NCBI GenBank assembly: GCA_030645475.1
Contig: JAUSMA010000071.1
Location: 124,001 to 188,000 of the forward strand
Length of the DNA stretch: 64,000 nt
Reading direction: 5' to 3'
Source of the DNA: Nitrospirota bacterium
GTDB lineage: Bacteria; Nitrospirota; Nitrospiria; Nitrospirales; Nitrospiraceae
Shown: in pieces, positions 1-64,000 of the stretch
Layout: each line of letters begins with the position of its first letter
Position numbering within the stretch: the first letter of the stretch is position 1
The notes under the pieces: generated by a model
What the model saw: the letters and a program-made list of their open reading frames with translations, nothing else
What the model was told of the DNA's origin: nothing
The model's database searches: none
Made by a program: the position numbers and the translations under genes

Positions 1-550
1 AAAAGACACGGATCGCGTTGCCGTGCTGCTGTGTGCCACTGAGCATCTGTTCTTGATAAACCCGTACATCAATCCGATCTGGCCCCACTTCTGAAAGATC
101 GAAGGAGGACAGTAGTGGAAGTGCAAACCCGTGCAAGTGGCCTTTTCGCGTAATCCACTGTTCTTGTTCCTCTAGTCGCAGCAAGCCCAACCGCTTGCCA
201 GCACGAGTGACGCAAGGATTGGCTCGCAATCTAAAACGAAAGCGCTGGCCGATTGCGAGTGCATTGAGTTTCAAACGACTCTTCACATCAACAGAAGGAT
301 CGGTCTTCGCTAGCCATCCTTTTACACCTATGCCCTCCCAGTCTGGGATCGTCCGACTCTGAACGAGAACCCGTGGACATCCATCGGAACCGGTCTCCGG
401 CTCAAGCCGCCACAGAATTTCTCCTTCCGGGCATTTACGATCCGGAGGGCTAAATGCGCGACACAGCGTGGCATGGAGTTGATACGGGTCTGCCAGATCG
501 CGCCGGGCCTCACGACAGCGTGGGTCGAGATGGATTCTATGCAGAAACAT
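1..550 (-). CDS. cas6e: Cas6e (CasE/Cse3) crRNA endonuclease, 3' end outside window
   Basis: Type I-E CRISPR RNA endonuclease that cuts the repeat hairpin of pre-crRNA and stays bound to the crRNA 3' handle in Cascade. The reading frame opens at the ATG complementary to 548-550 and stays open to the left edge, so about 183 N-terminal residues are visible and the C-terminus is missing. The N-terminus reads MFLHRIHLDPRCREARRDLA and then DPYQLH. Tyr23 and His26 fall exactly where the catalytic Tyr23/His26 of Thermus Cse3 lie. The start overlaps the end of cas5e by 14 bp, which implies translational coupling as the last interference gene of the operon. cas1, cas2 and an array would be expected beyond position 1. 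Confidence 0.9.
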   Translation of the reverse strand, partial: MFLHRIHLDPRCREARRDLADPYQLHATLCRAFSPPDRKCPEGEILWRLEPETGSDGCPRVLVQSRTIPDWEGIGVKGWLAKTDPSVDVKSRLKLNALAIGQRFRFRLRANPCVTRAGKRLGLLRLEEQEQWITRKGHLHGFALPLLSSFDLSEVGPDRIDVRVYQEQMLSGTQQHGNAIRVF

Positions 551-1217
551 GCGTCACCCCCTGAGGGAAAGGAATCCATTCAGAGTGTACAAACCGCGCG
601 CCGAAGCGCCGTTCGGCAAACGATGACAGCGGTTGGTCCATTTTGAGTACGCCCGAACCGTCCTCGGACTCGAAAGAGACCAATAACTTCTCAGGCAGTT
701 CCTCCCATTTCCGCAGCGTAGCGATCCACGGGCACCGCGCCAAAGTCTCGCGCAACGGTACATCCTGCACAGCGTTCTCCATCCAGATCGACTCGGAGGG
801 TACATAGGATTTTCTGCCCAGAGCTAGAGGCCAGACGGGATCGCGCAGTGCAGCATGTATTCGTTCCAAAAACGTACGGTCTTCGCCTACTAACCCAACC
901 AGGAAGGCTGCGTCGGCCAGATAGTCTCGCGTAGTCACAGCCGTATCGTGGATCTTCGACCTATCAGCAGAAATGATGTGCTGCGCAGTCTGGTAATCAC
1001 GCTTTGGAACTCCCGGCCGGTCATGACGGACACCCATGGAAAGTTGCGTCAACGGTTCCAGATCATCCCAATTCTCGCGATCGATTCCCATTGCAGCGGC
1101 AAGCAGGCCCACAACACCTGACTTGCTGGGTTCCTTCCCTGTATCGCGCTGATCGAAGCGACTGGTCGTCCCCCACGATTGCATGGGGCCTATGAATCGT
1201 AGCAACAGGGTGGACAT
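537..1217 (-). CDS. cas5e: Cas5e (CasD), Cascade subunit
   Basis: Cascade subunit that caps the 5' handle of the crRNA in type I-E systems. The 226-residue product starts MSTLLLRFIGPMQSWGTTSR, the characteristic Cas5e opening, followed by the Gly-rich SKSGVVGLLAAAMG segment typical of the family. Length matches known CasD proteins (about 220-250). It sits 3 bp after cas7e and overlaps cas6e by 14 bp, in the standard I-E order. It lacks the catalytic residues of the processing Cas5 of type I-C; in I-E the processing role belongs to Cas6e. Confidence 0.95.
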   Translation of the reverse strand: MSTLLLRFIGPMQSWGTTSRFDQRDTGKEPSKSGVVGLLAAAMGIDRENWDDLEPLTQLSMGVRHDRPGVPKRDYQTAQHIISADRSKIHDTAVTTRDYLADAAFLVGLVGEDRTFLERIHAALRDPVWPLALGRKSYVPSESIWMENAVQDVPLRETLARCPWIATLRKWEELPEKLLVSFESEDGSGVLKMDQPLSSFAERRFGARFVHSEWIPFPQGVTHVSA

Positions 1218-1220
1218 GAT

Positions 1221-2375
1221 TTACTCCTTCACAGCATGGAGACTTTTCTCCAGCAGTTCCTTCAACGTGCTAACCGATGTTCCGAATCCATCAAGTTTGG
1301 TCTCCGTGAGGTTCAACACAAAGGTTTGTCCGTCACCACCGTACACAGCGTTCAGTTTTTTTGCTTTCTCGACAAGTCTCTCCGCAGACTTCTTGGTAAA
1401 CGATTCATCCTTGCCCACACGAAGAGCCGTTTCAAAGGCGTTGGCAAGGTTGCGCGGCGCAGTGTTGCGACGCACCGACACAGCCACAAACTCCGACGGA
1501 TTATGCGCCGCAAAGGTGTTTTGTTTGCCGGTTGGCTCTGCGATCACAAAGCCTTCAAGAAATGCCTTCAATCCTCTTTCCGAAAGTTCTGCGTCGCCTT
1601 GAAGATTGTCTTTTAATTTTTCCCAATCAACCACCGCATAGCGATAAAAGCAGGCCGAATTGAATTCCACCGTTCCCATCATGTCAGCGCCAGCCGTGTC
1701 TTCTGGTTTCAGATCGTCCACAGCCGTATAGAAATCGAACTCCCGTTCGACCGCATGGGTCGAAATCGCGTGGGCAACCTGACATGCGGCGTGCTGATTC
1801 TTTTCAGGCATATCCGCCAGCATGCGCCCAAAAAGCGCCACATCCACGGCTTTACCGCCGTTGAAGATGGAGTCTATGCGGTCATGAACTTCCTTCGGCG
1901 CACTGCCAGCAGCCGCCTTTTTCCCTTTCCCTTTGGTCTTTCCACCAGCTTCTATCGCCTCAGGAACAATCTGATCCCAAAACTGATGAATCGCGTCGGC
2001 CAAAGCTGTTATTTCTTTCTGACCAAGAAAGAGCAGGTATTGAGTCTTTCCCCCTTCAGTAGCTTTGAGTTTGACGTATGACAAGGCGATTTCCGCCTTG
2101 GCCAACGTTTCGTCCTTTGCGCGCTTATCACCCAGCAGATCGGCAATGGCCTGATACACCCGCTTGGTTCGCACCGCGAGTTCATCGGGACTAAAAAACC
2201 CCTCGCTTTTCTTTTCACCGAAATAGCTGCGCACTGCCCGCTTGAGGCACTGGCTAGAAACCCGCGCACGGCGGGTACCGCCGAACCAAGCATCCTTGGG
2301 AGCACCAGTGTCGTCGCGATTCAGATTCGAGGGGGCGAAATGTTGCAGGGCATGGATCTCGATCAAGGTCTTCAT
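1221..2375 (-). CDS. cas7e: Cas7e (CasC/Cse4), Cascade backbone subunit
   Basis: RAMP-fold subunit that polymerises (six copies in E. coli Cascade) along the crRNA spacer. The 384-residue protein carries the family N-terminus, a conserved [17 protein letters not shown] stretch followed by [13 protein letters not shown], matching E. coli CasC's CLNRDD...FGGKRRVRISSQSLKRA. A low-complexity Lys/Gly insertion ([12 protein letters not shown]) lies near residues 150-165 in what should be the thumb region. The ATGA at 2372-2375 couples it to cse2. Confidence 0.96.
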
Positions 2376-2890
2376 GCGGTTTTCTCCTCTTGGATAGTGG
2401 GTTCTGTTTCCATGTCATCTTGTATGTTTCGGTAAAAATCTTGCGCCCACGCGTTCTGAGTGCGCTTTCTATCGTCATTCCAATACACAAGACCTGTCAG
2501 AAGGGCCTCGAAGTCTATGGGCTGATCTTTGAGCAGAGCAACCATCTGACGCAGATGGTGAGGCAATTGATCATTATCGGAATCAAGCAACGTGATGAAC
2601 CGGCGTTCGGTGCTGGTGGAGCCAGTTGCCGCCCAATGAGCCGCACATGCCTTTCCAATAGTCATCGGGGTACCGAGACCGCCTTCCCGCCAGTGGGCTG
2701 CCCAAAGACCAGCTACGAGGTAAAGCATTTCCCTCCGCCAGGAATTATTCTCACCCTTCAAGAACGGCTCGACATAGGGATAAGCAGGTACGAAGGCTCC
2801 CGGATCAAACGCCAGGCTACGTCGCAACACCGCCCTGACCTTGGTATCTTTCTTGTTGAGGCCTTCCAGCCACTCAATGAATCCACTCAT
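2372..2890 (-). CDS. cse2: Cse2 (CasB/Cas11e), Cascade small subunit
   Basis: Small alpha-helical Cascade subunit, present as a dimer, that stabilises the R-loop and the displaced strand. The frame is open further upstream, but the start is placed at the ATG complementary to 2888-2890. There it forms a 4-bp ATGA overlap with the end of cse1 and gives a 172-residue protein beginning [20 protein letters not shown], the expected Cse2 size and start. The longer frame would read about 60 residues of out-of-frame cse1. The family's conserved basic [10 protein letters not shown]...[12 protein letters not shown] region is present. Confidence 0.93.
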
Positions 2891-4440
2891 GTCCCCTCCA
2901 TCGCCGGTGTGAGTTTGAGGATTTCCTCGTCGAGTTCTTTCAGCTTCGCCCGTACAGGCCCTTCGGCTTTTACCAGCGCTCTGATGGCCCAGGCATCGCC
3001 CATGGAGACTGAGGCGCGATGCTGTTCCCATGCTTTTCCCAGAGTATCCCGTACTGATTTGAGCCACTGAGAGTGGATGCCTTCAGAGTCATAGTCGGGA
3101 GTGTATTCGCTCAGGATGTGGTGAAAGGCGGACTCAAGATTGGACCAATAGATATGAGTTGGAGCGGCGGCATCAGCCATTGTGCTTATCTGTGCTCTCT
3201 CCTCTTTTCTTAAACTTGTGCTCTTCTCTCTGTGGCCACGAATTAAAATGAAGCGGTAGAAGTTCCATAGGGCAGAACGCAATACACTTTCAGTTTCTTC
3301 TGTCGCAACAAGAATCGACCGAATGGAGGACCTGACATCCACCTCCCTGGACAACGCTCGAGGCAATACAAATAGTGTGCTGCGCCAGAAATCCACCTTT
3401 GCCTGACCACTTTTGGTCTTTTGTCCACACACATAAACTCCAATTGGCCATCTATCTTTTTCAGATCGGCAGAGTGAGATGGCATTCTCGATCACTAGTG
3501 GGGTTTTGCTGTTCCCTCCTGGCAAGACCGAATCAAAATCTCGCCAGAAATCTCTATTCTCGCGAAATTTGAGAGGCACGAGTCCCAGTGATTGATTTTC
3601 CTGATAGGAAAGCATCGGATCAGTGAACGTAGTGCCATCGGTTCTACTCACCCCTGACGCAAATCCTAGGCGCCGAATTGCGCCACATCCTTCATCCTGT
3701 AGAGCTATTGTGCGAGAACGCCATGTATACAGATCAGCATATCCACAAATCGTTCTGCGCAGCCCGCGCCTGAGGGCTTCTACAGCTTCTGGCTTCCTTT
3801 CCCATAACGCCGAATCACCCTGGCTAATGTGCTTGGCCTGCGGCTTGAGACATAAGCACAAGGTTTCGTGAAGAGTTGCCCCTAGCACAATGAAGAAAAC
3901 CGCTCTGGCGGAAGGTGCGTCTAAAGGCTGAACAAATTCGCTCTTTGCAACTGCCAGGTCAAATGTTTGCGCCGCAAGCAGCCAACGTGCAGCAGCGGAA
4001 AATGCAATAGGGCCGGGACTCTCAACATCCAGGTGATCAAATAGAACCTTTGCATTATCTGCGTTATGCTCTGCAGCAAGTTTTGACCAAGCTTTCCATT
4101 CTTTTGGGTGAAACCCTGGAATTTGTCCGAACGGATATTCTTCATCAAATAGCCAGAACCGATCCCGCCACTTGTTCAGATAGGCCGTGATCTGCTCATT
4201 TGGTAGCCCATCCCTGAACAACTTCTTGGCTTGGTCAATGTCAGTAGGCCCCTCCAGCGCACGGTACAGGACGGCAAGCAAGAATCGGTGCAGGCCAGCC
4301 ACAACCAGCGGGGACGGGTCTTCGATAGCCGTGATCTCCTTGGCCCGCATTAGAGTGTCCTGAATACCCAATTCCCCACGGGTCCCGTCGAGGAATCGAA
4401 CCGGAATCCACTTCTCATCAATCAGGCTGAATCGGCTCAT
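2887..4440 (-). CDS. cse1: Cse1 (CasA/Cas8e), Cascade large subunit
   Basis: Large subunit of type I-E Cascade: recognises the PAM, helps open the DNA and recruits Cas3. The 517-residue product begins MSRFSLIDEKWIPVRFLDGT, the typical Cse1 opening (E. coli CasA about 502 residues). It overlaps cas3 upstream and cse2 downstream by 4 bp each, so cas3, cse1, cse2 and cas7e are all joined by ATGA-type overlaps. No inactivating lesion is visible. Confidence 0.95.
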   Translation of the reverse strand: MSRFSLIDEKWIPVRFLDGTRGELGIQDTLMRAKEITAIEDPSPLVVAGLHRFLLAVLYRALEGPTDIDQAKKLFRDGLPNEQITAYLNKWRDRFWLFDEEYPFGQIPGFHPKEWKAWSKLAAEHNADNAKVLFDHLDVESPGPIAFSAAARWLLAAQTFDLAVAKSEFVQPLDAPSARAVFFIVLGATLHETLCLCLKPQAKHISQGDSALWERKPEAVEALRRGLRRTICGYADLYTWRSRTIALQDEGCGAIRRLGFASGVSRTDGTTFTDPMLSYQENQSLGLVPLKFRENRDFWRDFDSVLPGGNSKTPLVIENAISLCRSEKDRWPIGVYVCGQKTKSGQAKVDFWRSTLFVLPRALSREVDVRSSIRSILVATEETESVLRSALWNFYRFILIRGHREKSTSLRKEERAQISTMADAAAPTHIYWSNLESAFHHILSEYTPDYDSEGIHSQWLKSVRDTLGKAWEQHRASVSMGDAWAIRALVKAEGPVRAKLKELDEEILKLTPAMEGT

Positions 4441-7079
4441 TCGCTCTCCTTTGCCTCATACACCAATCCCAAGTCTTCATCGAGTCGCACGGTGGCATCT
4501 TCTGTCCACCGTCCATCCACGTTCAGCCGCAGTGGAAAACAGTTGCGCAGGAGCGACGACTCTTTCCAACCTTCTGGCACTCCCAACTTTCGGAGTTGCT
4601 GGACTACCCCCTTGCGCGAAAGACTCACAGCTCGCAGAAACCACGCTTTGCACTGTACGAAGTCCGGCGTCGTCTCAGAGCCGAAACCGTCTTCCGACCA
4701 CAATGGAATAGCGACGACCGAGTCTTCGCCAAGTCTGGTCTGGGCCATGAGGGTTCGATGCACGCCCGGTTCGTCCTCGTCGTAGAGCACGTATTTCGCT
4801 GGATCATTCCAAGATGCGTCGTCAGGCAACCCCATGATGGCCATGTTCGCTTGCTGACGCTGAGCTATGGCTTCTCCTTCTGCACGCACAGCTTTGTTCA
4901 TTCGCTCATCAAGAAACTCTGGAATTGTTGTCTGTTCTTCGTAGACACTTTGCACCAAGGTATCGATCTCATCCGGCAGCCTCAAGTCCCGTTTCGCCTG
5001 CAAAAGACACCAGGTTCGCAAGAGAACATCTTCCCGGTACACCTTGCCCCACCAAAGAGGTTTTCCGAATGATGGCGGTTCGTCTCCGGCTAATCCCGCG
5101 ACCAGAAGGATCGGTTCGGAAACAGGCCTGGACGTTCGCGCATGTCGCCACAAGCGCCCCGCGCGTTGGAGCACGAGGTCGATAGGCGCGAGGTCGGTTG
5201 CGATCAGATCGAAGTCCAGATCCAGACTTTGTTCCACTACTTGGGTCGCGATGAGGATTTTTCGGCCAGTTCGATTACCCCCTTCTCCAAAGGTCTCTAA
5301 CGCCTCCTCCTCGCGTTTCTGTCGCCTGTCTGCTGGGAAACGTGCGTGAAAGAGAAAAATTTCCGTTCCATCGGAGAGCCGCTTGCCAAGACGCATGCCT
5401 TCGCGCTCCAGAGACTCGCCATCAGGGAAAAGCCGGTACAGCTCCTGCGCACGCTGCACCGTATTGACCAGCGCCAACCCCATTCCGCCACGGGTAAGAT
5501 GCTCCTCTAACGCAGTGCGCAGACCAGACAAGTCCGGTGAAATTGCTTGTAGCCGGACAGTCTGACGACGCGCAGGATCGGCCTCGAAATGTTTCTGGTA
5601 TACCTTCTCACCGGGACAGAAGATGGAAAGGCGTGGGTATGGCTTCTCCGGTTCCGGCAAGTGAGAACCAACTACACCTGCCAACTTGCGACGAATCGAC
5701 GGAGACAGGGTCGCGGAAAGAAGTACCACCGATGAGCCCAACGCTAAAAGCCAGCGAAGTAGGTGAACCAAAAGCGTACCCGTGTAGGCATCGTAGGCGT
5801 GGATCTCGTCGAAGACCACCACTCGATTCGCAAGACCCCACAGTCGCACAAAGTTGTGTCGCACCGGCAGAATGGGCAGCAGAGCCTGATCTATCGTGCC
5901 GACGCCATATTCTGAGAGCAGCGCCCGCTTTTTATTGGAAAACCATTCTCCCGCGCGAACCTCGCCGCCCGCTTTGGAGTCGTGTATGCCAGACACTTTC
6001 AGGCCCTGGAAGGTATCGTTCAACAACGCTCCGCCATGCAGTAGCTGTAAGTCGAGTGGTCGATTTGTTCCTTGGCTCCGCAGAAATTCGAGCGTTCGCG
6101 TAAACATGGCATTGCCCGTGGCCTTGGTCGGCAAGGCTATGTATAAACCGCGATGCCCAAAACGTCGCTGAAGTTCCAAATGTGCAAAAAAAGCCGCCTC
6201 GGTCTTGCCTTCACCCATGGGAGCTTCCAGCAGTAGGATGGCTGGCATCTTCAAATCAGCCAACGCATCAGCTACCGCCTGCTGTAAGGGTCGTGGAGCG
6301 AATTCAAACACTTCCTCGAAAGACTTTGCCTCCGTGCTGAGCGGAGTTCTGGGTTCCCACCTAAGGCTATCTAGAGCCTGATTGGCTCTGATGCGGCGCT
6401 TTTGAAACCAATCATGAAGATCATCGCAATCTTCAGCGGTTCCAAAAGGAAACCAATCCTCGTTGGAGCCGATCCAGTCGGCAAAGCTTGTGAGGCCCGA
6501 CAGCAACATGAAATCGGGGCCAGTAAGAGTCTGCTTCGTGGGAGTCATGGTGGGATTGAGAACCGCCAGGAGTAGTTCCACGAGACCGCGGCGCGCCTCA
6601 GTCCATTCGTCTTTCCCCAACGCACGCCTATCGCCCATCAGACGATCAAGGATGCTTGGGGAAGCCCTCTCTCCATGATGACACCCCACCGCATCGGCCA
6701 CTAGTTCCGCCAATTCTTCCGGCCAGCTATTCTTCTGTAAAATCTCCGACAGGGCAATCTGGCTTACAAAGGCATGGTTGATCTCTGTATTTGGACTCCG
6801 TCCAGCAGCCATGCCGGACAGATTCTTCCACTTGCATTGAAACCCGGGACAGGCCTTTCCCAAGTCATGGCAAGCGACCACGAGCAAAAGCCACGCGCGG
6901 GCATCCTCCCACGTCATTCCCAGAATTGCCGCCATCCTCTCGCGCGTTGACTCCGGTTCTCGCTCCAGGATGGCTCCCGCACTGGCAGCCACATCCAACA
7001 TGTGGAGAATAAGAGGATGCCACCGACCATCAACGCCCTTGGAAGTTTTCGCCCAATGGTTTGTCAGTGTTTTGTTCAT
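4437..7079 (-). CDS. cas3: Cas3 HD nuclease-helicase (type I-E)
   Basis: Single-strand DNA nuclease and 3'-5' helicase that degrades target DNA after Cascade recruitment. The fused 880-residue form has an N-terminal HD domain (His21, the HDLGK motif at 71-75, CHHGE, and a later Asp in SFADWIGS). An SF2 helicase follows: Walker A APMGEGKT near 288, DEIH box VVFDEIHAYD near 420, LLSATL, and motif VI QRAGRLWRH. All metal- and ATP-binding motifs look intact. A GTG lies one codon upstream at 7082; the ATG at 7079 is preferred. First gene of the cas operon; about 65 bp of intergenic DNA separates it from the repeat protein upstream. Confidence 0.95.
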   Translation of the reverse strand: MNKTLTNHWAKTSKGVDGRWHPLILHMLDVAASAGAILEREPESTRERMAAILGMTWEDARAWLLLVVACHDLGKACPGFQCKWKNLSGMAAGRSPNTEINHAFVSQIALSEILQKNSWPEELAELVADAVGCHHGERASPSILDRLMGDRRALGKDEWTEARRGLVELLLAVLNPTMTPTKQTLTGPDFMLLSGLTSFADWIGSNEDWFPFGTAEDCDDLHDWFQKRRIRANQALDSLRWEPRTPLSTEAKSFEEVFEFAPRPLQQAVADALADLKMPAILLLEAPMGEGKTEAAFFAHLELQRRFGHRGLYIALPTKATGNAMFTRTLEFLRSQGTNRPLDLQLLHGGALLNDTFQGLKVSGIHDSKAGGEVRAGEWFSNKKRALLSEYGVGTIDQALLPILPVRHNFVRLWGLANRVVVFDEIHAYDAYTGTLLVHLLRWLLALGSSVVLLSATLSPSIRRKLAGVVGSHLPEPEKPYPRLSIFCPGEKVYQKHFEADPARRQTVRLQAISPDLSGLRTALEEHLTRGGMGLALVNTVQRAQELYRLFPDGESLEREGMRLGKRLSDGTEIFLFHARFPADRRQKREEEALETFGEGGNRTGRKILIATQVVEQSLDLDFDLIATDLAPIDLVLQRAGRLWRHARTSRPVSEPILLVAGLAGDEPPSFGKPLWWGKVYREDVLLRTWCLLQAKRDLRLPDEIDTLVQSVYEEQTTIPEFLDERMNKAVRAEGEAIAQRQQANMAIMGLPDDASWNDPAKYVLYDEDEPGVHRTLMAQTRLGEDSVVAIPLWSEDGFGSETTPDFVQCKAWFLRAVSLSRKGVVQQLRKLGVPEGWKESSLLRNCFPLRLNVDGRWTEDATVRLDEDLGLVYEAKESE

Positions 7080-7146
7080 CACCTAGCCATTGGGATCAAA
7101 TGATTCTGCATTGTGAGGATGCGCCCTATAAATCAACTGCTATGCG

Positions 7147-7509
7147 TTACCGTGTCTTTTGCCTTCCGCTCCCTCCATCCAACGGCGCAAAGGGCACGTT
7201 GGGGTTATACTTGTTCGCCGGGTTCAGCGGATTGTCCGGATGATATTGGTTCACCGGATTGAACGGATTATTCGGGTTGTATCTGTTGACCGGGTTTTCG
7301 GGATTGTCCGGATCGTAACGGTTGACGGGATTGAACGCGCTGTTGGGGTCGTAGGCATTGGCCGGATTGCGCGGGTTGTCCGGTTGATACTGCATGGCCG
7401 GGTTGAAGATGTTGTAGTCTCGCTCGTATCGTTGATCGAAGCCCATCTCGGCATTGCTCGGCGTGGTCCACAGACACAACATCGTCGCAAGCAGCATGCT
7501 GTATTTCAT
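7147..7509 (-). CDS. Secreted protein of 12-residue Asn/Pro repeats
   Basis: A 120-residue protein with a Sec-type signal peptide (MKYSMLLATMLCLWTTPSNA, likely cut near residue 20). A body of six tandem 12-residue repeats follows at residues 36-107, consensus NPxNxYxPxNPx, then a short basic tail. Real gene: an AAGGAGGCAATC ribosome site precedes the ATG, and the repeats keep their residue pattern while the DNA varies. The Asn-Pro-Tyr spacing suggests an extended or beta-solenoid-like extracytoplasmic repeat. I know of no assigned function. It lies on the same strand just upstream of cas3 and downstream of the WYL regulator, so it may share transcripts with the cas operon. The opposite-strand frame of 130 codons is a repeat artefact. 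Confidence 0.75.
   Translation of the reverse strand: MKYSMLLATMLCLWTTPSNAEMGFDQRYERDYNIFNPAMQYQPDNPRNPANAYDPNSAFNPVNRYDPDNPENPVNRYNPNNPFNPVNQYHPDNPLNPANKYNPNVPFAPLDGGSGRQKTR
7189..7404 (-). repeat. 36-bp tandem repeat, six units, inside the Asn/Pro protein
   Basis: Six in-frame copies of a 36-bp unit encode NPAMQYQPDNPR, NPANAYDPNSAF, NPVNRYDPDNPE, NPVNRYNPNNPF, NPVNQYHPDNPL and NPANKYNPNVPF. The units differ at many bases but hold Asn, Pro and Tyr at fixed places, which points to selection on the protein rather than a recent DNA slip. Confidence 0.85.
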
Positions 7510-7671
7510 GATTGCCTCCTTGTCGGCAGATTCATCGTACCGTCCCTATGATACTGGACGACTGTGACATCGAAGGTCCTTATGGAGACATGCAACTTCG
7601 CCGCAATACTCGCTCCCTTTCGATACCTCGACCAGATCGCGGGTGACATTCTGGGTCAATCCAGAAAGAAG

Positions 7672-7752
7672 GTGCTCTGGTCTATTTGGTCTGTTGTGTT
7701 GGTTGAACGGGCCAACCCAGATAGACCAGACGAACCAGACAGACCCGTTTAC
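7672..7752. repeat. Imperfect long palindrome built on TCTGGTCTAT/ATAGACCAGA
   Basis: The intergenic stretch contains TGGTCTATTTGGTCTG and, about 30 bp on, AGATAGACCAGACGAACCAG, which pair to form a long imperfect stem with an inner GTTGG/CCAAC pair. It lies just after the end of the WYL regulator gene (minus strand), so it could act as a terminator or be a member of another dispersed repeat family. No other copy was noticed in this window. Confidence 0.45.
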
Positions 7753-7762
7753 ACAGGTCCTG

Positions 7763-8749
7763 TCACAGGGCCTCGAACATTTTCCTGGCTTCCTGCTTGA
7801 CCGCCGTGCGCAATGAGTCCGGCCCGACCACCTTCACTCCGCTGCCGAAACTGAGCACCCACCCCACCACTTCACGGCTGTTCGCTACGGCAAGCGTCAT
7901 CTGCATGCGCCCTTTCGATAATCGTTTGAGCTGCTGACTGGGATGCCAGATACGATCTTTGACCCAGGCGGCTGTCGGCTTATCGAATTCCAGCTCTACG
8001 GTCATGCGAGGCCCGCGCATGACGGTGAGGGAGTCCTCGATAAATGCATCGAAGTCGAAATGGAGAGGTATCTGGTAGGGCAAGTCGGTCGGCGTCACGG
8101 ACTTGATGCGCTCCACCGCGAACATGCGCGGCTCGTTGCGCAGATGGCAGTAGCCGACGAGATAGAGCCCGCCCGAAGCGTACCAGAGTCGGTACGGATC
8201 GACCTCTCGGCGCGTCATCCGGCCACGGGACGCGGAGTCGTACCGCATTTGGATGCGCATCTTGTGCACGATGGCCTGCGTAATCCGCTCAACCACCTCA
8301 CGATGATGCCGATAGCGTTTATGCGGGCCGAGTCCGACCGAAAAGGTGTGTTCGAGTTGCTGCGCCAGCTCCAATCCCTGTGGGGTCAATGCCGCTGAAG
8401 CTTTGCCCAGTGCCGATTGCAGCGAGGTGTGAAGCTCCGTCCCTTCCAACGGCGCAATGAGGCGTCGGCTGACCGTCAAGGCCATGAGTTCGGTGGGAGA
8501 GAGGCGAAGCGCCGGGATGTTGCGGAACCCTTCAAGGAGTTTCCAGCGCACCTGACCGTCGACACGCTCTGTGACGAGAGGCCAGCCGGTCGCTTCAATG
8601 GCGGCAAGGTCTCGACGGAGTGTGCGCGGCTGGCGGGTTGAGCCAGGGTCCAGCGCCCGGGTCAATTGTTCGAGTGTCAATCCCTGCCGGGAGGCTTCAA
8701 GCTTATGCAGAATCACCAATTGGCGAACGGCTTGATCGTTTCGTGGCAC
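7763..8749 (-). CDS. WYL-domain HTH transcriptional regulator
   Basis: 328-residue regulator with an N-terminal winged helix-turn-helix (residues about 8-65: LTLEQLTRAL, then RTLRRDLAAIEATGWPL, the HTH_11/DeoR-like pattern). A WYL domain follows near residues 150-230, with the tell-tale PYRLWYASGGLYLVGYC and FAVERIKSV segments. A WCX-like C-terminal extension completes it. WYL domains bind ligands, often nucleic acids, and such regulators are recurrent partners of CRISPR-Cas and other defence loci. Here it is on the same strand, about 1.7 kb upstream of cas3, with only the Asn/Pro repeat gene between. The start is a GTG with GAGAGG upstream. Control of the cas operon is inference from position. 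Confidence 0.88.
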   Translation of the reverse strand: MPRNDQAVRQLVILHKLEASRQGLTLEQLTRALDPGSTRQPRTLRRDLAAIEATGWPLVTERVDGQVRWKLLEGFRNIPALRLSPTELMALTVSRRLIAPLEGTELHTSLQSALGKASAALTPQGLELAQQLEHTFSVGLGPHKRYRHHREVVERITQAIVHKMRIQMRYDSASRGRMTRREVDPYRLWYASGGLYLVGYCHLRNEPRMFAVERIKSVTPTDLPYQIPLHFDFDAFIEDSLTVMRGPRMTVELEFDKPTAAWVKDRIWHPSQQLKRLSKGRMQMTLAVANSREVVGWVLSFGSGVKVVGPDSLRTAVKQEARKMFEAL

Positions 8750-9113
8750 CCAGCGCCTCTCAATGGTGATTTCCTAAGGGCGACAGAGGATACCTGCTTT
8801 GCCATGGTCACGCAAGGAACCCCAATTCTGGCTATGGAGAACAGGGCGAGAAGGGCGGGACGCGGGACAGGTCTCTCTGGTTGCGGGACAGATCCGCGCA
8901 GCAGATAGATTTCTAGCAGGATACGGAAAAACTCGGTTGACGCATTCCGTATGGTGTCGGTGGCTGAATAGTCTCAGGATGCGCACGAAGGCCGTTCAGC
9001 GAGCGAATACCGACGATTTGAACCATGAACGCGGAACGCTGAATGAACATCATTTCATCGATCATTGCTCACGTTCAGCGTTTCCTAGCGGACTTTTCCA
9101 GCATCTTGTGAGG
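8750..9113. other. 364-bp gene-free stretch with nested inverted repeats
   Basis: No convincing gene. It holds (a) GGGACAG-type short repeats around 8860-8890; (b) an ATACGGAA...TTCCGTAT inverted pair near 8920-8952 beginning AGCAGGATACGG, resembling a partial repeat end; and (c) the degenerate structured repeat at 8975-9108. Confidence 0.5.
8975..9108. repeat. Degenerate copy of the CAGGATGC structured repeat
   Basis: Left end CAGGATGCGCACGAAGGCC then GTTCAGCGAG matches the left end of better copies (CAGGATGCTCAAAAAGGC, then GTTCAGCAAG). The right end GCGGACTTTTCCAGCATC matches GCGGACTTTTTCAGCATC. The centre differs from the other copies, yet still forms its own inverted pair (GGAACGCTGAA with TTCAGCGTTTCC). 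Confidence 0.6.
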
Positions 9114-10124
9114 CTATTCTCTGACTGGAACGGCTTGTGGGGTTGGCGGGGGTTCAGGGGTTGGAATTGTCACTGCAGTAGGAGCCATTACACCCTTCTT
9201 GAACGGCAGATCGAGCAATGAATAGGGATTCACACGGGCGCCGTTGAGCTTGACGCCCCAGTGGAGATGCGGGCCAGTGGCTCGGCCGGTCGCCCCGACT
9301 TTGCCGATGATTTGGCCCGCGGTGATCAGGTCACCATCTTTGACCAGGATCTCCGACAGGTGGAAGTACATCGAATAGAAACCCAGGCCATGATCGACGA
9401 AGACGCCTCTGCCGGAGAAAATATGATCGACGGTGATGCGGACGATTCCGTCGTTCGTGGCAACAACATCGGCCCCCATCGGTGCACCGATGTCTTCACC
9501 ATTATGGGGATTCCTCGGCTGACCGTTCATAATGCGCACGCTGCCGAAAATCCCGGTGCGTTTGCCGTTCACCGGCTCCACGAAGTTGCTGTGCCAGAGT
9601 TTCAGCCGTGAGTTCTCCGCGAGCGCCTGCTTCACTTGTTCCTGCTCGGCTTTCCAACGGGCCACTGCCTTCTCGTCCAAATCGACCTTCTCTTTAGGCA
9701 GCTTCAGATGCTCGACGGCAAACTTTTCTTTGGCCACCAGCACGTTGAAACTCAGCTGCTTCGCCTGTTCGCCCTGTCTCACTTCAACCGCCAGTTCATA
9801 GGTCCCGGGATCGTCCTGCATGTCGATCCCGAGCAGCCCGACAAAGCCGGCCGGCTCTCCTGGCCTAAACTCCCGAAAAAATGGAATCGTCCGTTCAAGA
9901 AATCTGCCCTTCACTTCCGTCGCCTGCTCTTCGCCCTTCACCTTCACCACCAGCACCTGCCCCTGCTTGCCGCTGTATTGGCCGTCGAGGCCCTTCGGGG
10001 GAGGCGGCGTGTTCGGGAATAACTCGACGGGGAAAACGCTGCACAGCAACACGACCGCCATGATCAGCGTTCGGTCCAATCGTGAAATCCGTAACTGCGC
10101 CTGTTTGAACGCGGTCAGCATCAT
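9114..10124 (-). CDS. LytM-domain (M23) metallopeptidase coupled to pafA
   Basis: Membrane-anchored or exported peptidoglycan endopeptidase, 336 residues. One hydrophobic segment (TLIMAVVLLCSVFPVELF) lies near residues 18-36. A long stalk follows, then a C-terminal M23 domain with intact zinc ligands: His-x3-Asp in NPHNGEDIGAPMG and the HLH motif in GPHLHWGVKLNG. The start at 10124 gives a 4-bp ATGA overlap with the pafA stop; upstream reading would run through pafA. A Pro-rich tail ends the protein. Its place as last gene of the proteasome/PafA unit is unusual and suggests co-expression, though a functional link is unproven. Confidence 0.85.
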   Translation of the reverse strand: MMLTAFKQAQLRISRLDRTLIMAVVLLCSVFPVELFPNTPPPPKGLDGQYSGKQGQVLVVKVKGEEQATEVKGRFLERTIPFFREFRPGEPAGFVGLLGIDMQDDPGTYELAVEVRQGEQAKQLSFNVLVAKEKFAVEHLKLPKEKVDLDEKAVARWKAEQEQVKQALAENSRLKLWHSNFVEPVNGKRTGIFGSVRIMNGQPRNPHNGEDIGAPMGADVVATNDGIVRITVDHIFSGRGVFVDHGLGFYSMYFHLSEILVKDGDLITAGQIIGKVGATGRATGPHLHWGVKLNGARVNPYSLLDLPFKKGVMAPTAVTIPTPEPPPTPQAVPVRE

Positions 10125-11515
10125 CGGTACAGCCGTAGCCCCCCCACCTGTGAGAGCAATTCGTCCACGCGCCGATTCACGGCGCTGAAGGGATCCATAC
10201 AGAGGATCGTTTCTTCCCAGTAGCCATTGAGCTTCAGATAGGTCCAATCCACCGTATAGGAACGATTCTTTGCGCGGGCGAATCGGATGAAATCGCCACG
10301 CACCTTCGCCCTCGTGCTCTGCGGCGGAATCGACATGGCCCGTTGCACCGCGTCCTCCTCCACCACCCGTTCGATCAGCCCTTTCGACTCCATCAGATAA
10401 TACAGGCCACGCGTCCGTTTGACATCATGATATTGGAGATCGAGCAGGAAGACGCGCGGGTCGTCCCAGCCGCAATCTTTCTTGTCGATATAGGATTGAA
10501 TGAGATGCCGCTTGGTCACCCAATCGATTTCTCGCACCAGCTGCATCGGGTCCTCTTCGAGCTTATCGAGGACCATGGCCCATTTCTTCCACACATCGTC
10601 GAGGGCCGGATCGTGTTCTTGTTGAGCCAGATATTCCTGCGCGCGATCCAGGTAGACCCGTTGAACTTCCACGCCAGTCAGCTGGCGGCCATCGTCCAGC
10701 TTGACCTTCCGCTTTAACGTCGGATCGCGAGAAATCTCCCGAATGGCTTTCACTGGGTCCTCGAGTTCCATCCCCGTGACTCCGTACCCCTCTTCAATCA
10801 TCGACAGGACCAACGCCGCCGTGCCAACCTTCAAATAGGTCACGAACTCCGACATGTTGGAGTCCCCGACGATGATATGGAGCCGCCGGTAGCGTTCTGC
10901 ATCGGCATGCGGCTCGTCTCTGGTATTGATGATGCTGCGCGAGGAGGTCGTCGAGGAGGAAGTCTTCTCGTGAATATGTTGGGCCCGTTGCGAGATGAAG
11001 TACTGCGGCTTGCCGGACACTTTTAATACTTTTCCCGCTCCGCTATAAATCTGCCGCGTGACGAAGAAGGGAATGAGCTGCTCCGTGACTTTCCAGAAAT
11101 CGACGTCGCGGCGCATCAAGAAGTTTTCGTGACAGCCGTAGGTATTCCCGAGGGAGTCCGTATTGTTCTTGAAAATGTAGATCTCGCCGGACAGGCCTTC
11201 TTCTCGTAAGCGTTCTTCGGCCGCAGGCAAGCAGGCTTCCAGAAGCCGCTCACCGGCTTTATCATGAATGACGAGGTCCCGGATGTTGTCGCACTCGGGG
11301 GTGGAATACTCAGGATGACAGCCGGTGTCTTGATAGAAGCGCGCCCCGTTCGCCAGAAACGCGTTGGAAGGCCAACTGTTCGGAATGAGGCCTTCAAAAA
11401 TATAGCCCAGGACCTTCTCCATCGGAAGATAGACCCTCCCGTTTGGAGAAAAGATGAGACCATACTCATTCTCCAAACCGAAGATCCGTCGTCTCAGAGG
11501 ACTTGGTTCCAGCAT
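10121..11515 (-). CDS. pafA: PafA-type ligase (Pup/UBact conjugating enzyme)
   Basis: Carboxylate-amine ligase of the glutamine-synthetase-like fold that joins the C-terminal Glu of a Pup-type modifier to substrate lysines. It matches mycobacterial PafA along its length: RRRIFGLENEYGL with the Mg-binding Glu, NGARFYQDTGCHPEYSTPECD, FKNNTDSLGNTYGCHENFL, INTRDEPHADAERYRRLHII and YLKLNGYWEETILCMDPF near the C-terminus. 464 residues. The ATG at 11515 is chosen because a strong promoter lies immediately upstream; an upstream GTG at 11545 would fall inside that promoter. It lacks the extra N-terminal loop seen in its paralogue Dop. Confidence 0.93.
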   Translation of the reverse strand: MLEPSPLRRRIFGLENEYGLIFSPNGRVYLPMEKVLGYIFEGLIPNSWPSNAFLANGARFYQDTGCHPEYSTPECDNIRDLVIHDKAGERLLEACLPAAEERLREEGLSGEIYIFKNNTDSLGNTYGCHENFLMRRDVDFWKVTEQLIPFFVTRQIYSGAGKVLKVSGKPQYFISQRAQHIHEKTSSSTTSSRSIINTRDEPHADAERYRRLHIIVGDSNMSEFVTYLKVGTAALVLSMIEEGYGVTGMELEDPVKAIREISRDPTLKRKVKLDDGRQLTGVEVQRVYLDRAQEYLAQQEHDPALDDVWKKWAMVLDKLEEDPMQLVREIDWVTKRHLIQSYIDKKDCGWDDPRVFLLDLQYHDVKRTRGLYYLMESKGLIERVVEEDAVQRAMSIPPQSTRAKVRGDFIRFARAKNRSYTVDWTYLKLNGYWEETILCMDPFSAVNRRVDELLSQVGGLRLYR

Positions 11516-11527
11516 AGGCGTATGCAC

Positions 11528-11556
11528 AGAATACCAGCAGGCCACGCCTTGTTCAA
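11528..11556 (-). promoter_or_regulatory. Sigma70-type promoter of pafA, near-leaderless
   Basis: On the minus strand TTGAAC (complement of 11551-11556), 17 bp, TATTCT (complement of 11528-11533). The expected transcription start is near 11521, only about six bases before the pafA ATG at 11515, so the mRNA would be almost leaderless. Confidence 0.6.
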
Positions 11557-11589
11557 CAGAAGCACACGATCCGCCGATGAGGTGAGACT

Positions 11590-11804
11590 AGCAGGCTGCG
11601 GGAAAACTATTGCGGCACGATAGAAATGAACAGGTCCGGCGTCTGGGGAATGGGAGAATACCAGACAGGATAGCCGAGCGAGACACGCGAGACTGGCGGG
11701 AAAGGTGAGACACTCGGAATCAGGGCTTGCTCGTCGCGCCTGTCGCGCTAGGCGTACCCGTCGCGCGCTTGAGAGCGCTGGCGGGCTTTTTCAGCATCCG
11801 GCTA
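11590..11804. repeat. Diverged CAGGATGC-type repeat between prcA and pafA
   Basis: The right end GCTGGCGGGCTTTTTCAGCA then TCCGG is a clear family end. The left end (GCAGGCTGCGGGAAAAC) is weak, and an internal ACTGGCGGGAAAGG suggests two nested or partly deleted copies. The outer edge GGCTA supplies the TAG stop codon of prcA (complement of 11802-11804). The only frame starting here, MLKKPASALK..., is 25 codons of repeat and not a gene. Confidence 0.5.
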
Positions 11805-12488
11805 AATAGAGAGGAGGGGTTTGGTATCGGCAGGCGACAACCGTCGAAACCGTCGGCCCTCGCGGGTGCGGTCGAGGACTGCGACTTCCAGCGATTCCAG
11901 CGAGAGCTTCTGGCTTCCAATCTGCTCAAGTGAAGCAATACAGAGCGACAGGGCCTCTCGTAGCTCAGGCGGTTGTGTAAGACCTTTCTCCTTTAACAGA
12001 GCCTGCACGGCCTCCGACTTGCCTCCGATGACCGCAAAGGTCCGCTCATCGATGATGCTCCCGTCGAAGGAAATGCGGTACATCTCGTTCGCATGGCCGT
12101 TATGCCCGACCTGCACCACCAGGATTTCCACCTCTAAAGGCTTCTGCTCCTGGCTGAAAATGGTGCCCAGGCTTTGCGAGTAGCCATTTGCCAGAGAGCG
12201 GGCCGTCACATCTTCACGGCTGTACATGAATCCCTTGAGGTCGGCATGTCTGATACCGGCTTTCCTGAGATTTTCAAACTCACTGTACTTCCCGGCCCCC
12301 GCAAAGGCGATGCTGTCGTAGATCTCGGAGATTTTATAGAGCGAGGCGCTGGGATTCTCCGCGACGAGAAGAATGCCATTCACATATTCGATGGCAATGA
12401 TGGAACGGCCTTTGGCGATGCCTTTCTTGGCATACTCCGCCTTGTCCTGCATCATCTGCTCGGGCGAGACGTAATAGGGCATCGGCAT
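11802..12488 (-). CDS. prcA: 20S proteasome alpha subunit
   Basis: Alpha-ring subunit of the bacterial 20S core. 228 residues, starting MPMPYYVSPEQMMQDKAEYA, which matches the actinobacterial PrcA N-terminus (YISPEQAMRERSELARKGIA). The conserved KGRSIIAIEYVNGILLVAEN and YDSIAFAGAGKYSEFENLR blocks follow. GGAGAA eight bases before the ATG supports the start, one codon after the end of prcB. The stop codon is contributed by the edge of a repeat element. The C-terminus beyond about residue 210 is basic and probably disordered. Confidence 0.95.
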   Translation of the reverse strand: MPMPYYVSPEQMMQDKAEYAKKGIAKGRSIIAIEYVNGILLVAENPSASLYKISEIYDSIAFAGAGKYSEFENLRKAGIRHADLKGFMYSREDVTARSLANGYSQSLGTIFSQEQKPLEVEILVVQVGHNGHANEMYRISFDGSIIDERTFAVIGGKSEAVQALLKEKGLTQPPELREALSLCIASLEQIGSQKLSLESLEVAVLDRTREGRRFRRLSPADTKPLLSI

Positions 12489-12490
12489 GC

Positions 12491-13318
12491 TTAGTTCTCC
12501 TTGGAGCGGCGGGTCGCGATCAACCCGTCATAGATGCTGCGGATTTGCTGCTCTGGCACATCGGTAATGCCGCGCTCGTTCACAATTTTCGCCGTGGGGT
12601 AAATGCCCCGTACCAGATCGGGCCCCCCGGTGCCGACATCATCGTCAGCCGCATTGTACAGGGCCAGCAATGCTAACTTGAGTGCGTCGGGCTCAGCCAG
12701 GCCCCTGAGGAAATGTTCCCGCATCGTATTGCGTGCATCTTTCCCCCCCGACCCGATGGCATGATAATCCGACTCTTCGTACCGGCCGCCTGCGAGGTCG
12801 TACTTAAAGATGCGGCCTTCTGCGCGCTTCACGTCGTAGCCGACATAGAGCGGCATGACGACCAGCCCTTGAAAGACCATCGGCAGGTTGGCCTTGACCA
12901 TCTGCCCGAGCTTGTTGGCCTTTCCCTCACAGGAGAGTTGCACCCCTTCGATTTTTTCGTAATGTTCCAGTTCGACCTGGAACAGCTTGGCCATTTCGAT
13001 GCAGGGACCGGCTGCACCGGCGATCGCCATCGCGGAATAGTCGTCGATCTTGAAGACTTTCTCGATCCGGCGCTCGGCGATTTGAAACCCTTCCGTCGCC
13101 CGGCGGTCTCCGGCAATCACGACGCCCTGTTGATACTTGATCGCCAGCACTGTGGTGGCGTGAGGGACCGTCATCGGTCCGGCTCCTCGCATCGGTTCTG
13201 TCCCGGCCTGAGGCGACAGAAAACCGCTGCGGCCGGCCGGCGTCAGCGCGGGGTGGTGCTGGGTTAAAAAGTCGAAGAAACTCGGGTCGTCGTGGTTAGG
13301 AAGAAATGGCAATTTCAT
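12491..13318 (-). CDS. prcB: 20S proteasome beta subunit (Thr protease)
   Basis: Catalytic beta-ring subunit, 275 residues. The first 54 residues form a propeptide (SFFDFLTQHHPALTPAG resembles mycobacterial SFTDFLRRQAPELLPAS). The mature chain should start at Thr55 in PHA/TTVLAIKYQQG, the N-terminal nucleophile after autocleavage. AGDRRATEG, GIAGAAG and GGPDLVRGIYPTA are conserved. It starts 28 bp after the dop stop, leaving no room for a modifier gene between dop and prcB. Confidence 0.96.
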   Translation of the reverse strand: MKLPFLPNHDDPSFFDFLTQHHPALTPAGRSGFLSPQAGTEPMRGAGPMTVPHATTVLAIKYQQGVVIAGDRRATEGFQIAERRIEKVFKIDDYSAMAIAGAAGPCIEMAKLFQVELEHYEKIEGVQLSCEGKANKLGQMVKANLPMVFQGLVVMPLYVGYDVKRAEGRIFKYDLAGGRYEESDYHAIGSGGKDARNTMREHFLRGLAEPDALKLALLALYNAADDDVGTGGPDLVRGIYPTAKIVNERGITDVPEQQIRSIYDGLIATRRSKEN

Positions 13319-13346
13319 AATGTGAATCGCGGGTGATCCTTCTTCA

Positions 13347-14846
13347 TCATGCCTTCAGTTTCGCCAGCAATTCGTCGACGGTGTCAACCTGATCGAGGAG
13401 GTCACTCGTCAATGATGCTGTCCCTCGAAGCGGGTCCATCAGCGGCACCCGTTTGACCTGCTTGTTGCCAACATCGAACAGCACCGACGTCCAGCTGGCT
13501 CCATAGACCGACTTCGTAAACTTGCTGACACAGCGTCCACGGAAATAGGCGCGTGTTCCCGGAGGCGGGGTGAACTCCGCTCGCGCAATCTCGGCTTCCT
13601 GCACGATACGCTCGATCAGATGACTGCGTTCAAGCGTAAAGTAGAGGCCCTTATCGGGGCGCACGTCGTGATACTGCAGATCCATGAGCCGAATGCGAGA
13701 ATCGTCCCACCCACAGCCCTTGCGCTCCATGTAGGATTCCATCATCTGGCGCTTCGCCACCCAATCTAACTCGCGCACCAACAGCCGAGGATCCTGTTCG
13801 AGCTTATCCAACACGTCTTCCCAGCGAACGAGAATATCTTTCGTAACCTGTGAGAGGTCGTGACAGGCATAGTATCCCATGGCCGCCTTCAAATAGGCGC
13901 GTTGAATCGCCACCGCCGTCGTCGACAGCCCCCCCATGAGTCTAAGCGGCTCCTTCATCGTCAAATCGCGCGACACCTGCTTGATGCCTTGAACCGGGTC
14001 CTCCAACTCGATCTGGGGCACATCGGCACCGGCGTCCAGCAGATCCAACACAATGGACAACGTGCCGACCTTGAGATAGGTCGACAGTTCCGCCATGTTG
14101 GCATCTCCGACAATCACGTGCAGCCGCCGATACTTGGCATGCTCCGCATGCGGCTCATCGCGTGAATTCACGATGGGGCGCCGGACCATCGTATTGAGGT
14201 CGACGAGGCACTCGAAGAAATCCGCACGCTGCGAGATCTGATAATCCGCACGGCTGGTCTCATTCTCTGCGCCGACTTTCCCCGCCCCTGCGAAGATGGG
14301 CCTCGTGACAAAGAACGGCGCCAAAACCTTCACGATGCGCTCGAAAGGCACCGCACGCGACATGAGATAACTTTCGTGATAGCCGTAGCTGTTGCCCTTG
14401 CCGTCCGAGTTGTTCTTGTACAGCACACAATGATCCCGCCCGGTCGCGCGCGCCATCTGTTCCAGGCACTGAGCCAGGATGTGCGCACCGGCTCGTTCGA
14501 ACGCCACGATCTCTCGCGGATTGGTGCATTCGGGCGTGGAGTATTCCGGATGGGCGCCGTCGACGTAGAGCCGGCCCCCATTCGCCAGCACCTTGTTCAG
14601 CTGACGATTGTACTCAGGATTAGGCCGCTCTGGTTCCCCTTCGACCTCGAAGCCGCGCGCATCGAGCAACGGGTTTTCATTTTCATAATCCCAGACCGCT
14701 AACGGAGCCGGCAGGCCAGGATAATGCCCGATGACGGCAATGGAGTTGGACACGGGGTCTGCGGCGGCTGGATCGCGCGATGCAATGCCGAACTCTGTTT
14801 CTGTTCCCAATACGCGGGGAGTCGTCAACGAGTTACATTCCTGCAT
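13347..14846 (-). CDS. dop: Dop-type deamidase/depupylase
   Basis: Paralogue of PafA that in actinobacteria deamidates the C-terminal Gln of Pup and removes Pup from substrates. 499 residues (Mycobacterium Dop 502). Diagnostic: RVLGTETEFGIASRDP with metal-binding Glu; the Dop-specific insert and loop (VWDYENENPLLDARGFEVEG, matching WDYEVESPLRDARGFDL); NGGRLYVDGAHPEYSTPECT; YKNNSDGKGNSYGYHESYLM; and the C-terminal WTSVLFDVG plus LDQVDTVDELLAKL. Mpa ends 12 bp upstream, so the genes are co-transcribed. It is assigned Dop rather than PafA because of the insert and C-terminal motif. Confidence 0.94.
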   Translation of the reverse strand: MQECNSLTTPRVLGTETEFGIASRDPAAADPVSNSIAVIGHYPGLPAPLAVWDYENENPLLDARGFEVEGEPERPNPEYNRQLNKVLANGGRLYVDGAHPEYSTPECTNPREIVAFERAGAHILAQCLEQMARATGRDHCVLYKNNSDGKGNSYGYHESYLMSRAVPFERIVKVLAPFFVTRPIFAGAGKVGAENETSRADYQISQRADFFECLVDLNTMVRRPIVNSRDEPHAEHAKYRRLHVIVGDANMAELSTYLKVGTLSIVLDLLDAGADVPQIELEDPVQGIKQVSRDLTMKEPLRLMGGLSTTAVAIQRAYLKAAMGYYACHDLSQVTKDILVRWEDVLDKLEQDPRLLVRELDWVAKRQMMESYMERKGCGWDDSRIRLMDLQYHDVRPDKGLYFTLERSHLIERIVQEAEIARAEFTPPPGTRAYFRGRCVSKFTKSVYGASWTSVLFDVGNKQVKRVPLMDPLRGTASLTSDLLDQVDTVDELLAKLKA

Positions 14847-14858
14847 AGGTGTGACGTC

Positions 14859-16628
14859 TTAGAGATAATGTCCGGTTGTGACCGTTTCGATCTGACGCGA
14901 CTCGTCCGGGCTGCCGCTGATCGTCCGAAGATGCACGATCTTTTCGCCTTTCTTCCCGGAGATCTTGGCCCAATCGTCAGGATTGGTCGTATTGGGCAGG
15001 TCTTCGTGTTCCTTGAACTCTTCCCGAATGGCGCGGATTAAGTCATCGGATCGAAGGCCCCGGCCTTCCTTCGCAATCGTCCGCTTGACGGCGAACTTCT
15101 TCGCGCGCGACACGATACCTTCGATCAGCGCCCCGCTCGCAAAATCCTTGAAGTAGAGCACTTCCTTCTCACCGTTCGCGTAGGTGACTTCGATGAACTT
15201 ATTTTCTTCCGAGGACGCATACATGGCCCCGACCGTGAGATCGGCCATCTGTTCAACCAAGGCCTTGGCGTCTCCGCCATGGCGCTTCAAATCTTCCTCG
15301 GCAAACGGCAGATCGACGCTCAAGTACTTCGAGAAAATATCCTTCGCGGCCACGGCATCGGGACGCCCCACCTTGACCTTCACATCTAACCGGCCGGCGC
15401 GAAGGACAGCCGGATCGATGAGATCCTGGCGATTGCTGGCGCCGATCACGATCACATTGCGCAATCGTTCCATGCCGTCGATCTCTGAGAGAAACTGCGG
15501 GACGATCGTCGACTCGATATCGGAGGAAATCCCAGTGCCCCGCGTTCTGAACAGCGCATCCATTTCGTCGAAGAATACGATGACGGGATTCCCGTCCGCC
15601 GCCCGCTCTTTCGCTTTCTTGAAGACTTCGCGGACTTGACGCTCGGACTCGCCGACATATTTATTGAGCAACTCCGGGCCCTTCACGTGCAAGAAGTAAC
15701 TCCGCACTTCTTTGCCGGTGAGATGTCCGAGCTTCTTCGCAATCGAATTGGCGACCGCTTTTGCGATCAAGGTTTTCCCGCATCCTGGCGGCCCATAGAG
15801 CAACACTCCTTTGGGCGCGCTCAACTTGTACTCTAAAAACAGGGCCGTATGAAGAAACGGCAGCTCCACCGCATCACGGACCTGTTCCAACTCATGCTGC
15901 AACCCGCCGATGTGCTCATAGTCGACATCGGGCACTTCCTCCAACACCATTTCTTCCGCCTCTGACCTCGGCAGCTTTTCGATGACATAGCCGGAGCGAG
16001 GATCGTAGAGCAGATGGTCGCCGACGCTTAATCGTTCGGCTATCAGCGGATCGCCAAGTTCGGCCACTTTCTCTTCGTCGAAATGCAACGTCACCAAGGC
16101 GCGATTGCCTTCCAGCACATCCTTGAGCCTCACGACTTCACCCTGAATATCGAAGCCCTTCACTTCAATCACGTTCAACGCTTCGTTCAGGAGCACTTCC
16201 TGCCCCTTGCGCAAGGCCGCGCCATTGATGGACGGATGCAAACTGACTTTCATCTTTCGTCCGGAGACGAAGACATTGCCGGTTCCGTCATCATTGAGAC
16301 TGGAAAAAATGGCGTAGGCAGAGGGCGGCGCGGTCAATTTTTCAACCTCGGCGCGCAAGGCTTCGATCTGCGCCTTCGCTTCCTGGAGCGTGGTGACGAG
16401 TTTCTCGTTCTGTTTGGTGGCTTGGTCGAGCTGGTAGCGGGACTGGTAGAGCCGACGGATTTCTTCTTCCATCGACTGGATCTGCACGCGAAGCTTTTCC
16501 ACCTCGCGGGTCTGTTCGTCGCTGCGTGAGGCCATGTCCGTTTCTCCTTCTGTCAGCCGCTTGGTGATCTGCGTGACGGAATCTCGGAGAGACCGGAATC
16601 GACTCGGACTGTCTTTCTTGCCAGCCAT
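14859..16628 (-). CDS. mpa: ARC/Mpa proteasomal AAA+ ATPase
   Basis: Hexameric unfoldase that feeds tagged proteins into the 20S core. 589 residues: an N-terminal coiled coil (about 32-90) which in mycobacteria binds Pup, OB-fold interdomain, AAA module with Walker A GPPGCGKT (near 278), Walker B VIVFFDEMDAL and the IGASNRQDLIDPAVLRAGR sensor region. The C-terminus ends GHYL, the penultimate-Tyr gate-opening tail (GQYL in Mycobacterium Mpa), so docking on PrcA is expected. The start at 16628 (MAGKKDSPSRF) is supported by a promoter just upstream; the longer frame to 16739 begins upstream of that promoter. Confidence 0.95.
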   Translation of the reverse strand: MAGKKDSPSRFRSLRDSVTQITKRLTEGETDMASRSDEQTREVEKLRVQIQSMEEEIRRLYQSRYQLDQATKQNEKLVTTLQEAKAQIEALRAEVEKLTAPPSAYAIFSSLNDDGTGNVFVSGRKMKVSLHPSINGAALRKGQEVLLNEALNVIEVKGFDIQGEVVRLKDVLEGNRALVTLHFDEEKVAELGDPLIAERLSVGDHLLYDPRSGYVIEKLPRSEAEEMVLEEVPDVDYEHIGGLQHELEQVRDAVELPFLHTALFLEYKLSAPKGVLLYGPPGCGKTLIAKAVANSIAKKLGHLTGKEVRSYFLHVKGPELLNKYVGESERQVREVFKKAKERAADGNPVIVFFDEMDALFRTRGTGISSDIESTIVPQFLSEIDGMERLRNVIVIGASNRQDLIDPAVLRAGRLDVKVKVGRPDAVAAKDIFSKYLSVDLPFAEEDLKRHGGDAKALVEQMADLTVGAMYASSEENKFIEVTYANGEKEVLYFKDFASGALIEGIVSRAKKFAVKRTIAKEGRGLRSDDLIRAIREEFKEHEDLPNTTNPDDWAKISGKKGEKIVHLRTISGSPDESRQIETVTTGHYL

Positions 16629-16686
16629 GGCGTTACTCGAAGAACGCGAAAACCCTTGCTGCGTCGAGAAGCCCTTATCTGCGCGG

Positions 16687-16715
16687 ATTCTATCATCCGT
16701 TCCTGAGGTGGTCAA
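16687..16715 (-). promoter_or_regulatory. Sigma70-type promoter of the mpa-dop-prcB-prcA unit
   Basis: Minus strand TTGACC (complement of 16710-16715), 17 bp, TAGAAT (complement of 16687-16692). The start point would be near 16680, giving a leader of about 52 bases to the mpa ATG at 16628. Confidence 0.65.
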
Positions 16716-16760
16716 CCGGACCGCAGCATGCGACAGCACGAGAACCGTGACTGAACGACG

Positions 16761-17393
16761 TCACGTCGCGCGCATGACAGCATCGAACAGCTCACTTGTC
16801 GCCGACTCCACGTCGTCTGCGCCAAGAATCGCCGTGATCACCGCCACACCGAATGCGCCGGCCTGCCGCATCTCACCTACGCGCGCCGCCGTGACTCCAC
16901 CGATTCCGATAATCGGGATGCGGACCAATCGACAAACCTTCTCAAGGCTATGCAGTCCGAGCGGAGGACCGAATGCCTGCTTCGATGGGGTCTCGTAGAT
17001 CGGGCCAAAGATGACGTAGTCTGCGCCCTGAGACTCTGCCTGCACCGCCTCCTCTACCCCATGGGCAGACAGACCCAGAAGGCGCTCTGTCCCCAGCAAC
17101 TGCCTGGCAACGGAAACCGGCAGACTATTGCTGCGCAGGTGCACGCCGGCGCCTTCCAGCGTCAATGCGATGTCGATCCGATCGTTGATGAGGAGTTGGG
17201 ATCTGTGCGCGGCCGTTACCGCTTGCACCTCACGCGCAAGCGCCAAGAGGTCTCGAACAGAAAGGTCGCGCTCGCGGAGTTGAATGGCAGGCGCTCCAAC
17301 AGTGAGCGCTCGCTGCAGAAGAGGCACCAACGGCCGCCCCTTGGTCTGGTGGCGATCCGTGACGACAAGAAGGCGGCTAGAAAGTTTCGGCAT
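16761..17393 (-). CDS. thiE: Thiamine-phosphate synthase
   Basis: Joins hydroxymethylpyrimidine-PP and the thiazole phosphate to make thiamine phosphate. 210 residues from the ATG at 17393 (MPKLSSRLLVVTDRHQTKG); a TTG at 17441 would extend into a repeat element. Family motifs: IQLRERDLSVRDL (phosphate/pyrimidine site), GADYVIFGPIYETPSKQ, and IPIIGIGGVTAARVGEM for the thiazole phosphate. Same strand as thiS-thiG but separated from thiG by the repeat at 17430-17600. Confidence 0.93.
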   Translation of the reverse strand: MPKLSSRLLVVTDRHQTKGRPLVPLLQRALTVGAPAIQLRERDLSVRDLLALAREVQAVTAAHRSQLLINDRIDIALTLEGAGVHLRSNSLPVSVARQLLGTERLLGLSAHGVEEAVQAESQGADYVIFGPIYETPSKQAFGPPLGLHSLEKVCRLVRIPIIGIGGVTAARVGEMRQAGAFGVAVITAILGADDVESATSELFDAVMRAT

Positions 17394-17429
17394 CGGAGAA
17401 GTGCTGAATCCTGACTGCTGAGTCCTGGG

Positions 17430-17600
17430 CAGGATACTCAAAACGGCTGTCCAGCAAGGCCGCAGGCGATCGACCGTTCATTTAGGGGTGGATGGGATGA
17501 TCCCAACTGCGCGCGTCCAACGAGGGTCTTCTGAGACCGCGCGTTGCGCGAGCAAAGGGATCGTCCCAGCCACCCCGCTCCCTTTTTCAGCATCCTGCTA
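17430..17600. repeat. CAGGATGC structured repeat with a variant core
   Basis: Left end CAGGATACTCAAAACGGCTG then TCCAGCAAGGCCGCAGG; right end CTTTTTCAGCATCCTGCTA. The centre differs from the 120-bp copies: GGGGTGGATGGGATGATCCC and GGGATCGTCCCAGCCACCCC form a long inner stem around a loop of about 50 bp, itself containing a CGCGCG pair. The outer edge TA-G at 17598-17600 forms the thiG stop codon. Confidence 0.8.
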
Positions 17601-18371
17601 GAGCATGCCTTCGATCGGGCTGCTGGCTGTGGCATACAGTTTTCGTGGAATACGCCCGGCCTTATACGCGAGACGTCCGGCATAGACTGCATATTTCATG
17701 GCCTCAGCCATCGCAATGGGATCTTTGGCCCCAGCAATGGCCGTGTTCATGAGTACCGCATCCGCCCCTAACTCCATCGCAAAGGCGGCATCGGACGCGG
17801 TCCCGACGCCGGCATCCACGATGATCGGCACTTTGATCATTTCCATGATGATCTTGAGGTTATAGGGATTGCGGATACCGAGTCCCGATCCAATCGGCGC
17901 CGCCAAGGGCATGACCGCTGGACAGCCCACGTCAACGAGCTTCTGGGCCACAATGGGATCGTCATTGGTATAGGGCAGCACGATAAAGCCCTCTTTGACG
18001 AGGATCTTTGCCGCTTCGATCAATCCGGCGGTATCGGGGAACAGGGTCCGCTCGTCACCGAGCACTTCCAGTTTAATCAAGTCCGACACACCGGCAGCCC
18101 TGCCTAAACGGGCATAACGCAGCGCATCTTCCACGTTGTAGCAGCCGGCGGTATTGGGAAGAATGATGTACTTCTTTGGATCGAGATAGTCGAGCAGGTT
18201 CTCTTTGGAGCGATCGGTGATGTTCACACGCCGCACCGCCACCGTGACCACATCGGCGCCCGACGCTTCGATGGCTTTCTTGGTTTCTGCAAAGTCCTTA
18301 TACTTGCCTGTCCCCACCCACAGCCGAGACGTAAACACACGACCGGCAATGGTCAACGGATCATTCTGCAT
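17598..18371 (-). CDS. thiG: Thiazole synthase
   Basis: Forms the thiazole phosphate ring of thiamine from deoxyxylulose phosphate, dehydroglycine and ThiS thiocarboxylate. 257 residues from the ATG at 18371, which has GAGGAAGGGG about ten bases upstream. Diagnostic: [27 protein letters not shown] with the imine-forming Lys region, [19 protein letters not shown], and [31 protein letters not shown]. The start lies inside the 3' end of thiS (11-bp overlap). The stop codon comes from a repeat element edge. Confidence 0.95.
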
Positions 18372-18621
18372 GGACGAAACCCCTTCCTCTGCCGTACACA
18401 TCCAATGGCGCACCGCCGCCGATGAAGCTCAAGATCTCCACTCGATCCCCTTGTTTCAGACTTCGCTGGTCGAACTCTTTGCGATCGAGAATTTCTAAAT
18501 TTAATTCCACCGCCACACGCTCGGTCTTAATGGCAAGCTCACGCAGGAGATCCCCCACGGTAGCATCTGCCCGAACGTCCCGTGGATCGCCGTTCACATG
18601 AATCTGAATCGCCTCTGCCAT
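18361..18621 (-). CDS. thiS: ThiS sulfur carrier with a C-terminal tail beyond Gly-Gly
   Basis: Small ubiquitin-fold carrier whose C-terminal Gly-Gly is adenylated and thiocarboxylated to give sulfur to ThiG. 86 residues from the ATG at 18621 ([16 protein letters not shown]). The expected end, [10 protein letters not shown], is at 61-70, but the frame continues for 16 more residues ([16 protein letters not shown]) before the stop. ThiS normally ends at the Gly-Gly. The tail overlaps the thiG ribosome site and start. Either the tail is removed by a protease, as for HcyS-type carriers, or a frameshift or sequence error hides an earlier stop. Confidence 0.88.
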
Positions 18622-18733
18622 CGTCACTCATCCTAGGGGAGCAGAATTCAGAATGTCAATAAATCTGCGGGGCCGAGGGGACTCTCCCCTTGCCCCCTAT
18701 CCCTGATCACGTCAGAATAGCGCCAGCTCAACT

Positions 18734-19210
18734 ATGGTCACATCGCCACAACATAACCAGCAGGTTGCCGGCATTTTTCGGTCGATCGCTGAACGCTTAG
18801 GCGCTCAGCGGGCGAACCCCTATCGGGTCAGAGCCTACCGAAGGGCAGCGGATGCCATCGAAGCCTTGGAAGAGGACATCGCAGAGGTCGCGGCACGGCA
18901 GGGATTGGAAGACATTGATGGAATCGGCCGAGATCTGGCCGACAAGATTGAGGAATTTCTCAGAACGGGAGCAATCCAGGCCTATGAAGCCTTGCGAACG
19001 CCACTCCCAGAGTCGGTGAAGGCCTGGGCTCACTTCCCGGGACTATCCGAATCGCTCGTGGCCTACCTCTATACCCGCCTCTGCATTACCACATTGGCCG
19101 ACCTCGAACGGCTGGTACGGTCGCACATGCTGCGCACCGTACCAGGGTTCTCAGGATCGGAAGAACGGCTGCTTGACGCAATCACCGCTTCGCAACAGCC
19201 CCCCATTTAA
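18734..19210 (+). CDS. Stand-alone PolX-type helix-hairpin-helix protein
   Basis: 158 residues resembling the N-terminal 8-kDa HhH domain of family X DNA polymerases (VAGIFRSIAERLGAQRANPYRVRAY, LEDIDGIGRDLADKIEEFL) followed by a second HhH region (FPGLSESLVAYLYTRL, LRTVPGFSGSEERLLDAI). The polymerase palm and PHP domains are absent. It probably binds DNA at gaps or ends. Divergent from thiS and convergent with ctpA, whose end overlaps its end by 4 bp. No partner is obvious. Confidence 0.75.
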   Translation: MVTSPQHNQQVAGIFRSIAERLGAQRANPYRVRAYRRAADAIEALEEDIAEVAARQGLEDIDGIGRDLADKIEEFLRTGAIQAYEALRTPLPESVKAWAHFPGLSESLVAYLYTRLCITTLADLERLVRSHMLRTVPGFSGSEERLLDAITASQQPPI

Positions 19211-20580
19211 GACGCGCGAGGAAGCTCCTTAAAGATCTTCCAGGTCTTCAACATTTCCACCGCCTTTTGCAGTTGGACGTCCTGCTCGAGCGAAGGATCG
19301 CCAGAGGCATCGACGGAAGAAGGCTGTGGCACGGTGCCGTTCTTCGATTGGCCCTCTTCAGGCGCTTTACCATTCTGAGCCGGCTGATCTTTCCCCGGCA
19401 CAACCGCAGGCTTGGCCTGCTTCGGCTCCACTTCTTTTTCCCCAGCCTTTGTCTCACCTGCCTTCGCCACCGTGGTCGGGAGCTGCGCCTTGACAACAAT
19501 GTCAGGCGTGATGCCGGTCGATTGGATCGAGCGCCCTTTTGGCGTGTAGTACTTCGCCGTCGTGAGGCGGAGACCGGAGCCATCCCCCAGCGGGAGAATC
19601 GTTTGCACCGACCCTTTGCCGAACGAGGTCGTCCCGACAATCACCGCCCGCCCGTAGTCTTGTAATGCACCGGCTACGATCTCGGATGCACTCGCCGATC
19701 CTTCATTGATGAGAATGATCATGGGCGAATCGTCCATCTGATCCTTCCCCTTGGCAATCCATTCATCCTTCTTGCTCTCGCGTCCTTTGGTATAGACCAC
19801 GAGTTTTCCGGCAGGGAGAAACTGCTCGGAGACCTCCACGGAGGCCGTCAACAATCCTCCTGGATTATTGCGGAGATCCAGGATGGTCGACTGGAGCTTC
19901 TGCTCCCTGAACTGCTTGAGCACCTTACTCAAATCCCGCCCTGTCGACTCCTGGAATTGCGTCAGCCGAACGTAGCCGATATTGTCCAACACCTTCGACT
20001 TCACGCTCTCGATCTTAATGGTGTCGCGAACCAGCGTAAATTGGAGCGGATCGGGAGTCCCGTCGCGCTGAATCGTCAAGTTGACCTTCGAGCCCTTGGG
20101 GCCGCGCATCTTCTGAACCGCATCCATCAGCGTGAGGTCTTTGGTCGTTTCGTCGTTCACCTTGGTAATGAAATCGCCTGGCTTGATCCCCGCCCGGTAG
20201 GCCGGCGTCCCCTCGATGGGCGCGATCACCGCCAACCGGTTCTCCTTCACGCCGATCTGGATACCCACGCCCCCGAACTCACCCTTCGTTTCAACCTGCA
20301 TTTCTTTATACATATCCGGCGTCATATAGGCCGAATGCGGATCGAGGGTGGAAAGCATCCCACGAATGGCTCCCTGAACGAGATCCTTCACCTTCGTTTC
20401 ATCGACATAACTCTTCTGAACTTGGGTCAACACCTCGGAAAACGTTTTCAACTCTTCGTAGGTTTCCGTGGCATGCCCGGTCCGTTCCCAACCCTTGCCG
20501 AGCATCACGCCCAGCACCAGCGCCACCACCACCGTCGGGCCTACCATCCAGAATCGTCGTCGGGGATACTGTTCCATCAT
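19207..20580 (-). CDS. ctpA: S41 C-terminal processing peptidase
   Basis: Periplasmic Ser/Lys protease that trims or degrades envelope proteins, often cell-wall hydrolases. 457 residues: N-terminal TM/signal anchor (FWMVGPTVVVALVLGVMLG), PDZ domain (GVGIQIGVKENRLAVIAPIEGTPAYRAGIKPGD), S41 core with nucleophile Ser in INEGSASASEIVAGAL and Lys in GTTSFGKGSVQ, then an Ala/Lys/Pro/Glu-rich low-complexity linker. The start is the ATG at 20580, with AAAGGA upstream. Last gene of the run that contains ftsEX-envC, consistent with control of septal peptidoglycan hydrolysis. Confidence 0.93.
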   Translation of the reverse strand: MMEQYPRRRFWMVGPTVVVALVLGVMLGKGWERTGHATETYEELKTFSEVLTQVQKSYVDETKVKDLVQGAIRGMLSTLDPHSAYMTPDMYKEMQVETKGEFGGVGIQIGVKENRLAVIAPIEGTPAYRAGIKPGDFITKVNDETTKDLTLMDAVQKMRGPKGSKVNLTIQRDGTPDPLQFTLVRDTIKIESVKSKVLDNIGYVRLTQFQESTGRDLSKVLKQFREQKLQSTILDLRNNPGGLLTASVEVSEQFLPAGKLVVYTKGRESKKDEWIAKGKDQMDDSPMIILINEGSASASEIVAGALQDYGRAVIVGTTSFGKGSVQTILPLGDGSGLRLTTAKYYTPKGRSIQSTGITPDIVVKAQLPTTVAKAGETKAGEKEVEPKQAKPAVVPGKDQPAQNGKAPEEGQSKNGTVPQPSSVDASGDPSLEQDVQLQKAVEMLKTWKIFKELPRAS

Positions 20581-20606
20581 ATAACGTCCTTTCCTCTTCC
20601 CGTTCC

Positions 20607-21794
20607 CTATCGCCTTGCTAACCATTGAAGGGGGTCCAACGGCTCCGCCCCCTCGCGCAACTCAAAGTATAGAGTATTTTCACCCGTCATGCCCGTATCG
20701 CCTGTTTCACCGATCGCGTGTCCGGCTTCGACCTGTGCGCCCACCGTCACAAGAATTTTCGAGGCATGAGCATAGAGCGAAAAGAAGCCATTCGCATGAT
20801 CGAGGATTATAACGAGCCCGTACCCTTTCAACCAGTCCGCATAGACGACGGCCCCCGGCATCACCGCATGGATATCGCTCCCCTCGACCGTCTTAATTTC
20901 AATCCCTCTGCGTTGCACATAGGTATTGAAGGTCGGATGTTTCTGACGACCGAAGAAAGAGATCACGCTCCCATCAGCCGGCCAGGGCAAGGCGCCCTTC
21001 GCTCCCCGAGGGGCCATCCCCCCGGTCGGAGGCCGAACGGCTGTCGCCCGACGGCGCGTCTCCAACTCATGCAACAGACTGTCGATACGCGAGGCGGACC
21101 GCTCCAGTTCTTGAAGGGCATGTTCGTACGACTCTTTTTGCTGGGTAATCTTGGTGAGATAGATCTTTTTTTCTCGTTTGACCGACTTCATTTCGGAGAG
21201 CTGCTTCTCGGTACTCTGTTTGTATGAGAGCATCCCGACTCGTGCCTCTTCCCGCTGTCGCTCCGCCTGTTCCATACGGGTCATATCGGTCCGAAAGGTG
21301 CCCATGAGCGCATAGTCCCGTTCAGACACAGCCGAAAGATACTGAAGCCTCCGCTGAAAGTTTCCATACGAATCCGAGGCCAGCAAGGTCTTCCAATACC
21401 CGAAGCGGCCTTCCATATATTGGACCCTCAATCGCGCCAAGATCGCATCCTGCCGTTCGCGCACACTACCCCTTAGCCCGGACAACTGCTCATTCAAGAC
21501 CTCGATCTCCTGATCCTTTTTTTTCAACTTCCGGCTAACCTCTTGATGCGCCTGCCGGTAATACAACACACGTTCGTCGAGCGTCTGAATCCCCTGCAAG
21601 AGCGACTCCCGTTTTCTGCCCGCTTCATCGGCCTGTTTGCGTTTTTCTTCAATCCGATCTTTGAGCTGTTCGAGCGCCTTGCGTTCTTTCTCAATCTTGT
21701 CGACGATCGGATCGGCCATCGCAACCGCTAGGCAGAAAAGACTCAGCAACCCCCAGATTATGACTCCGACCCTGAGTCCAATCCAGCAGCTCAT
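20607..21794 (-). CDS. envC: EnvC-like murein hydrolase activator (degenerate LytM domain)
   Basis: Periplasmic partner of FtsEX that activates cell-wall amidases at division. 395 residues: signal peptide (ending near AVAMA), about 200 residues of coiled coil (KIEKERKALEQLKDRIEEKRK...), and a C-terminal LytM fold. The zinc ligands are missing: the usual HxxxD position reads RRGIEIKTVEGS and the HxH position reads YFELR. As in E. coli EnvC, the domain should be non-catalytic and act as an activator. The start overlaps the ftsX stop by 4 bp. Confidence 0.9.
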   Translation of the reverse strand: MSCWIGLRVGVIIWGLLSLFCLAVAMADPIVDKIEKERKALEQLKDRIEEKRKQADEAGRKRESLLQGIQTLDERVLYYRQAHQEVSRKLKKKDQEIEVLNEQLSGLRGSVRERQDAILARLRVQYMEGRFGYWKTLLASDSYGNFQRRLQYLSAVSERDYALMGTFRTDMTRMEQAERQREEARVGMLSYKQSTEKQLSEMKSVKREKKIYLTKITQQKESYEHALQELERSASRIDSLLHELETRRRATAVRPPTGGMAPRGAKGALPWPADGSVISFFGRQKHPTFNTYVQRRGIEIKTVEGSDIHAVMPGAVVYADWLKGYGLVIILDHANGFFSLYAHASKILVTVGAQVEAGHAIGETGDTGMTGENTLYFELREGAEPLDPLQWLARR

Positions 21795-22690
21795 GCCTTA
21801 CCCTCGCCAAAACGCCTGATCGATACGAAACTGCCGGCAAACCCGAGCCCCATCCCTACCGCAATGAGGGCGAGACAAACTGACGGGGGAAAGAATGCCA
21901 TGAGGCTGTCGAGTCCGGCAAATCGACCCGTCGTCCGCATTTGCTGCCGAAACAATTCGTACATGAACTTGAGCATAACCAGTGAGAGCGCGCTGCCCAA
22001 GGCCCCGAGCACGGCGCCCTCCACCAGATAGGGAATACGGATAAAACTGGTCGTGGCCCCGATGAGACGCAAAATGGCGATCTCATCCCGTCGGGCAAAT
22101 AGGGTCAGGCGAATGGTATTGGCGATAATGGTCACGGCAGCTGCCGAAAGGATCACGCCGATGCCGATCGCAACTAACTCAATCGATCGAATCACCGTTG
22201 CGAGGGCATCGATCCAATCTTGATTGTAATCGACTTTGGACACGCCGGCGATCTGCCTCACCCGTTCGGCCCATCGCTTCACCGCATCCGGCGAACGGAA
22301 CGACGGACTGAGCGCCACGACATAGGAGGCCGGCAAGGGATTTTGACCCAAGCCCTCAAGTAAGTGAGACTCCGAAGGAAACTGCGCCTTGAACTCTCCC
22401 AGCGCCTGCTCTTTCGAGATAAACAACAGGGATGCGACGGCACGATCGCTCCGCAAATGCTGCTCCACCTCCGCGACCGAATCGGACGCAAGCCGGTCAT
22501 CGAGATAGACCATGATCTTGATGTCGTCCTGAAGCCATCCGGCTGCCGCCCGCAAATTGACATAGAGCAGTAAAAAGATGCCGACACAGGCCAGCGTAAA
22601 GGCCGTGGTCAAAATGGCGACCATCGTCGTCATCCGGTTGGTCCTCATATTGACCCAGGATTCTCTCAGGAGATAGGCCAGCGTCCTCAT
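21791..22690 (-). CDS. ftsX: Cell-division ABC permease FtsX
   Basis: Integral membrane half of FtsEX; transmits ATP hydrolysis in the cytoplasm to EnvC in the periplasm. 299 residues. TM1 (TTMVAILTTAFTLACVGIFLLLYVNL) is followed by the extracellular domain (about 55-165), then three further TM helices (LVAIGIGVILSAAAVTIIANTI; VEGAVLGALGSALSLVMLKF; the C-terminal ALIAVGMGLGFAGSFV). ATG overlaps at both ends (with ftsE and envC). Confidence 0.94.
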   Translation of the reverse strand: MRTLAYLLRESWVNMRTNRMTTMVAILTTAFTLACVGIFLLLYVNLRAAAGWLQDDIKIMVYLDDRLASDSVAEVEQHLRSDRAVASLLFISKEQALGEFKAQFPSESHLLEGLGQNPLPASYVVALSPSFRSPDAVKRWAERVRQIAGVSKVDYNQDWIDALATVIRSIELVAIGIGVILSAAAVTIIANTIRLTLFARRDEIAILRLIGATTSFIRIPYLVEGAVLGALGSALSLVMLKFMYELFRQQMRTTGRFAGLDSLMAFFPPSVCLALIAVGMGLGFAGSFVSIRRFGEGKA

Positions 22691-23355
22691 GCCAAGCCTC
22701 TCTGTTCCGGCAACAGGCGGCCCTGCGACAAGGTGAGCACCCGCCGATTCACCTGCGCCATCACGAGCGGATCGTGTGTCGCCACGACGACCGTCGTACC
22801 CCGCGCGTTAATGAGCTTAAACAGTTCGATGATCTCAGCCGTCAACACCGGGTCTAAATTGCCGGTCGGCTCGTCGGCCAATAAGACGACCGGACCATTG
22901 ACGATCGCGCGCGCGATGCAGACCCGTTGCTGCTCCCCCGTCGAGAGGCCGGCCGGAAGCTGATCGCGCTTGTGCTCGACGCCGACTGCCCGTAAGGCCT
23001 CCGTCACTTTCCGACGGATGTCGGCAGAAGACACGCCTTGTACGAGCAACGGGAGCGAGACATTGTCGAACACAGACTTCTTCGGCAACAGCCGAAAGTC
23101 CTGAAACACCGTTCCGACCTTGCGGCGCAGATAGGGAATGTCGGATGGCTTCAGCGCCGTCACATTTTTCTGATGGACGAAGATCTGCCCCTCATCGGGC
23201 CGATCGGCCCCGATCAGCATCCGCAACAGCGTCGACTTGCCCGCGCCGCTCGGTCCCATGAGGAGCACAAACTCCCCTTTGCCGATCTCAAGCGTCACGT
23301 CCGACAGCGCCGACCGCTGATCGTACTGTTTCGAGACATGAATCAATTGAATCAT
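22687..23355 (-). CDS. ftsE: Cell-division ABC ATPase FtsE
   Basis: Cytoplasmic ATPase of FtsEX. 222 residues from the ATG at 23355 (MIQLIHVSKQYDQRSALSDV). Walker A GPSGAGKST, Q-loop VFQDFRLLPKKSVFDN, signature LSTGEQQRVCIARAI (Thr in place of the usual Gly), Walker B VVLLADEPTGNLDP, and the switch His in VATHDP. Coupled to ftsX by a 4-bp overlap. It starts 7 bp after yraN ends. Confidence 0.95.
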   Translation of the reverse strand: MIQLIHVSKQYDQRSALSDVTLEIGKGEFVLLMGPSGAGKSTLLRMLIGADRPDEGQIFVHQKNVTALKPSDIPYLRRKVGTVFQDFRLLPKKSVFDNVSLPLLVQGVSSADIRRKVTEALRAVGVEHKRDQLPAGLSTGEQQRVCIARAIVNGPVVLLADEPTGNLDPVLTAEIIELFKLINARGTTVVVATHDPLVMAQVNRRVLTLSQGRLLPEQRGLA

Positions 23356-23362
23356 TGTGTTC

Positions 23363-23755
23363 TTACCATCGAAGATCGTCCCCGGGGACGTCGAACGCAT
23401 TCTGAATATGCTCGATCTGCGAAGCCTCGGCGTTCGTGCCTTGCAACAAAACTACATCGAATCGGCAGGATCGATCCTTGAGATGGTGCCGGGCCAAATA
23501 CTGCGCGGCCAACTGGATCAACTTCTCTTGTTTCCGCTGATGCACGGCATGGATCGCGCCGCCAAATGCATCGGTGCGACGCGCCTTCACCTCGACAAAG
23601 ACCAGCACCTGACCGTCTTCAGCTACGAGGTCCAACTCTCCCACCGACGAACGCACATTGCGCGCCAGAATCCGATACCCCTTGTCGCGCAAGTACTGCT
23701 CTGCCGCCGACTCTCCTTCTTGCCCGAAGAGCCTTCGTGGGTCAAGGATGGTCAC
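23363..23755 (-). CDS. yraN: YraN/UPF0102 nuclease-fold protein
   Basis: 130-residue member of UPF0102, a small restriction-endonuclease-fold family of uncertain role, common next to rnhB. Core motif GELDLVAEDGQVLVFVEVKAR (Glu...Asp...ExK pattern) is intact, as is the upstream GEDLAA-like GEGESAAEQYLRDKGYRIL. 4-bp overlap with rnhB. Confidence 0.92.
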   Translation of the reverse strand: MTILDPRRLFGQEGESAAEQYLRDKGYRILARNVRSSVGELDLVAEDGQVLVFVEVKARRTDAFGGAIHAVHQRKQEKLIQLAAQYLARHHLKDRSCRFDVVLLQGTNAEASQIEHIQNAFDVPGDDLRW

Positions 23756-24432
23756 GAAATCGCCTGTGGAGATTCGCCATGGCCGCTCAGGAGCCGAGCA
23801 ACCGGAGCGAACGTGCGCCGATGGATGGCGCAGGGGCCATGTTGCGCGAGCCGCTGTAAATGCTCTTCTGTCCCATAGCCCTTGTGGGACAGGAAATTAT
23901 ACTGGGGATAGGTCTGATGATGCGCCTCCATCAAACGGTCGCGCGTGACTTTCGCCACGATGGACGCGGCGGCAATCGAGATCGACAACGTATCGCCCTT
24001 AATGATCGAGCGTGAGGGAATGGCGAGATTCGATAAGGTGACGGCGTCGATCAAGAGGCAGTCCGCCGGAGATGTCAGCGACTCCACTGCACGGCACATG
24101 GCGAGACGAGTCGCTTCTAAGATATTGAGGCGGTCGATCTCCTGCTCCGTCGCGATCCCCACACCAATACCGCGAGCCCGTCCGACAATGACCTCGTAGA
24201 GCCGCTCGCGATCAGACGCAGAGACTTGTTTGGAATCGTTGACGCCGACCAAGCGGCAACGAGAGGGCAGGATCACCGCCGCCGCGACGACAGGGCCCGC
24301 AAGAGGGCCCCGTCCGGCTTCATCCAGACCGGCGATGCGGCGATAGCCGCGCCGCCGGGCTTCCAATTCAAATTCGTCGGTAGGTCCCACGATGTGGCCC
24401 CGCGATGCGTCCGTTGAAAGGGCACCCGACAT
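23752..24432 (-). CDS. rnhB: Ribonuclease HII
   Basis: Removes RNA from RNA:DNA hybrids and misincorporated ribonucleotides. 226 residues from the ATG at 24432; the longer frame overlaps rplS and is rejected. Catalytic DEAGRGPLAGP (Asp, Glu) near 44-54, the later Asp in LLIDAVTL, and IAAASIVAKVTRDRLM are conserved. It follows rplS in the ribosomal/division run. Confidence 0.95.
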   Translation of the reverse strand: MSGALSTDASRGHIVGPTDEFELEARRRGYRRIAGLDEAGRGPLAGPVVAAAVILPSRCRLVGVNDSKQVSASDRERLYEVIVGRARGIGVGIATEQEIDRLNILEATRLAMCRAVESLTSPADCLLIDAVTLSNLAIPSRSIIKGDTLSISIAAASIVAKVTRDRLMEAHHQTYPQYNFLSHKGYGTEEHLQRLAQHGPCAIHRRTFAPVARLLSGHGESPQAIS

Positions 24433-24460
24433 TCGTGGTCGATAGAACCAGGGAATGAGA

Positions 24461-24883
24461 CTAGGCCTTCGGAGCCACAGCGGCCGTGGCCGGCTCTTCA
24501 GTCTTACGAGCGACCCCGGGCTTCGCCTTCGCACTCGCGACGAACTCCCGATCTTCAACCTTGGCAAACTTGCCCTTCTTCCCACGAAGATAATACAGCT
24601 TGGCCCGGCGCACCTTACCCTGGCGCATGACCTCGACGCGCGTCACGATCGGCGAATGGATCGGGAAAATACGTTCCACACCGACGCCATAGGAAACTTT
24701 GCGTACTGTGAAGGTCTCCGTGTTCAGTAACCCTTTACGGGCGATCACGGCTCCCTCGAACACCTGAATACGCTCTTTTTCTCCTTCGACGACTTTCACA
24801 TGCACGCGGACAGTATCGCCAATTTCAAAGCTAGGCGCCGATGGCTTTACGAACGACTGTTGTATCCGCTCTAACCGATTCAT
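24461..24883 (-). CDS. rplS: 50S ribosomal protein L19
   Basis: Large-subunit protein at the subunit interface. 140 residues from the ATG at 24883 ([13 protein letters not shown]). The conserved core [45 protein letters not shown] and [12 protein letters not shown] is followed by an Ala/Lys-rich extension of about 25 residues beyond the usual 115. 4-bp overlap with trmD. Confidence 0.96.
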
Positions 24884-25671
24884 GAGACTACCCCTTCCTC
24901 CCCACATCGAACAGGCGTGCCAACCACGCCCTCACGAGTAAGTTCGTCTAGCAATTGTTGATCTTCGAGACTCAAGACCCGATCTTGCAACAGATCCGGC
25001 CGTCTCTGATACGTGCTTCGCAGGGATTCCTTCCGACGCCACAGACGAATGGCCTCGTGATGCCCTGAAAGCAACACCTCTGGCACGGGTATCCCTCGAA
25101 CGTCCGCCGGTCTGGTGTAGTGCGGATATTCGAGCAATGCATCCGTAAACGACTCTTCCTCAATCGACTCCGGATCACCCAACACACCGGGGACCAACCG
25201 GGCTGCAGCATCGATGAGCACCAGCGCCGGCAACTCGCCTCCAGTCAACACATAATCCCCGACTGAAATCTCTTCCGGGTGCAAGGCGAGACGCACCCGC
25301 TCATCGACCCCTTCGTAGTGGCCACAGAGAATGACTAGCCGACGGGTGTCGGCCGCCAGGTTTTTTGCATAGGCCTGCGTGAATGGCCGACCATGTGGAG
25401 ACGGAAACAACAACCGAATCTGTTCCCCGGCCAGCGCATAGTCGGCCTGAATCTGTTCCACTGCGCGCAAAATCGGTTCGGCCTTCATCACCATCCCGGC
25501 CCCTCCGCCGTAGGGGACATCGTCCGCCACCCGATGGCGATCGAGCGTATAGTCGCGCAAGTTACGCACCGTGACATGCAACAGACCTTTTTCCTGTGCT
25601 CGCTTCAGAATACTCTGGCTCAACACCGGCGCCACCATGTCGGGGAATAGGGTCAGAATGTCACACCGCAT
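24880..25671 (-). CDS. trmD: tRNA (guanine37-N1)-methyltransferase
   Basis: SPOUT-family enzyme making m1G37 in tRNA to prevent frameshifting. 263 residues from the ATG at 25671 ([20 protein letters not shown]). Knot motifs [12 protein letters not shown] and [21 protein letters not shown] present, with the Asp-containing loop [14 protein letters not shown]. The start overlaps rimM by 11 bp. Confidence 0.96.
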
Positions 25672-26197
25672 GGCGATCCTCAAGCAAGCCGTCAATCCCG
25701 CGAACCATCATCTTGCGCTGCACGAGATCCACCGAAGTCACAAAGCTCTTCGCAGCCGGAATGAGGACTTCCTCCGTCCCCTTGCGAACGACGAAGACGT
25801 GATTGTCCGGTATCTCCAAAATTGTCTCTACCACTCCAATCTCGTCGCCCCGCTCGTTCTCAACCGTCATCCCGATGAGGTCGCATTCAAAATACACGTC
25901 CGCCGCCAACGTCGCTGCCGAACAACGCGGCACTTGGATCAATCCCCCGCGTAACGCGACGGCACCTTCCGGCGTCGTCACCCCCACAAGACTCATGATA
26001 TAGGTCGAGCCGGCACGCCGAACATGAGCCACCGTCTTCTCAACGACCTGCCCAGTCAGCTCCAAAACCTGCACCTGCTTGAGTTGCTCCAGCCGGCCAG
26101 GCACATCGCTCAACGATCGTACCTTGAACTCGCCGCGCACACCAAAGTGGCGCTCGATCCTGCCGATCGTGATCAGATCTGCCTGAGCCGTGGTCAC
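25661..26197 (-). CDS. rimM: 16S rRNA processing protein RimM
   Basis: Assembly factor for the 30S head, binds S19. 178 residues, with the N-terminal RimM fold (ITIGRIERHFGVRGEFKVRSLSD) and C-terminal PRC-barrel (DLIGMTVENERGDEIGVVETILEIPDNHVFVV). Sits 3 bp after rpsP in the usual rpsP-rimM-trmD-rplS order. Confidence 0.95.
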   Translation of the reverse strand: MTTAQADLITIGRIERHFGVRGEFKVRSLSDVPGRLEQLKQVQVLELTGQVVEKTVAHVRRAGSTYIMSLVGVTTPEGAVALRGGLIQVPRCSAATLAADVYFECDLIGMTVENERGDEIGVVETILEIPDNHVFVVRKGTEEVLIPAAKSFVTSVDLVQRKMMVRGIDGLLEDRHAV

Positions 26198-26200
26198 AGA

Positions 26201-26497
26201 CTAAGCGACCTTCTTCTTCGCGGCTTTCTCTGCCGCTTTCTCTGCCTCAAACGTCTTCCAAACGCCAGCACGGCGGAGAAGCGTCTTGACCGTGACGGTC
26301 GGCTGAGCTCCCTGGCGCAACCAGCTCAAGACCCGATCCTGCTTCAGCTCCGGCAGACCCGCCTCTTTCAAGGGATCGAAAATCCCAAGAATTTCCAGGA
26401 ATCGCCCGTCGCGCGGCTTCCGTGAATCCGCTGCCACTACGCGGTAGAGCGGTCGCTTATGTCGTCCTGTCCTCGTCAATCTCAAATGAACAGCCAC
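26201..26497 (-). CDS. rpsP: 30S ribosomal protein S16 (GTG start)
   Basis: 98 residues. The frame opens earlier, but an AGGAGG seven bases before a GTG at 26497 fixes the start, giving (M)AVHLRLTRTGRHKRPLYRVV, the S16 N-terminus. A Lys/Ala-rich C-terminal tail (EAEKAAEKAAKKKVA) follows the conserved core. Confidence 0.96.
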   Translation of the reverse strand: MAVHLRLTRTGRHKRPLYRVVAADSRKPRDGRFLEILGIFDPLKEAGLPELKQDRVLSWLRQGAQPTVTVKTLLRRAGVWKTFEAEKAAEKAAKKKVA

Positions 26498-26544
26498 TAG
26501 AATCCTCCTTCTGTACAACACACTGTGATGATTGTGATCGCCCC

Positions 26545-27891
26545 TTACATCGAGCGCAGAAGTTGCGCCAACTGCCGGCGCCCTCCCGACCCTGCCATAA
26601 CCTTGGCGATTTTCCTCGCCGAGAGAAACTGCTTAATCAACCGATTCACCTCTTCCACCTTCGTCCCGCTTCCACGCGCAATCCGCTTTTTTCTGCTGCC
26701 ATTGATCAATGTATGATCGCGGCGTTCACGAGTTGTCATCGAGTCGATCATGGCCGTGACTCGCTTCATCTCCCGCTCGGGCATCTGCCCTTCCATCGCC
26801 CCCTTGAGCTTCTGACCGCCCGGCAGCATGCCTAAAATCTGGTCGAGCGAGCCCATGCGACTGACCTGCCCCAGCTGAGCACGAAAACTCTCCAGCGTGA
26901 ACGTCTGGCTGCTCAGCAGCTTCTGCGCATCCTCCGCCTGCTCGAGCGTAAAGGTCTCCTGCGCCTTTTCGATCAGCGAGAGGACATCGCCCATGCCGAG
27001 GATGCGCGAGGCCATCCGATCGGGATGAAACAACTCCAATGCGTCCAGCTTCTCGCCCACACCCAAAAACTTGATCGGCTTGCCGGTCACCGCCCGGATC
27101 GACAACACCGCCCCGCCACGGGCATCGCCTTCAACCTTCGTCAGAATGACGCCCGTCAGCCCGATCCGTTGATCGAACTGGCTCGCCATCGTGACGGCAT
27201 CTTGGCCGGTCATCGCATCAGCGACTAAGAGCACTTCGTGCGGCTGCACGGCTGCTCTCACCGCCACCAGCTCCCCCATCAACTCATCGTCGATGTGGAG
27301 ACGCCCGCCGGTATCCAGCAGGACGAGGTCGTATCCCTGCACCCGGCCCCGCTCCACGCCAGCCTGGCAAATGCGAACGACATCTGTGTGGGCCGCCTGA
27401 GCCGGATCCGCCCGATGCACGTCGATCTCGAGGTCACGCCCCAGACTCGCTAACTGATCGCCGGCTGCCGGGCGACGAGGATCCGCCGCGACCAGAAGAA
27501 CCCGTTTCCCCTGAGCCTTGACGTACCGCCCGAGCTTGCCGCACGTCGTCGTTTTTCCGGCGCCTTGAAGCCCGACCATCATCACGACGGTGGGGGGATT
27601 CGAGGCCAGAGCCAAACCGGCTCGTTCCCCGCCCATCATCTCTCGCAGCTCGTCCCACACGACCTTGACCACTTGATGCCCGGGGGTCAAACTCTGAAGA
27701 ACTTCCTGCCCAACAGCCTTTACTCGAACCCGCTCGATGAAGTCCTTGACGATCTTGAAGTTGACATCGGCTTCGAGCAGCGCGAGGCGAACTTCCTTCA
27801 AGGCTTCCGCGATGTTCTGTTCGGTGAGGACCCCAGAACCGCGTAGTTTCTTAAAGATCTTTTCGAATTTTTCGCTGAGCGCGTCCAGCAT
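26545..27891 (-). CDS. ffh: Signal recognition particle GTPase Ffh (SRP54)
   Basis: Binds signal sequences and 4.5S RNA and pairs with FtsY. 448 residues: N domain, G domain (G1 GLQGAGKTTTCGKL, LLDTGGRLHID where most have DTAGR, G4 TKVEGDARGG where most have TKLDGDARGG), and M domain (SARKIAKVMAG; Met-rich LGMLPGGQKLKGAMEGQM). The G-motif substitutions are conservative. First gene of an 11-gene same-strand run. Confidence 0.95.
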   Translation of the reverse strand: MLDALSEKFEKIFKKLRGSGVLTEQNIAEALKEVRLALLEADVNFKIVKDFIERVRVKAVGQEVLQSLTPGHQVVKVVWDELREMMGGERAGLALASNPPTVVMMVGLQGAGKTTTCGKLGRYVKAQGKRVLLVAADPRRPAAGDQLASLGRDLEIDVHRADPAQAAHTDVVRICQAGVERGRVQGYDLVLLDTGGRLHIDDELMGELVAVRAAVQPHEVLLVADAMTGQDAVTMASQFDQRIGLTGVILTKVEGDARGGAVLSIRAVTGKPIKFLGVGEKLDALELFHPDRMASRILGMGDVLSLIEKAQETFTLEQAEDAQKLLSSQTFTLESFRAQLGQVSRMGSLDQILGMLPGGQKLKGAMEGQMPEREMKRVTAMIDSMTTRERRDHTLINGSRKKRIARGSGTKVEEVNRLIKQFLSARKIAKVMAGSGGRRQLAQLLRSM

Positions 27892-27950
27892 AACGTCACA
27901 AAGAAAAAGGCAATCGAAGCCTTAACCCCAAATCTCCGATCACCTCGAAA

Positions 27951-27979
27951 ATTCTAGCAAAAGAGCATCGGGGAGTCTA
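27951..27979 (-). promoter_or_regulatory. Extended -10 promoter of the ffh-rpsP...ctpA run
   Basis: Minus strand TAGACT (complement of 27974-27979), 17 bp, then TGC followed by TAGAAT (complement of 27951-27956). The leader would be about 53 bases to the ffh ATG at 27891. The mobile element's target duplication ends only 32 bp upstream of the -35 (28011). Confidence 0.6.
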
Positions 27980-28010
27980 AATGACCTGACAGGATGAAGT
28001 CAAGGGAGCG

Positions 28011-28018
28011 GAAGGCGG
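28011..28018. repeat. 8-bp target-site duplication, left copy
   Basis: GAAGGCGG directly precedes the left inverted end of the mobile element and recurs directly after the right end at 30539-30546. Confidence 0.85.
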
Positions 28019-28038
28019 GGTAGTGGGTCAGTTTGAAT
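28019..28038 (+). repeat. Left terminal inverted repeat of the IS1-like element
   Basis: GGTAGTGGGTCAGTTTGAAT, perfect inverted match to 30519-30538. Confidence 0.92.
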
Positions 28039-28083
28039 TGCCATGATCTTGCCTGTGCTTAAGCGGTCAGGTATGATTGGGGC

Positions 28084-28323
28084 ATGAAAAAGAAGAAGCC
28101 TTCCACTGATGTAAACGTCACGGCCTTTGAGATCCTTCAGGCTGTGACTGGTAAACCAGAAGAGAAGCCCTCCAAGAAGAAGAACCAGCCAGAGAAGAAC
28201 CCTGCCGCCGTAGCCCTGGGCCGTCTAGGAGGGCTGAAGGGCGGGAAAGCCAGGGCTGAAAAGCTGACCGCTAAGGAACGAACACAGATTGCCAAGAAGG
28301 CTGCTAATGCTCGATGGAAATAA
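28084..28323 (+). CDS. Small basic GGxKGGxAR protein, IS passenger
   Basis: 79 residues, very Lys-rich, beginning MKKKKPSTDVNVTAFEILQ. A C-terminal conserved motif NPAAVALGRLGGLKGGKARA, then EKLTAKERTQIAKKAANARW, is found in many small bacterial proteins of unknown role and in some larger ones as a tail. The composition suggests nucleic-acid binding. It starts 45 bp inside the left end of the element and faces the other passengers. A role in transposition or as a cargo gene is inference only. Confidence 0.7.
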   Translation: MKKKKPSTDVNVTAFEILQAVTGKPEEKPSKKKNQPEKNPAAVALGRLGGLKGGKARAEKLTAKERTQIAKKAANARWK

Positions 28324-28352
28324 TCCTCCGTTTGGATGATTGTTTCCTGGCT

Positions 28353-28652
28353 CTACTCAGTAGGAGTAATTTTTCCGTACTTGTTTTCGTGCTCCTTCAC
28401 CTTTTTTTCGAACAATAAAGCTACTTCTTTGGCGTGACGGGGAGAGAAGTAGAGGGTAGCTCTATGTTTAACTAGAATCTCCTCCGCACTAGCTTCTAAG
28501 ATTTCACCTATCCTAATGCGAAAGTCTGAGCCGGATGTGGCAATTTCTACGGTATTTGAATAATAGGTCGGCACATTCGGGTCTGATAGTAGTTTTCTGA
28601 CACGAGCCTTAGGTTGCAAGGTCTTTTCTTCTGCTTTTTTCTTCTTATTCAT
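28353..28652 (-). CDS. DUF3467-like small protein, IS passenger
   Basis: About 99 residues. After a Lys-rich start (MNKKKKAEEKTLQPKARVRK) it reads VPTYYSNTVEIATSGSDFRIRIGEI, then SPRHAKEVALLFEKKVKEHENKYG, the DUF3467 pattern (Y-N-E/S at the start, SPxHAKxL at the end). Function unknown. It follows the antitoxin gene by about 20 bp on the same strand, so it is probably the third gene of the toxin-antitoxin transcript. Starts at 28658 or 28652 are both possible; GGGGAG spacing favours 28652. Confidence 0.65.
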   Translation of the reverse strand: MNKKKKAEEKTLQPKARVRKLLSDPNVPTYYSNTVEIATSGSDFRIRIGEILEASAEEILVKHRATLYFSPRHAKEVALLFEKKVKEHENKYGKITPTE

Positions 28653-28672
28653 TTTCATGCTCCCCAATGATC

Positions 28673-29146
28673 TCAGACGCTGTACTCGTGTGGCTGTTGT
28701 TCTGTTGTGGAAAGACAGACGTTCTCTTGAGATTTGGCAAGATCGACCAAGGCATATTCATCATGCCGCTCTTCTGTCGTAAATAATGTATCGCCGGTTA
28801 CGAATTTATCGAGAATCGATTCTTCTTGCTGTCCATATTGGGCAATAGCATTCTCAACTGGCTCAAATTGAATGTGTAGTCTCGCCTGTAACGCCTCCGC
28901 AATACCGAGGAGAGTTTGGTAGTTCCAACTGGCATAATCGGCCTTTTCGAGCCTAGAGATTGCCGACTGTCCAGTATCTACGGCATCTGCCAAATCACTT
29001 TGGCGCATATTCCTCATTTTGCGCAGCTTAATGATTTGTGCGGCTATTTCATTGCGAGACAATGCACGGAAGAAACTCTTCCGAAACTCATGGTCCTCCT
29101 TAAGGCGCTTCCCGATATTAAGATTAATGGGTTGTTCTGTTGCCAT
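28673..29146 (-). CDS. XRE-family antitoxin (HigA-like), IS passenger
   Basis: 157 residues with a central helix-turn-helix (AAQIIKLRKMRNMRQSDLADAVDTGQSAISRLEKADYASWNYQTLLGIAEAL, about residues 36-88), typical of HigA-type antitoxins that neutralise a toxin and repress the operon. The C-terminal 65 residues are acidic and unlike any fold I recognise. Starts at the ATG at 29146, overlapping the toxin gene by 23 bp, in the toxin-first order of higBA modules. Confidence 0.82.
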   Translation of the reverse strand: MATEQPINLNIGKRLKEDHEFRKSFFRALSRNEIAAQIIKLRKMRNMRQSDLADAVDTGQSAISRLEKADYASWNYQTLLGIAEALQARLHIQFEPVENAIAQYGQQEESILDKFVTGDTLFTTEERHDEYALVDLAKSQENVCLSTTEQQPHEYSV

Positions 29147-29531
29147 GATGATAACTGCCTCTTTTCTTCCTGTTCCCTTTGTCTTGATCCTCAAGTTCCT
29201 TACGGCGTTTCTTTGCCAGCGCTATTTCTTCATCAGGAGTCTTGCGAGTTTTTTTGACGAATGTATTGGTAATTACCGCCTTAGGACTTCCGTCTTTCAT
29301 GACCCCGAAAAAATATAATAGCCTAGCCTGAATTTCGTCGGTATGAGGGAGTAATTCGAATATGCCATCACGTAACGGCTTAGAATATGGCTGTCGCAGC
29401 ATATTGCCGTGCTCGCCGAGCTTCTGAAGATAGACGTGGGTCTCAGCCTCTAGAGCCGCGTCACTTCTGACCCACTCCAAGAAATCAGCAAGAACAGCCC
29501 CATATTGCCGTATCGTCCAATGCTTATTCAT
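29124..29531 (-). CDS. HigB/RelE-superfamily (Gp49-like) toxin, IS passenger
   Basis: 135 residues. The segment PYSKPLRDGIFELLPHTDEIQARLLYFFGVM, followed by FVKKTRKTPDEEIALAKKRRKEL, matches the phage-derived Gp49/HigB-like toxin family (ribosome-dependent mRNA interferase fold). Basic C-terminal tail (KGNRKKRGSYHHGN). First gene of the minus-strand trio, reading away from the transposase gene. Intact, so the element could stabilise itself in its host. Confidence 0.82.
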   Translation of the reverse strand: MNKHWTIRQYGAVLADFLEWVRSDAALEAETHVYLQKLGEHGNMLRQPYSKPLRDGIFELLPHTDEIQARLLYFFGVMKDGSPKAVITNTFVKKTRKTPDEEIALAKKRRKELEDQDKGNRKKRGSYHHGNRTTH

Positions 29532-29546
29532 ATCACATCAATGGTA

Positions 29547-29564
29547 TGTTGTCCATTGCCAACA
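29547..29564. promoter_or_regulatory. Candidate antitoxin operator palindrome
   Basis: TGTTG-8 bp-CAACA lies 16 bp upstream of the toxin start, in an AT-rich region where the toxin-antitoxin promoter must be. HigA-type antitoxins bind such inverted repeats. Assignment is by position and symmetry only. Confidence 0.4.
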
Positions 29565-29642
29565 ATATCACGTATTTGTTATATTTAAAAGTCGCTAGCT
29601 GCGAATGATGGGCATGGATGTGCCTAGAGTCAAGGGAAGTTA

Positions 29643-29671
29643 TTGACAATGCATGACCGCTCAAGCATAAT
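29643..29671 (+). promoter_or_regulatory. Sigma70-type promoter of the transposase gene
   Basis: TTGACA at 29643-29648, 17 bp, CATAAT at 29666-29671, 25 bp before the transposase ATG, which has CGGAGGGAGCC as ribosome site. Confidence 0.65.
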
Positions 29672-29695
29672 ACCTCTGTCACCACGGAGGGAGCC

Positions 29696-30529
29696 ATGAA
29701 CAAGCTGACGCAAGCCAAACGAGTTCAGATTATCGCCGCCTTGGTTGAAGGCAATAGCATCCGTGCTACCTGCCGCATGACCGGCGCAGCGAAAGGTACC
29801 GTGCTGAAGTTGTTGGCTGATCTAGGTAAGGCCTGTGCACAGTATCAAGATCAATACTTGCGGAACCTACCCTGTAAGAAGATTCAATGTGATGAGATTT
29901 GGAGCTTCTGCTATGCGAAAGAAAAGAACGTCCCGGAAGAAATGAAGGGAAAACTTGGCTTTGGCGATGTCTGGACCTGGACGGCCATCGATGCAGACAG
30001 CAAGTTGATTGTCTCGTTCCTGGTTGGGGGCCGGAGCGCAGACTATGCCAGGAAGTTCATCGATGATCTTGCTAGCCGTCTCGCTAATCGGGTCCAACTC
30101 ACGACCGATGGATACAGGGCCTATCTGACAGCCGTAGAACGGGCCTTTGGTGGGGAAGTGGACTATGCCATGCTCGACAAGATTTACAATGCTCCCCCGA
30201 ACAAAGGAACGACTCGGTACAGCCCTGCTGAATGCTGTGGAACGCGCAAGATTAAGGTGCAAGGCAACCCAGATCTGCGTCAGGCCTCAACGAGCTTTGT
30301 GGAACGGCAGAACCTCACCATGCGGATGAGCATGCGGAGGATGACCCGGCTGACCAATGCTTTCAGCAAGAAGATCGAAAACCAGGCCCACGCCGTGGCC
30401 CTCCACTTTATGCACTATAACTTCGCCAGGATTCACCAGACGCTACGGGTAACGCCTGCGATGGAAGCGGGAGTAGCAACTCATGTGTGGAGCTTGGAGG
30501 AAATCGCAGATTTAATCGATTCAAACTGA
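29696..30529 (+). CDS. IS1-family-like DDE transposase
   Basis: 277 residues in a single uninterrupted frame (no programmed frameshift as in classic IS1). N-terminal helix-turn-helix (IRATCRMTGAAKGTVLKLLADLG). Catalytic residues: Asp66 in CDEIWSFCYAKEKN, Asp138 in LTTDGYRAY, Glu203 in STSFVERQNLTMR, then NFARIHQTLRVTPAMEAG. This is the IS1-type spacing. The stop codon lies just inside the right inverted repeat, whose bases encode the last residues. All three acidic residues are present, so it is probably active. Confidence 0.88.
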   Translation: MNKLTQAKRVQIIAALVEGNSIRATCRMTGAAKGTVLKLLADLGKACAQYQDQYLRNLPCKKIQCDEIWSFCYAKEKNVPEEMKGKLGFGDVWTWTAIDADSKLIVSFLVGGRSADYARKFIDDLASRLANRVQLTTDGYRAYLTAVERAFGGEVDYAMLDKIYNAPPNKGTTRYSPAECCGTRKIKVQGNPDLRQASTSFVERQNLTMRMSMRRMTRLTNAFSKKIENQAHAVALHFMHYNFARIHQTLRVTPAMEAGVATHVWSLEEIADLIDSN

Positions 30530-30538
30530 CCCACTACC
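30519..30538 (-). repeat. Right terminal inverted repeat of the IS1-like element
   Basis: ATTCAAACTGACCCACTACC, perfect complement of the left end. It overlaps the last codons of the transposase. Confidence 0.92.
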
Positions 30539-30546
30539 GAAGGCGG
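30539..30546. repeat. 8-bp target-site duplication, right copy
   Basis: GAAGGCGG, identical to 28011-28018. Confidence 0.85.
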
Positions 30547-30554
30547 AGATATTA

Positions 30555-30583
30555 TTGACATGCTCTCGACCTTTCGTTATGGT
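30555..30583 (+). promoter_or_regulatory. Sigma70-type promoter of the DUF4321 gene
   Basis: TTGACA at 30555-30560, 17 bp, TATGGT at 30578-30583; start point near 30590, 40 bases before the GTG start. Only 8 bp separate it from the right target duplication of the mobile element. Confidence 0.6.
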
Positions 30584-30630
30584 CCTACCATTATCTCCCT
30601 AAGACTACGCAGAGTTATGAGGCAGTTGTC

Positions 30631-30891
30631 GTGAGAAAATCACCCTGGATTCTGCTCATTTTCGTGCTCATCGGTGGCCTCCTAGGCGGAGTACTGGGAG
30701 AAATCCTCAGAGTCATGGCTCCACAGGGTACCATTCAGGCAGTATTCGCCAGCAACTTCACCCCCGGCATCAATCCCCCGCTGACAATTGATCTAGTCCT
30801 CCTCAAGTTCACCATCGGTTTTATCTTGAATATTAACCTCCTCAGTCTCCTCGGGATGTTTCTGGGGATTTACCTCTACAAGAACGTCTAG
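30631..30891 (+). CDS. DUF4321 small membrane protein
   Basis: 86 residues with two hydrophobic helices (ILLIFVLIGGLLGGVLGEIL at 7-26; the C-terminal IGFILNINLLSLLGMFLGIYLY) and an amphipathic stretch between (TPGINPPLTIDLVLLKFTIG), matching DUF4321. GTG start with GAGG about ten bases upstream. Function unknown; the family is common in anaerobic and deep-branching bacteria. Downstream lies a structured repeat. Confidence 0.7.
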   Translation: MRKSPWILLIFVLIGGLLGGVLGEILRVMAPQGTIQAVFASNFTPGINPPLTIDLVLLKFTIGFILNINLLSLLGMFLGIYLYKNV

Positions 30892-30902
30892 CAACTCTGG
30901 TC

Positions 30903-31025
30903 GGCTGCTGAAAAAGCCCGCCAGCTTCGTTCTCGCCTCGAAAGCATCCTCAACGTAGCCAGAGGCTACGCCTCCGGTGCTTTCATCGGCTGCGGCCTTG
31001 CTGGACGGTCTTTTTGAGCAGCCTG
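30903..31025. repeat. CAGGATGC structured repeat, inverted orientation
   Basis: Near full-length copy read in the opposite sense to the others. Ends GGCTGCTGAAAAAGCC and GGTCTTTTTGAGCAGCC replace GGATGC/GCATCC with GGCTGC/GCAGCC, a paired change that keeps the terminal stem. Central hairpin GTAGCC-AGA-GGCTAC; flanking stem GAAAGCA/TGCTTTC. Confidence 0.88.
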
Positions 31026-31101
31026 CGAAACCGCTCTCCTCTTTTCTCTGACGTACAGGCTATTGAACCGCTGCTTACCGGAACAATCTTTCAGCCAACT
31101 A

Positions 31102-33105
<2,004 letters not shown>

Positions 33106-33182
33106 GGAACGACCTTTCGGCCGTTATCTTACCATCGAAAACAGCGTGGCGCACAGGGCAGACAATCACAGAACGACGGAAC

Positions 33183-33210
33183 GCCACCGGCCCCTTTCGG
33201 GTCCGGTGGC
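33183..33210 (-). terminator. Hairpin after the DEAD-box helicase gene
   Basis: GCCACCGG/CCGGTGGC stem with an inner CCC/GGG pair and short loop, 12 bp beyond the helicase stop. Only a modest T-rich tract follows on the minus strand (GTTCCGTCGTTC). Confidence 0.5.
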
Positions 33211-33221
33211 ATCAGTACCAC

Positions 33222-34562
33222 TTAATAGCGTGAATGCCTGGTCGCGCCGACCGGGGCTCCCGGTCTATGAGCGGAGCCACGGTTCTCACCCCCGTGGGAT
33301 CGTCGACCAGTTGATTCCGCGCCTCGGCGGGGCCGCGCGCGAGGATCCTGATAGTCGCTGGCCGGCATTGGGGCCGGAGCCGGAAGCGGAGCAAACACAG
33401 GAAGCGCGAGTTTCTTCGTCTCGATCTTCAACTGCCTCACCATGCGAAGATACTCTCGTTCTTCGGACTGAGAGAGAATCAAGAAGGTCGACCCTTCCTT
33501 CTCTGCGCGACCGGTCCGCCCTGTCCGATGGACATAGGAGTTCGGATTGGTCGGCAATTCATAGTGAATTACCTGGACGACATCCTGAATATCCAGGCCT
33601 CTAGCTGCCACATCGGTCGCCACAAGCGAACGGATGTTGCCGGCCCGAAAGGCGCCAAGCGTCCGTTCCCGCTGCGCTTGGCTATGATTGCCGGTCAACG
33701 AACCGACCGAAGCCGGCTCGCCACCCAAATGGGCGGCCAACCGTCGCACTTTATACTTTTGATCACAGAACACCATTGACCGCTCTCCACCCTTCATGGT
33801 CTGGAGCAAGGTATGGACGAGCTGTGTGCGGACCTGGTCTCCTGGCACGACATAATAGGCATGCACGATCGTGGTCGGGCTGTTGATCCCAGGGTCGACA
33901 GAGATGCGCGCGGGATCGCGCTGCATGCTCTGCGCGAGCGTCTGAATGTCCCCTGAAAATGTCGCGGAGAACAACAGCGTCTGCCGCTCAGCGGGGAGGA
34001 GACGAATGATCCGTTGAATGTCCCGCAGAAACCCGCGATCCAACATCTGATCGGCTTCATCCATCACGAGAAACGTCACACCACCCAGCTTCAAGTGGCC
34101 TGATCCGGCCAAGTCGAGCAGCCGGCCAGGCGTCCCCACCACCACCAAAGGCGGTCGTTGCAAGGCACGGTATTGACGCTCGATCGGCGTCCCACCGTAC
34201 ACCGACAACGACGTCACGGACGCTGGAGCATACTTGCGTAATTCCATTTCAATCTGCAGCGCCAGCTCCCGCGTGGGCGCCAACACGAGAAACTTAGGCC
34301 CTGAAGAATGGCTGGGGCCGGCAGACTTGACATAGGGGCCTGGCGCAGGCACCGAGGCCTCACGACGCATGACTTGTTCGATAATCGGCAACAAAAACGC
34401 GAGCGTTTTTCCGCTCCCGGTTTTGGCTTGCGCCATAATGTCCCGACCCTCCAACGCCACGGGAATGGCAGCCTGCTGCACCGGTGTCGGTGTCGAGAGG
34501 CCTGCCTGTAACAGGCGCTGGGCAAGGGAAGGCTGTAGATTCATATCAGCAAACGTAGACAT
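33222..34562 (-). CDS. DEAD-box RNA helicase
   Basis: RhlE-type RNA helicase, 446 residues from the ATG at 34562 (AAGGAG five bases upstream). Motifs: Q motif (LQPSLAQRLLQAGLSTPTPVQQAAIP), AKTGSGKT, PTRELALQ, GTPGRLLDL, DEAD as VMDEADQML, SATF, VATDVAARGLDIQDV, HRTGRTGR. The C-terminal 60 residues are Arg/Gly/Pro-rich, likely RNA binding. It follows an RRM protein gene on the same strand, separated by a terminator. Confidence 0.94.
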   Translation of the reverse strand: MSTFADMNLQPSLAQRLLQAGLSTPTPVQQAAIPVALEGRDIMAQAKTGSGKTLAFLLPIIEQVMRREASVPAPGPYVKSAGPSHSSGPKFLVLAPTRELALQIEMELRKYAPASVTSLSVYGGTPIERQYRALQRPPLVVVGTPGRLLDLAGSGHLKLGGVTFLVMDEADQMLDRGFLRDIQRIIRLLPAERQTLLFSATFSGDIQTLAQSMQRDPARISVDPGINSPTTIVHAYYVVPGDQVRTQLVHTLLQTMKGGERSMVFCDQKYKVRRLAAHLGGEPASVGSLTGNHSQAQRERTLGAFRAGNIRSLVATDVAARGLDIQDVVQVIHYELPTNPNSYVHRTGRTGRAEKEGSTFLILSQSEEREYLRMVRQLKIETKKLALPVFAPLPAPAPMPASDYQDPRARPRRGAESTGRRSHGGENRGSAHRPGAPVGATRHSRY

Positions 34563-34664
34563 AGAACTCCTTGTACGGGGCAAACTTCCTGGGACTGCAC
34601 GGTCCGGCCTGATCAGAGGGCCGAGAAACGCATCGAGATGATGGGCAATTCAAGGAAGGAAAAG

Positions 34665-34689
34665 CGGGGCTGCCTGATAGGCAGCCCCG
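34665..34689 (-). terminator. Rho-independent terminator after the RRM gene
   Basis: Near-perfect 10-bp stem CGGGGCTGCC/GGCAGCCCCG with a short loop, 24 bp past the RRM protein stop, followed on the minus strand by CTTTTCCTTCC. Confidence 0.75.
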
Positions 34690-34712
34690 ACGTGTCAAAC
34701 ACTCGTAACGGA

Positions 34713-35003
34713 TTAGTACCGGTCGCCGCCTCGGCCACCACCACCGGTGCGCGGCTCCTGAGGGCGCGCTTCGTTGACGGTCAACGTGCGACCACCCAAC
34801 TCCGTGCCGTTCAGTGCGGCAACTGCCGCCTGCGCTTCTGAATCCGAGGACATTTCCACGAACCCGAACCCGCGGGACTGGCCGGTGAACTTATCTGTGA
34901 TGATTCTGGATGAAGCGACCGCTCCATGAACAGCAAACAAATCGCTCAGCTGTTGTTCAGTTGTGGAATACGGCAAACCACCGACGTAAATCTTAGAACC
35001 CAT
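34713..35003 (-). CDS. RRM-type RNA-binding protein
   Basis: 96 residues: one RNA recognition motif with RNP2 KIYVGGLPY and RNP1 RGFGFVEM, then a short Gly/Arg-rich tail (RTGGGGRGGDRY). Same architecture as cyanobacterial Rbp proteins, which are often cold-induced RNA chaperones. AAGGAGGAGCCC precedes the ATG. The adjacent DEAD-box helicase gene suggests a joint role in RNA remodelling. Confidence 0.93.
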   Translation of the reverse strand: MGSKIYVGGLPYSTTEQQLSDLFAVHGAVASSRIITDKFTGQSRGFGFVEMSSDSEAQAAVAALNGTELGGRTLTVNEARPQEPRTGGGGRGGDRY

Positions 35004-35270
35004 TGGGCTCCTCCTTTGAGAATATGTGTTGTCTTGGACTTGAGATCAAAGTGAGGAAGGAATGGGCCGAAGACGCAAACAGCATGGCGACTAAAGGCTG
35101 GCTTCCGATTCAAATTCCTACACAAAACCAAAACAACATCTGTCTGAGGCCTTGTCACTCTCTGCGGTATCACCACCAGGCCTTGCGCGATGACACACAA
35201 GGGCCACTTTACTCCTCAGCCCCCTCAAATGCAAGTGATGACGCAAGCTTGCGCAATGCCGTGCACCGAT

Positions 35271-36086
35271 TTAATAAGCCGCGGGGGAAGACAGCGGGCG
35301 CTGAGAAAACAGAGGGATGGCGTGCAAGCTGTCAAAATCTAATGCGCTTTGTCCACGCACCAGGAGCCCGACTTGACCGATTGCCAGAGACTGATCCTCA
35401 ACCGTTACGGCAAGCTGTCCGTCGAAAAATGCTTCGATGAAATCCTTACTGATGATGGTATTTCGCTGGATTCGCAACGAGTGCCAGGGAACCACTTTGG
35501 GCGTGATCGCCGACCGTCCAAGCCTCGTCTCCTGCCCATCGACGATCCGACTGACGTCCAGCGTCTTCGTCGCGAGATTGACCACCACCGCATAGAAATG
35601 CGTGGCATCCGTAACCCCAAACACGATTCCGCCCACTCCCGTCGCCGCATCGAGCGGAAATCGCAGCCTGACCGACACATCCGGATATTCGTATTGAAAC
35701 CCGTTGGCGACGATGAGTCGATAGCAGGTCACGGCCTGACAGGATGAGCTCACGGCAAGGATGTTAGAGGCCGACGGGGCATCGGAGTCTGACTTGATCG
35801 TCCAGTCCGCAACCGGCCCCTCGCCAAACCCCAGCATCGCAAATCCGAGAGGCGCCTCGCCGAGCTTTTGCTGATCGAACGTCCACCGATTAAACAAGCC
35901 CTCTCTGGCCTGACCTTTCAGGTTGACTTCTTTTTCCGTCTGGCTTTCTGCCTGAATGGCATGGGACCGCTCGACAGAGACGCCCCACGCACCGGCCATC
36001 ACAGCCACGGCAAAGAATACGGCCACGATACGGACAGGGTTACGTGTCATCGAACTCCCATGTTCGCTCACCTCGACCCCCTCCAT
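35271..36086 (-). CDS. Secreted LamG/concanavalin-like protein
   Basis: 271 residues. N-terminal hydrophobic signal (IVAVFFAVAVMAGAWGVSV) then a beta-rich domain with FNRWTFDQQKLGEAP, YPDVSVRLRF, GGIVFGVTDATHFYAVVVNLATKTLDVSRI, HSLRIQRN and EAFFDGQLAVTVEDQSLAIGQVGLLVRG. This is the pattern of a single jelly-roll (DUF1080/LamG-like) domain that binds sugars or other ligands. One Cys pair (CQAVTC) is possible. No function can be assigned. TAGGAGG before the ATG at 36086 supports this start; an alternative ATG is at 36050. Confidence 0.6.
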   Translation of the reverse strand: MEGVEVSEHGSSMTRNPVRIVAVFFAVAVMAGAWGVSVERSHAIQAESQTEKEVNLKGQAREGLFNRWTFDQQKLGEAPLGFAMLGFGEGPVADWTIKSDSDAPSASNILAVSSSCQAVTCYRLIVANGFQYEYPDVSVRLRFPLDAATGVGGIVFGVTDATHFYAVVVNLATKTLDVSRIVDGQETRLGRSAITPKVVPWHSLRIQRNTIISKDFIEAFFDGQLAVTVEDQSLAIGQVGLLVRGQSALDFDSLHAIPLFSQRPLSSPAAY

Positions 36087-36093
36087 CTGCCTC

Positions 36094-36345
36094 CTACTTC
36101 AGCAACCGTTTCTTAATATCGAGGATATCCTGCTGAAACCGGTCGCGCGCCGCCGAGATGGCTTTTCTTCGTTGCCACCGGTCCCAGGTCCACCAGCGAA
36201 GACGATCGCGAAACTTCACGACCGGCAGTTGCGCGCTTCCACCGGGCGCATGCTGAAACTCGTAGCCCTTATGCGACTCGCGATTGTCAAAAAATCGACG
36301 ATAGAGATGATCGTAGAGCCCTTTCCCCGAATCGCCTACACTCAC
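36094..36345 (-). CDS. Conserved-looking small hypothetical protein
   Basis: 83 residues, Arg/Trp-rich (RDRLRWWTWDRWQRRKAISAARDRF), no signal peptide. GTG start with GGGAGGG upstream. Lies between the DUF255 gene and the LamG-like gene on the same strand with short gaps (10 and 7 bp), which supports it being real. Not recognised. Confidence 0.5.
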   Translation of the reverse strand: MSVGDSGKGLYDHLYRRFFDNRESHKGYEFQHAPGGSAQLPVVKFRDRLRWWTWDRWQRRKAISAARDRFQQDILDIKKRLLK

Positions 36346-36355
36346 GGTACCCTCC

Positions 36356-38413
36356 CTACAATAACAGGTCCAATTGCTGGCTTTCCGTCACCGGAGGCGA
36401 GCAGGTCTGCCGCTGACAGACATACGCTGTCGGCTGTCCGCCGACACTCGTCTTCCCCGCAGCCAGCGGCAAGTCGGACTCTCCAGCACGAGCGGCTTCG
36501 ACCGCGAGCACCGCACGATTCGGCAGGTAGCGTCGATGAACCATTGCGAGCAACGACTCCGTCATCGCCTCGCCGCGTGTGCCGACCACAACAATTTCTT
36601 GCGGCGTCGTCAGATACCAGTCCAACGAACAGAGCAGCGCAGATGCGCCATAGGCATTATGTTCCATGACGCTCCGGAACACCTGGAACTGGCGTTCAGC
36701 CAGATCATGATACCCCTGCTCTCCTGTGAAAGAGAAGAGCCGCAACAAGACCGAGGCGACGATGGCGTTACCGGAGGGGATCGCGCTATCGGTCCCGGAC
36801 TTCATGCGATGGAGCAAGGTTTCGTGATCGCGGCTCGTATAGAAACACCCACCAGCCGCCTCATCCCAATATCGTTCCAAGAGGCTGTCTGTCACGTCGC
36901 GGGCCTGATCCAGATACCACCGGTGCGACGTCGCTTCAAACGCATCCAGCAAGGCGGCAGCCAGACAGGCCGCGTCGTCTAAATAGCCGTTCAAGCGACC
37001 CTTTCCTGCCGTAACCGTCCGATAGACTCGCCCGTTTTCAACCGCATAGTCGAGCAGGAAGGTGAGCGCCCGTTCTGCTGCCGCCAGATAGGCAGGAGCC
37101 CCGAACGCATGATAGGCATCGAGATAGGCGGACACCATCATCGCATTCCAACTTGTGAGAATGTTGTCATCCCGCTGCGGCTTCACGCGTTGCTCCCGTG
37201 CGGCAAGCAACTTCACCCTGGCAGGCCGCAACAACGCCTCCAACTCCTCCTGTGCCTCGGAGGTGAGCTGAACGTCACCGAGCCGATTCAATACGTTCTT
37301 GCCTTCGAAATTGCCGCTCTCTGTCACGCCATAGTGCCGGCAGAACTGCTCAGCCAATTCAGCGCCCAGCACCGAGGCAATCTCTCCCGGCTCCCAGACA
37401 AAATAGATTCCTTCATGCCCCTCGCTGTCGGCATCCTGCGCAGCAAAGAACGCACCGTCCGGATGCGTCAGTTCACGACGCACGTACTCCAGCGTCTCTT
37501 CCACGACTTCACGGAACCGAGGCTCTTTGGTCAGACGCCATCCATCGAGATAGATCCGCACCAACTGTGCGTTGTCGTAGAGCATCTTCTCGAAATGAGG
37601 AATCAGCCACTGGCCATCCACGGAGTAGCGATGGAACCCGCCGCCGAGATGATCGTAGATTCCTCCGGCGGCCATCGTTCTTAGCTGCAAGAGCACTTGC
37701 TCTTGATGGGAGGGGTCTTTCGTCCGGGCCGTCTGACGCAGCAACAAGTTGAGCGGGGGGACCGTTGGGAATTTCTGGCCCTCCCCGAATCCTCCATGGA
37801 CCGGATCGAAAAATTGTCCTAAATTCTTCGCCGCCTCATCGAGCAATCGATCCGTCAAAGGATCGCCCGACGGCTTCGGCGTACCCACCCGCAGCAACCC
37901 GGCCTTTACCTTGTCCACATTCTTGCGGACATCGTCGCGATGATTCCGGTAGGCCTCGACGACCCCGTTCATGACCTCGGGAAATCCCGGCAGGTTGTAG
38001 CGGGGCGCCGGCGGGAAATACGTGCCCCCGTAAAACGGTTCTTGATCGGGCGTGAGAAACATCGTCAACGGCCATCCACCACCCCGCCCCAAAAATACTT
38101 GCGCGGACTTTTGATAGATATCGTCCAGGTCCGGGCGCTCTTCGCGATCGACCTTCACGTTGATAAAGTGCTGGTTCATAAGCTCGGCAATCTGGACATT
38201 GTCGAAGCATTCATGGGCCATGACATGACACCAGTGGCAGGCCGAATACCCGATCGACAACAGAATCGGCTTGTCCTCTGCCTTCGCCCGCGACAAGGCT
38301 TCCTCGCCCCAGGGATACCAGTCCACCGGATTCGTCGCATGCTGCCGCAGATAGGGGCTGGCTTCGGCAATCAGCCGATTGGGGGCACGGTCTTCTCTCG
38401 CTAAGTCTGTCAT
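36356..38413 (-). CDS. DUF255 thioredoxin-like / six-hairpin protein (YyaL family)
   Basis: 685-residue protein of the family containing Bacillus YyaL and human SPATA20. N-terminal thioredoxin-like domain with [14 protein letters not shown] (Cys59-x2-Cys62) and [14 protein letters not shown] long alpha/alpha barrel follows ([57 protein letters not shown]) resembling N-acylglucosamine epimerase folds. Physiological reaction unknown. The start at 38413 ([14 protein letters not shown]) fits family members. Confidence 0.92.
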
Positions 38414-38520
38414 CGATTGTCTATCCTCGTGGACAGGCATAGTACATGGCCGCAAAGCCGCTCTGCAACGCACCTGTCAGGCTATGGTATAGTCCTGCGG
38501 CACCTCGAAAGGCTCACCCT

Positions 38521-40077
38521 ATGAACGGCTCAACGCGCAGCTCGTCTCACTCTCGTCTTGCAATCGCACTTCTGGGAATCATTCCCCTGCTGTTCTCTTT
38601 CGGTACTCCCTGCATCGCGCAATCCGAGGAACATCATCCTGCATGGCTTCGCGCACTCGACAGCCTCTCCAGCGAACGTATGCTCGCCGACATCACCATG
38701 CTCAGCAGTCCTTCATTCAACGGCCGTCAAACAGGCACAACGAACGACGCCAGCTCGGCGGCATGGATCACGAAAAGGTTTCAGGAGTCAGGTCTCTTAC
38801 CCGCGAACGCCGGCGTTGGTCCATTCATCCCTAGCGGGCCGGACCTTGGAGTCCTCAGCGGATTGATGACCGCAGTGGTCACAGCGTCAACTATTGCACC
38901 GGAGCCCTTCCTCCGAATTTCATCGGGCAGTGACTCGCTCATCCAGCAACTCGGGACAGACTATCTCCCCATCCTCGATTCCCCCTCCGCCGAAGTGCGC
39001 GGGCCGATCGTGTTTGCAGGTTATGGAATCGTCGACGCGACGCAAGGCATCGACGACTACGCCGGAGTCGATACGACCAACGCCGTAGTCCTCTTCCTCC
39101 GCGGAACGCCGACCCATTACAAGGGAACCGTCAGCCATGCAGACAAGGTGCGATTCGCACGACAGAAAGGCGCAATCGGCTATCTCACGGCCACTGGACC
39201 GATGCTCAGCTCCTATGAGTCACGCCGCGGCGTCACGGGAAAACCCGGTGCCTTTTATGGACTCTCCCCTCGATCGGACACCATCCCGGGGGCCTGGATC
39301 AATACCGGTCTAGCCGAGCAGATCCTCGCCGCTTCCGATCAGGCACAACCAAGCCGGCTGCAGGTCTTGCAAGATCAGTTGAATCGTTCCCCTGCCGCGC
39401 AATCGATCAGCACCGGCCGCTACGCCTCTCTCGATTGGCAAACTCGCCTGGAAGAAGGCGTCCTCATGAACGTGCTCGCCCTCTTGCCTGGAAGCGATCC
39501 GGAAAAGATACATGAGGTCATCGTGATCGGTGCGCATCGTGACCATTTCGGACGGCAGGCAGGCCTGCTCTTTCCCGGCGCCGACGATAATGCCTCCGGC
39601 ACGGCCGTGATGTTGGAAGTCGCCCGCGCCATGGCCAACTCAAAAGTACGAAGTAAGCGGACGGTCTTGTTCGTCTCGTTTAGCGGAGAAGAGCAGGGGC
39701 TCATCGGCTCGCGGCTCTTTCTCCAACGGTCGGTCGTGCCCATCGGCTCAACCAGAGCCATGATCAACATCGACCATGCGGGGATTGGAAACGGAAGGCT
39801 GACGGTCGGCGTAACAGGATTGGACAAGAGCCTCGCTGGAGAGGCGGGACAGACGGCAGGGCTAGCCGACAAACTGGACCTCTATGGGTTTTTCCCCGGC
39901 GGCGATCATGTGCCGTTCAAAGAGGCAGGAATCCCGACCATCACGGTCGTCAGCGGCGGAAGTCACCCACACTTCCACCAGCCCACCGATAGCGCCGACA
40001 CAATCAATCCGGAGGTTCTACATAGCGTGGCACGCTATGTCCTCGCCCTCACCTGGCAACTGGCAAATACTGAATAG
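38521..40077 (+). CDS. Exported M28 aminopeptidase with PA domain
   Basis: 518 residues. Signal peptide (IALLGIIPLLFSFGTPCIAQ), protease-associated insert (about 120-230), then M28 zinc peptidase: His/Asp in GAHRDHFG and GADDNASGTA, Glu pair in SFSGEEQGLIGSRLF, Asp in INIDHAGIG, His in SHPHFHQPTDSADT. All five metal or catalytic positions are present. Divergent from the DUF255 gene. Role presumably peptide scavenging in the periplasm or outside. Confidence 0.9.
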   Translation: MNGSTRSSSHSRLAIALLGIIPLLFSFGTPCIAQSEEHHPAWLRALDSLSSERMLADITMLSSPSFNGRQTGTTNDASSAAWITKRFQESGLLPANAGVGPFIPSGPDLGVLSGLMTAVVTASTIAPEPFLRISSGSDSLIQQLGTDYLPILDSPSAEVRGPIVFAGYGIVDATQGIDDYAGVDTTNAVVLFLRGTPTHYKGTVSHADKVRFARQKGAIGYLTATGPMLSSYESRRGVTGKPGAFYGLSPRSDTIPGAWINTGLAEQILAASDQAQPSRLQVLQDQLNRSPAAQSISTGRYASLDWQTRLEEGVLMNVLALLPGSDPEKIHEVIVIGAHRDHFGRQAGLLFPGADDNASGTAVMLEVARAMANSKVRSKRTVLFVSFSGEEQGLIGSRLFLQRSVVPIGSTRAMINIDHAGIGNGRLTVGVTGLDKSLAGEAGQTAGLADKLDLYGFFPGGDHVPFKEAGIPTITVVSGGSHPHFHQPTDSADTINPEVLHSVARYVLALTWQLANTE

Positions 40078-40173
40078 AACAGGCACGAGGCTTGGGGCGA
40101 GAGGCAGGGCAATAAGTGTGATTGGAAGAGAGGTTCAGCCCCTCGCCTCTAGCCTCTCTCCCCGCACCTGAGA
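40078..40173. repeat. Inverted GAGGC-rich stretch between convergent genes
   Basis: GAGGCTTGGGGCGAGAGGC and GCCCCTCGCCTCTAGCCTC can pair across about 25 bp between the M28 gene and the convergent gene at 40174. A two-way terminator is the simplest reading. Confidence 0.4.
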
Positions 40174-40572
40174 TTATGGGATGTCGTCGAGAATAGTCGA
40201 CTGAATCAATGGCAGTGGCGCGGTTTGGCGGGGAGGACCCGGGAGGACGAGCGCGCCCCCGCTTTGGTTCCCGCCTTGGATGAGCCCGATCGAGAGTTGC
40301 GGCCCGAGTGTGCTCACAGCCCCGCTCCAGGCCTGACCGGTCGTGGGGTTCCGAAAGCTGAAGGTTTGAAAATTATTCCCGGGATTGTAGAGAAATCCCT
40401 GAGTGCCCTGATTGTCGAGATAGAGATTGCCTGGACCGGTTAGATTGAACAGAGGCGCGACCCCTCCGTCGAATGAGCGGACACTGGAAACGGATTGGGC
40501 CCACAGAATCGCGTCCAGCGATGGGAGCGAGAACAGAAACAAGGCCAGCGCAACAATCACCAGAGGACGCAT
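40174..40572 (-). CDS. Secreted hypothetical protein
   Basis: 132 residues from the ATG at 40572 with signal peptide (RPLVIVALALFLFSLPSLDAILWAQ). The mature part is Gly/Asn/Gln/Pro-rich (GGVAPLFNLTGPGNLYLDNQ, RNPTTGQAWSGAV, PPRQTAPLPLIQ). No family recognised. Divergent from the TolC gene, with about 100 bp between. Confidence 0.55.
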   Translation of the reverse strand: MRPLVIVALALFLFSLPSLDAILWAQSVSSVRSFDGGVAPLFNLTGPGNLYLDNQGTQGFLYNPGNNFQTFSFRNPTTGQAWSGAVSTLGPQLSIGLIQGGNQSGGALVLPGPPRQTAPLPLIQSTILDDIP

Positions 40573-40611
40573 CTTACCCCGATGGCCCTGACTGTTGATT
40601 ACACTTAGTCG

Positions 40612-40640
40612 ATGACAGCTTTGCATGGAATCATTATAGT
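40612..40640 (+). promoter_or_regulatory. Sigma70-type promoter of the tolC-like gene
   Basis: ATGACA at 40612-40617, 17 bp, TATAGT at 40635-40640. Start point near 40647, 30 bases ahead of the ATG at 40677, which has AAAGGGGGC as ribosome site. Confidence 0.6.
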
Positions 40641-40676
40641 ATGGGCCAATATTCTTTGTCGATCAAAGGGGGCGTT

Positions 40677-42242
40677 ATGGAGCAGAGTACCAGGATACAG
40701 AGATGGTGGCGCACATGCGGCTATGCCGTCGGCATCGGCCTGCTTCTGGCTCCCAGCCTCAGTTGGGGGCTGGAAGTCGGAAAGACTCCACCGACTGAAC
40801 GTCGGGAGACCATCTCCCTTGCCGACGCGGCGCTTCAAGCACTGAAACATAACTTGGACATCAATATCAGCCGCCAGACGAAGGAGAGCCGGCAGACTGA
40901 CATTACGGTCGAGCAAGCCAAGTTCGATCCGACGCTGAGCGTGAACGGTCAGTACAATCGAACGGTGAACCCGCTCAACCGACCGGTGTTCGGTGGAACC
41001 GGCGGGGCGTTGAACGACATTACGACCTTCGACCAACGGAACCAATCCGTCACACTCGATGCCACGACGAACTTGCTCACCGGCGGCAACGTCGACCTGA
41101 ACTATAGCCCGTCTCGAACCATCGTCAATCAGAATGTGGCCACCGGGTTCCTCTTCAACCCCGCCTATACCGGCGGTCTCGCACTGACGCTCACACAGCC
41201 CTTGCTCCGCAACGCCGGCCTCGACGTCACCAAGACCTTTATTCGCGTGGCGCAGAACAATGCCATCGTCGAGGAACATATCTTTCGCGACCGCGTCCTC
41301 ACTGTCCTGGCCACCGTGGAGCAAACCTATTGGGAAGTCGTCTTTGCCAACGAGAATCTAAAAGTCGCTGAGGCCGCCTTGAAAGCGGCACAGGAACTCC
41401 TGGCCAGCAACCGGGCGAAGGCGAAGGCCGGCATCATGTCGATCGTCGATGTCCTGCAAGCCGAAGCGGCCGTCGCATCGCGGGTCGAGCAAGTGCTGGT
41501 TGCGGATAAAACGATTCGAGACCAGGAAGATCAACTGCGCCGATTACTCAACCCGGCGGAAGAGGATTTGCGTCAAGACTTGCGCCTGACCCCACTCGAC
41601 CAACCGACCGTGACGCTCGAACCGATCAGCCTGCAGGAAGCCATCGACACGGCGATCGAGCAGCGGCCTGAAATCGTCCAGGCAAAAAAGAATATGGAGA
41701 CGAGCGATCTCAACACCAAATTTGCCAAAAACCAGATTCTCCCGACCCTCTCGTTCCAAGGCACCATGGGGATGGCAGGGCTGGGAAAAGACTACGGCGA
41801 TTCGGTGAACAAGAACCTGAGCGGCGACTACTACAACTATGGTGCGGGCCTCGTCCTCAGCTATCCCCTCGGCAACCGCTCAGCCTGGAGCACCTACAAC
41901 AAGCGGCAGCTCGAAGCGAAAAATGCCGAAGCCTCCCTTGTCAGCGTGCGGCAGCAGATCATCGTGGGTGTGCGCGAAGCGGTCCGACGCGTCCAGACGG
42001 ATTTCAAGCGGATCGAAACCACCAGATCGGCCAGAATCATGGCCGAGAAACAGTTGCAGGCGGAGCAGGAGCGTCTGAAGGTAGGGCTGAGCACCACTCG
42101 CTTCGTCCTCGACTTCCAACGCGATCTTGCAACGGCCCAGGGCAATGAGTTACGCGCCACGGTCGACTACAATAAGTCTCTCTCCAACCTCGCGCGGCAC
42201 AAAGCCTCCACGCTCGACCGCTATAATTTCCAACTGAATTAA
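40677..42242 (+). CDS. TolC-family outer membrane efflux protein
   Basis: 521 residues with a signal peptide (GYAVGIGLLLAPSLSWG) and two OEP repeats. Long helices (TVEQTYWEVVFANENLKVAEAALKAAQELLASNRAKAKAGIMSIVDVLQAEAAV, then the second repeat ending RFVLDFQRDLATAQGNELRATVDYNKSLSNLARHKASTLDRY). Forms the outer-membrane tunnel of type I secretion or drug efflux systems. No inner-membrane partner is nearby, so the pump it serves is unknown. Confidence 0.92.
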   Translation: MEQSTRIQRWWRTCGYAVGIGLLLAPSLSWGLEVGKTPPTERRETISLADAALQALKHNLDINISRQTKESRQTDITVEQAKFDPTLSVNGQYNRTVNPLNRPVFGGTGGALNDITTFDQRNQSVTLDATTNLLTGGNVDLNYSPSRTIVNQNVATGFLFNPAYTGGLALTLTQPLLRNAGLDVTKTFIRVAQNNAIVEEHIFRDRVLTVLATVEQTYWEVVFANENLKVAEAALKAAQELLASNRAKAKAGIMSIVDVLQAEAAVASRVEQVLVADKTIRDQEDQLRRLLNPAEEDLRQDLRLTPLDQPTVTLEPISLQEAIDTAIEQRPEIVQAKKNMETSDLNTKFAKNQILPTLSFQGTMGMAGLGKDYGDSVNKNLSGDYYNYGAGLVLSYPLGNRSAWSTYNKRQLEAKNAEASLVSVRQQIIVGVREAVRRVQTDFKRIETTRSARIMAEKQLQAEQERLKVGLSTTRFVLDFQRDLATAQGNELRATVDYNKSLSNLARHKASTLDRYNFQLN

Positions 42243-42250
42243 CGGCCTCC

Positions 42251-42967
42251 ATGATGGCGCCTGAGCCCGGTCTTCATGCGACTCCGGCTCAGGCCGACGA
42301 ACGGGGAGCGGCCCTCGCGCTGCTTCCCATCGCAACGACCCTCGCTTTCTACACCCTCCCCACCTCGCTTCAGAAACAACCACTTGCCCAATTCGCGCCG
42401 CAACTAATCGCTTATCTTACTCTTGGCCTCTGGGCCTCGAGTAACCGCAACATTGTCTCCCGACTGGGGCTGGAGAAAAAGAAGATAAGAGATGGCCTGC
42501 GCTGGGGACTCGTGACAGGTCTGCTGCTCGGTGGCCTGAATACCTTCGTGATTCTCTCCGTCTATCCGCATCTGGGCTATGACATCAGTTTCCTCACTGT
42601 CACGCCGCATGCCCAACTCCCTCTCCTCGTAATGGTCCCCTGGTTCATCTGCGGCATCGCGCTCTTCGTGGAACTGAACTTTCGAGGTTTTATGCTGGGG
42701 CGACTGGCTGCTCTTGAGTCGCGGCTTTGGGGATCCGATCTTGCTTCCCGCCTCTCGCCCCTTGCCATTTTCACCAGCACCCTGATATTTGCTTTCGACC
42801 CCTTCATGGTAAATACTTTCCAACACCTCCATTGGATTGCTCTATGGGACGGTCTCATCTGGGGAATCATCCGGGCACGCACAGGCAATCTCTACATCAC
42901 TATCGTTGCGCATGCGATTGAAGTCATCGTGATGTATAGCGCGGCAAGATTCGCGCTGATGTCATAG
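42251..42967 (+). CDS. Membrane protein, CPBP (Abi)-like
   Basis: 238 residues with about six hydrophobic helices. ELNFRGFMLGRL resembles motif 1 (EExxxRG) of CPBP intramembrane proteases but has a single Glu. VNTFQHLHW and IVAHAIEVIVM could be the His motifs. It starts 8 bp after the TolC stop, so it is likely co-transcribed. Protease activity is uncertain given the reduced motif. Confidence 0.6.
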   Translation: MMAPEPGLHATPAQADERGAALALLPIATTLAFYTLPTSLQKQPLAQFAPQLIAYLTLGLWASSNRNIVSRLGLEKKKIRDGLRWGLVTGLLLGGLNTFVILSVYPHLGYDISFLTVTPHAQLPLLVMVPWFICGIALFVELNFRGFMLGRLAALESRLWGSDLASRLSPLAIFTSTLIFAFDPFMVNTFQHLHWIALWDGLIWGIIRARTGNLYITIVAHAIEVIVMYSAARFALMS

Positions 42968-42998
42968 GAATAATGGGAAATCACGAAGGAATCACGAC

Positions 42999-43337
42999 AT
43001 GAACGAACTCGGGAAATACGCACTCTATTTTCTTCTCGGCGGCACCATCGTCAGCATCTCGACCTACCTGGGGTCTCAAGGCCGTTCGTTTCTGGCCGCC
43101 TTTGCCAGTACCTTTCCGGCCATTACCGGTGCGACATTTATCTTGATTTACCTAAACGGCGGCAATGACGCCATCGTCAGCTACGCGAAGAATCTGCTGT
43201 GGTTCGTCCCACCCTGGACGGTCTATGTCGTCTCCATGATTGTCGGTGTCCCACGATTCGGCTTTTGGCCTGCGATGGTCGGCTCACTCACACTCTATAT
43301 GAGCTGCGTGGGACTGGTGCGGTTGTTTGTCCGATAA
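42999..43337 (+). CDS. Small integral membrane protein (DUF3147/GlpM-like)
   Basis: 112 residues with four hydrophobic segments (YALYFLLGGTIVSISTYLG, AAFASTFPAITGATFILIYL, LLWFVPPWTVYVVSMIV, WPAMVGSLTLYMSCVGLVRL). The size and AAFxxTFPAIT segment are like DUF3147/GlpM-type proteins. Third gene of the tolC-CPBP run. Function unknown. Confidence 0.6.
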   Translation: MNELGKYALYFLLGGTIVSISTYLGSQGRSFLAAFASTFPAITGATFILIYLNGGNDAIVSYAKNLLWFVPPWTVYVVSMIVGVPRFGFWPAMVGSLTLYMSCVGLVRLFVR

Positions 43338-43352
43338 CACCCCGGCGATGCG

Positions 43353-44108
43353 CTACGGCAGCACAATACCAAAATGTTCCTGAAGCATATGCGCATACGC
43401 GGCGTCACTGCCGACCACTGACTTTTCGTTCTTTCCGTTCCGCCTCATGCTCAACGCTCGATCCACCAACGTCTTGCGCCCCTCCAACGTCGGCATGGTA
43501 CAAATCCTCCGTTGCATAAACAGGGAGTCCGGCGAATGGGAATGGAAATAGTTGGCATAGCAGTAATCGACAGGCCGACAAGGCTCCGGCGAAAAAGAAT
43601 AGAGACTCTCCCACTCATCATGCACCAGACATTGCAATAGATACGCATCCTGTTCCGCCGACAGAAGACGAAACTGCTCTCCCAATTGCCGTGCGACATA
43701 CCCAGCCACCAACGGAAACGGCTCAAGTAATCCATTCCCGCCGAAGCCTACATCGACCAACCAGGACTCGCCTTGCATGCTGACGAGAAGCACTTGATGA
43801 CTTCGAGCATATGGTGGCTTTGAGCCATACCGCACCCGTACCATCACTCGTATCACGGAAAATCCCAGTGTCTCCAGAAGCAGACTGAACAGACCGTTCA
43901 ACTCGAAGCAATAACCGCCTCGCCGGGCCACCACAATTTTCGCAAACAGATCGGCAGGCTCAAGCGAGACCGCGCGCCCGAGAAAGTTATCCAGATTCTC
44001 GAACGGCACCGCCAGCACATGTGCGAGATGCAGCTGTCGAAGCGTTTCGCCCGTAGGCAGTCGATCGCCTTGATAGTTAATCCGATCGAGATAGGCTGAA
44101 AGATTCAT
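43353..44108 (-). CDS. nat: Arylamine N-acetyltransferase
   Basis: Transfers acetyl from CoA to arylamines and hydrazines. 251 residues with the full catalytic triad: Cys67 in ARRGGYCFELN, His104 in ARSHQVLLV, Asp119 in WLVDVGFGGNG. VPFENLD near 35-40 is also conserved. Slightly shorter than most NATs (about 270-280). Convergent with the preceding membrane-protein gene. Confidence 0.93.
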   Translation of the reverse strand: MNLSAYLDRINYQGDRLPTGETLRQLHLAHVLAVPFENLDNFLGRAVSLEPADLFAKIVVARRGGYCFELNGLFSLLLETLGFSVIRVMVRVRYGSKPPYARSHQVLLVSMQGESWLVDVGFGGNGLLEPFPLVAGYVARQLGEQFRLLSAEQDAYLLQCLVHDEWESLYSFSPEPCRPVDYCYANYFHSHSPDSLFMQRRICTMPTLEGRKTLVDRALSMRRNGKNEKSVVGSDAAYAHMLQEHFGIVLP

Positions 44109-44463
44109 CGGGAACCCGCATCAGGAGAGGAGGACTCGTCGCGATTATACGCATGCCTCGACTGTGGGTCCAACGCCTGCCGAGGTTTTCCAGTCTAGCC
44201 AGTCCGGGGTGCGAGTCAAGAGCCGTCCGGATCGGCTCAACCCTGAAATCTCTTCCCTCCCCCCTGCCGTAGTGGTTCCATCAGTCAAGGCGACCTTGCG
44301 CATCTCCGCTCTCAGAAGCTCGATTCTCTCCAGCCCCTCCTTTCGAGGTACTCACTTCGAGGGCCTATCGAACTCACACGACCAGGGGTAGGCTTACCTC
44401 TATACGCAGCGCGACCCCACGGAAGTTGACAATCGTTGGGACAGAGCAACAGAAAGGTCAGCC
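44109..44463. other. 355-bp gene-free stretch
   Basis: No convincing gene: a 75-codon plus-strand frame (44164-44391) has no ribosome site and atypical composition. It holds the NAT promoter at its left end and the leader of the PilZ gene at its right, where AGAAAGGTCAGCC precedes the ATG. Confidence 0.5.
44144..44173 (-). promoter_or_regulatory. Promoter of the NAT gene
   Basis: Minus strand TTGGAC (complement of 44168-44173), 18 bp, consensus TATAAT (complement of 44144-44149). Leader about 30 bases to the ATG at 44108. Confidence 0.55.
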
Positions 44464-44988
44464 ATGATTAGTCTTATTGAATTTGCCCTGATCGTTGGAA
44501 CCGCATCGTTGACAGCCGCCGGAGCATCACAGGGCTGGCAGCTCTTGCTCCAGTCCCGCAACAATCCATCCCCGCAGCGCGCTCCGTCCAGACAGGCCGA
44601 TGAGGCAAGTCGGCCTGCAGCCGGAAGGTGGCATGCCCCCAGGCACAATCATCGGCATCATGTGTCTTGTCAGATGAACTATCTCACCACGGAAGGGCTC
44701 ACCAGCGGAACCTTGATTGATCTCTCACAGCATGGCTGGCGAGTGGTCGGTGAACGTCCGGTCATGCGCGGAGCCACGCTCTCCATGCACGTCTATCTCC
44801 CTGATCAATCGCTCCCGCTGGATATTGACGCGGCCACCGTCCGGTGGACCAACGGATACGAATTTGGCATCGAGCTCACCACCCTAAGCCCGGACGCAGC
44901 CGCGAGGCTGAGCGACTATCTGCAGAATCAGCTTCCGACGTGCAGAGCCGTGGCGTCATACGAACTCTCTCCGTTCTCGTACAACTAA
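44464..44988 (+). CDS. Membrane-anchored PilZ-domain protein
   Basis: 174 residues. An N-terminal TM helix (SLIEFALIVGTASLTAAGA) and a Pro/Arg-rich linker lead to a PilZ-like domain: HNHRHHVSCQMNYLTTEGLTSGTLIDLSQHGWRVV (DLSxxG motif), WTNGYEFGIELTTL. The c-di-GMP-binding RxxxR motif is not clean here (NHRHH), so ligand binding is uncertain. Confidence 0.7.
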   Translation: MISLIEFALIVGTASLTAAGASQGWQLLLQSRNNPSPQRAPSRQADEASRPAAGRWHAPRHNHRHHVSCQMNYLTTEGLTSGTLIDLSQHGWRVVGERPVMRGATLSMHVYLPDQSLPLDIDAATVRWTNGYEFGIELTTLSPDAAARLSDYLQNQLPTCRAVASYELSPFSYN

Positions 44989-45101
44989 GTGCACCGGACA
45001 GGCATGAAGAGAACGACTCGTGAGATGAGCGCACGATCAAGTCACTGCTCAGTGGCATCGATGAGAGTACGCGTCGAGTGGAAGACGGAGGAAGTGCCGT
45101 A

Positions 45102-45680
45102 CTAGGCCAGATGGCTGAAGTGCAACCGGTTCATTTCACTCATGGCCGACACCAGCCGGTCGATCGCGATGGTGACGGAGTGACTCGCCTCATGTGATGG
45201 CCCCTTGCCGCCGGCCCAGATATCGGGCGGCTGCTCCACCTCACAGACGTTCTGGCAAAACCTGGTAATAGACTGCTTCCAATAGGTCGGGTCCGCGGCT
45301 TCGTCGAGAAAATGCTCCCGATCCTTCGTAAAGGGCGCATCGAACTGCTTGGCCCTCATCTGCCACATCTGCTCCATCGCGTTCTGCCGTTCCTGACTAA
45401 ACTCAAGTCCCCTGGCTTTCTCGTTTAACGCGGCGAACAGTCCCCCGATCACCCGTTCGACATGCGACTCGGGAAAGGCGCCGACACAGGCTTGCACGAC
45501 GAGATATTTATGAAAAATAAAGACCTCGGCGCTGATACGGGCCTCGGTGGCCGAGGGATCGTAGGCCCTCGCCAGCTCTTTCATCGCATCGCCTGAGGCA
45601 CTCTCAAGGCTCGCACCCAGCAACCCTGCCAGTTGACGCCCCAGGCCCAAGTAATCCACCGGAATCGCAGCATGTGTCAT
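45102..45680 (-). CDS. Hypothetical protein, helical
   Basis: 192 residues from the ATG at 45680 (MTHAAIPVDYLGLGRQLAGLL). Mostly alpha-helical, with no signal peptide. EVFIFHKYLVVQACVGAFPESHVERVIGGLFAAL and a His-rich C-terminus. No family recognised. Divergent from uvrA. Confidence 0.6.
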   Translation of the reverse strand: MTHAAIPVDYLGLGRQLAGLLGASLESASGDAMKELARAYDPSATEARISAEVFIFHKYLVVQACVGAFPESHVERVIGGLFAALNEKARGLEFSQERQNAMEQMWQMRAKQFDAPFTKDREHFLDEAADPTYWKQSITRFCQNVCEVEQPPDIWAGGKGPSHEASHSVTIAIDRLVSAMSEMNRLHFSHLA

Positions 45681-45865
45681 GATCGATCGTCTCTTCCCGT
45701 GAGCCAAACTCACGCCGAGCGTAATCGAGGCAAAGTGAAATTACCAGAAAATAGTCAGACGAATCCGAGAGAAACTATTCTTGTTCCCGACCCATTCGAT
45801 CCGTCCTTGAACCCCTGCAGCCGGGTTGTTACCATGCCGCTTCTTCTTTTCCTCTCAACCGCTCT

Positions 45866-48655
45866 ATGGCACAGATCCGACAGCCACCTGCTCCGTCCCG
45901 CGATCTCATCGTCGAAGGCGCGCGCCAAAACAACCTCAAGAACATCTCACTCCGTATCCCCCACAATCAGGTCACGGCCATCACGGGCGTCTCAGGATCG
46001 GGGAAATCCTCTCTCGCCTTCGACACGTTGTTCGCCGAAGGCCAATGGCGCTATATGGAATCGCTCTCCATTTATGCCCGCATGTTTCTCGATAAGGTCA
46101 ACCGGCCCGATGTCGACCGGATCATCAACGTCCGGCCCGCCATTGCGATCGAACAGAAGAACCCCATCCGCACCGCCCGCTCGACGGTCGGGACCACGAC
46201 CGAAATTGCCGACCTCTTGCGCCTCCTGTTCGCCAAAGTGGGCCATCCTGTCTGCCCCGATTGTTCCATCGATGCACGCAGTTTTCATCCTGGCAGCGTC
46301 GCCGACGACCTCCTGAGTCATTGCGACGGCACACGAGCCATAATCCTCTTTCCGGTCAAAGCACCGGCACCGAAGCAGGACCAGGCCTTTCTCCAATCAC
46401 TGTTGCTGCGCGGCTTTACCAGAGTGCAATGCGGCAAGGCCATCCTCGACCTCCACGAAACACTCGGCCTTCCCACAGTCAGGCCGGACCATCTGTATGT
46501 GATCCTCGATCGGCTGGTGATCCGGGGAGACAATCGATCCCGACTCGTCGAAGCGATTGAAATCGCCTTTCGCGAAGGCGAGGGCCAATGCCGTGTAGAG
46601 GTCATCGATCAGGGCCCCCGAACCTACAGCACAGACTTTCGCTGCCAACAATGTGGTAGAACCTTCGAGCCGATTCGGCCCGTCCTCTTTTCCTTCAACC
46701 ATCCGCTCGGCGCCTGTCCCGAGTGCAAAGGGTTCGGCAATATTCTGCGGTACGATCCCGACCTCGTCATCCCCGACCACGACAAGTCGCTGGCCCAAGG
46801 CGCGATTGAACCATGGAGCAAACCCAGCGGCGATTGGTGGCAAAAGCAAATGTTCCTCGCCATGAAGCGGCGTGGAGTCGACCTCACCATCCCCTACAAG
46901 GACCTGCCACAGAACATCCAGCAGATCCTCTGGCAGGGGGAAGGCAAGCTGGAGGGAGTACAACAATTCTTCGAATACTTGGAGGGGAAGCGCTACAAAC
47001 TACATGTGCGCGTGATGCTCAGCCGCTACCGGACACCGGTTTCCTGCCCGACCTGTCAGGGGTCTCGCCTCAGACCGGACGCGCGTTATGTGAAGATCGC
47101 GGGCACTGACATTCATGAGCTCTCTTCACTCACGATCGAAGCGACTGCCGCCTGGGTCAAGTCTCTCCCCCTCTCTCCCTATGAAGAACAGGTCGCCCGC
47201 GACATCCTCCGGCAACTGACAGCCAAACTCGGCTTTCTCCTCCGCGTGGGCCTCAGCTATCTCACCCTTTCCCGTCAAACCCGCACGCTCTCGGGAGGAG
47301 AGGCCCAGCGCGCAACCTTGGCCAACCAACTGGGCGCCCGTCTAGTCGGTACGCTCTACGTCCTCGACGAACCGACCATCGGACTCCACCCCCGTGACAC
47401 CGCGACGCTCGCCGGTATCATGCGAGAGCTGGCGAGCCAGGGCAATACGGTCGTCGTCGTCGAACATGATCGCCAGATGATGTTGGCCGCCGACTATCTC
47501 GTCGAGATGGGCCCCCTGTCCGGCGAAAAAGGCGGCGAGGTGATCTGCGCCGCGCCACGTCAGGAATTCATCGCGGACCGGCGGTCGATCACGGCACGCT
47601 ACCTGCGTGACGAGGACGAGATTGCCACGCCACGCGCTCGACGGAAAGGGAATGGAAAATTTCTTGTCATTGCCGGAGCATGCGAAAACAACCTCAAAGA
47701 TCTGTGTGTCCGTATTCCGCTCGGGATGCTGGTCTGTGTCACCGGCGTCTCAGGGTCCGGCAAGAGCACCTTGGTCGAAGACACGCTGTATCGCGCCATC
47801 GCCAGGGCCTTTCGTATTGAGTCACTGCCCATGGGCAAGTTTCGCGCGATTAAAGGAGTCGAGCATCTCACCGGCATCAAACTCATCGATCAGGAACCGA
47901 TCGGCCGAACGCCACGCTCGAACCCGATCACCTATCTGAAAGCGTTCAATGAAGTTCGCGCCCTCTTCGCGTCCGAGCGCGAGGCCCTCAGAAGCGGACT
48001 CACGCCTGGGCACTTCTCCTTCAATACCACCGGAGGCCGGTGCGAGAAATGCGAAGGAAGCGGCGTCGAAAAGCTGGAGATGTACTTCTTCGAAGATATC
48101 TATGCGACCTGCGAAGCCTGCGACGGGAAGCGATTTAAACCGAACGTCCTCTCCATTCGTTATCGCGAAAAAACGATTCATGATGTGCTGCAGATGACCG
48201 TCGACGACGGGCTGGGATTTTTCAGCGGCTCACCCAAGCTCACCGAGAAACTCCACCTGCTCTCCTCCATCGGGCTTGGCTATCTCCGGCTCGGTCAAGC
48301 CGCCACGACCCTTTCAGGAGGCGAAGCCCAGCGATTGAAAATCGCCGCCGAGCTCAAAGTCTCATCTACGAAAAATGCGCTCTACATCATGGATGAGCCG
48401 ACTACCGGACTGCATGTCGAAGACATTAAGAAACTCCTCGCGATGCTGCAGAAACTGGTGGATAGTGGTCATACCGTGGTGGTGGTCGAGCACAATCTGG
48501 ATATGATCAAGAGCGCCGATTGGGTGATCGACTTAGGACCGGAAGGAGGATCGGCAGGTGGACAGATCGTGGCAGAAGGACGCCCGGAACAGGTGGCGAA
48601 GGTAGCAGCGTCCCACACTGGGCGATTCCTCGCCCCCCTCCTGGCCCATGAATAA
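45866..48655 (+). CDS. uvrA: UvrA excinuclease ATPase (divergent clade)
   Basis: 929 residues with both ABC modules: Walker A GVSGSGKSSLAFDTL (near 42) and GVSGSGKSTLVEDTL, two LSGGEAQR signatures, and two Walker B (VLDEPTIGLHPRD, IMDEPTTGLHVED). Zinc modules CPDC, CQQC...CPECKG, CPTCQG, CEKCEGSG...CEACDG. The segment MESLSIYARMFLDKVNRPDVDRI differs from canonical UvrA (SLSAYARQFL). Near-canonical length suggests the UvrB-binding region is kept, unlike short UvrA2 proteins. It may be a second copy; the rest of the genome is not visible. Confidence 0.92.
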   Translation: MAQIRQPPAPSRDLIVEGARQNNLKNISLRIPHNQVTAITGVSGSGKSSLAFDTLFAEGQWRYMESLSIYARMFLDKVNRPDVDRIINVRPAIAIEQKNPIRTARSTVGTTTEIADLLRLLFAKVGHPVCPDCSIDARSFHPGSVADDLLSHCDGTRAIILFPVKAPAPKQDQAFLQSLLLRGFTRVQCGKAILDLHETLGLPTVRPDHLYVILDRLVIRGDNRSRLVEAIEIAFREGEGQCRVEVIDQGPRTYSTDFRCQQCGRTFEPIRPVLFSFNHPLGACPECKGFGNILRYDPDLVIPDHDKSLAQGAIEPWSKPSGDWWQKQMFLAMKRRGVDLTIPYKDLPQNIQQILWQGEGKLEGVQQFFEYLEGKRYKLHVRVMLSRYRTPVSCPTCQGSRLRPDARYVKIAGTDIHELSSLTIEATAAWVKSLPLSPYEEQVARDILRQLTAKLGFLLRVGLSYLTLSRQTRTLSGGEAQRATLANQLGARLVGTLYVLDEPTIGLHPRDTATLAGIMRELASQGNTVVVVEHDRQMMLAADYLVEMGPLSGEKGGEVICAAPRQEFIADRRSITARYLRDEDEIATPRARRKGNGKFLVIAGACENNLKDLCVRIPLGMLVCVTGVSGSGKSTLVEDTLYRAIARAFRIESLPMGKFRAIKGVEHLTGIKLIDQEPIGRTPRSNPITYLKAFNEVRALFASEREALRSGLTPGHFSFNTTGGRCEKCEGSGVEKLEMYFFEDIYATCEACDGKRFKPNVLSIRYREKTIHDVLQMTVDDGLGFFSGSPKLTEKLHLLSSIGLGYLRLGQAATTLSGGEAQRLKIAAELKVSSTKNALYIMDEPTTGLHVEDIKKLLAMLQKLVDSGHTVVVVEHNLDMIKSADWVIDLGPEGGSAGGQIVAEGRPEQVAKVAASHTGRFLAPLLAHE

Positions 48656-48670
48656 ACAATACGCTGGCGC

Positions 48671-49897
48671 CTACAGCCCAGGCCGCTTCTCAGCTATCAG
48701 AGTTATCGCGATTGGCTCACCTGCTCGACGCACATCCAACTGAAGGGTCTGCCCTGCCCCGACCTGACAAAGCCGTTTCGCCTCCCGATCAGAAGACACC
48801 GTCGAGAGTACTGCTCCGTTACAGGCCACGACTCGATCACCGACTTTGAGACCTGCCTTCTCTGCAGGCAGGCCGCTCCGGAGTTCCCGCACGAGGTAGT
48901 AGCGAGCGCCTGTTATTTCCTGCAACTCCCAATTGACGCCGATTCGTCCTGACCCCAGCAAGCCGGTTTGTGAACCAAACCGGGCGAGGATGCGATGGGC
49001 AATGACGCGGGCCAAGCCCTCAGGATCATCAGCCGTGGCATCGGAACTATGCCCCTCCCCATTAAACAGGACTAACCCGCTTTCCACGTCGATCATCCGA
49101 AAAGCCAGCGATACGCGGCTCACTTGCTCTCCCTCCGTTCGCTCCCATTGCTGTACTTCACCCACAATGATCGCATGGGCGCCGACAAGCTTCCCGACTT
49201 TCAACACCTCAGCATCGTCGGCATACTTGAGTTGGATGACCTGCTCCTTAAACACTTCGTCGAGCTTGGCCCGCTCGACAATATTGATATCCAGATCCAG
49301 GAGTAAGGTCGTCATGATCCCGGCGACACGAGTGCCGGATCCCGGGGTGGTGCCTGCATCGACGAACGGCATCACGGCCATCGTACGATAGCGATCGATC
49401 ATGTCTCGATTGATCGGCCCGACGCCGGTGACGACTGGCTCAGGACGTCCGAGCATACCGCCAGAGCCCAGAGCGGCTGTGCCGGACGACGCGCAGGCGC
49501 GACGCCGTTGCAGAATAGCCGAAGGAGCACCCCACGCGCACAGCTCGTCGTTCACCAGCACAACGTGATAGGGATATTCTCGTTGATGTTCCGAGGCGAT
49601 GTTCGTGAAGGGATAGAAAATGCAGCCGCCGATCCAGACCGAGATCGGGCAAAACGCCAACTCATAGAGCCATTGCTTGCGGGCCGTGAGGGAATATTCC
49701 CAGACCAACAGACGGCCATCGTCGCGCAACACGCGATCCGGACGACCGATCTGTTCGATCACCCCAGCCTTCGTCATCGGCACGGCCAGCCGGTCCAACT
49801 TGGATTCCGACTTCACTACGGTATAGAGCACGCCGCAGCCAGAGCAGGCACTGGCAAGGAACACCAGCACCATCCAACAGCCAAGCCGTTTGAGCAT
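48671..49897 (-). CDS. Three-domain lipoprotein: BamE-like, CsgG-like, PDZ
   Basis: 408 residues from the ATG at 49897. Lipoprotein signal (CWMVLVFLASACSGCGVLY; Cys in LASAC as likely anchor). Residues about 25-75 resemble a SmpA/BamE repeat (LAVPMTKAGVIEQIGRPDRVLRDDGRLLVWEY). About 160-290 resemble the CsgG/TolB-N-like fold (RTMAVMPFVDAG, NIVERAKLDEVFKEQ, LVGAHAIIVGEVQQW). The C-terminal 90 are a PDZ domain (VRELRSGLPAEKAGLKVGDRVVACNG). Probably an outer-membrane assembly or export lipoprotein. Confidence 0.72.
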   Translation of the reverse strand: MLKRLGCWMVLVFLASACSGCGVLYTVVKSESKLDRLAVPMTKAGVIEQIGRPDRVLRDDGRLLVWEYSLTARKQWLYELAFCPISVWIGGCIFYPFTNIASEHQREYPYHVVLVNDELCAWGAPSAILQRRRACASSGTAALGSGGMLGRPEPVVTGVGPINRDMIDRYRTMAVMPFVDAGTTPGSGTRVAGIMTTLLLDLDINIVERAKLDEVFKEQVIQLKYADDAEVLKVGKLVGAHAIIVGEVQQWERTEGEQVSRVSLAFRMIDVESGLVLFNGEGHSSDATADDPEGLARVIAHRILARFGSQTGLLGSGRIGVNWELQEITGARYYLVRELRSGLPAEKAGLKVGDRVVACNGAVLSTVSSDREAKRLCQVGAGQTLQLDVRRAGEPIAITLIAEKRPGL

Positions 49898-50019
49898 ATC
49901 GGGCGACTCCAGGAAGCTAACCGCACGAGGACGCAGGGTATCACCCTGCAGAAGAAGGCTGCAATGGAATGGGAAAAGGAAGGAGACGATCGGACAACTT
50001 TCTCGCAGCACCCCTCGCG

Positions 50020-50145
50020 CAGGATGCTCAAACAGGTCGTCCAGCAAGGCCGCAACCGATGGAAGCCCCGGAGGCGTACCTTCAGAGGTACGTTGAGGAT
50101 GCGTTCGAGGCGAGAACGAAGCTGGCGGCCTGTTTCAGCATCCTG
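50020..50145. repeat. CAGGATGC structured repeat
   Basis: Full 126-bp copy. Ends CAGGATGCTCAAACAGG and CCTGTTTCAGCATCCTG: AAACAGG pairs with CCTGTTT where other copies have AAAAAGG/CTTTTT. Central hairpin GTACCT-TCAG-AGGTAC differs from GTAGCC-TCT-GGCTAC of other copies but still pairs. It lies between the lipoprotein gene and yqgE. Confidence 0.9.
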
Positions 50146-50154
50146 CTAGTTCCG

Positions 50155-50715
50155 CTAGTTCAGGGAAGGATCGAAAGGCATATCCGCATAGTGACGGTAA
50201 TCGTCACCCAGGGCACTCACAATATCGGGCCAGATACGGGTGGGATCCTTGTCGAACACGGCATTGGGATCAGCCGGAATGGTAAACCAGGAACCGGTCT
50301 GCATTTCAGACTCCAATTGCCCTGGGCCCCAGCCGGAATACCCGAGGTAGGCGCGGAATGCATCGTGCCCTCCGCTATTGGTCAAAATACGATCGACCAG
50401 GTCCGTATCCCCGCCGAGACAGATTCCATCGAACACATGATGGGAGTTCTCAGGCAATTGATCCAATCGATAGAGCATCATGACCTGATTCGTTTGCACC
50501 GGCCCTCCGGAGAAGAGGACGTGCCGTTGGCCTTCGAGAATCGGCACTTGAGGTAACGCTTCCGAGACCGACATCGCTGTTGGACGATTGACGACGACAC
50601 CCAACGCACCCTCGGCCCCATGCTCGCAAAGCAACACAACGGTCTGCCGAAAGTTCGGATCGCGCAAGGAGGGCGCGGCAATGAGGAAGATGCCTTTTCC
50701 CAGTGGAGCTTTCAT
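50155..50715 (-). CDS. yqgE: YqgE/AlgH family protein (UPF0301)
   Basis: 186 residues from the ATG at 50715 (MKAPLGKGIFLIAAPSLRDPNF). Conserved: FRQTVVLLCEHGAEGALGVVVNRP, LFSGGPVQ, GYSGWGPGQLESEMQTGSWF. UPF0301 proteins have a mixed alpha/beta fold of unclear role (AlgH affects alginate regulation in Pseudomonas). Confidence 0.94.
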   Translation of the reverse strand: MKAPLGKGIFLIAAPSLRDPNFRQTVVLLCEHGAEGALGVVVNRPTAMSVSEALPQVPILEGQRHVLFSGGPVQTNQVMMLYRLDQLPENSHHVFDGICLGGDTDLVDRILTNSGGHDAFRAYLGYSGWGPGQLESEMQTGSWFTIPADPNAVFDKDPTRIWPDIVSALGDDYRHYADMPFDPSLN

Positions 50716-50787
50716 AGATATGATCCTACCGTGCGGACATGTGAGGCGCAAGCGGCATAGAAAACTAAACCCTACAGATGGAACGCG

Positions 50788-50862
50788 CAGGATGCTCAAA
50801 CAGGCCGTTCAGCAAGGCCGCAGGCGAGTCAAAACCGGAGGCGTACCCTCTCGGGTACGTTA
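50788..50862. repeat. Half copy of the CAGGATGC structured repeat
   Basis: 75 bp: left end CAGGATGCTCAAACAGGCCG through the central hairpin GTACCC-TCTC-GGGTAC, then breaks off at ACGTTA, which is the TAA stop codon (complement of 50860-50862) of the nitrilase gene. The right half is missing. Confidence 0.8.
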
Positions 50863-51648
50863 GCGATAGAGGGATTCGCGGCGATCGCGAAGCAGATCGT
50901 TGTAGGGAGTAAGAGCCTTGTTTCGCGCCTCGGCAGGATCGATCTCGACAATATGAAGTTCGGCCTGCTCCCGAGGGGCACGATGCAGAATGGCCCCGCG
51001 TGGGGCGACGATCTCGCTGTTCCCGATAAAGGTCAACGGGTCTTTGCCGCCTCGCGCTTCGATCCCGATGCGATTACTCGTGACGGCAAACACTCGATTC
51101 TCCCGGCACCGAACCGGCATCGAATCGGGACAATCCGGCAGCACGAGATTCGAGGGATGGCAAATGATCTCGGCTCCCTTGAGGGCCAATGTGCGAGCCG
51201 CCTCAGGATAGTACCAATCGAAACAGATCATCACGCCGATTTTAGCCAGGCCGATATCCCACACCTGAAATCCCGTGTCGCCTGGCGCAAAGAATACTGT
51301 TTCTTCAAAAAACAGATGGGTCTTGCGATAACAGCCGATAAATCCGGACGGGCCGACCACCACGGCAGAGTTATAGCAGGCAGCCCCGGCGCGCTCCGGA
51401 AGACCGGCAACGATCACCATCCGTCGCCGCTTCGCAAGGTCGATCAACCGTTGCGTCGTTGGTCCATCCGGCACGGACTCCGACAGCGTCAGCACTTCTT
51501 GTTGCGACACAAACTGATATCCAGAGGCACACAACTCAGGCAACACGATCAGATCGGCATCAGCCCGATCGAGTGTCTCCACAATCGTATCGAGATTGTG
51601 CGAGACCTCGCCGAACTCTGGAGCGAACTGAAAATACCCGGCTCGCAT
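50860..51648 (-). CDS. Nitrilase-superfamily carbon-nitrogen hydrolase
   Basis: 262 residues (MRAGYFQFAPEFGEVSHNLD), or 265 if the ATG at 51657 is used. Catalytic Glu38 (LPELCASGY), Lys109 (CYRKTHLFFEE), Cys142 (VMICFDWYYPE) are all present, followed by EAARTLALKGAEIICHPSNL. An amidase of unknown substrate. The last codon and stop are supplied by a repeat element fragment, so the extreme C-terminus may have been altered by the insertion. Confidence 0.92.
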   Translation of the reverse strand: MRAGYFQFAPEFGEVSHNLDTIVETLDRADADLIVLPELCASGYQFVSQQEVLTLSESVPDGPTTQRLIDLAKRRRMVIVAGLPERAGAACYNSAVVVGPSGFIGCYRKTHLFFEETVFFAPGDTGFQVWDIGLAKIGVMICFDWYYPEAARTLALKGAEIICHPSNLVLPDCPDSMPVRCRENRVFAVTSNRIGIEARGGKDPLTFIGNSEIVAPRGAILHRAPREQAELHIVEIDPAEARNKALTPYNDLLRDRRESLYR

Positions 51649-51669
51649 GATTGTCATGTCCCCAGAACA

Positions 51670-51697
51670 GAACGGGCAGGGTCGCCCCTGCCCGTTC
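51670..51697 (-). terminator. Terminator after the SmbP-like gene
   Basis: 12-bp near-perfect stem GAACGGGCAGGG/CCCTGCCCGTTC with a 4-base loop, then TGTTCT on the minus strand, 25 bp past the stop. Confidence 0.75.
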
Positions 51698-51722
51698 GAA
51701 GAAAATCTCTGATCGAAACGAC

Positions 51723-52070
51723 TTACTTCACTTCGGACAAATGGGTCACCGCACCTTCGGCATGTTGGGTGGCCACGTCCGCATGACCGGCCTTGCCATG
51801 GGCCACGGCTTCCTTGAGATGTTTGACGCCTTCATCCAGATGCGGATTCTTCACACCAGCCGCCTCGGCATGTTTGAGGGCACCCTCGGCATGCTGCACC
51901 AGGGCATCGGCATGTCCCTGCTTGCCATGCGCCACAGCTTCCTTGGCATGCTCCACCGCTTCATCCACATGTTTGTTATCGGCAAGGGCCAGCCCACTGA
52001 ACAACGGGAAGCCAACAAGCGCGGCAACCGCTGCAACGACCAATGCTCCGCGATGAGTTCTCATTTTCAT
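51723..52070 (-). CDS. SmbP-like periplasmic metal-binding protein
   Basis: 115 residues: signal peptide (LVVAAVAALVGFPLFSGLALA) and a mature four-helix-type chain built of repeated HVDEAVEHAKEAVAHGKQGH-like heptads, with about 15 His. Matches the Nitrosomonas europaea small metal-binding protein SmbP, which binds Cu and other divalent metals in the periplasm. GGAGGAATCC precedes the ATG. Single-gene unit with its own promoter and terminator. Confidence 0.88.
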   Translation of the reverse strand: MKMRTHRGALVVAAVAALVGFPLFSGLALADNKHVDEAVEHAKEAVAHGKQGHADALVQHAEGALKHAEAAGVKNPHLDEGVKHLKEAVAHGKAGHADVATQHAEGAVTHLSEVK

Positions 52071-52139
52071 GGATTCCTCCTCAGTGGTTAAGATTCATTC
52101 GACGTGCACAAGGGATCCGCAGTATCTTCGACCTTCATC

Positions 52140-52168
52140 ACCTTACACAGCCGGTTTTTGACTGTCAA
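52140..52168 (-). promoter_or_regulatory. Promoter of the SmbP-like gene, overlapping the upstream stop codon
   Basis: Minus strand TTGACA (complement of 52163-52168), 17 bp, TAAGGT (complement of 52140-52145). The TGA stop of the sulfurtransferase gene lies within the -35 box. Confidence 0.6.
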
Positions 52169-53043
52169 GAAGCCCTGACTTGCGGATCGACGTTCAAGAT
52201 ATGCTGTAATCCCTTGGCGTCTTTTTCCACCGGGCAGGCAAAATCCCGGCTCCATTCCCACCAGGATCCCGGATAGTTACGCACATTGCGATAGCCCGCG
52301 AGCCTGAGAACAAAGTAGAGCCAGGCGGAACGGACGCCGCCGGTGCAATAACAGATGACTGCTTGATCCTGCGAAAGACCTTTGTCGGCTAAGCTCTCCG
52401 TGATCGTCAGTAAATCTTTCAGCGTCGCATTCGGTTGAAGAAACCCTGTCCAGGCCAGATGGATCGACGTGGGAATGTGCCCAGGCCGCGGGATCCCCGA
52501 CACTTCTTTCCCGAGATATTCTTCGAGGCTGCGCGCATCGACGATCACGGTACCCGGATGTGCCTGCTTCACGAGCTGCTTCAATTCGTCTTTCCCGGCA
52601 ATCACGGCAGCCACCGGCTTGACGGTAAACGTCCCGGGCTTGGGCGTGACACATCCGTGTTCGAACGGACGTTTCTCCTGCACCCACTTGACCCACCCGC
52701 CGTCGAGAATGCGCAGCCGCGTATGCCCGAGATATTCCAACATCCAAAACATGCGGCCTTCGTCACCCCAGTTGTCGAAGGGGTTCGAGTAGATCACGAC
52801 ATCGCTGTCCGGACTGATACCCAGCGCGCGAATCTTTTGCTCCATGAACAGGCGATCAGGATTGAGCAACCCCTTCGGCACGGCCTGGGGATCGCTGTAC
52901 TCATGCCAGGTCGAATGCACGGCGCCTGGAATATGGCCGCCGAATTCATAGGCCGCCCGCCCACGCACGTCGATAATCACCAGGCCTGGTTGTCCCAGGC
53001 TCTGCTGGAGAGTTTCAGTATCGATCAACAACGGGTGTGTCAT
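52165..53043 (-). CDS. Two-domain rhodanese sulfurtransferase
   Basis: 292 residues with tandem rhodanese domains; the C-terminal one carries the active Cys233 in CYCTGGVRSAWLY (CxGGxR loop). DVRGRAAYEFGGHIPGAVH in domain 1 and RSLEEYLGKE with GHIPTSIHLAW in domain 2 are conserved. A thiosulfate or 3-mercaptopyruvate sulfurtransferase; the loop alone does not settle the donor. No signal peptide. Confidence 0.92.
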   Translation of the reverse strand: MTHPLLIDTETLQQSLGQPGLVIIDVRGRAAYEFGGHIPGAVHSTWHEYSDPQAVPKGLLNPDRLFMEQKIRALGISPDSDVVIYSNPFDNWGDEGRMFWMLEYLGHTRLRILDGGWVKWVQEKRPFEHGCVTPKPGTFTVKPVAAVIAGKDELKQLVKQAHPGTVIVDARSLEEYLGKEVSGIPRPGHIPTSIHLAWTGFLQPNATLKDLLTITESLADKGLSQDQAVICYCTGGVRSAWLYFVLRLAGYRNVRNYPGSWWEWSRDFACPVEKDAKGLQHILNVDPQVRAS

Positions 53044-53075
53044 GTCGTTCCTTTTGTGGTGTGAGCTCTCAGCGA

Positions 53076-54362
53076 TCAGCCCTCAGCTCCGGCCTTACAA
53101 CTTAACCCCTCAGGCTGACGGCTGGTTGCCGAGAGCTGATTGCTCTCACTCAGCGACGCCGCCAGCGCACCGGACAGCGGAAACTCCCGCTCGTACACGA
53201 CGAATCGATAGGGGTCATTCCCCGTCAGTCCGTATTTAGTCTGCAACATCTCATGCTGCTTATCGCTCAGGATGTGGTACTGCACGCGGGTCTTCACTTT
53301 CAAGCCCTCTGCCTGCGCCGGAAGTTGGTACACGAACTGGTATTCTCGGCTGGCCAATGGCAACAGCCGGTTATCATACAACTCCACGATAGCCGGCTGC
53401 CAGAGGATCCAGCGGCCCATCGTCGACGTTTGCCGATCGAGCACCTTCCCCTGCTGATCTTCTACCGAAAACTCCACCGTGAAGTAGCGGTCGGGATCGC
53501 CCGTCGGAATCTTATGGCCGGCTCCTGCATTGATCAAAGTGAGCGTAAATCCGACGCGATCGCCCGGTTTTGGCGAAACGGTATCGGCCCGTACTTGGAT
53601 TCCCACCGCCCGCTTCACCATATCGGGATCGTGCCCGCCGCGCCAGAGATGCTGGCGTCCACGCCGGATCGGACCATTCGTCGCCACCGGACGATCGATC
53701 TCGGGCATGTGGCAACTCTGGCAAATGAAGCCCCGCTCCTGCATGAAGAACTTGCCTTCGTATTCCGCATAGGTCCCGCAGGGGCCTATGCGATAAAACT
53801 GCGCCGGGCCGGACACCACGTTATGGCAACGCTGGCAGACCTGCGTGGTGCGAAAGTTCGGATCGAACTTGGTCGGGTGCGGCGCGGCGGAATCTTCGAA
53901 CGGGCCATAGATGATGCCGTCCCGCACATGGCACGCCGCGCAGGTGACCGATTCCTTCTGATATTCGGGATCGTAGTGGGGGTTAGGCTCTTGGACCGCC
54001 TTCTCCACCCGCCCGCGCGGAATTTCCTTCACCAACGTCGGCTGTTGATTTTCCAACGGGGTATGGCAGTTCAAGCAGACCCAGATATTCTTATCCTTTT
54101 TCCAATAGGCCTGAAAGAACGGATCTTCATAGGCATGGGCATGGATACTCGTCTTCCATTCGTCGTAAATCTCGCGGTGGCATTGACCGCAAGACTCGGC
54201 CTTCAGGCTCGTCAGCCCCTCCGGAATCTGTTGAAGCGGAATCGCATGGGCATATTCGTCACGCAGCCCGAAAATCACGACCGGTTTCACTTCGGTGTAA
54301 TACAGATATACAAGCACACCGGCCAGGACGCATCCGAGCAGAATTTTGAGTGGAGTCTTCAT
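53076..54362 (-). CDS. Membrane-anchored five-heme c-type cytochrome
   Basis: 428 residues. Uncleaved N-terminal anchor (ILLGCVLAGVLVYLYYTEV) and five CxxCH sites (CGQCH 58, CLNCH 96, CAACH 141, CQRCH 176, CQSCH 214) of the cytochrome c554/multiheme type. A beta-rich C-terminal domain follows (GDRVGFTLTLINAGAGHKIPTGDPDRYF). Periplasmic electron carrier; partner unknown. The last roughly 30 residues (ASLSESNQLSATSRQPEGLS...) are encoded by spacer-like repetitive DNA and look non-native. Confidence 0.88.
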   Translation of the reverse strand: MKTPLKILLGCVLAGVLVYLYYTEVKPVVIFGLRDEYAHAIPLQQIPEGLTSLKAESCGQCHREIYDEWKTSIHAHAYEDPFFQAYWKKDKNIWVCLNCHTPLENQQPTLVKEIPRGRVEKAVQEPNPHYDPEYQKESVTCAACHVRDGIIYGPFEDSAAPHPTKFDPNFRTTQVCQRCHNVVSGPAQFYRIGPCGTYAEYEGKFFMQERGFICQSCHMPEIDRPVATNGPIRRGRQHLWRGGHDPDMVKRAVGIQVRADTVSPKPGDRVGFTLTLINAGAGHKIPTGDPDRYFTVEFSVEDQQGKVLDRQTSTMGRWILWQPAIVELYDNRLLPLASREYQFVYQLPAQAEGLKVKTRVQYHILSDKQHEMLQTKYGLTGNDPYRFVVYEREFPLSGALAASLSESNQLSATSRQPEGLSCKAGAEG

Positions 54363-55303
54363 GCGGCCAACAAGGCCTGGATATGTCGTTCGACCGACGC
54401 GGCCAAGGAGGTCAGATGATACCCGCCTTCGAGCGACGAGAGGATGCGCCCTTGAGCATGGCGCATGGCGATGCCGGCCACGATGCCGGTGAGGTCCGCG
54501 TAGCCCTCTTCGGTCAGCCCCATGCTCGCAAGAGGATCGTCCCGATGCGCATCGAAGCCGGCGGAGATGATCACGAATTCCGGCTTGAAGGCATCGGCCG
54601 CCGGCACCAACGATTTCTGAAAGACGGCACGATACTCCTCATCGCCCTCACCCGCTTCCATCGGCACATTGATCGTAAACCCTTCTCCTGCCCCTCTGCC
54701 ACGCTCCGTCGCGCGGCCCGTGCCTGGATAGTGCGGATACTGATGCGTGCTGAAGAACAGCACGGAGGGATCGGCTTCGAAGCTATGTTGCGTGCCGTTG
54801 CCATGGTGCACGTCCCAATCGACAATTAGTATGCGCGAGAGGCCATGCTTTTTCTGCACATAGCGTGCAGCAATCGCCACATTGTTGAAGAGACAGAAGC
54901 CCATCGCGCGCCCAGCTTCGGCATGATGCCCGGGTGGTCGCACGGCACAGAAGACATGATCCGCGTCTTTAGACATGATCGCATCGACAGCAGCCAAGGC
55001 CCCACCGGCGGCCAGATAGGCGGCAGTCAACGAACCGGGGGACATGGAGGTATCGGGATCGAGCGAGACCCGCCCATTGGCCGGTGCGTGAGACTTGAGC
55101 ATCGCAAGATACGACGGTTCGTGGATCTGCGTGATCCATTCGTCTTCAGCTGCTCGCGGTTCAATCCTGGCCAGCCGAGCCGCCGTGCCGCCCTGCTCCA
55201 GCCACTGCATGATGGCTCGTAGCCGATCGGGCGACTCAGGATGTCCTGCGCCCATGTCATGGCCGAGATATGCCGGATGGTACACAAGACCTGTCTTACC
55301 CAT
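54359..55303 (-). CDS. HDAC/acetoin-utilisation-type deacetylase
   Basis: 314 residues of the arginase/deacetylase fold: RPPGHHAEAGRAMGFCLFNN (His pair), DWDVHHGNGT and GFDAHRDDP (zinc Asp/His/Asp), SLEGGYHL with the Gly-rich C-terminal loop. Class II HDAC-like; probably acts on acetylated polyamines or protein lysines. 4-bp overlap with the cytochrome gene downstream, so co-transcribed. Confidence 0.93.
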   Translation of the reverse strand: MGKTGLVYHPAYLGHDMGAGHPESPDRLRAIMQWLEQGGTAARLARIEPRAAEDEWITQIHEPSYLAMLKSHAPANGRVSLDPDTSMSPGSLTAAYLAAGGALAAVDAIMSKDADHVFCAVRPPGHHAEAGRAMGFCLFNNVAIAARYVQKKHGLSRILIVDWDVHHGNGTQHSFEADPSVLFFSTHQYPHYPGTGRATERGRGAGEGFTINVPMEAGEGDEEYRAVFQKSLVPAADAFKPEFVIISAGFDAHRDDPLASMGLTEEGYADLTGIVAGIAMRHAQGRILSSLEGGYHLTSLAASVERHIQALLAA

Positions 55304-55327
55304 ACATGCTCCAGCTTACTTATCCAG

Positions 55328-55449
55328 CAGGACGCTCAAAATGGCTGCTCAGCAAGGCCGCAACGAGCGAAATGCCGAGGCGTACTACTCAGTACGTTGA
55401 GGCATTGAGCGACGCGAGAACGAAGCTGGCAGACTTTTTCAGCGTCCTG
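55328..55449. repeat. CAGGATGC structured repeat with compensated ends
   Basis: 122 bp. Ends CAGGACGCTCAAAATGG and ACTTTTTCAGCGTCCTG: GGACGC pairs with GCGTCC where other copies have GGATGC/GCATCC, a double change that keeps the stem. Central hairpin GTACT-ACTC-AGTAC; outer stem ATGCC/GGCAT. Confidence 0.9.
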
Positions 55450-55527
55450 CGGAATCGTAGCATGCAGGAAAGCGCATAGACAACGAGCGCCCGCCGCTGC
55501 TATCGTCACGCATACCTGGAGGAAGAC

Positions 55528-55845
55528 ATGGCAAATCGCCGCATCGAACCGCTCAAAAAAGTCTTGGCCATTGATCCGAACGACGAGGTGGCCTGGTTTG
55601 GTCTCGGGAAAGCCTACATGGAAGACGAGAACTTCGAAGAAGCAGCCAAGGCCCTGCAACAATGCGTCATCGTGAAGCCCACCTACTCAGCCGCCTACTA
55701 TGCCCTGGCCCAATCGCTACATAAGCTCGGTCGCATCGAGGAATGCCGAACCGTTTGCGCAACCGCCATCGATGTGTCCACGAAAAACGGCGACATGATG
55801 GTGACGAAAAATCTCGAACTGCTCACAAGCTCGCTGCCTGCCTAA
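55528..55845 (+). CDS. TPR-repeat protein
   Basis: 105 residues, soluble, with two clear tetratricopeptide repeats (PNDEVAWFGLGKAYMEDENFEEAAKALQQC; PTYSAAYYALAQSLHKLGRIEECRTVC). CTGGAGGAAGAC precedes the ATG. A protein-interaction module; no partner is evident. Confidence 0.85.
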   Translation: MANRRIEPLKKVLAIDPNDEVAWFGLGKAYMEDENFEEAAKALQQCVIVKPTYSAAYYALAQSLHKLGRIEECRTVCATAIDVSTKNGDMMVTKNLELLTSSLPA

Positions 55846-55920
55846 AATTGACATTCCCCTGATTGGCCTTACACCTTCCCAGGATTGGAGCCGAATCGGG
55901 ATGACTGGCTCGTCATCCTG

Positions 55921-56262
55921 CTAGACCGGCTCTGCGTCGTCATCATCGTCGTCATCATCATCGGATGAGAGGCCGAGGGCTTCTGGTTGGCGCTTGGCAA
56001 TTTCCTCGTACACTTCATCGAGCCAGCGGCTGGCACAGCCAAGAATCTCCCTGACTAACGGTTCCGGTTGGGCCGTGCGTTTGATGGTCCATTGGCACAC
56101 ATATTCCAGCAGCACATCCCGTTCGAACCGCTCCGACGATTCCGTCGCCAGCGCGGTCATTTCGCCCAGCCCAGTTTTGAGAATATCCGCCACCATGTCG
56201 CGCCCGTAGGACGTGCTGGCAGTGACATATTGAACTGCCCGATTGAGTTCCTGGTCGGTCAT
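55921..56262 (-). CDS. Hypothetical protein with poly-Asp tail
   Basis: 113 residues, helical, starting MTDQELNRAVQYVTASTSYG, with a run of nine Asp near the C-terminus (SSDDDDDDDDDAEPV). Codon use and position suggest a real gene. Family not recognised. Confidence 0.55.
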   Translation of the reverse strand: MTDQELNRAVQYVTASTSYGRDMVADILKTGLGEMTALATESSERFERDVLLEYVCQWTIKRTAQPEPLVREILGCASRWLDEVYEEIAKRQPEALGLSSDDDDDDDDDAEPV

Positions 56263-56486
56263 GAAGTCTCCCGTTACGCCTGGCGCATCATACCGAGAAT
56301 GCGATCACGAGGGAAGATTCCCCTGCTCTCAGGCGAGAGAAAATTTATCCAGCCACGGAGGCGAGAATGGTATGATCCTGGCCTGGCAAGCTCGCATATA
56401 AGACTGACCAGACTGCGGGAAATCTCAGCTTTTTTCGCGATGCCCTGTTGCGAAATTATGCAGGGGAATAGTGCCAGAAGAATCAG

Positions 56487-56610
56487 CAGGATGCTCAAAA
56501 AGGCTGTCCCGCAAGGCCGCAGGCGATTCGAAACCGGAGGCGTAGCCTCTGGCTACGTTGAGGATTTCGATGAGCCGAGAACGATGCTGGCGGACTTTTT
56601 CAGCATCCTG
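56487..56610. repeat. CAGGATGC structured repeat, best-preserved copy
   Basis: 124 bp: CAGGATGCTCAAAAAGGCTG...ACTTTTTCAGCATCCTG with near-perfect end pairing, outer stem CGAAACC/GGATTTCG, and central hairpin GTAGCC-TCT-GGCTAC. Lies 30 bp before the M3 peptidase start. Confidence 0.92.
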
Positions 56611-56639
56611 TTTAAATCGAGACGAAGGAGATACGACCA

Positions 56640-58463
56640 ATGCCTGTGAAGATGAACCGAAAGACTGCCAAACCCCGTAAGACCTCCCCTCTAAAAAAAC
56701 AGAGCCGCGCCCATTCCGAGCGCTGGGATCTCTCACACTTGGCAAAGGAGCCGGTCAAGAAATTCGATACCCTGTTGGCAGAGATCGAGGCCAAGGTCGC
56801 ACAATTCGAAGCGGCTCGGACCCAACTCAACCCGACCATGGCCACCTCCATCTTCCATCCACTCTTGACGCTGAGCGAAGAGATCGCGGCTGCCTCGTCC
56901 CGGCTCAGCGCCTATGCCTATCTCTGGTTTTCCGAAAATACGAAAGATCTCGCCGCTCGTTCGTTTAAGACCAAAGTCGAAGAACAGCTCACCGCACTCC
57001 AAAACCGACTGGTGTTCTTCGACCTCTGGTGGCAGAGCGTCGATGAGGAGAATGCGAGCCGGCTCATGACCGGAATCGGCTCGCTCCGGTATCACCTCGA
57101 AACCATTCGCCGGTTTCAGCCCCATACGCTGTCCGAACCGGAAGAGAAGATCGTCAACATCAAGAACATCACAGGCCGCAGCGCCGTGCATTCACTTTAC
57201 GATGTCGTGACGAACGCCTTCACCTTCACGCTCACCGTCAACGGCAAGCGGAAAACAATGACGCGCGAGGAACTGACGGCTTATCTCCGCCATGCGCAAG
57301 GCCGGCTACGTGAGGCCGCCTACCGGGAGCTGTACCGCGTCTATGCCGATCAGCACGATCTCCTGGGTGAAATCTACAAAGCGTTGGTCAACGACTGGAA
57401 AGCGGAGAATCTGCAGCTCCGCCGATTCGCCTCGCCGATTGCCACCCGCAATCTTGGCAACGACATTCCCGATGCAGCCGTGGCGTCGCTCCTGAAAGTC
57501 TGTCAAAAAAATGCGGGTATCTTTCAGTGCTACTTCCGTATTAAGGCTCGCCTCTGCAAGATCACACCGATGAGCCGTTATCACATCTATGCCCCACATC
57601 GTACAGAACAAAAATCCTATCGCTATCAGGATGCCATCAAGATGGTGCTAGATGCGTACCGGGGATTCTCACCGCAATTAGCCGACTTGGCGGAGCGAGT
57701 GGTGCAGGAGCGCCATATCGATGCACGGGCGAGGCCCGGGAAAATCGGCGGCGCCTATTGTTACAGCGTCGTCCCGGGCATGACCCCCTATGTGCTGCTC
57801 AACTTCACCGGCGAGGCGCGCGATATCGCGACAATGGCCCATGAGCTCGGCCATGCCGTCCACGGCATGCTGGCGCAACATCATTCCATGTTTACCTTCC
57901 ATTCCACCCTCCCCCTGGCGGAAACCGCCTCGGTATTTGGAGAGCGCATCCTATCCGATGCCCTCATGACCCAGGAACGGGACAAGAGGGTGCGGCAGGG
58001 ACTCCTACTCAACCAACTGGACGACATCTATGCCACGGTCCTCCGGCAGGCCTATTTCGTTCAATTTGAAAATCAGGCCCATGACATGATCGCCCAGGGC
58101 GCGACCGTGAAGGATCTGGCCAAGACCTATCTGGCCGAAGTGCGGCAGCAGTTTGGGAAGGGAATTAAGGTCCCGGATGAGTTCCAATGGGAATGGCTGA
58201 CCATTCCCCACATCTTTGCCAGCCCCTTTTATTGTTACGCATACAGCTTCGGCAACTTGCTCGTGCTCGCCCTCTATCGGATGTATCAAAAAGAGGGAGC
58301 CACATTTGTCCCCAAATATCTCGAGCTGTTGAGCACGGGCGGATCGGAATCGCCGCAGGCCATCCTGTCCAAAGTCGGCGTCGATATGTCGTCTGAAGAA
58401 TTTTGGCAATCGGGGTTCGACACGATCCGCGAGATGGTCGATCAGCTGGAGCAGACGCTCTAA
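56640..58463 (+). CDS. M3 family oligoendopeptidase (PepF-like)
   Basis: 607-residue cytoplasmic zinc oligopeptidase. HExxH at about residues 400-404 (TMAHELGHAVHG), distal Glu in LPLAETASVFGERIL, and the PepF-like GGAYCYSVVPGMTPYVLLNFTGEARDIATMAHELGH core. AAGGAGATACGACC precedes the ATG. Clears small peptides. Confidence 0.93.
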   Translation: MPVKMNRKTAKPRKTSPLKKQSRAHSERWDLSHLAKEPVKKFDTLLAEIEAKVAQFEAARTQLNPTMATSIFHPLLTLSEEIAAASSRLSAYAYLWFSENTKDLAARSFKTKVEEQLTALQNRLVFFDLWWQSVDEENASRLMTGIGSLRYHLETIRRFQPHTLSEPEEKIVNIKNITGRSAVHSLYDVVTNAFTFTLTVNGKRKTMTREELTAYLRHAQGRLREAAYRELYRVYADQHDLLGEIYKALVNDWKAENLQLRRFASPIATRNLGNDIPDAAVASLLKVCQKNAGIFQCYFRIKARLCKITPMSRYHIYAPHRTEQKSYRYQDAIKMVLDAYRGFSPQLADLAERVVQERHIDARARPGKIGGAYCYSVVPGMTPYVLLNFTGEARDIATMAHELGHAVHGMLAQHHSMFTFHSTLPLAETASVFGERILSDALMTQERDKRVRQGLLLNQLDDIYATVLRQAYFVQFENQAHDMIAQGATVKDLAKTYLAEVRQQFGKGIKVPDEFQWEWLTIPHIFASPFYCYAYSFGNLLVLALYRMYQKEGATFVPKYLELLSTGGSESPQAILSKVGVDMSSEEFWQSGFDTIREMVDQLEQTL

Positions 58464-58515
58464 AACAATAGACTTCACAACGCCTTAGCAGGCTACTCCT
58501 ACAGCAAACCCTCTA

Positions 58516-58560
58516 TACGCCCCTCCTCTCTTGACAGAAAGAGAGGAGGGGCGTATTATT
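58516..58560 (+). terminator. Strong terminator after the M3 peptidase gene
   Basis: Perfect 17-bp stem TACGCCCCTCCTCTCTT/AAGAGAGGAGGGGCGTA with a 6-base loop, then TTATT. May work in both directions. Confidence 0.75.
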
Positions 58561-58569
58561 CACTCAGTT

Positions 58570-58588
58570 GATAACGGTTATCATAATC
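58570..58588. promoter_or_regulatory. Fur box upstream of the Bfd-like gene
   Basis: GATAACGGTTATCATAATC matches 15 of 19 positions of the classic Fur consensus GATAATGATAATCATTATC. It lies 47 bp before the ATG, in the promoter area, implying iron-repressed expression. Confidence 0.75.
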
Positions 58589-58634
58589 GTTACTGACCAG
58601 AGAGAGTCCTACTGGCCGATAAGGAGTACAACCC

Positions 58635-58841
58635 ATGTACCTCTGCCTCTGTAAGGGAATCACCGATTCGGATGTCCGTGAAGCCGGACGGAACGGCATC
58701 GTCATGCCCTGCCAGCTCAAAGCGAAGTTTGGCCTCAAAGAGGCGGGCTGTTGTGGTCGCTGCTCAAAGAATATCCACGAGTATGTGCAGATCGCGACGA
58801 GTGCCTGCCAAACGCCTTCCCCCAACGCGGTACGGAACTAG
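58635..58841 (+). CDS. bfd: Bacterioferritin-associated [2Fe-2S] ferredoxin-like protein
   Basis: 68 residues starting MYLCLCKGITDSDVREAG. The Cys-x-Cys at 4 and 6 and the later CCGRCSKNIHE form the BFD-type [2Fe-2S] site. Bfd reduces iron stored in bacterioferritin so it can be released, and is iron-repressed, in line with the Fur box upstream. Confidence 0.9.
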   Translation: MYLCLCKGITDSDVREAGRNGIVMPCQLKAKFGLKEAGCCGRCSKNIHEYVQIATSACQTPSPNAVRN

Positions 58842-58923
58842 ACAGGACCAAGCTTCCGCCCCTCTACGCCACAAGACCGTTCGACACCTCGTCAACTCGT
58901 GATCAAAGTGAAGCGCCATGTCC

Positions 58924-61900
58924 TCAGGACGCATTCGGCGAGAGCAGAAACTCGAAATCGGACCTGCTCAAGACCCCTTGCCCTGAGCCACGCACCACAC
59001 CACGCATCACTGCATCGTACAGATCGAGCTTCCGCTGCTTGAGCGCCATCATCTTTTCCTCAATGCTATGACGCATGAGAATCCGCACGATCGAAACCGT
59101 CCGCTGCTGTCCGATACGGTGCGCGCGATCCGACGCCTGGTTTTCCACCGCCGGATTCCACCAGGGGTCCAGATGGAACACATAACTCGCTTTGGTGAGA
59201 TTCAGCCCCTGCCCCCCCGCCTTGAGACTGAGGAGAAACACGCCAGGCTGTTTGCCGCCTTGAAACGCCGCCACGCGAGTTTTGCGCGCGGTGGCCACCG
59301 TGGAGCCATCCAACCGGTGATACGGCAGCCCGTGCCGGACACAGGATTCCTCCACCAGATCGAGAAAGCTGGTGAACTGGGAAAACACCAGCGCACTGTG
59401 CCCCTCGTCCAGCAATACCTGTAATCGCTCTATCAAGAAACTGATTTTTGGAGAGGACTCATCGTCCCGGTTCGTCAGCAAGCGAGGCGAGAGGCAGACC
59501 TGGCGGAGCTTGAGGATCGCCGTCAGCGCGATGAACTGCGCCTGGCCTGACGTCTTCGTCCGGTAGGCCTCGTCGATCGTGGTGCGGACCTGAGCGACCG
59601 TCTGCTGGTACAAGGCCTTTTGCCGATCGGTCAAGTCGAGGAACACCTCGCTCTCGATCTTCGGCGGCAAGTCGTGAAGCACCTCTGCCTTGGTCCGCCG
59701 CAAGATGAAGGGCTTAGTCCGGCGAAGCAACTGCTCCAATGCCGCACCCTGAACACGTTTGAGACCGGCCTTGAACCGACTATACTCGCCGAGCAATCCA
59801 GGCATGCAGAGATCGATCACAGAAAAGTACTCACCGAGATGGTTTTCGAGCGGGGTGCCGGTCAGCGAGATTTTAAATCGTCCGGCGAGACGGCGGGCGG
59901 CGCTCGTCGTATCGGCCTGAATATTCTTCACGGCCTGTGCCTCGTCGAACACGATGACATGGAAGGCCATGCGCTCCAATCGTTCGATGTCCCGGCGAAT
60001 CAGCCCATAGGTCGTGATGACGACCTCGCCATCCTTGGCATCGAACGTCCGCTCACTGCCGCTATAGACATGGACAGTTAATCCTGGCGCAAAACGTGCC
60101 AGCTCCTGCTCCCAGTTGAAGAGCAGACTCGTCGGCACGACAACCAGATGGGGGCCCTTCACTCCCGCCGCCGCCTTGATGTGCCCGTCCTGAATGGCAG
60201 CCAGAAGGCAGATCGCCTGAAGCGTCTTGCCCAGCCCCATGTCATCGGCCAAGCAGGCGCCGAAACGATGTTCGTAGAGAAAGGCGAGCCAGGCATACCC
60301 ATCCCGTTGATAGGGGCGAAGCGTGGCTTGCACACCCTCCGGCAGAGGGCGTGCGGCAATCTGCGTAAATCCCATGAGACGCGCCAGCACGGCCTCGTCT
60401 TCGGCAGGCAACGAGACCGTAATCCCCTGCTCCCGCAATGCCAGCCAGTCGAGGATCTGCAGGCGCGGCACATGCACAATCTTCGTAGCGCCTTGATCCG
60501 ACAGCGCCTCGCCGGTCAGGGCGAGGATCGCACGCAGCCGTTCGATCGTCTGGCGATCCAGCACCCGCAACCCGCCTTCGGCATCGATCAACCCGCCCTG
60601 CAGGAAAGCCGCCCGCCATTCCGATTCGTCCAGCACCACGCCGTTGCACCGGATTTCAGGACGGATTTCAAACCAGTCGATGCCACTCCCTTCAGGCTCG
60701 ATATGCTCGACCTGGGCGGAACAATCCCACTGAGCAGGCTTGATGGGCTTATCCTGATACAGTAATTCGACCCCGGCGGTTGTCAGTCTGTCCAGGAGAG
60801 CCGGCAACCCTTGGAACAACTGCGGCCCATCGATCGTCATCTCATCGTAGCGCGGCATGCCTCGAAAGACCTCCGGGCCGAATACCTCGAAAGGGATCCT
60901 GTACAGCTGCGCCTCGCGGGCCTTGTCCACCGGCTGCAGTTCCCATCGCCCTGCGTGAACCTGTAGCCGCACGACTGTCCTGGCATAACCGGAGAGATGC
61001 TGACTGAGCCACTGTGCCCCCTCGTCGCTGACGGCGCGTGGCCAACCGTCCAGGCCGAGGGCCATTTTGATACGTTGGTCTCGCGCCTTGGCCTCACGCA
61101 CAGAAAGCAGGCTAAAGAAGGTCTCGTACATCAGGGCTTTTCGTTTGGATGTGCGTAACGCGCCGGACAGGGCCAGGCCCTGTCCCAGCGCCGAGAGGCA
61201 CCCGAACGTTGCGTGGCTCGGAGCAAACCGGAAATCGCCGCGACGACATTGCACCTGCAACGTCCATGAGGTCGATGGATGGCCTTCAGTGCCGGACGGA
61301 GGATTCAGAATCAGGGCATACGAATGCGCATCATCCGCAGGCGGAAGCTCAGGCCGATGGACCGACAGATCCTGGCCCTCCACTTTCAGCCGCAGATCGC
61401 GCACGATCCGATTGATCTGTTTATATGTCACATCGATTTGTGCGGGCTGAAACTCCTCCAGCGACAGCGTGAATTCCGTATCCTCGTCCGCTCTTTGCGA
61501 TCGCCCGTACCCGGACTCATCTGATGACGGCACCGCACGCGCCCCCTCCTCAAGATCGGCATAGGGATCGACAAACGGCTCACCCCCCTTGAAACGTTGC
61601 CGCAAAGAGCGGAACAACGCCCAACCCTGCTCGTCTTTCAAATAGAGAAGCCGCCCGCCATTCACATCGGCCACAAACGTCCTGAAGCGGACGATCCGCT
61701 CAAGGGGGATCTCATCGGCAAGACAGACGGCGCGGACCCGGATCTTGGCGCCCGCGAGATCGATCTCCGTCTTACTCCGACACTTGACCGACTGGCTCCA
61801 TTGAAGCGGGATCGATTCCTCACCAGAGACCAACAGGATTGGATAGGGACTGTCGTGAACTCTGAGATAGTGGAGCAAGGGGTCTTCCCCGAACCCGGAC

Positions 61901-62556
61901 ATGTGCCGGGACACACTGAGAAGAGGACGCAGGTCGGATGGAATGTCAGAGCCCCATTCCCCGGAAAGTGGCACCCCATGTTTCTGGATCAGAAGCTGCG
62001 GAGGCAGATGGCTGGTATCAATGACGATCTCATAGGCCGATTCCTTGCGGGCCGCTCCGGTGGAAGCCGGCTTGAACGTCCGGACCGGCTCCGTGATGTT
62101 GCCGAGCAATTCGGCCTGGAGCCCAAGCAGCTCACTGTGATGCCCTCCCGGCAATCTGAATAGCTGCGGGGAGAGCACATGCTTGGTCGTGAAATAGGCG
62201 CACAACACATGTTTGCACAACCAGCCGGGGTCCCAGGCCGGGCAATCGCAGGAGGCCGACAAGAACCCGTCGACGATGGAGAAGACGACCTCGTAGAGTC
62301 TGGTCCCTTCCACCTGCGCCGTCAGCGTTGTGCGGTCATGGCTCCAGACATAATGCTGAAGCCGCTGCTCTTGATAATAGTCGTATCCCTTGAGGACAGA
62401 GGCCTTCGGAGCCATCGTATAGACCGCATTCGCCGATATGGCGCGAAAGGCGGCCAGGAGCGCAAATGATTCGGGGGTAGGGCGCGGAAGGACAATCCCC
62501 TGTTCAGACATGGGACGATCCCCCTGCCCGCGACGGGATGAGGTCTTTTTCCGCAT
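58924..62556 (-). CDS. SWIM zinc finger + SNF2/HepA-type ATPase
   Basis: 1,210 residues. SWIM zinc finger at Cys103-x-Cys105...Cys114-x-His116 (SCDCPAWDPGWLCKH), a long middle region (DUF-type beta repeats, about 150-700), then a Snf2 motor: DDMGLGKTLQAICLL (Walker A), VIVFDEAQAVKN (DEAQ), SLTGTPLENHLGEYFSV, SLKAGGQGLNLTKASYVFHLDPWWNPAVENQASDRAHRIGQ. DNA- or nucleoprotein-remodelling translocase; substrate unknown. Stands alone on its strand between the Bfd-like gene and the flavodoxin gene. Confidence 0.92.
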   Translation of the reverse strand: MRKKTSSRRGQGDRPMSEQGIVLPRPTPESFALLAAFRAISANAVYTMAPKASVLKGYDYYQEQRLQHYVWSHDRTTLTAQVEGTRLYEVVFSIVDGFLSASCDCPAWDPGWLCKHVLCAYFTTKHVLSPQLFRLPGGHHSELLGLQAELLGNITEPVRTFKPASTGAARKESAYEIVIDTSHLPPQLLIQKHGVPLSGEWGSDIPSDLRPLLSVSRHMSGFGEDPLLHYLRVHDSPYPILLVSGEESIPLQWSQSVKCRSKTEIDLAGAKIRVRAVCLADEIPLERIVRFRTFVADVNGGRLLYLKDEQGWALFRSLRQRFKGGEPFVDPYADLEEGARAVPSSDESGYGRSQRADEDTEFTLSLEEFQPAQIDVTYKQINRIVRDLRLKVEGQDLSVHRPELPPADDAHSYALILNPPSGTEGHPSTSWTLQVQCRRGDFRFAPSHATFGCLSALGQGLALSGALRTSKRKALMYETFFSLLSVREAKARDQRIKMALGLDGWPRAVSDEGAQWLSQHLSGYARTVVRLQVHAGRWELQPVDKAREAQLYRIPFEVFGPEVFRGMPRYDEMTIDGPQLFQGLPALLDRLTTAGVELLYQDKPIKPAQWDCSAQVEHIEPEGSGIDWFEIRPEIRCNGVVLDESEWRAAFLQGGLIDAEGGLRVLDRQTIERLRAILALTGEALSDQGATKIVHVPRLQILDWLALREQGITVSLPAEDEAVLARLMGFTQIAARPLPEGVQATLRPYQRDGYAWLAFLYEHRFGACLADDMGLGKTLQAICLLAAIQDGHIKAAAGVKGPHLVVVPTSLLFNWEQELARFAPGLTVHVYSGSERTFDAKDGEVVITTYGLIRRDIERLERMAFHVIVFDEAQAVKNIQADTTSAARRLAGRFKISLTGTPLENHLGEYFSVIDLCMPGLLGEYSRFKAGLKRVQGAALEQLLRRTKPFILRRTKAEVLHDLPPKIESEVFLDLTDRQKALYQQTVAQVRTTIDEAYRTKTSGQAQFIALTAILKLRQVCLSPRLLTNRDDESSPKISFLIERLQVLLDEGHSALVFSQFTSFLDLVEESCVRHGLPYHRLDGSTVATARKTRVAAFQGGKQPGVFLLSLKAGGQGLNLTKASYVFHLDPWWNPAVENQASDRAHRIGQQRTVSIVRILMRHSIEEKMMALKQRKLDLYDAVMRGVVRGSGQGVLSRSDFEFLLSPNAS

Positions 62557-62696
62557 AGTGCATCACTATAAGGGGGAGAGAGGAGCGGCATCAAGGCACG
62601 AAAACGGAAGACGACTCGATCTGCAATCTATCGGACGCCCTCGTACGTCCGGCCGCTCGCCGTTCGAAACAGGGAGTGGGAGCCATACGGAAGATT

Positions 62697-63332
62697 CTAC
62701 TTGGCTGAACCGGCCTTGAATCTCGCCGCGACTTCGGCCACACGCCGGCCCAAAACCTTGGCGTCGGCCAATTCCTTATTGTCGATGCCTGGGCTGTCGC
62801 CCTCCGTGGTGGCAGAGGCGCCGAAAGCCCCGCCTCCGCTGACAACAATCATCTGGTTGCCCAACATCGCGGCAAGGATCGTCAGCATCGTCACTTCCTT
62901 CCCGCTGGACACCTGCCCACCCGTGGCAAAGGCTGCGCCGACCTTGTTCTTCATTTTAAACTCAGGAAACACCCCGAATTTAAACTGCCAGTTATCGAAG
63001 AAGGTCTTCACCTCACCAGACATATTCGACCAATAGACCGGCGAACCAACCACGACCGCATCGGCGGAGAACAGCTCATCCGCCGTCACCTGGCCGACGC
63101 GTTTGAGCAGCACCTCCGTGCCGGGAACGCTCTTCGCACCCTCAACCACCGCCTCAGCCATGCGTTCGGTATTGCCGGAATGTGAATGGTAGGTGACGAG
63201 CACCTTCACCGGAGAAGCCGGCTCTTCGGCGAAGGCCTCACCGGATCCGATGCCCGGTATCAACAGAAGGAGACAGAGGAATAGAGTGCTATTCAAGCGG
63301 GGTCGTGAACCGGAGGGAAACTTGGAACGCAT
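62697..63332 (-). CDS. Exported flavodoxin/WrbA-like protein
   Basis: 211 residues from the ATG at 63332. Signal peptide (STLFLCLLLLIPGIGSGEAFA, cut near residue 33), then a flavodoxin fold: VTYHSHSGNTERMAEAV (FMN phosphate loop), GSPVYWSNMSGEVKTFFDNW, AAFATGGQVSSGKE, GGGAFGASATTEGD. It resembles WrbA/NAD(P)H:quinone oxidoreductases but carries an export signal. Periplasmic flavodoxins are uncommon. Confidence 0.82.
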   Translation of the reverse strand: MRSKFPSGSRPRLNSTLFLCLLLLIPGIGSGEAFAEEPASPVKVLVTYHSHSGNTERMAEAVVEGAKSVPGTEVLLKRVGQVTADELFSADAVVVGSPVYWSNMSGEVKTFFDNWQFKFGVFPEFKMKNKVGAAFATGGQVSSGKEVTMLTILAAMLGNQMIVVSGGGAFGASATTEGDSPGIDNKELADAKVLGRRVAEVAARFKAGSAK

Positions 63333-63376
63333 CGACGTACAGCGAGCAGAACAGGGCGCGCAGAATTGGCGCCTGA

Positions 63377-63562
63377 TCAACGCCGGACGATTTCCTCTTC
63401 CATCCGCTCTTCGACGGAAACGTCCGTCAATGCCCCACGATAGTCGCACTTGTGGCAGCGAACACGCCATGCTTCGATCCATTTTTCCTGCACATACGAC
63501 TGCCTGCAGGTTGGACAGACAAACACACCCTTGACGTAATGGACTTTTCGTACCTCTTTCAT
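63377..63562 (-). CDS. Small zinc-ribbon protein
   Basis: 61 residues from the ATG at 63562 (MKEVRKVHYVKGVFVCPTCR) with a CPTC...CHKC zinc ribbon and an acidic C-terminus (VEERMEEEIVRR). AAGGGAGGGG precedes the ATG. Function unknown. Confidence 0.7.
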   Translation of the reverse strand: MKEVRKVHYVKGVFVCPTCRQSYVQEKWIEAWRVRCHKCDYRGALTDVSVEERMEEEIVRR

Positions 63563-63696
63563 GCGCCCCTCCCTTGCATAAGCTGGCCGAGGATGCCATA
63601 GCCAACCGCGCGATTGCAAGATGCCCCCAGCCGCCAGAGGCCCCAAGACAGGGCTACCGGCTTGACTCACTCCTGCCTCGCCGATAGGATGCTCCG

Positions 63697-64000
63697 ATGC
63701 AACAACTACGGCTACTGACGCTGCTATTCACCCTCTTCCTCCCCTTCCCCGGCTCAACCCAAGCAGGGACTGATCCGGTGATACCAGGGCTCATCCCGAT
63801 TACCATCCCAGGGGGCATCATTATCCATGCGGAGTTAGCCGACACGCCCCAAAAGCGCGCCGAAGGATTGATGTACCGGGAACACCTCGGCGCCGATCGC
63901 GGCATGCTCTTTACGTTCTTACAGGCGCAGCCCTGGACCTTCTGGATGAAGAACACCAAGATCCCGCTCGATATTATTTGGATGAACGAAAAGAAACAGA
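63697..64000 (+). CDS. Exported DUF192 protein, 3' end outside window
   Basis: The frame opens at the ATG at 63697 and is open to the window edge (101 codons). Signal peptide (LRLLTLLFTLFLPFPGSTQA), then the DUF192 core: AELADTPQKRAEGLMYREHL, DRGMLFTFLQAQPWTFWMKNTKIPLDIIWM. Members are exported small beta proteins of unknown function, also linked to halophilic and thermophilic genomes. Confidence 0.85.
   Translation, partial: MQQLRLLTLLFTLFLPFPGSTQAGTDPVIPGLIPITIPGGIIIHAELADTPQKRAEGLMYREHLGADRGMLFTFLQAQPWTFWMKNTKIPLDIIWMNEKKQ

Follow-up and report, generated by a model that had tools for sequence, protein, structure and literature searches.

A shared operator and an Asn/Pro-repeat gene ahead of exchangeable defence operons in Nitrospirota

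Introduction

Among the described relatives of the WYL-domain regulator considered here are DriD of Caulobacter and mycobacterial PafBC, both of which are activated by single-stranded DNA (ssDNA), according to the available portions of the reports (PMC12340889, PMC6789036, PMC11804915). The DriD consensus, ATACGAC-N7-GTCGTAT, lies over the -35 region at a fixed distance from the -10 element (PMC12340889). The WYL protein described below aligns with DriD over its full length (PDB 8tp8), and the putative operator at its loci resembles the DriD site in its GAC-N7-GTC core and in its position over the -35 region, mostly at a fixed -10 distance; the outer half-site is GTGAC here and ATACGAC there. 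The DriD targets named in the available part of that report (didA, bapE, recJ, dnaG and the CCNA_03891 operon) are likewise different in being non-defence genes (PMC12340889). PafBC, the best-scoring PDB match of our WYL protein, is described as a heterodimer with a non-palindromic motif (PMC6789036, PMC11804915), another point of divergence.

A second set of comparisons concerns regulators of immunity. BrxR and CapW, like the regulator studied here, are WYL proteins found beside many kinds of defence system (PMC9122601, PMC9122588). As portrayed in the accessible part of its report, however, BrxR functions as a repressor, at a promoter that lies ahead of the BrxR gene (PMC9122601), and our loci differ from both BrxR and CapW in having one operator motif before unlinked operons and a predicted exported repeat gene in first position. 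Another described system likewise places many kinds of immune operon under DNA-damage-linked control, but differs in consisting of a kinase and a transcriptional repressor. P22 SieA, a prophage superinfection-exclusion protein (PMC10883804, available portion), offers an analogy in its envelope-directed product and in the phage carriage that we observed for one of our two repeat families, SANPF. Among the papers listed in a literature survey, which covered titles and openings of abstracts, with operator letters and subscription papers outside its scope, none reports the two repeat families, NP and SANPF, or this regulon.

The NP gene and its neighbours in the window

The window, a 64,000-nucleotide stretch of a Nitrospirota genome, contains a cas operon assigned to subtype I-E by HMM matches to Cas3, Cse1, Cse2, Cas7e and Cas5e (Table 1). 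The first-pass annotation, made from the sequence alone, had drawn attention to a secreted protein of six 12-residue Asn/Pro units lying between a WYL regulator and cas3 on the same strand, and could not place its repeat. Each of these observations held up: the ORF is real and encodes 120 residues, with the signal peptide and the repeat units recognized by eye; the flanking WYL and cas3 genes share its strand and have HMM-confirmed domains; and searches of Pfam, NCBIfam and PHROGs gave this protein, hereafter NP, no meaningful family match. The Pfam and NCBIfam searches likewise gave NP no homology to a Cas family. The genome to which the window belongs has one NP copy, and the ORF ends 64 bp ahead of cas3.

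By eye, the N-terminus is a signal peptide, MKYSMLLATMLCLWTTPSNA, followed by EM, and the mature part consists of a conserved GFDxRYERDYNIFNP lead, the six 12-residue units and, at the C-terminus, a VPFAPLDGG cap; at the DNA level the period is 36 bp. Structure prediction had been proposed as a check for a solenoid. The AlphaFold2 model (mean pLDDT 56, pTM 0.19) has no confident fold and shows no solenoid, and at this confidence speaks neither for nor against one. Kelch-like PDB matches of NP, at E values of about 0.05, were dismissed. Between the WYL and NP genes, the window also carries a 14-bp inverted repeat (TCTGGTCTATTTGG / CCAGATAGACCAGA; window 7676-7730), and GACCAGA-rich stretches resembling it were seen by eye at related loci.

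Table 1. Features of the NP locus in the window (window coordinates).
Feature	Position	Strand	Evidence or remark
NP gene, Asn/Pro repeat protein	7147..7509	minus	ORF with ATG, 120 aa; family alignment, dN/dS, 36-bp period
cas3 (type I-E), first cas gene behind NP	4437..7082	minus	HMM
cse1/casA	2887..4440	minus	HMM
cse2/casB	2372..3067	minus	HMM; ORF as listed, true start probably further downstream
cas7e/casC	1221..2375	minus	HMM
cas5e/casD	537..1217	minus	HMM
WYL-domain transcriptional regulator, DriD/PafBC-like	7763..8749	minus	Pfam WYL 2.3e-22, WCX 5e-18; PDB PafBC 6sj9, DriD 8tp8
Operator-like palindrome AGGACCTTCGATGTCAC, 2 mismatches to GTGACCYYSGATGTCAC	7564..7580	minus	
-10-like hexamer TATCAT, 10 bp past operator	7548..7553	minus	promoter sequence; TANNNT at this spacing in 30 of 46 NP promoters
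Tentative second operator-like site TTGACCCAGAATGTCAC	7643..7659	minus	3 mismatches; near chance for window (3 seen, 1.17 expected)

The WYL protein has an HTH + WYL + WCX architecture, in which the HTH match is weak and the WYL and WCX matches are strong, and regulators of this type are genomically linked to diverse defence systems. Among its solved (PDB) relatives there was no BrxR-named entry. Proteasome/pupylation-type genes, named by eye, adjoin the WYL gene (window 9114-16739), a further likeness to PafBC. They recall the pafA-pafBC neighbourhood of Actinobacteria.

Distribution and conservation of the NP family

Profile searches covered the phylum Nitrospirota and were complemented beyond it by one pattern-based scan of genome_contigs, which finds close relatives; in these searches NP homologues were found only in Nitrospirota. 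Of 175 genomes from the window's family, 93 have a profile match at E<=1e-6; phylum-wide, with E<=1e-3 as the cut-off, 53 of 295 genomes do, six of those outside the family. The 10 relatives from genome_contigs come from records titled Nitrospira or Nitrospirae. Matches by tblastn to 124 phage and 39 plasmid records all fell below 60% identity and were read as compositional; among the 20 records listed for each group, the annotated ones are mostly tail, collagen-like, MucBP and similar proteins. In IMG/VR, 17 stretches fit an NP pattern and none was confirmed.

The mature part of NP has a median dN/dS of 0.11 over 315 pairs restricted to 3-22% nucleotide difference. Across the homologues, third codon positions vary and Asn, Pro and their flanking residues are conserved, a combination which, together with this dN/dS, argues that the NP protein itself has been selected. 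This codon-level evidence marks NP as a conserved coding gene maintained by purifying selection and rules out a chance or low-complexity ORF. Repeat number can vary, as illustrated by a shortened NP with fewer units immediately ahead of an hsdM-like gene (L146:6952-7257). Two genomes that belong to different genera (G283 and G340) share, at L102 and L104, an identical segment of 6.85 kb or more that includes NP and a Dsr1-like gene; this would reflect either recent transfer or contamination. One operator-free paralogue (L052:8928-9783) lies by a tRNA-like stretch and an integrase fragment, by eye resembling the edge of an island.

Defence systems around NP genes

Wide regions around the hits (100 sources) yielded 90 NP genes scoring above 100 bits, the identical L102 and L104 both included; the NP-fragment locus L053 lies outside the 100 sources, and four regions with weaker hits are not among the 90. 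Locus labels are our own, drawn from NCBIfam/PADLOC hits of representatives and from sequence clusters. By these labels 68 of the 90 loci adjoin defence systems (34 cas, 21 type I restriction-modification (R-M), 13 other), and at the remaining 22 no system was recognized or the contig end was reached. The weaker labels are those of L062, L065 and L066, each with a Cas3 fragment only (L066 also with Hma genes), of L061, which is cut by a contig end, of one of the two L050 genes (a PtuA-like match at 2e-8) and of L124 (cluster membership). Unlabelled L111 holds a relative of the SspH of L113 a few kb from NP.

NP precedes cas operons of types I-B, I-C, I-E and I-G as well as type I R-M operons, and also occurs beside Zorya, type II and IIG R-M, Hma, SspH, a Dsr1-like gene and a HEC-06/Orf5-like gene; in the majority of these other-system loci the defence genes lie upstream, with NP behind rather than before them. 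The arrangement is oriented in counts from coordinates only (97 NP hits of at least 100 bits in 175 genomes). Cas3 lies within 10 kb of 31 of the 97, downstream and on the same strand in 31/31, against a rough estimate of about 0.2% for a random point (70 loci, 20 kb each, in roughly 600 Mb), and WYL lies within 1.5 kb of 37, upstream and on the same strand in 37/37. In genus g17, an N6 methylase occurs within 10 kb of 19 of 28 NP genes, downstream on the same strand in 19/19, where about 1% is expected; the chance baselines cover Cas3 and the N6 methylase.

Taken as a whole, the neighbourhoods make the defence link of NP well supported. The link suggested by the first-pass annotation is thus real, at 68 of 90 loci, but is specific neither to type I-E nor to CRISPR: the co-occurrence with type I-E that it had proposed to look for extends to I-B, I-C, I-G, R-M and other loci. 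Those same I-B, I-C, I-G and R-M neighbours rule out NP as an I-E-specific accessory. At 36 of the 70 Cas3 loci neither NP nor an NP fragment lies within 10 kb, so NP is not needed for cas and is ruled out as a constant cas accessory gene. Judged from these NP-free cas loci and from the operator-free NP paralogues, neither partner is obligatory.

A recurring operator upstream of NP

A 17-bp palindrome, GTGACC-Y-CGGATGTCAC, recurs upstream of NP start codons. When the best site within 300 bp upstream was scored against GTGACCYYSGATGTCAC, 58 of the 90 NP genes had 0-3 mismatches, none had 4 and 32 had 5-7. Shuffled upstream sequences gave 5-8 mismatches, and the 300 bp downstream gave 0, 3 and 4 once each and otherwise 5-8, the perfect downstream site lying between NP and a methylase gene at L101. 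Of the 58 operator-bearing genes, cas loci account for 32, type I R-M loci for 21 and other labelled loci for 2, the last 3 being unlabelled, and the 32 operator-free genes divide into 13 with a defence label and 19 without. Homologues with no tie to cas genes, which the earlier reading had set against a defence link, are found for a subset, these 19 genes, although one of them is that of L111 with its SspH relative nearby.

The hexamer TANNNT begins exactly at +11 after the operator in 30 of 46 strict-match promoters and 0-1 times at other offsets tested; the other 16 strict-match NP promoters have no TANNNT at +11. These comparisons show that in the main lineage NP stands right after a predicted GTGAC-N7-GTCAC operator and before exchangeable defence operons, with a mostly fixed -10 spacing.

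Operator copies across genomes

Exact matches to the 17-mer number 75, spread over 43 of the 175 genomes, and the reversed pattern has none. Sixty-seven of these copies precede NP, SANPF, cas3 or a methylase. The nearest tested downstream feature on the same strand is NP in 33 cases (plus one in opposite sense), Cas3 in 21 and SANPF in 8; the remaining copies precede an N6 methylase (4; methylase coordinates were available for genus g17 alone), stand right after WYL (3) or fall elsewhere (5). Since the 17-mer was derived from NP promoters, its 34 NP matches arise by construction, and the cas, methylase and SANPF matches are independent. No NP lies within 12 kb of any of the 21 operator-bearing Cas3 loci, and three of the four methylase sites lack NP, the fourth lying between NP and the methylase. 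The five copies elsewhere involve an operon with cas9 (Cas9 match at E 5e-119), a vWA-SANPF unit that follows an insertion sequence, CRISPR-like repeats recognized by eye, a PDC-S02 gene and what seems to be an old NP site without NP. At L241 in genome G194, the operator precedes cas9, followed by cas1- and cas2-like ORFs and repeats, all of these recognized by eye.

The gene for this WYL regulator is present in 40 of the 43 genomes with an exact operator, compared with 77 of the 175 overall. These operator counts come from related genomes. The window's own genome has no exact 17-mer site; a scan with GTGACCTCGGATGTCAC at up to 3 mismatches returned 11 sites there against 4 in a reversed control, and misses the window's own operator, which is more divergent from that string. 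Given the lack of an exact site and the 11 versus 4 of the scan, no trans regulon beyond NP-cas is visible in this genome. Across the related genomes, a shared operator before defence units is well supported by motif matches.

Exchange of the operon behind a constant front

Same-locus comparisons, drawn by identity as the best 120 of 3044 qualifying alignments, include several pairs in which WYL and NP are kept and the operon behind them differs. Homology in such pairs extends 1.3-2.5 kb upstream of NP and ends within about 40 bp of the NP stop. The window (I-E) aligns with L041 (I-C) at 92.8% over 1701 bp, the match stopping 25 and 6 bp short of the respective stop codons; L061 (Cas3 of an I-C-like cluster) aligns with L082 (I-G) at 90.0% over 2844 bp, L066 (Hma) with L092 (I-C) at 84.1% over 2841 bp, and L065 (I-G remnant) with L093 (another cas operon) at 87.0% over 2846 bp. 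Pairs with the same operon behind NP align further, for example L083 and L091, both I-G.

A WYL tree, built by a quick method without bootstrap from 65 rows (53 labelled, L093 by cluster only), requires 17 changes of system across 10 labels. The window (I-E) and L041 (I-C) are sisters in it with an SH-aLRT of 98, and row L123 is a long, unrelated branch. NP 3' fragments precede cas3 or hsdM at L042, L043, L144, L145, L146 and L148, as old junctions would. An att-like core at the NP 3' end was considered and rejected, synonymous variation dropping only slightly there, at one Pro codon.

SANPF, a second Asn/Pro-rich family

The slot behind WYL is often filled, where NP is missing, by a second Asn/Pro-rich family with a signal peptide recognized by eye, which we term SANPF (EDLGNLSANP...). 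Among 78 WYL genes, NP follows within 3 kb downstream in 39 and SANPF in 12 others; a further 11 have NP at 3-16 kb, and 16 have neither within the distances used. BREX, Ssp, R-M and CRISPR are among the systems behind SANPF. At L079:4794-5060, L080:6037-6576, L139:10293-10760 and L044:3923-4411, SANPF takes the place of NP between WYL and cas or stands before csb1. At L221:3705-4394, L222:14865-15533 and L139:10748-11437, the WYL and SANPF genes are separated by a vWA-like gene (LDESGSMQSCKGA, named by eye) that follows a copy of the operator.

Within the family, 73 SANPF matches reach at least 100 bits, of which 17 lie near a tested feature and 56 near none. In IMG/VR, 70 of 121 candidate stretches encode SANPF relatives, and scanning of the neighbours on six SANPF phage contigs identified portal and terminase-like genes, a lytic tail/endolysin-type gene and a primase. 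Although hhalign gives NP and SANPF a probability of 92%, both are Asn/Pro-rich and we claim no common ancestry.

Discussion

We consider it probable, from gene order and the operator, that NP opens a defence transcription unit under the control of the upstream WYL regulator. In the mechanism that we propose, the WYL protein, as a DriD/PafBC homologue, would bind the operator over the -35 region; ssDNA arising from infection or DNA damage would lead it to activate NP together with the immune operon; and exported NP, like SANPF, would act in the envelope as early phage exclusion, the operon behind it acting inside the cell. The envelope role as an early layer of phage exclusion is drawn by analogy and is a more tentative suggestion than the regulatory part.

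Several features of these loci would also suit readings in which NP has no part in defence. NP could be an ordinary exported protein whose 3' end is a recombination boundary where defence modules accumulate: homology ends at that point in several same-locus pairs (among the best 120 of 3044 alignments), NP 3' fragments occur before cas3 or hsdM, and PIN and nucleotidyltransferase genes recur on the NP 3' side. We regard this as unlikely, as it leaves unexplained both the operator before NP-less cas and methylase operons and the taking of the NP slot by SANPF, and strong DNA-level constraint is absent from the NP 3' end. Somewhat more plausible, if still doubtful, is that the original target of WYL was a stress gene (NP or SANPF) with a function unrelated to phage, behind whose inducible promoter defence operons were then selected. 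The resemblance of the regulator to DNA-damage activators agrees with this, as do the operator's usual position directly before NP, SANPF or the vWA-like gene in the loci read and the missing defence label at 19 of the 32 operator-free NP genes. The operator nevertheless stands without NP at 21 Cas3, 3 N6 methylase and 1 cas9 units, so that defence genes look like direct targets, and relatives of SANPF are carried on phage-derived contigs. That the NP region works as DNA or RNA (a leader, attenuator or set of recombination repeats), with the protein incidental, appears very improbable: the 36-bp periodic DNA between promoter and operon invites the idea, but the dN/dS of 0.11 and the variable third positions beside conserved Asn and Pro speak against it, and window 6900-9100 contains neither an Rfam match nor a terminator-like site.

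Returning to the reading that we favour, NP as the leading gene of a WYL-controlled defence unit, the sequence evidence suggests that one regulator may switch on several immune systems in Nitrospira. Its broadest form, which we offer tentatively, would be a lineage-wide, ssDNA-triggered Nitrospira regulon in which a DriD-like WYL protein and one operator govern CRISPR of types I-B, I-C, I-E, I-G and II, R-M, BREX, Ssp and others, with NP or SANPF as an envelope layer that is kept while the intracellular system is exchanged.

The coordination of many immune systems within one cell is a standing question, and the combination of a 17-bp site with a candidate regulator and a first gene that recurs provides a directly testable regulon. 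It spans CRISPR, R-M and other systems in a lineage of nitrifiers that matters in the environment. Two Asn/Pro-repeat families are also brought to light, whose scanned members have no Pfam match and which are tied to defence or carried on phage contigs.

Follow-up and report, generated by a model that had tools for sequence, protein, structure and literature searches.

The window analysed here is a 64-kb stretch of a Nitrospira genome (contig C71, positions 124001-188000; the draft assembly has 71 contigs and measures 3.75 Mb). It contains several copies of an intergenic hairpin repeat, the reference copy of which lies directly upstream of a peptidase gene, together with units that carry similar ends. 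These features are listed below in window coordinates.

56487..56610, + strand: hairpin of the 125-nt class, reference copy, situated in the 5' leader of 56640-58463, an M3-peptidase gene
56409..56424, + strand: degenerate left terminal repeat of the 56487 unit, CAGACTGCGGGAAATC, matching an IS5-type end at 13/16 positions, 78 nt left of the hairpin
56425..56486, + strand: spacer of the 56487 unit, from the left terminal repeat to the hairpin
56595..56610, + strand: right terminal repeat of the 56487 unit, CTTTTTCAGCATCCTG, which doubles as the 3' arm of the hairpin
30903..31025, - strand: full hairpin copy, shared with the relatives G009 and G012
50020..50145, + strand: full hairpin copy that ends on the right close to the stop codon of 50155-50715, an AlgH-like gene
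50788..50861, + strand: half copy (element positions 1-74); the site holds a full copy in the relative G009
55328..55449, + strand: full but diverged hairpin copy, an allele also found in G002, G001, G047, G043 and G018
17430..17597, + strand: variant unit with the terminal arms of the hairpin family and an unrelated palindromic interior
8975..9108, + strand: variant unit with the terminal arms of the hairpin family and a different palindromic interior
11588..11805, + strand: variant unit composed of CTAG, the left terminal repeat CAGGCTGCGGGAAAAC (11592-11607), another interior, the right arm and CTAA

BLAST recovered five real copies where the original prediction had placed them, four full and one half, and the other window copies are 77-88% identical to the 56487 copy (E 1e-17 to 1e-29). 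The loci at 8975, 11590 and 17430, which had been taken for diverged copies, are indeed related through their terminal arms, but their different interiors speak against simple divergence, and the one at 11590 is not a diverged hairpin but the left-end module of a unit with its right arm ending near 11799. The proposed length of about 120 bp is likewise correct for the hairpin and too short for the whole unit, of which the hairpin forms the right-hand 125 nt.

A covariance model built from 46 copies gives at least 149 matches in the source genome (E<=0.001), at least 150 in the relative G012 and 51 in the complete relative G278. The repeat is present in all 24 same-genus genomes checked and in 110 of 296 Nitrospirota genomes sampled, fading outside the family Nitrospiraceae. 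In a pattern scan of GTDB, the titles of the matching records read Nitrospira, Nitrospiraceae, Nitrospirales or Nitrospirae/Nitrospirota, with the single exception of an "uncultured Nitrosospira" contig, which may be mislabelled. The plasmid and phage records searched contained no match to the repeat, and Rfam returned no covariance-model match for the hairpin at gathering or relaxed thresholds. Head-to-tail tandem copies with almost no spacer are found in the genus of N. moscoviensis (G278:C1:4251454-4251700, with further pairs in G102, G154 and G137).

The complete unit is approximately 205 nt long and consists of YTAR, the left end CAGGCTGCGGAAAAAC, a spacer of about 60 nt, the hairpin ending in CTTTTTCAGCATCCTG, and a second YTAR; its consensus measures 208 nt with YTAR at both ends. 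Of the 52 units detected, 48 have the left terminal repeat at a distance of 75-78 nt to the hairpin. This repeat is recognisable in a minority of copies: 67 of 268 match it at 11/16 positions or more (4 in a control stretch), as do 13 of the 35 hairpins at 95% consensus or above. Identical target 4-mers exceed shuffles only in the YTAR-selected set (15/45, p 0.001) and not in the unselected sets (11/52, p 0.11; 2/23); the target duplications are mostly decayed, and weak outside the YTAR-selected set. One spacer between tandem genes is empty in G001, G018, G047 and others, is occupied by a unit flanked by CTAA/CTAA in G042 and G007, and holds a unit flanked by CTAA/CTAT in G023. The idea that CTAG moves with the element was discarded, because CTAG conservation hardly rises with hairpin identity, so that the tetranucleotide looks like target. 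An integron attC site was also rejected, the termini CAGGATGC and GCATCCTG being devoid, by eye, of the GTTRRRY and RYYYAAC core sites.

The ends of the unit have counterparts in insertion sequences of the family Nitrospiraceae. A search for DUF772 transposases there yielded autonomous IS elements of 1314-1318 bp in G278, G008, G134, G102 and G165, which carry the terminal repeat CAGGCTGCGGAAAAAC, differing by one base at one end of the G134 element, and are flanked by CTAG or TTAG. The left end of the unit is identical to those of the IS elements at L320, L322 and L333-L335 over 16-19 nt and its right terminal repeat agrees with the IS end at 13/16 positions, with no similarity between unit and IS past the terminal 16-19 nt. 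The transposase of G008, a genome of the same genus, scores as IS5 family (267 bits with NF033581, for which the cut-off is 140; PF05598/PF01609), and an 86% identical one is encoded in G015; YTAR is the target rule of the IS5 group, as known from ISfinder. No IS5-type transposase was found in the source draft assembly, even in a search with DDE_Tnp_1. A DDE transposase with matching ends exists in related Nitrospira and not in the source assembly. Draft assemblies often lose IS elements, and a MITE may outlive its helper, a transposase in the same genome not being a defining feature. An autonomous element was also sought by pairing terminal repeats within the sequence analysed, where nine pairs spaced 0.7-2.3 kb apart were examined, the longest ORFs of which read as no recognisable transposase; these pairs are probably neighbouring copies. 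Two further IS groups in relatives (L315, L316, L332; and L338, L340, L341, L343) have related ends, CAGTCTGCTGAAAAA and CAGGCTGTTGACAAAC, and mostly YTAR-like flanks.

With genes called by an in-house ORF caller based on codon usage, all 76 copies with gene context are intergenic, in agreement with the earlier statement that the repeat always lies between genes; 15 of them occupy divergent spacers. In 59 of 116 copies, CTA, TTA or TCA stands in the flank directly at the right end. Half of the copies touch a stop codon because the target is YTAR, TAG and TAA being forms of TAR, and the YTAR preference is seen also at those divergent sites that lack a stop codon. The copies are oriented with replication, the direction of which was taken from the GC skew of sampled stretches: the minus strand reads in leading-strand direction in 64 of 81 copies (79%; p 1.4e-7), while 66% of genes are leading in the same analysis. 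Copies remain biased at sites whose gene direction is neutral or contrary (9/10 divergent, 5/5 tandem-plus and 10/16 convergent sites), and in G278 orientation agrees with GC skew in 40 of 51 copies. Gomez et al. (2014), as cited in PMC4549789, are said to have described replication-linked orientation of transposons.

Source genome and G012 share 46 candidate hairpins, 36 of them well flanked. The identity of these orthologous hairpins is 91.9%, compared with 92.1% for the right flank, which is mostly coding, and 83.6% for the left 76 nt, whereas the orthologous spacers of other species contain unrelated palindromes or nothing; conserved orthologs and differing spacers together indicate that many copies are old and that sites turn over. 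At L095-L120, the orthologous spacers hold other palindrome families ("GGGGTGGATGAGATGATCC...", a heptad-like "GTGATGAGTGATGGGTGAAG..." and "GGTTGATCTGGTTTG..."), which differ by species, and several spacer palindrome families, including the type at 17430-17597 in the window, bear the terminal arms of the hairpin family. At one convergent site, the stop codons overlap in the small genomes G001, G016 and G020 (1.7-2.6 Mb), so that no spacer exists, and larger genomes have palindromes there.

Judged from sequence comparison, the repeat is likely to be the right-hand hairpin of an IS5-type MITE, about 205 nt long when complete and inserted in trans at YTAR. This reading draws on the fixed architecture, the match to IS5 ends and target, the high copy number, the absence from genes, the occupied and empty alleles of one site and the replication-linked orientation. 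An IS5-family transposase acting in trans would have inserted the unit at YTAR sites, most copies would have lost a recognisable left end through decay, and well-folded copies may have been favoured during spread. The earlier suggestion of a MITE mobilised in trans gains support and becomes specific, with IS5-type ends and a YTAR target.

The stems of the hairpin covary, as had been noticed in the window. Single-copy RNA folds lie 5.0-8.6 SD below dinucleotide shuffles. Across 46 copies, pairing is intact in 97.6% of base-pair cells and 21 of 41 base pairs show changes on both sides; no shuffle out of 500 reaches this level of pairing, and slid registers also remain far below it. Covariation was assessed by an in-house, R-scape-like procedure, in which Fitch-placed substitutions on a FastTree tree are redistributed over columns and scored by an APC-corrected G statistic. 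Among 115 copies, seven of 7,381 column pairs were significant against this tree-based null (E<0.05), and all seven are predicted stem base pairs. Positions 10/116 form a conserved C·C mismatch, and next to the central stem two tandem G·U pairs are likewise conserved. Some copies (L016:1547-1738 and L021:413-604) have a central hairpin whose loop contains a shared insert of roughly 70 nt, GGGCGCACGGTGCGACGAATAAGGAGCACCA..., with similar inserts in G012 and G008, and others (L018:965-1134, L023:780-945 and relatives) have a nested palindrome, CTTCTCACCCGCCCAACCCCGGCGCGCCGAGACGCGCC, in the left arm.

Selection for a folded form had been deduced from the covariation itself. The covariation is real, but the deduction does not follow from it alone, since conversion or palindrome correction could mimic it; what supplies the argument is an asymmetry between the strands. 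With the subfamily-variable part set aside, 37 stem pairs remain, in which tree-based counting gives 270 substitutions that turn a Watson-Crick pair into G·U and 132 that turn it into A·C (p 5e-12), and the orthologs of source genome and G012 give 48 against 24 (p 0.006), where several of the p-values treat related copies as independent. The G·U excess is found in 25 pairs, with the opposite trend in 10. C>T changes amount to 8.96 per C site and G>A changes to 4.24 per G site in paired columns, whereas unpaired columns give the same rate for both (12.80 and 12.82), so mutation bias does not explain the C>T excess of the stems. Since a G·U pair on one strand corresponds to A·C on its complement, the fold that is kept is that of the + strand as written, which is also more stable than that of the - strand in 69 of 76 copies. 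A cruciform, double-stranded binding of the terminal repeats or arm-to-arm correction alone should be symmetric and should not give this bias. The substitution pattern makes it seem that the + strand fold has been selected, either as RNA or as single-stranded DNA, and because the bias is present whichever strand the neighbouring genes read, selection may act during the spread of copies or on an independent RNA. An extension of the MITE reading, to be taken as tentative, is that the hairpin could be a recognised single-stranded + strand module (RNA or ssDNA) spread by a DDE-type miniature transposon, with selection acting on the module, beyond the transposon ends.

It is unlikely that the hairpin is instead a host-functional RNA or terminator-like structure at gene ends, vertically kept and made uniform through gene conversion, with the transposon ends as incidental history. 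The hairpins shared with G012, at least 36 in number and conserved like the flanking coding DNA, would suit such an RNA, as would the strand-specific constraint visible in the wobble bias and the many copies directly behind a stop codon. Close species, however, differ at the same spacer, the copies in divergent spacers do not fit, the U-tract is not preserved as U, its changes being matched by the opposite arm, and no terminator-like site was scored at 56487, where neither an intrinsic terminator nor a sigma-70 promoter was found. The hairpin may nevertheless have an RNA role, and it shares covarying stems and strand-specific wobble with structured RNA elements.

Quite improbable is the proposal that the covariation is a by-product of template-switch palindrome correction and inter-copy conversion, without selection on the fold. 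Double changes are as often of the transversion type (75) as of the transition type (74) and hence not funnelled through G·U, and 18 of 19 compensated ortholog pairs lie in hairpins of less than 93% identity that look replaced; taken together, these observations indicate that inter-copy conversion probably contributes to the covariation, and the second speaks against in-situ compensatory evolution as its sole source. Moreover, in the G012 ortholog of the copy at 30901-31025, a G-to-C substitution together with one additional A has made the usual C·C mismatch complementary, resulting in perfect pairing as expected of palindrome-templated correction. A process acting on the duplex or on both arms should, however, be symmetric, whereas the excess of G·U over A·C is strand-specific and absent in unpaired columns, and the C·C mismatch at 10/116 otherwise stays conserved.

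Also among the options first considered, and very improbable, is a REP- or BIME-like repeat whose mobiliser would be a Y1 (RAYT) transposase working by way of single-stranded DNA. In its favour, a stop codon is often provided by the tetranucleotide at the foot of the hairpin, a trait reported for GTAG REPs (PMC3733652), and orientation is linked to replication. Against it, PF01797 is absent from the source genome and from 11 of 24 other same-genus genomes searched, including G001, which is 99% complete and has 211 first-look candidates, the Y1 gene is scattered among relatives without association with the repeat (a copy at 1 of 15 RAYT loci, no more than copy density predicts), there is no GTAG-tagged unit of 20-40 nt, and the flanking 4-mer resembles a duplicated YTAR target, shared with a DDE transposase.

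Nitrospira are major nitrite oxidisers and include comammox bacteria, and among their non-coding sequences the repeat family is very abundant; it is now tied to a testable transposase. The contrast between G·U and A·C splits the covariation of such a repeat into transposon history and strand-specific structural selection, and the occupied and empty sites are natural material to measure effects of the hairpin on gene ends. If the reading as a recognised module were true, portable and strand-specific structural sites would number in the hundreds in the genus and follow replication in their orientation.

No description of this repeat family was found in the open-licence papers searched. The RepRanger palindrome survey gives thousands of predicted palindromes for N. 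moscoviensis in a row of counts, which describes no family, unit, ends or mobiliser (PMC12306157), and these palindromes probably include arms of the hairpin family. REP, REPIN and BIME sequences with RAYT lie beside Y1 genes as units of some 20-65 nt that bear a GT[AG]G tag (PMC3733652, PMC6006769, PMC3116915). They resemble the Nitrospira repeat as intergenic palindromes with a tag able to supply a stop codon and an implicated folded single strand, but the latter is a unit of about 205 nt bounded by YTAR on either side, with a 125-nt hairpin and no Y1 link.

The closest likeness in ends and target is to IS elements and MITEs of the IS5 family: the left terminal repeat is identical to that of Nitrospira IS5 elements, the target is the 4-bp YTAR, and the unit is short, non-coding and present in many copies. 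In contrast to IS5 MITEs, it consists mostly of a conserved 125-nt hairpin under strand-specific constraint, its right end matches at 13/16 positions, and the draft genome showed no such transposase. ERIC (IRU) sequences of enterobacteria are imperfect palindromes of about 125 nt, intergenic, present in many copies throughout their host group and without a transposase of their own. As so described, they agree with the Nitrospira repeat in all these respects, but differ from it in host phylum, terminal sequence and the YTAR target, and the Nitrospira repeat has a matching IS in relatives.
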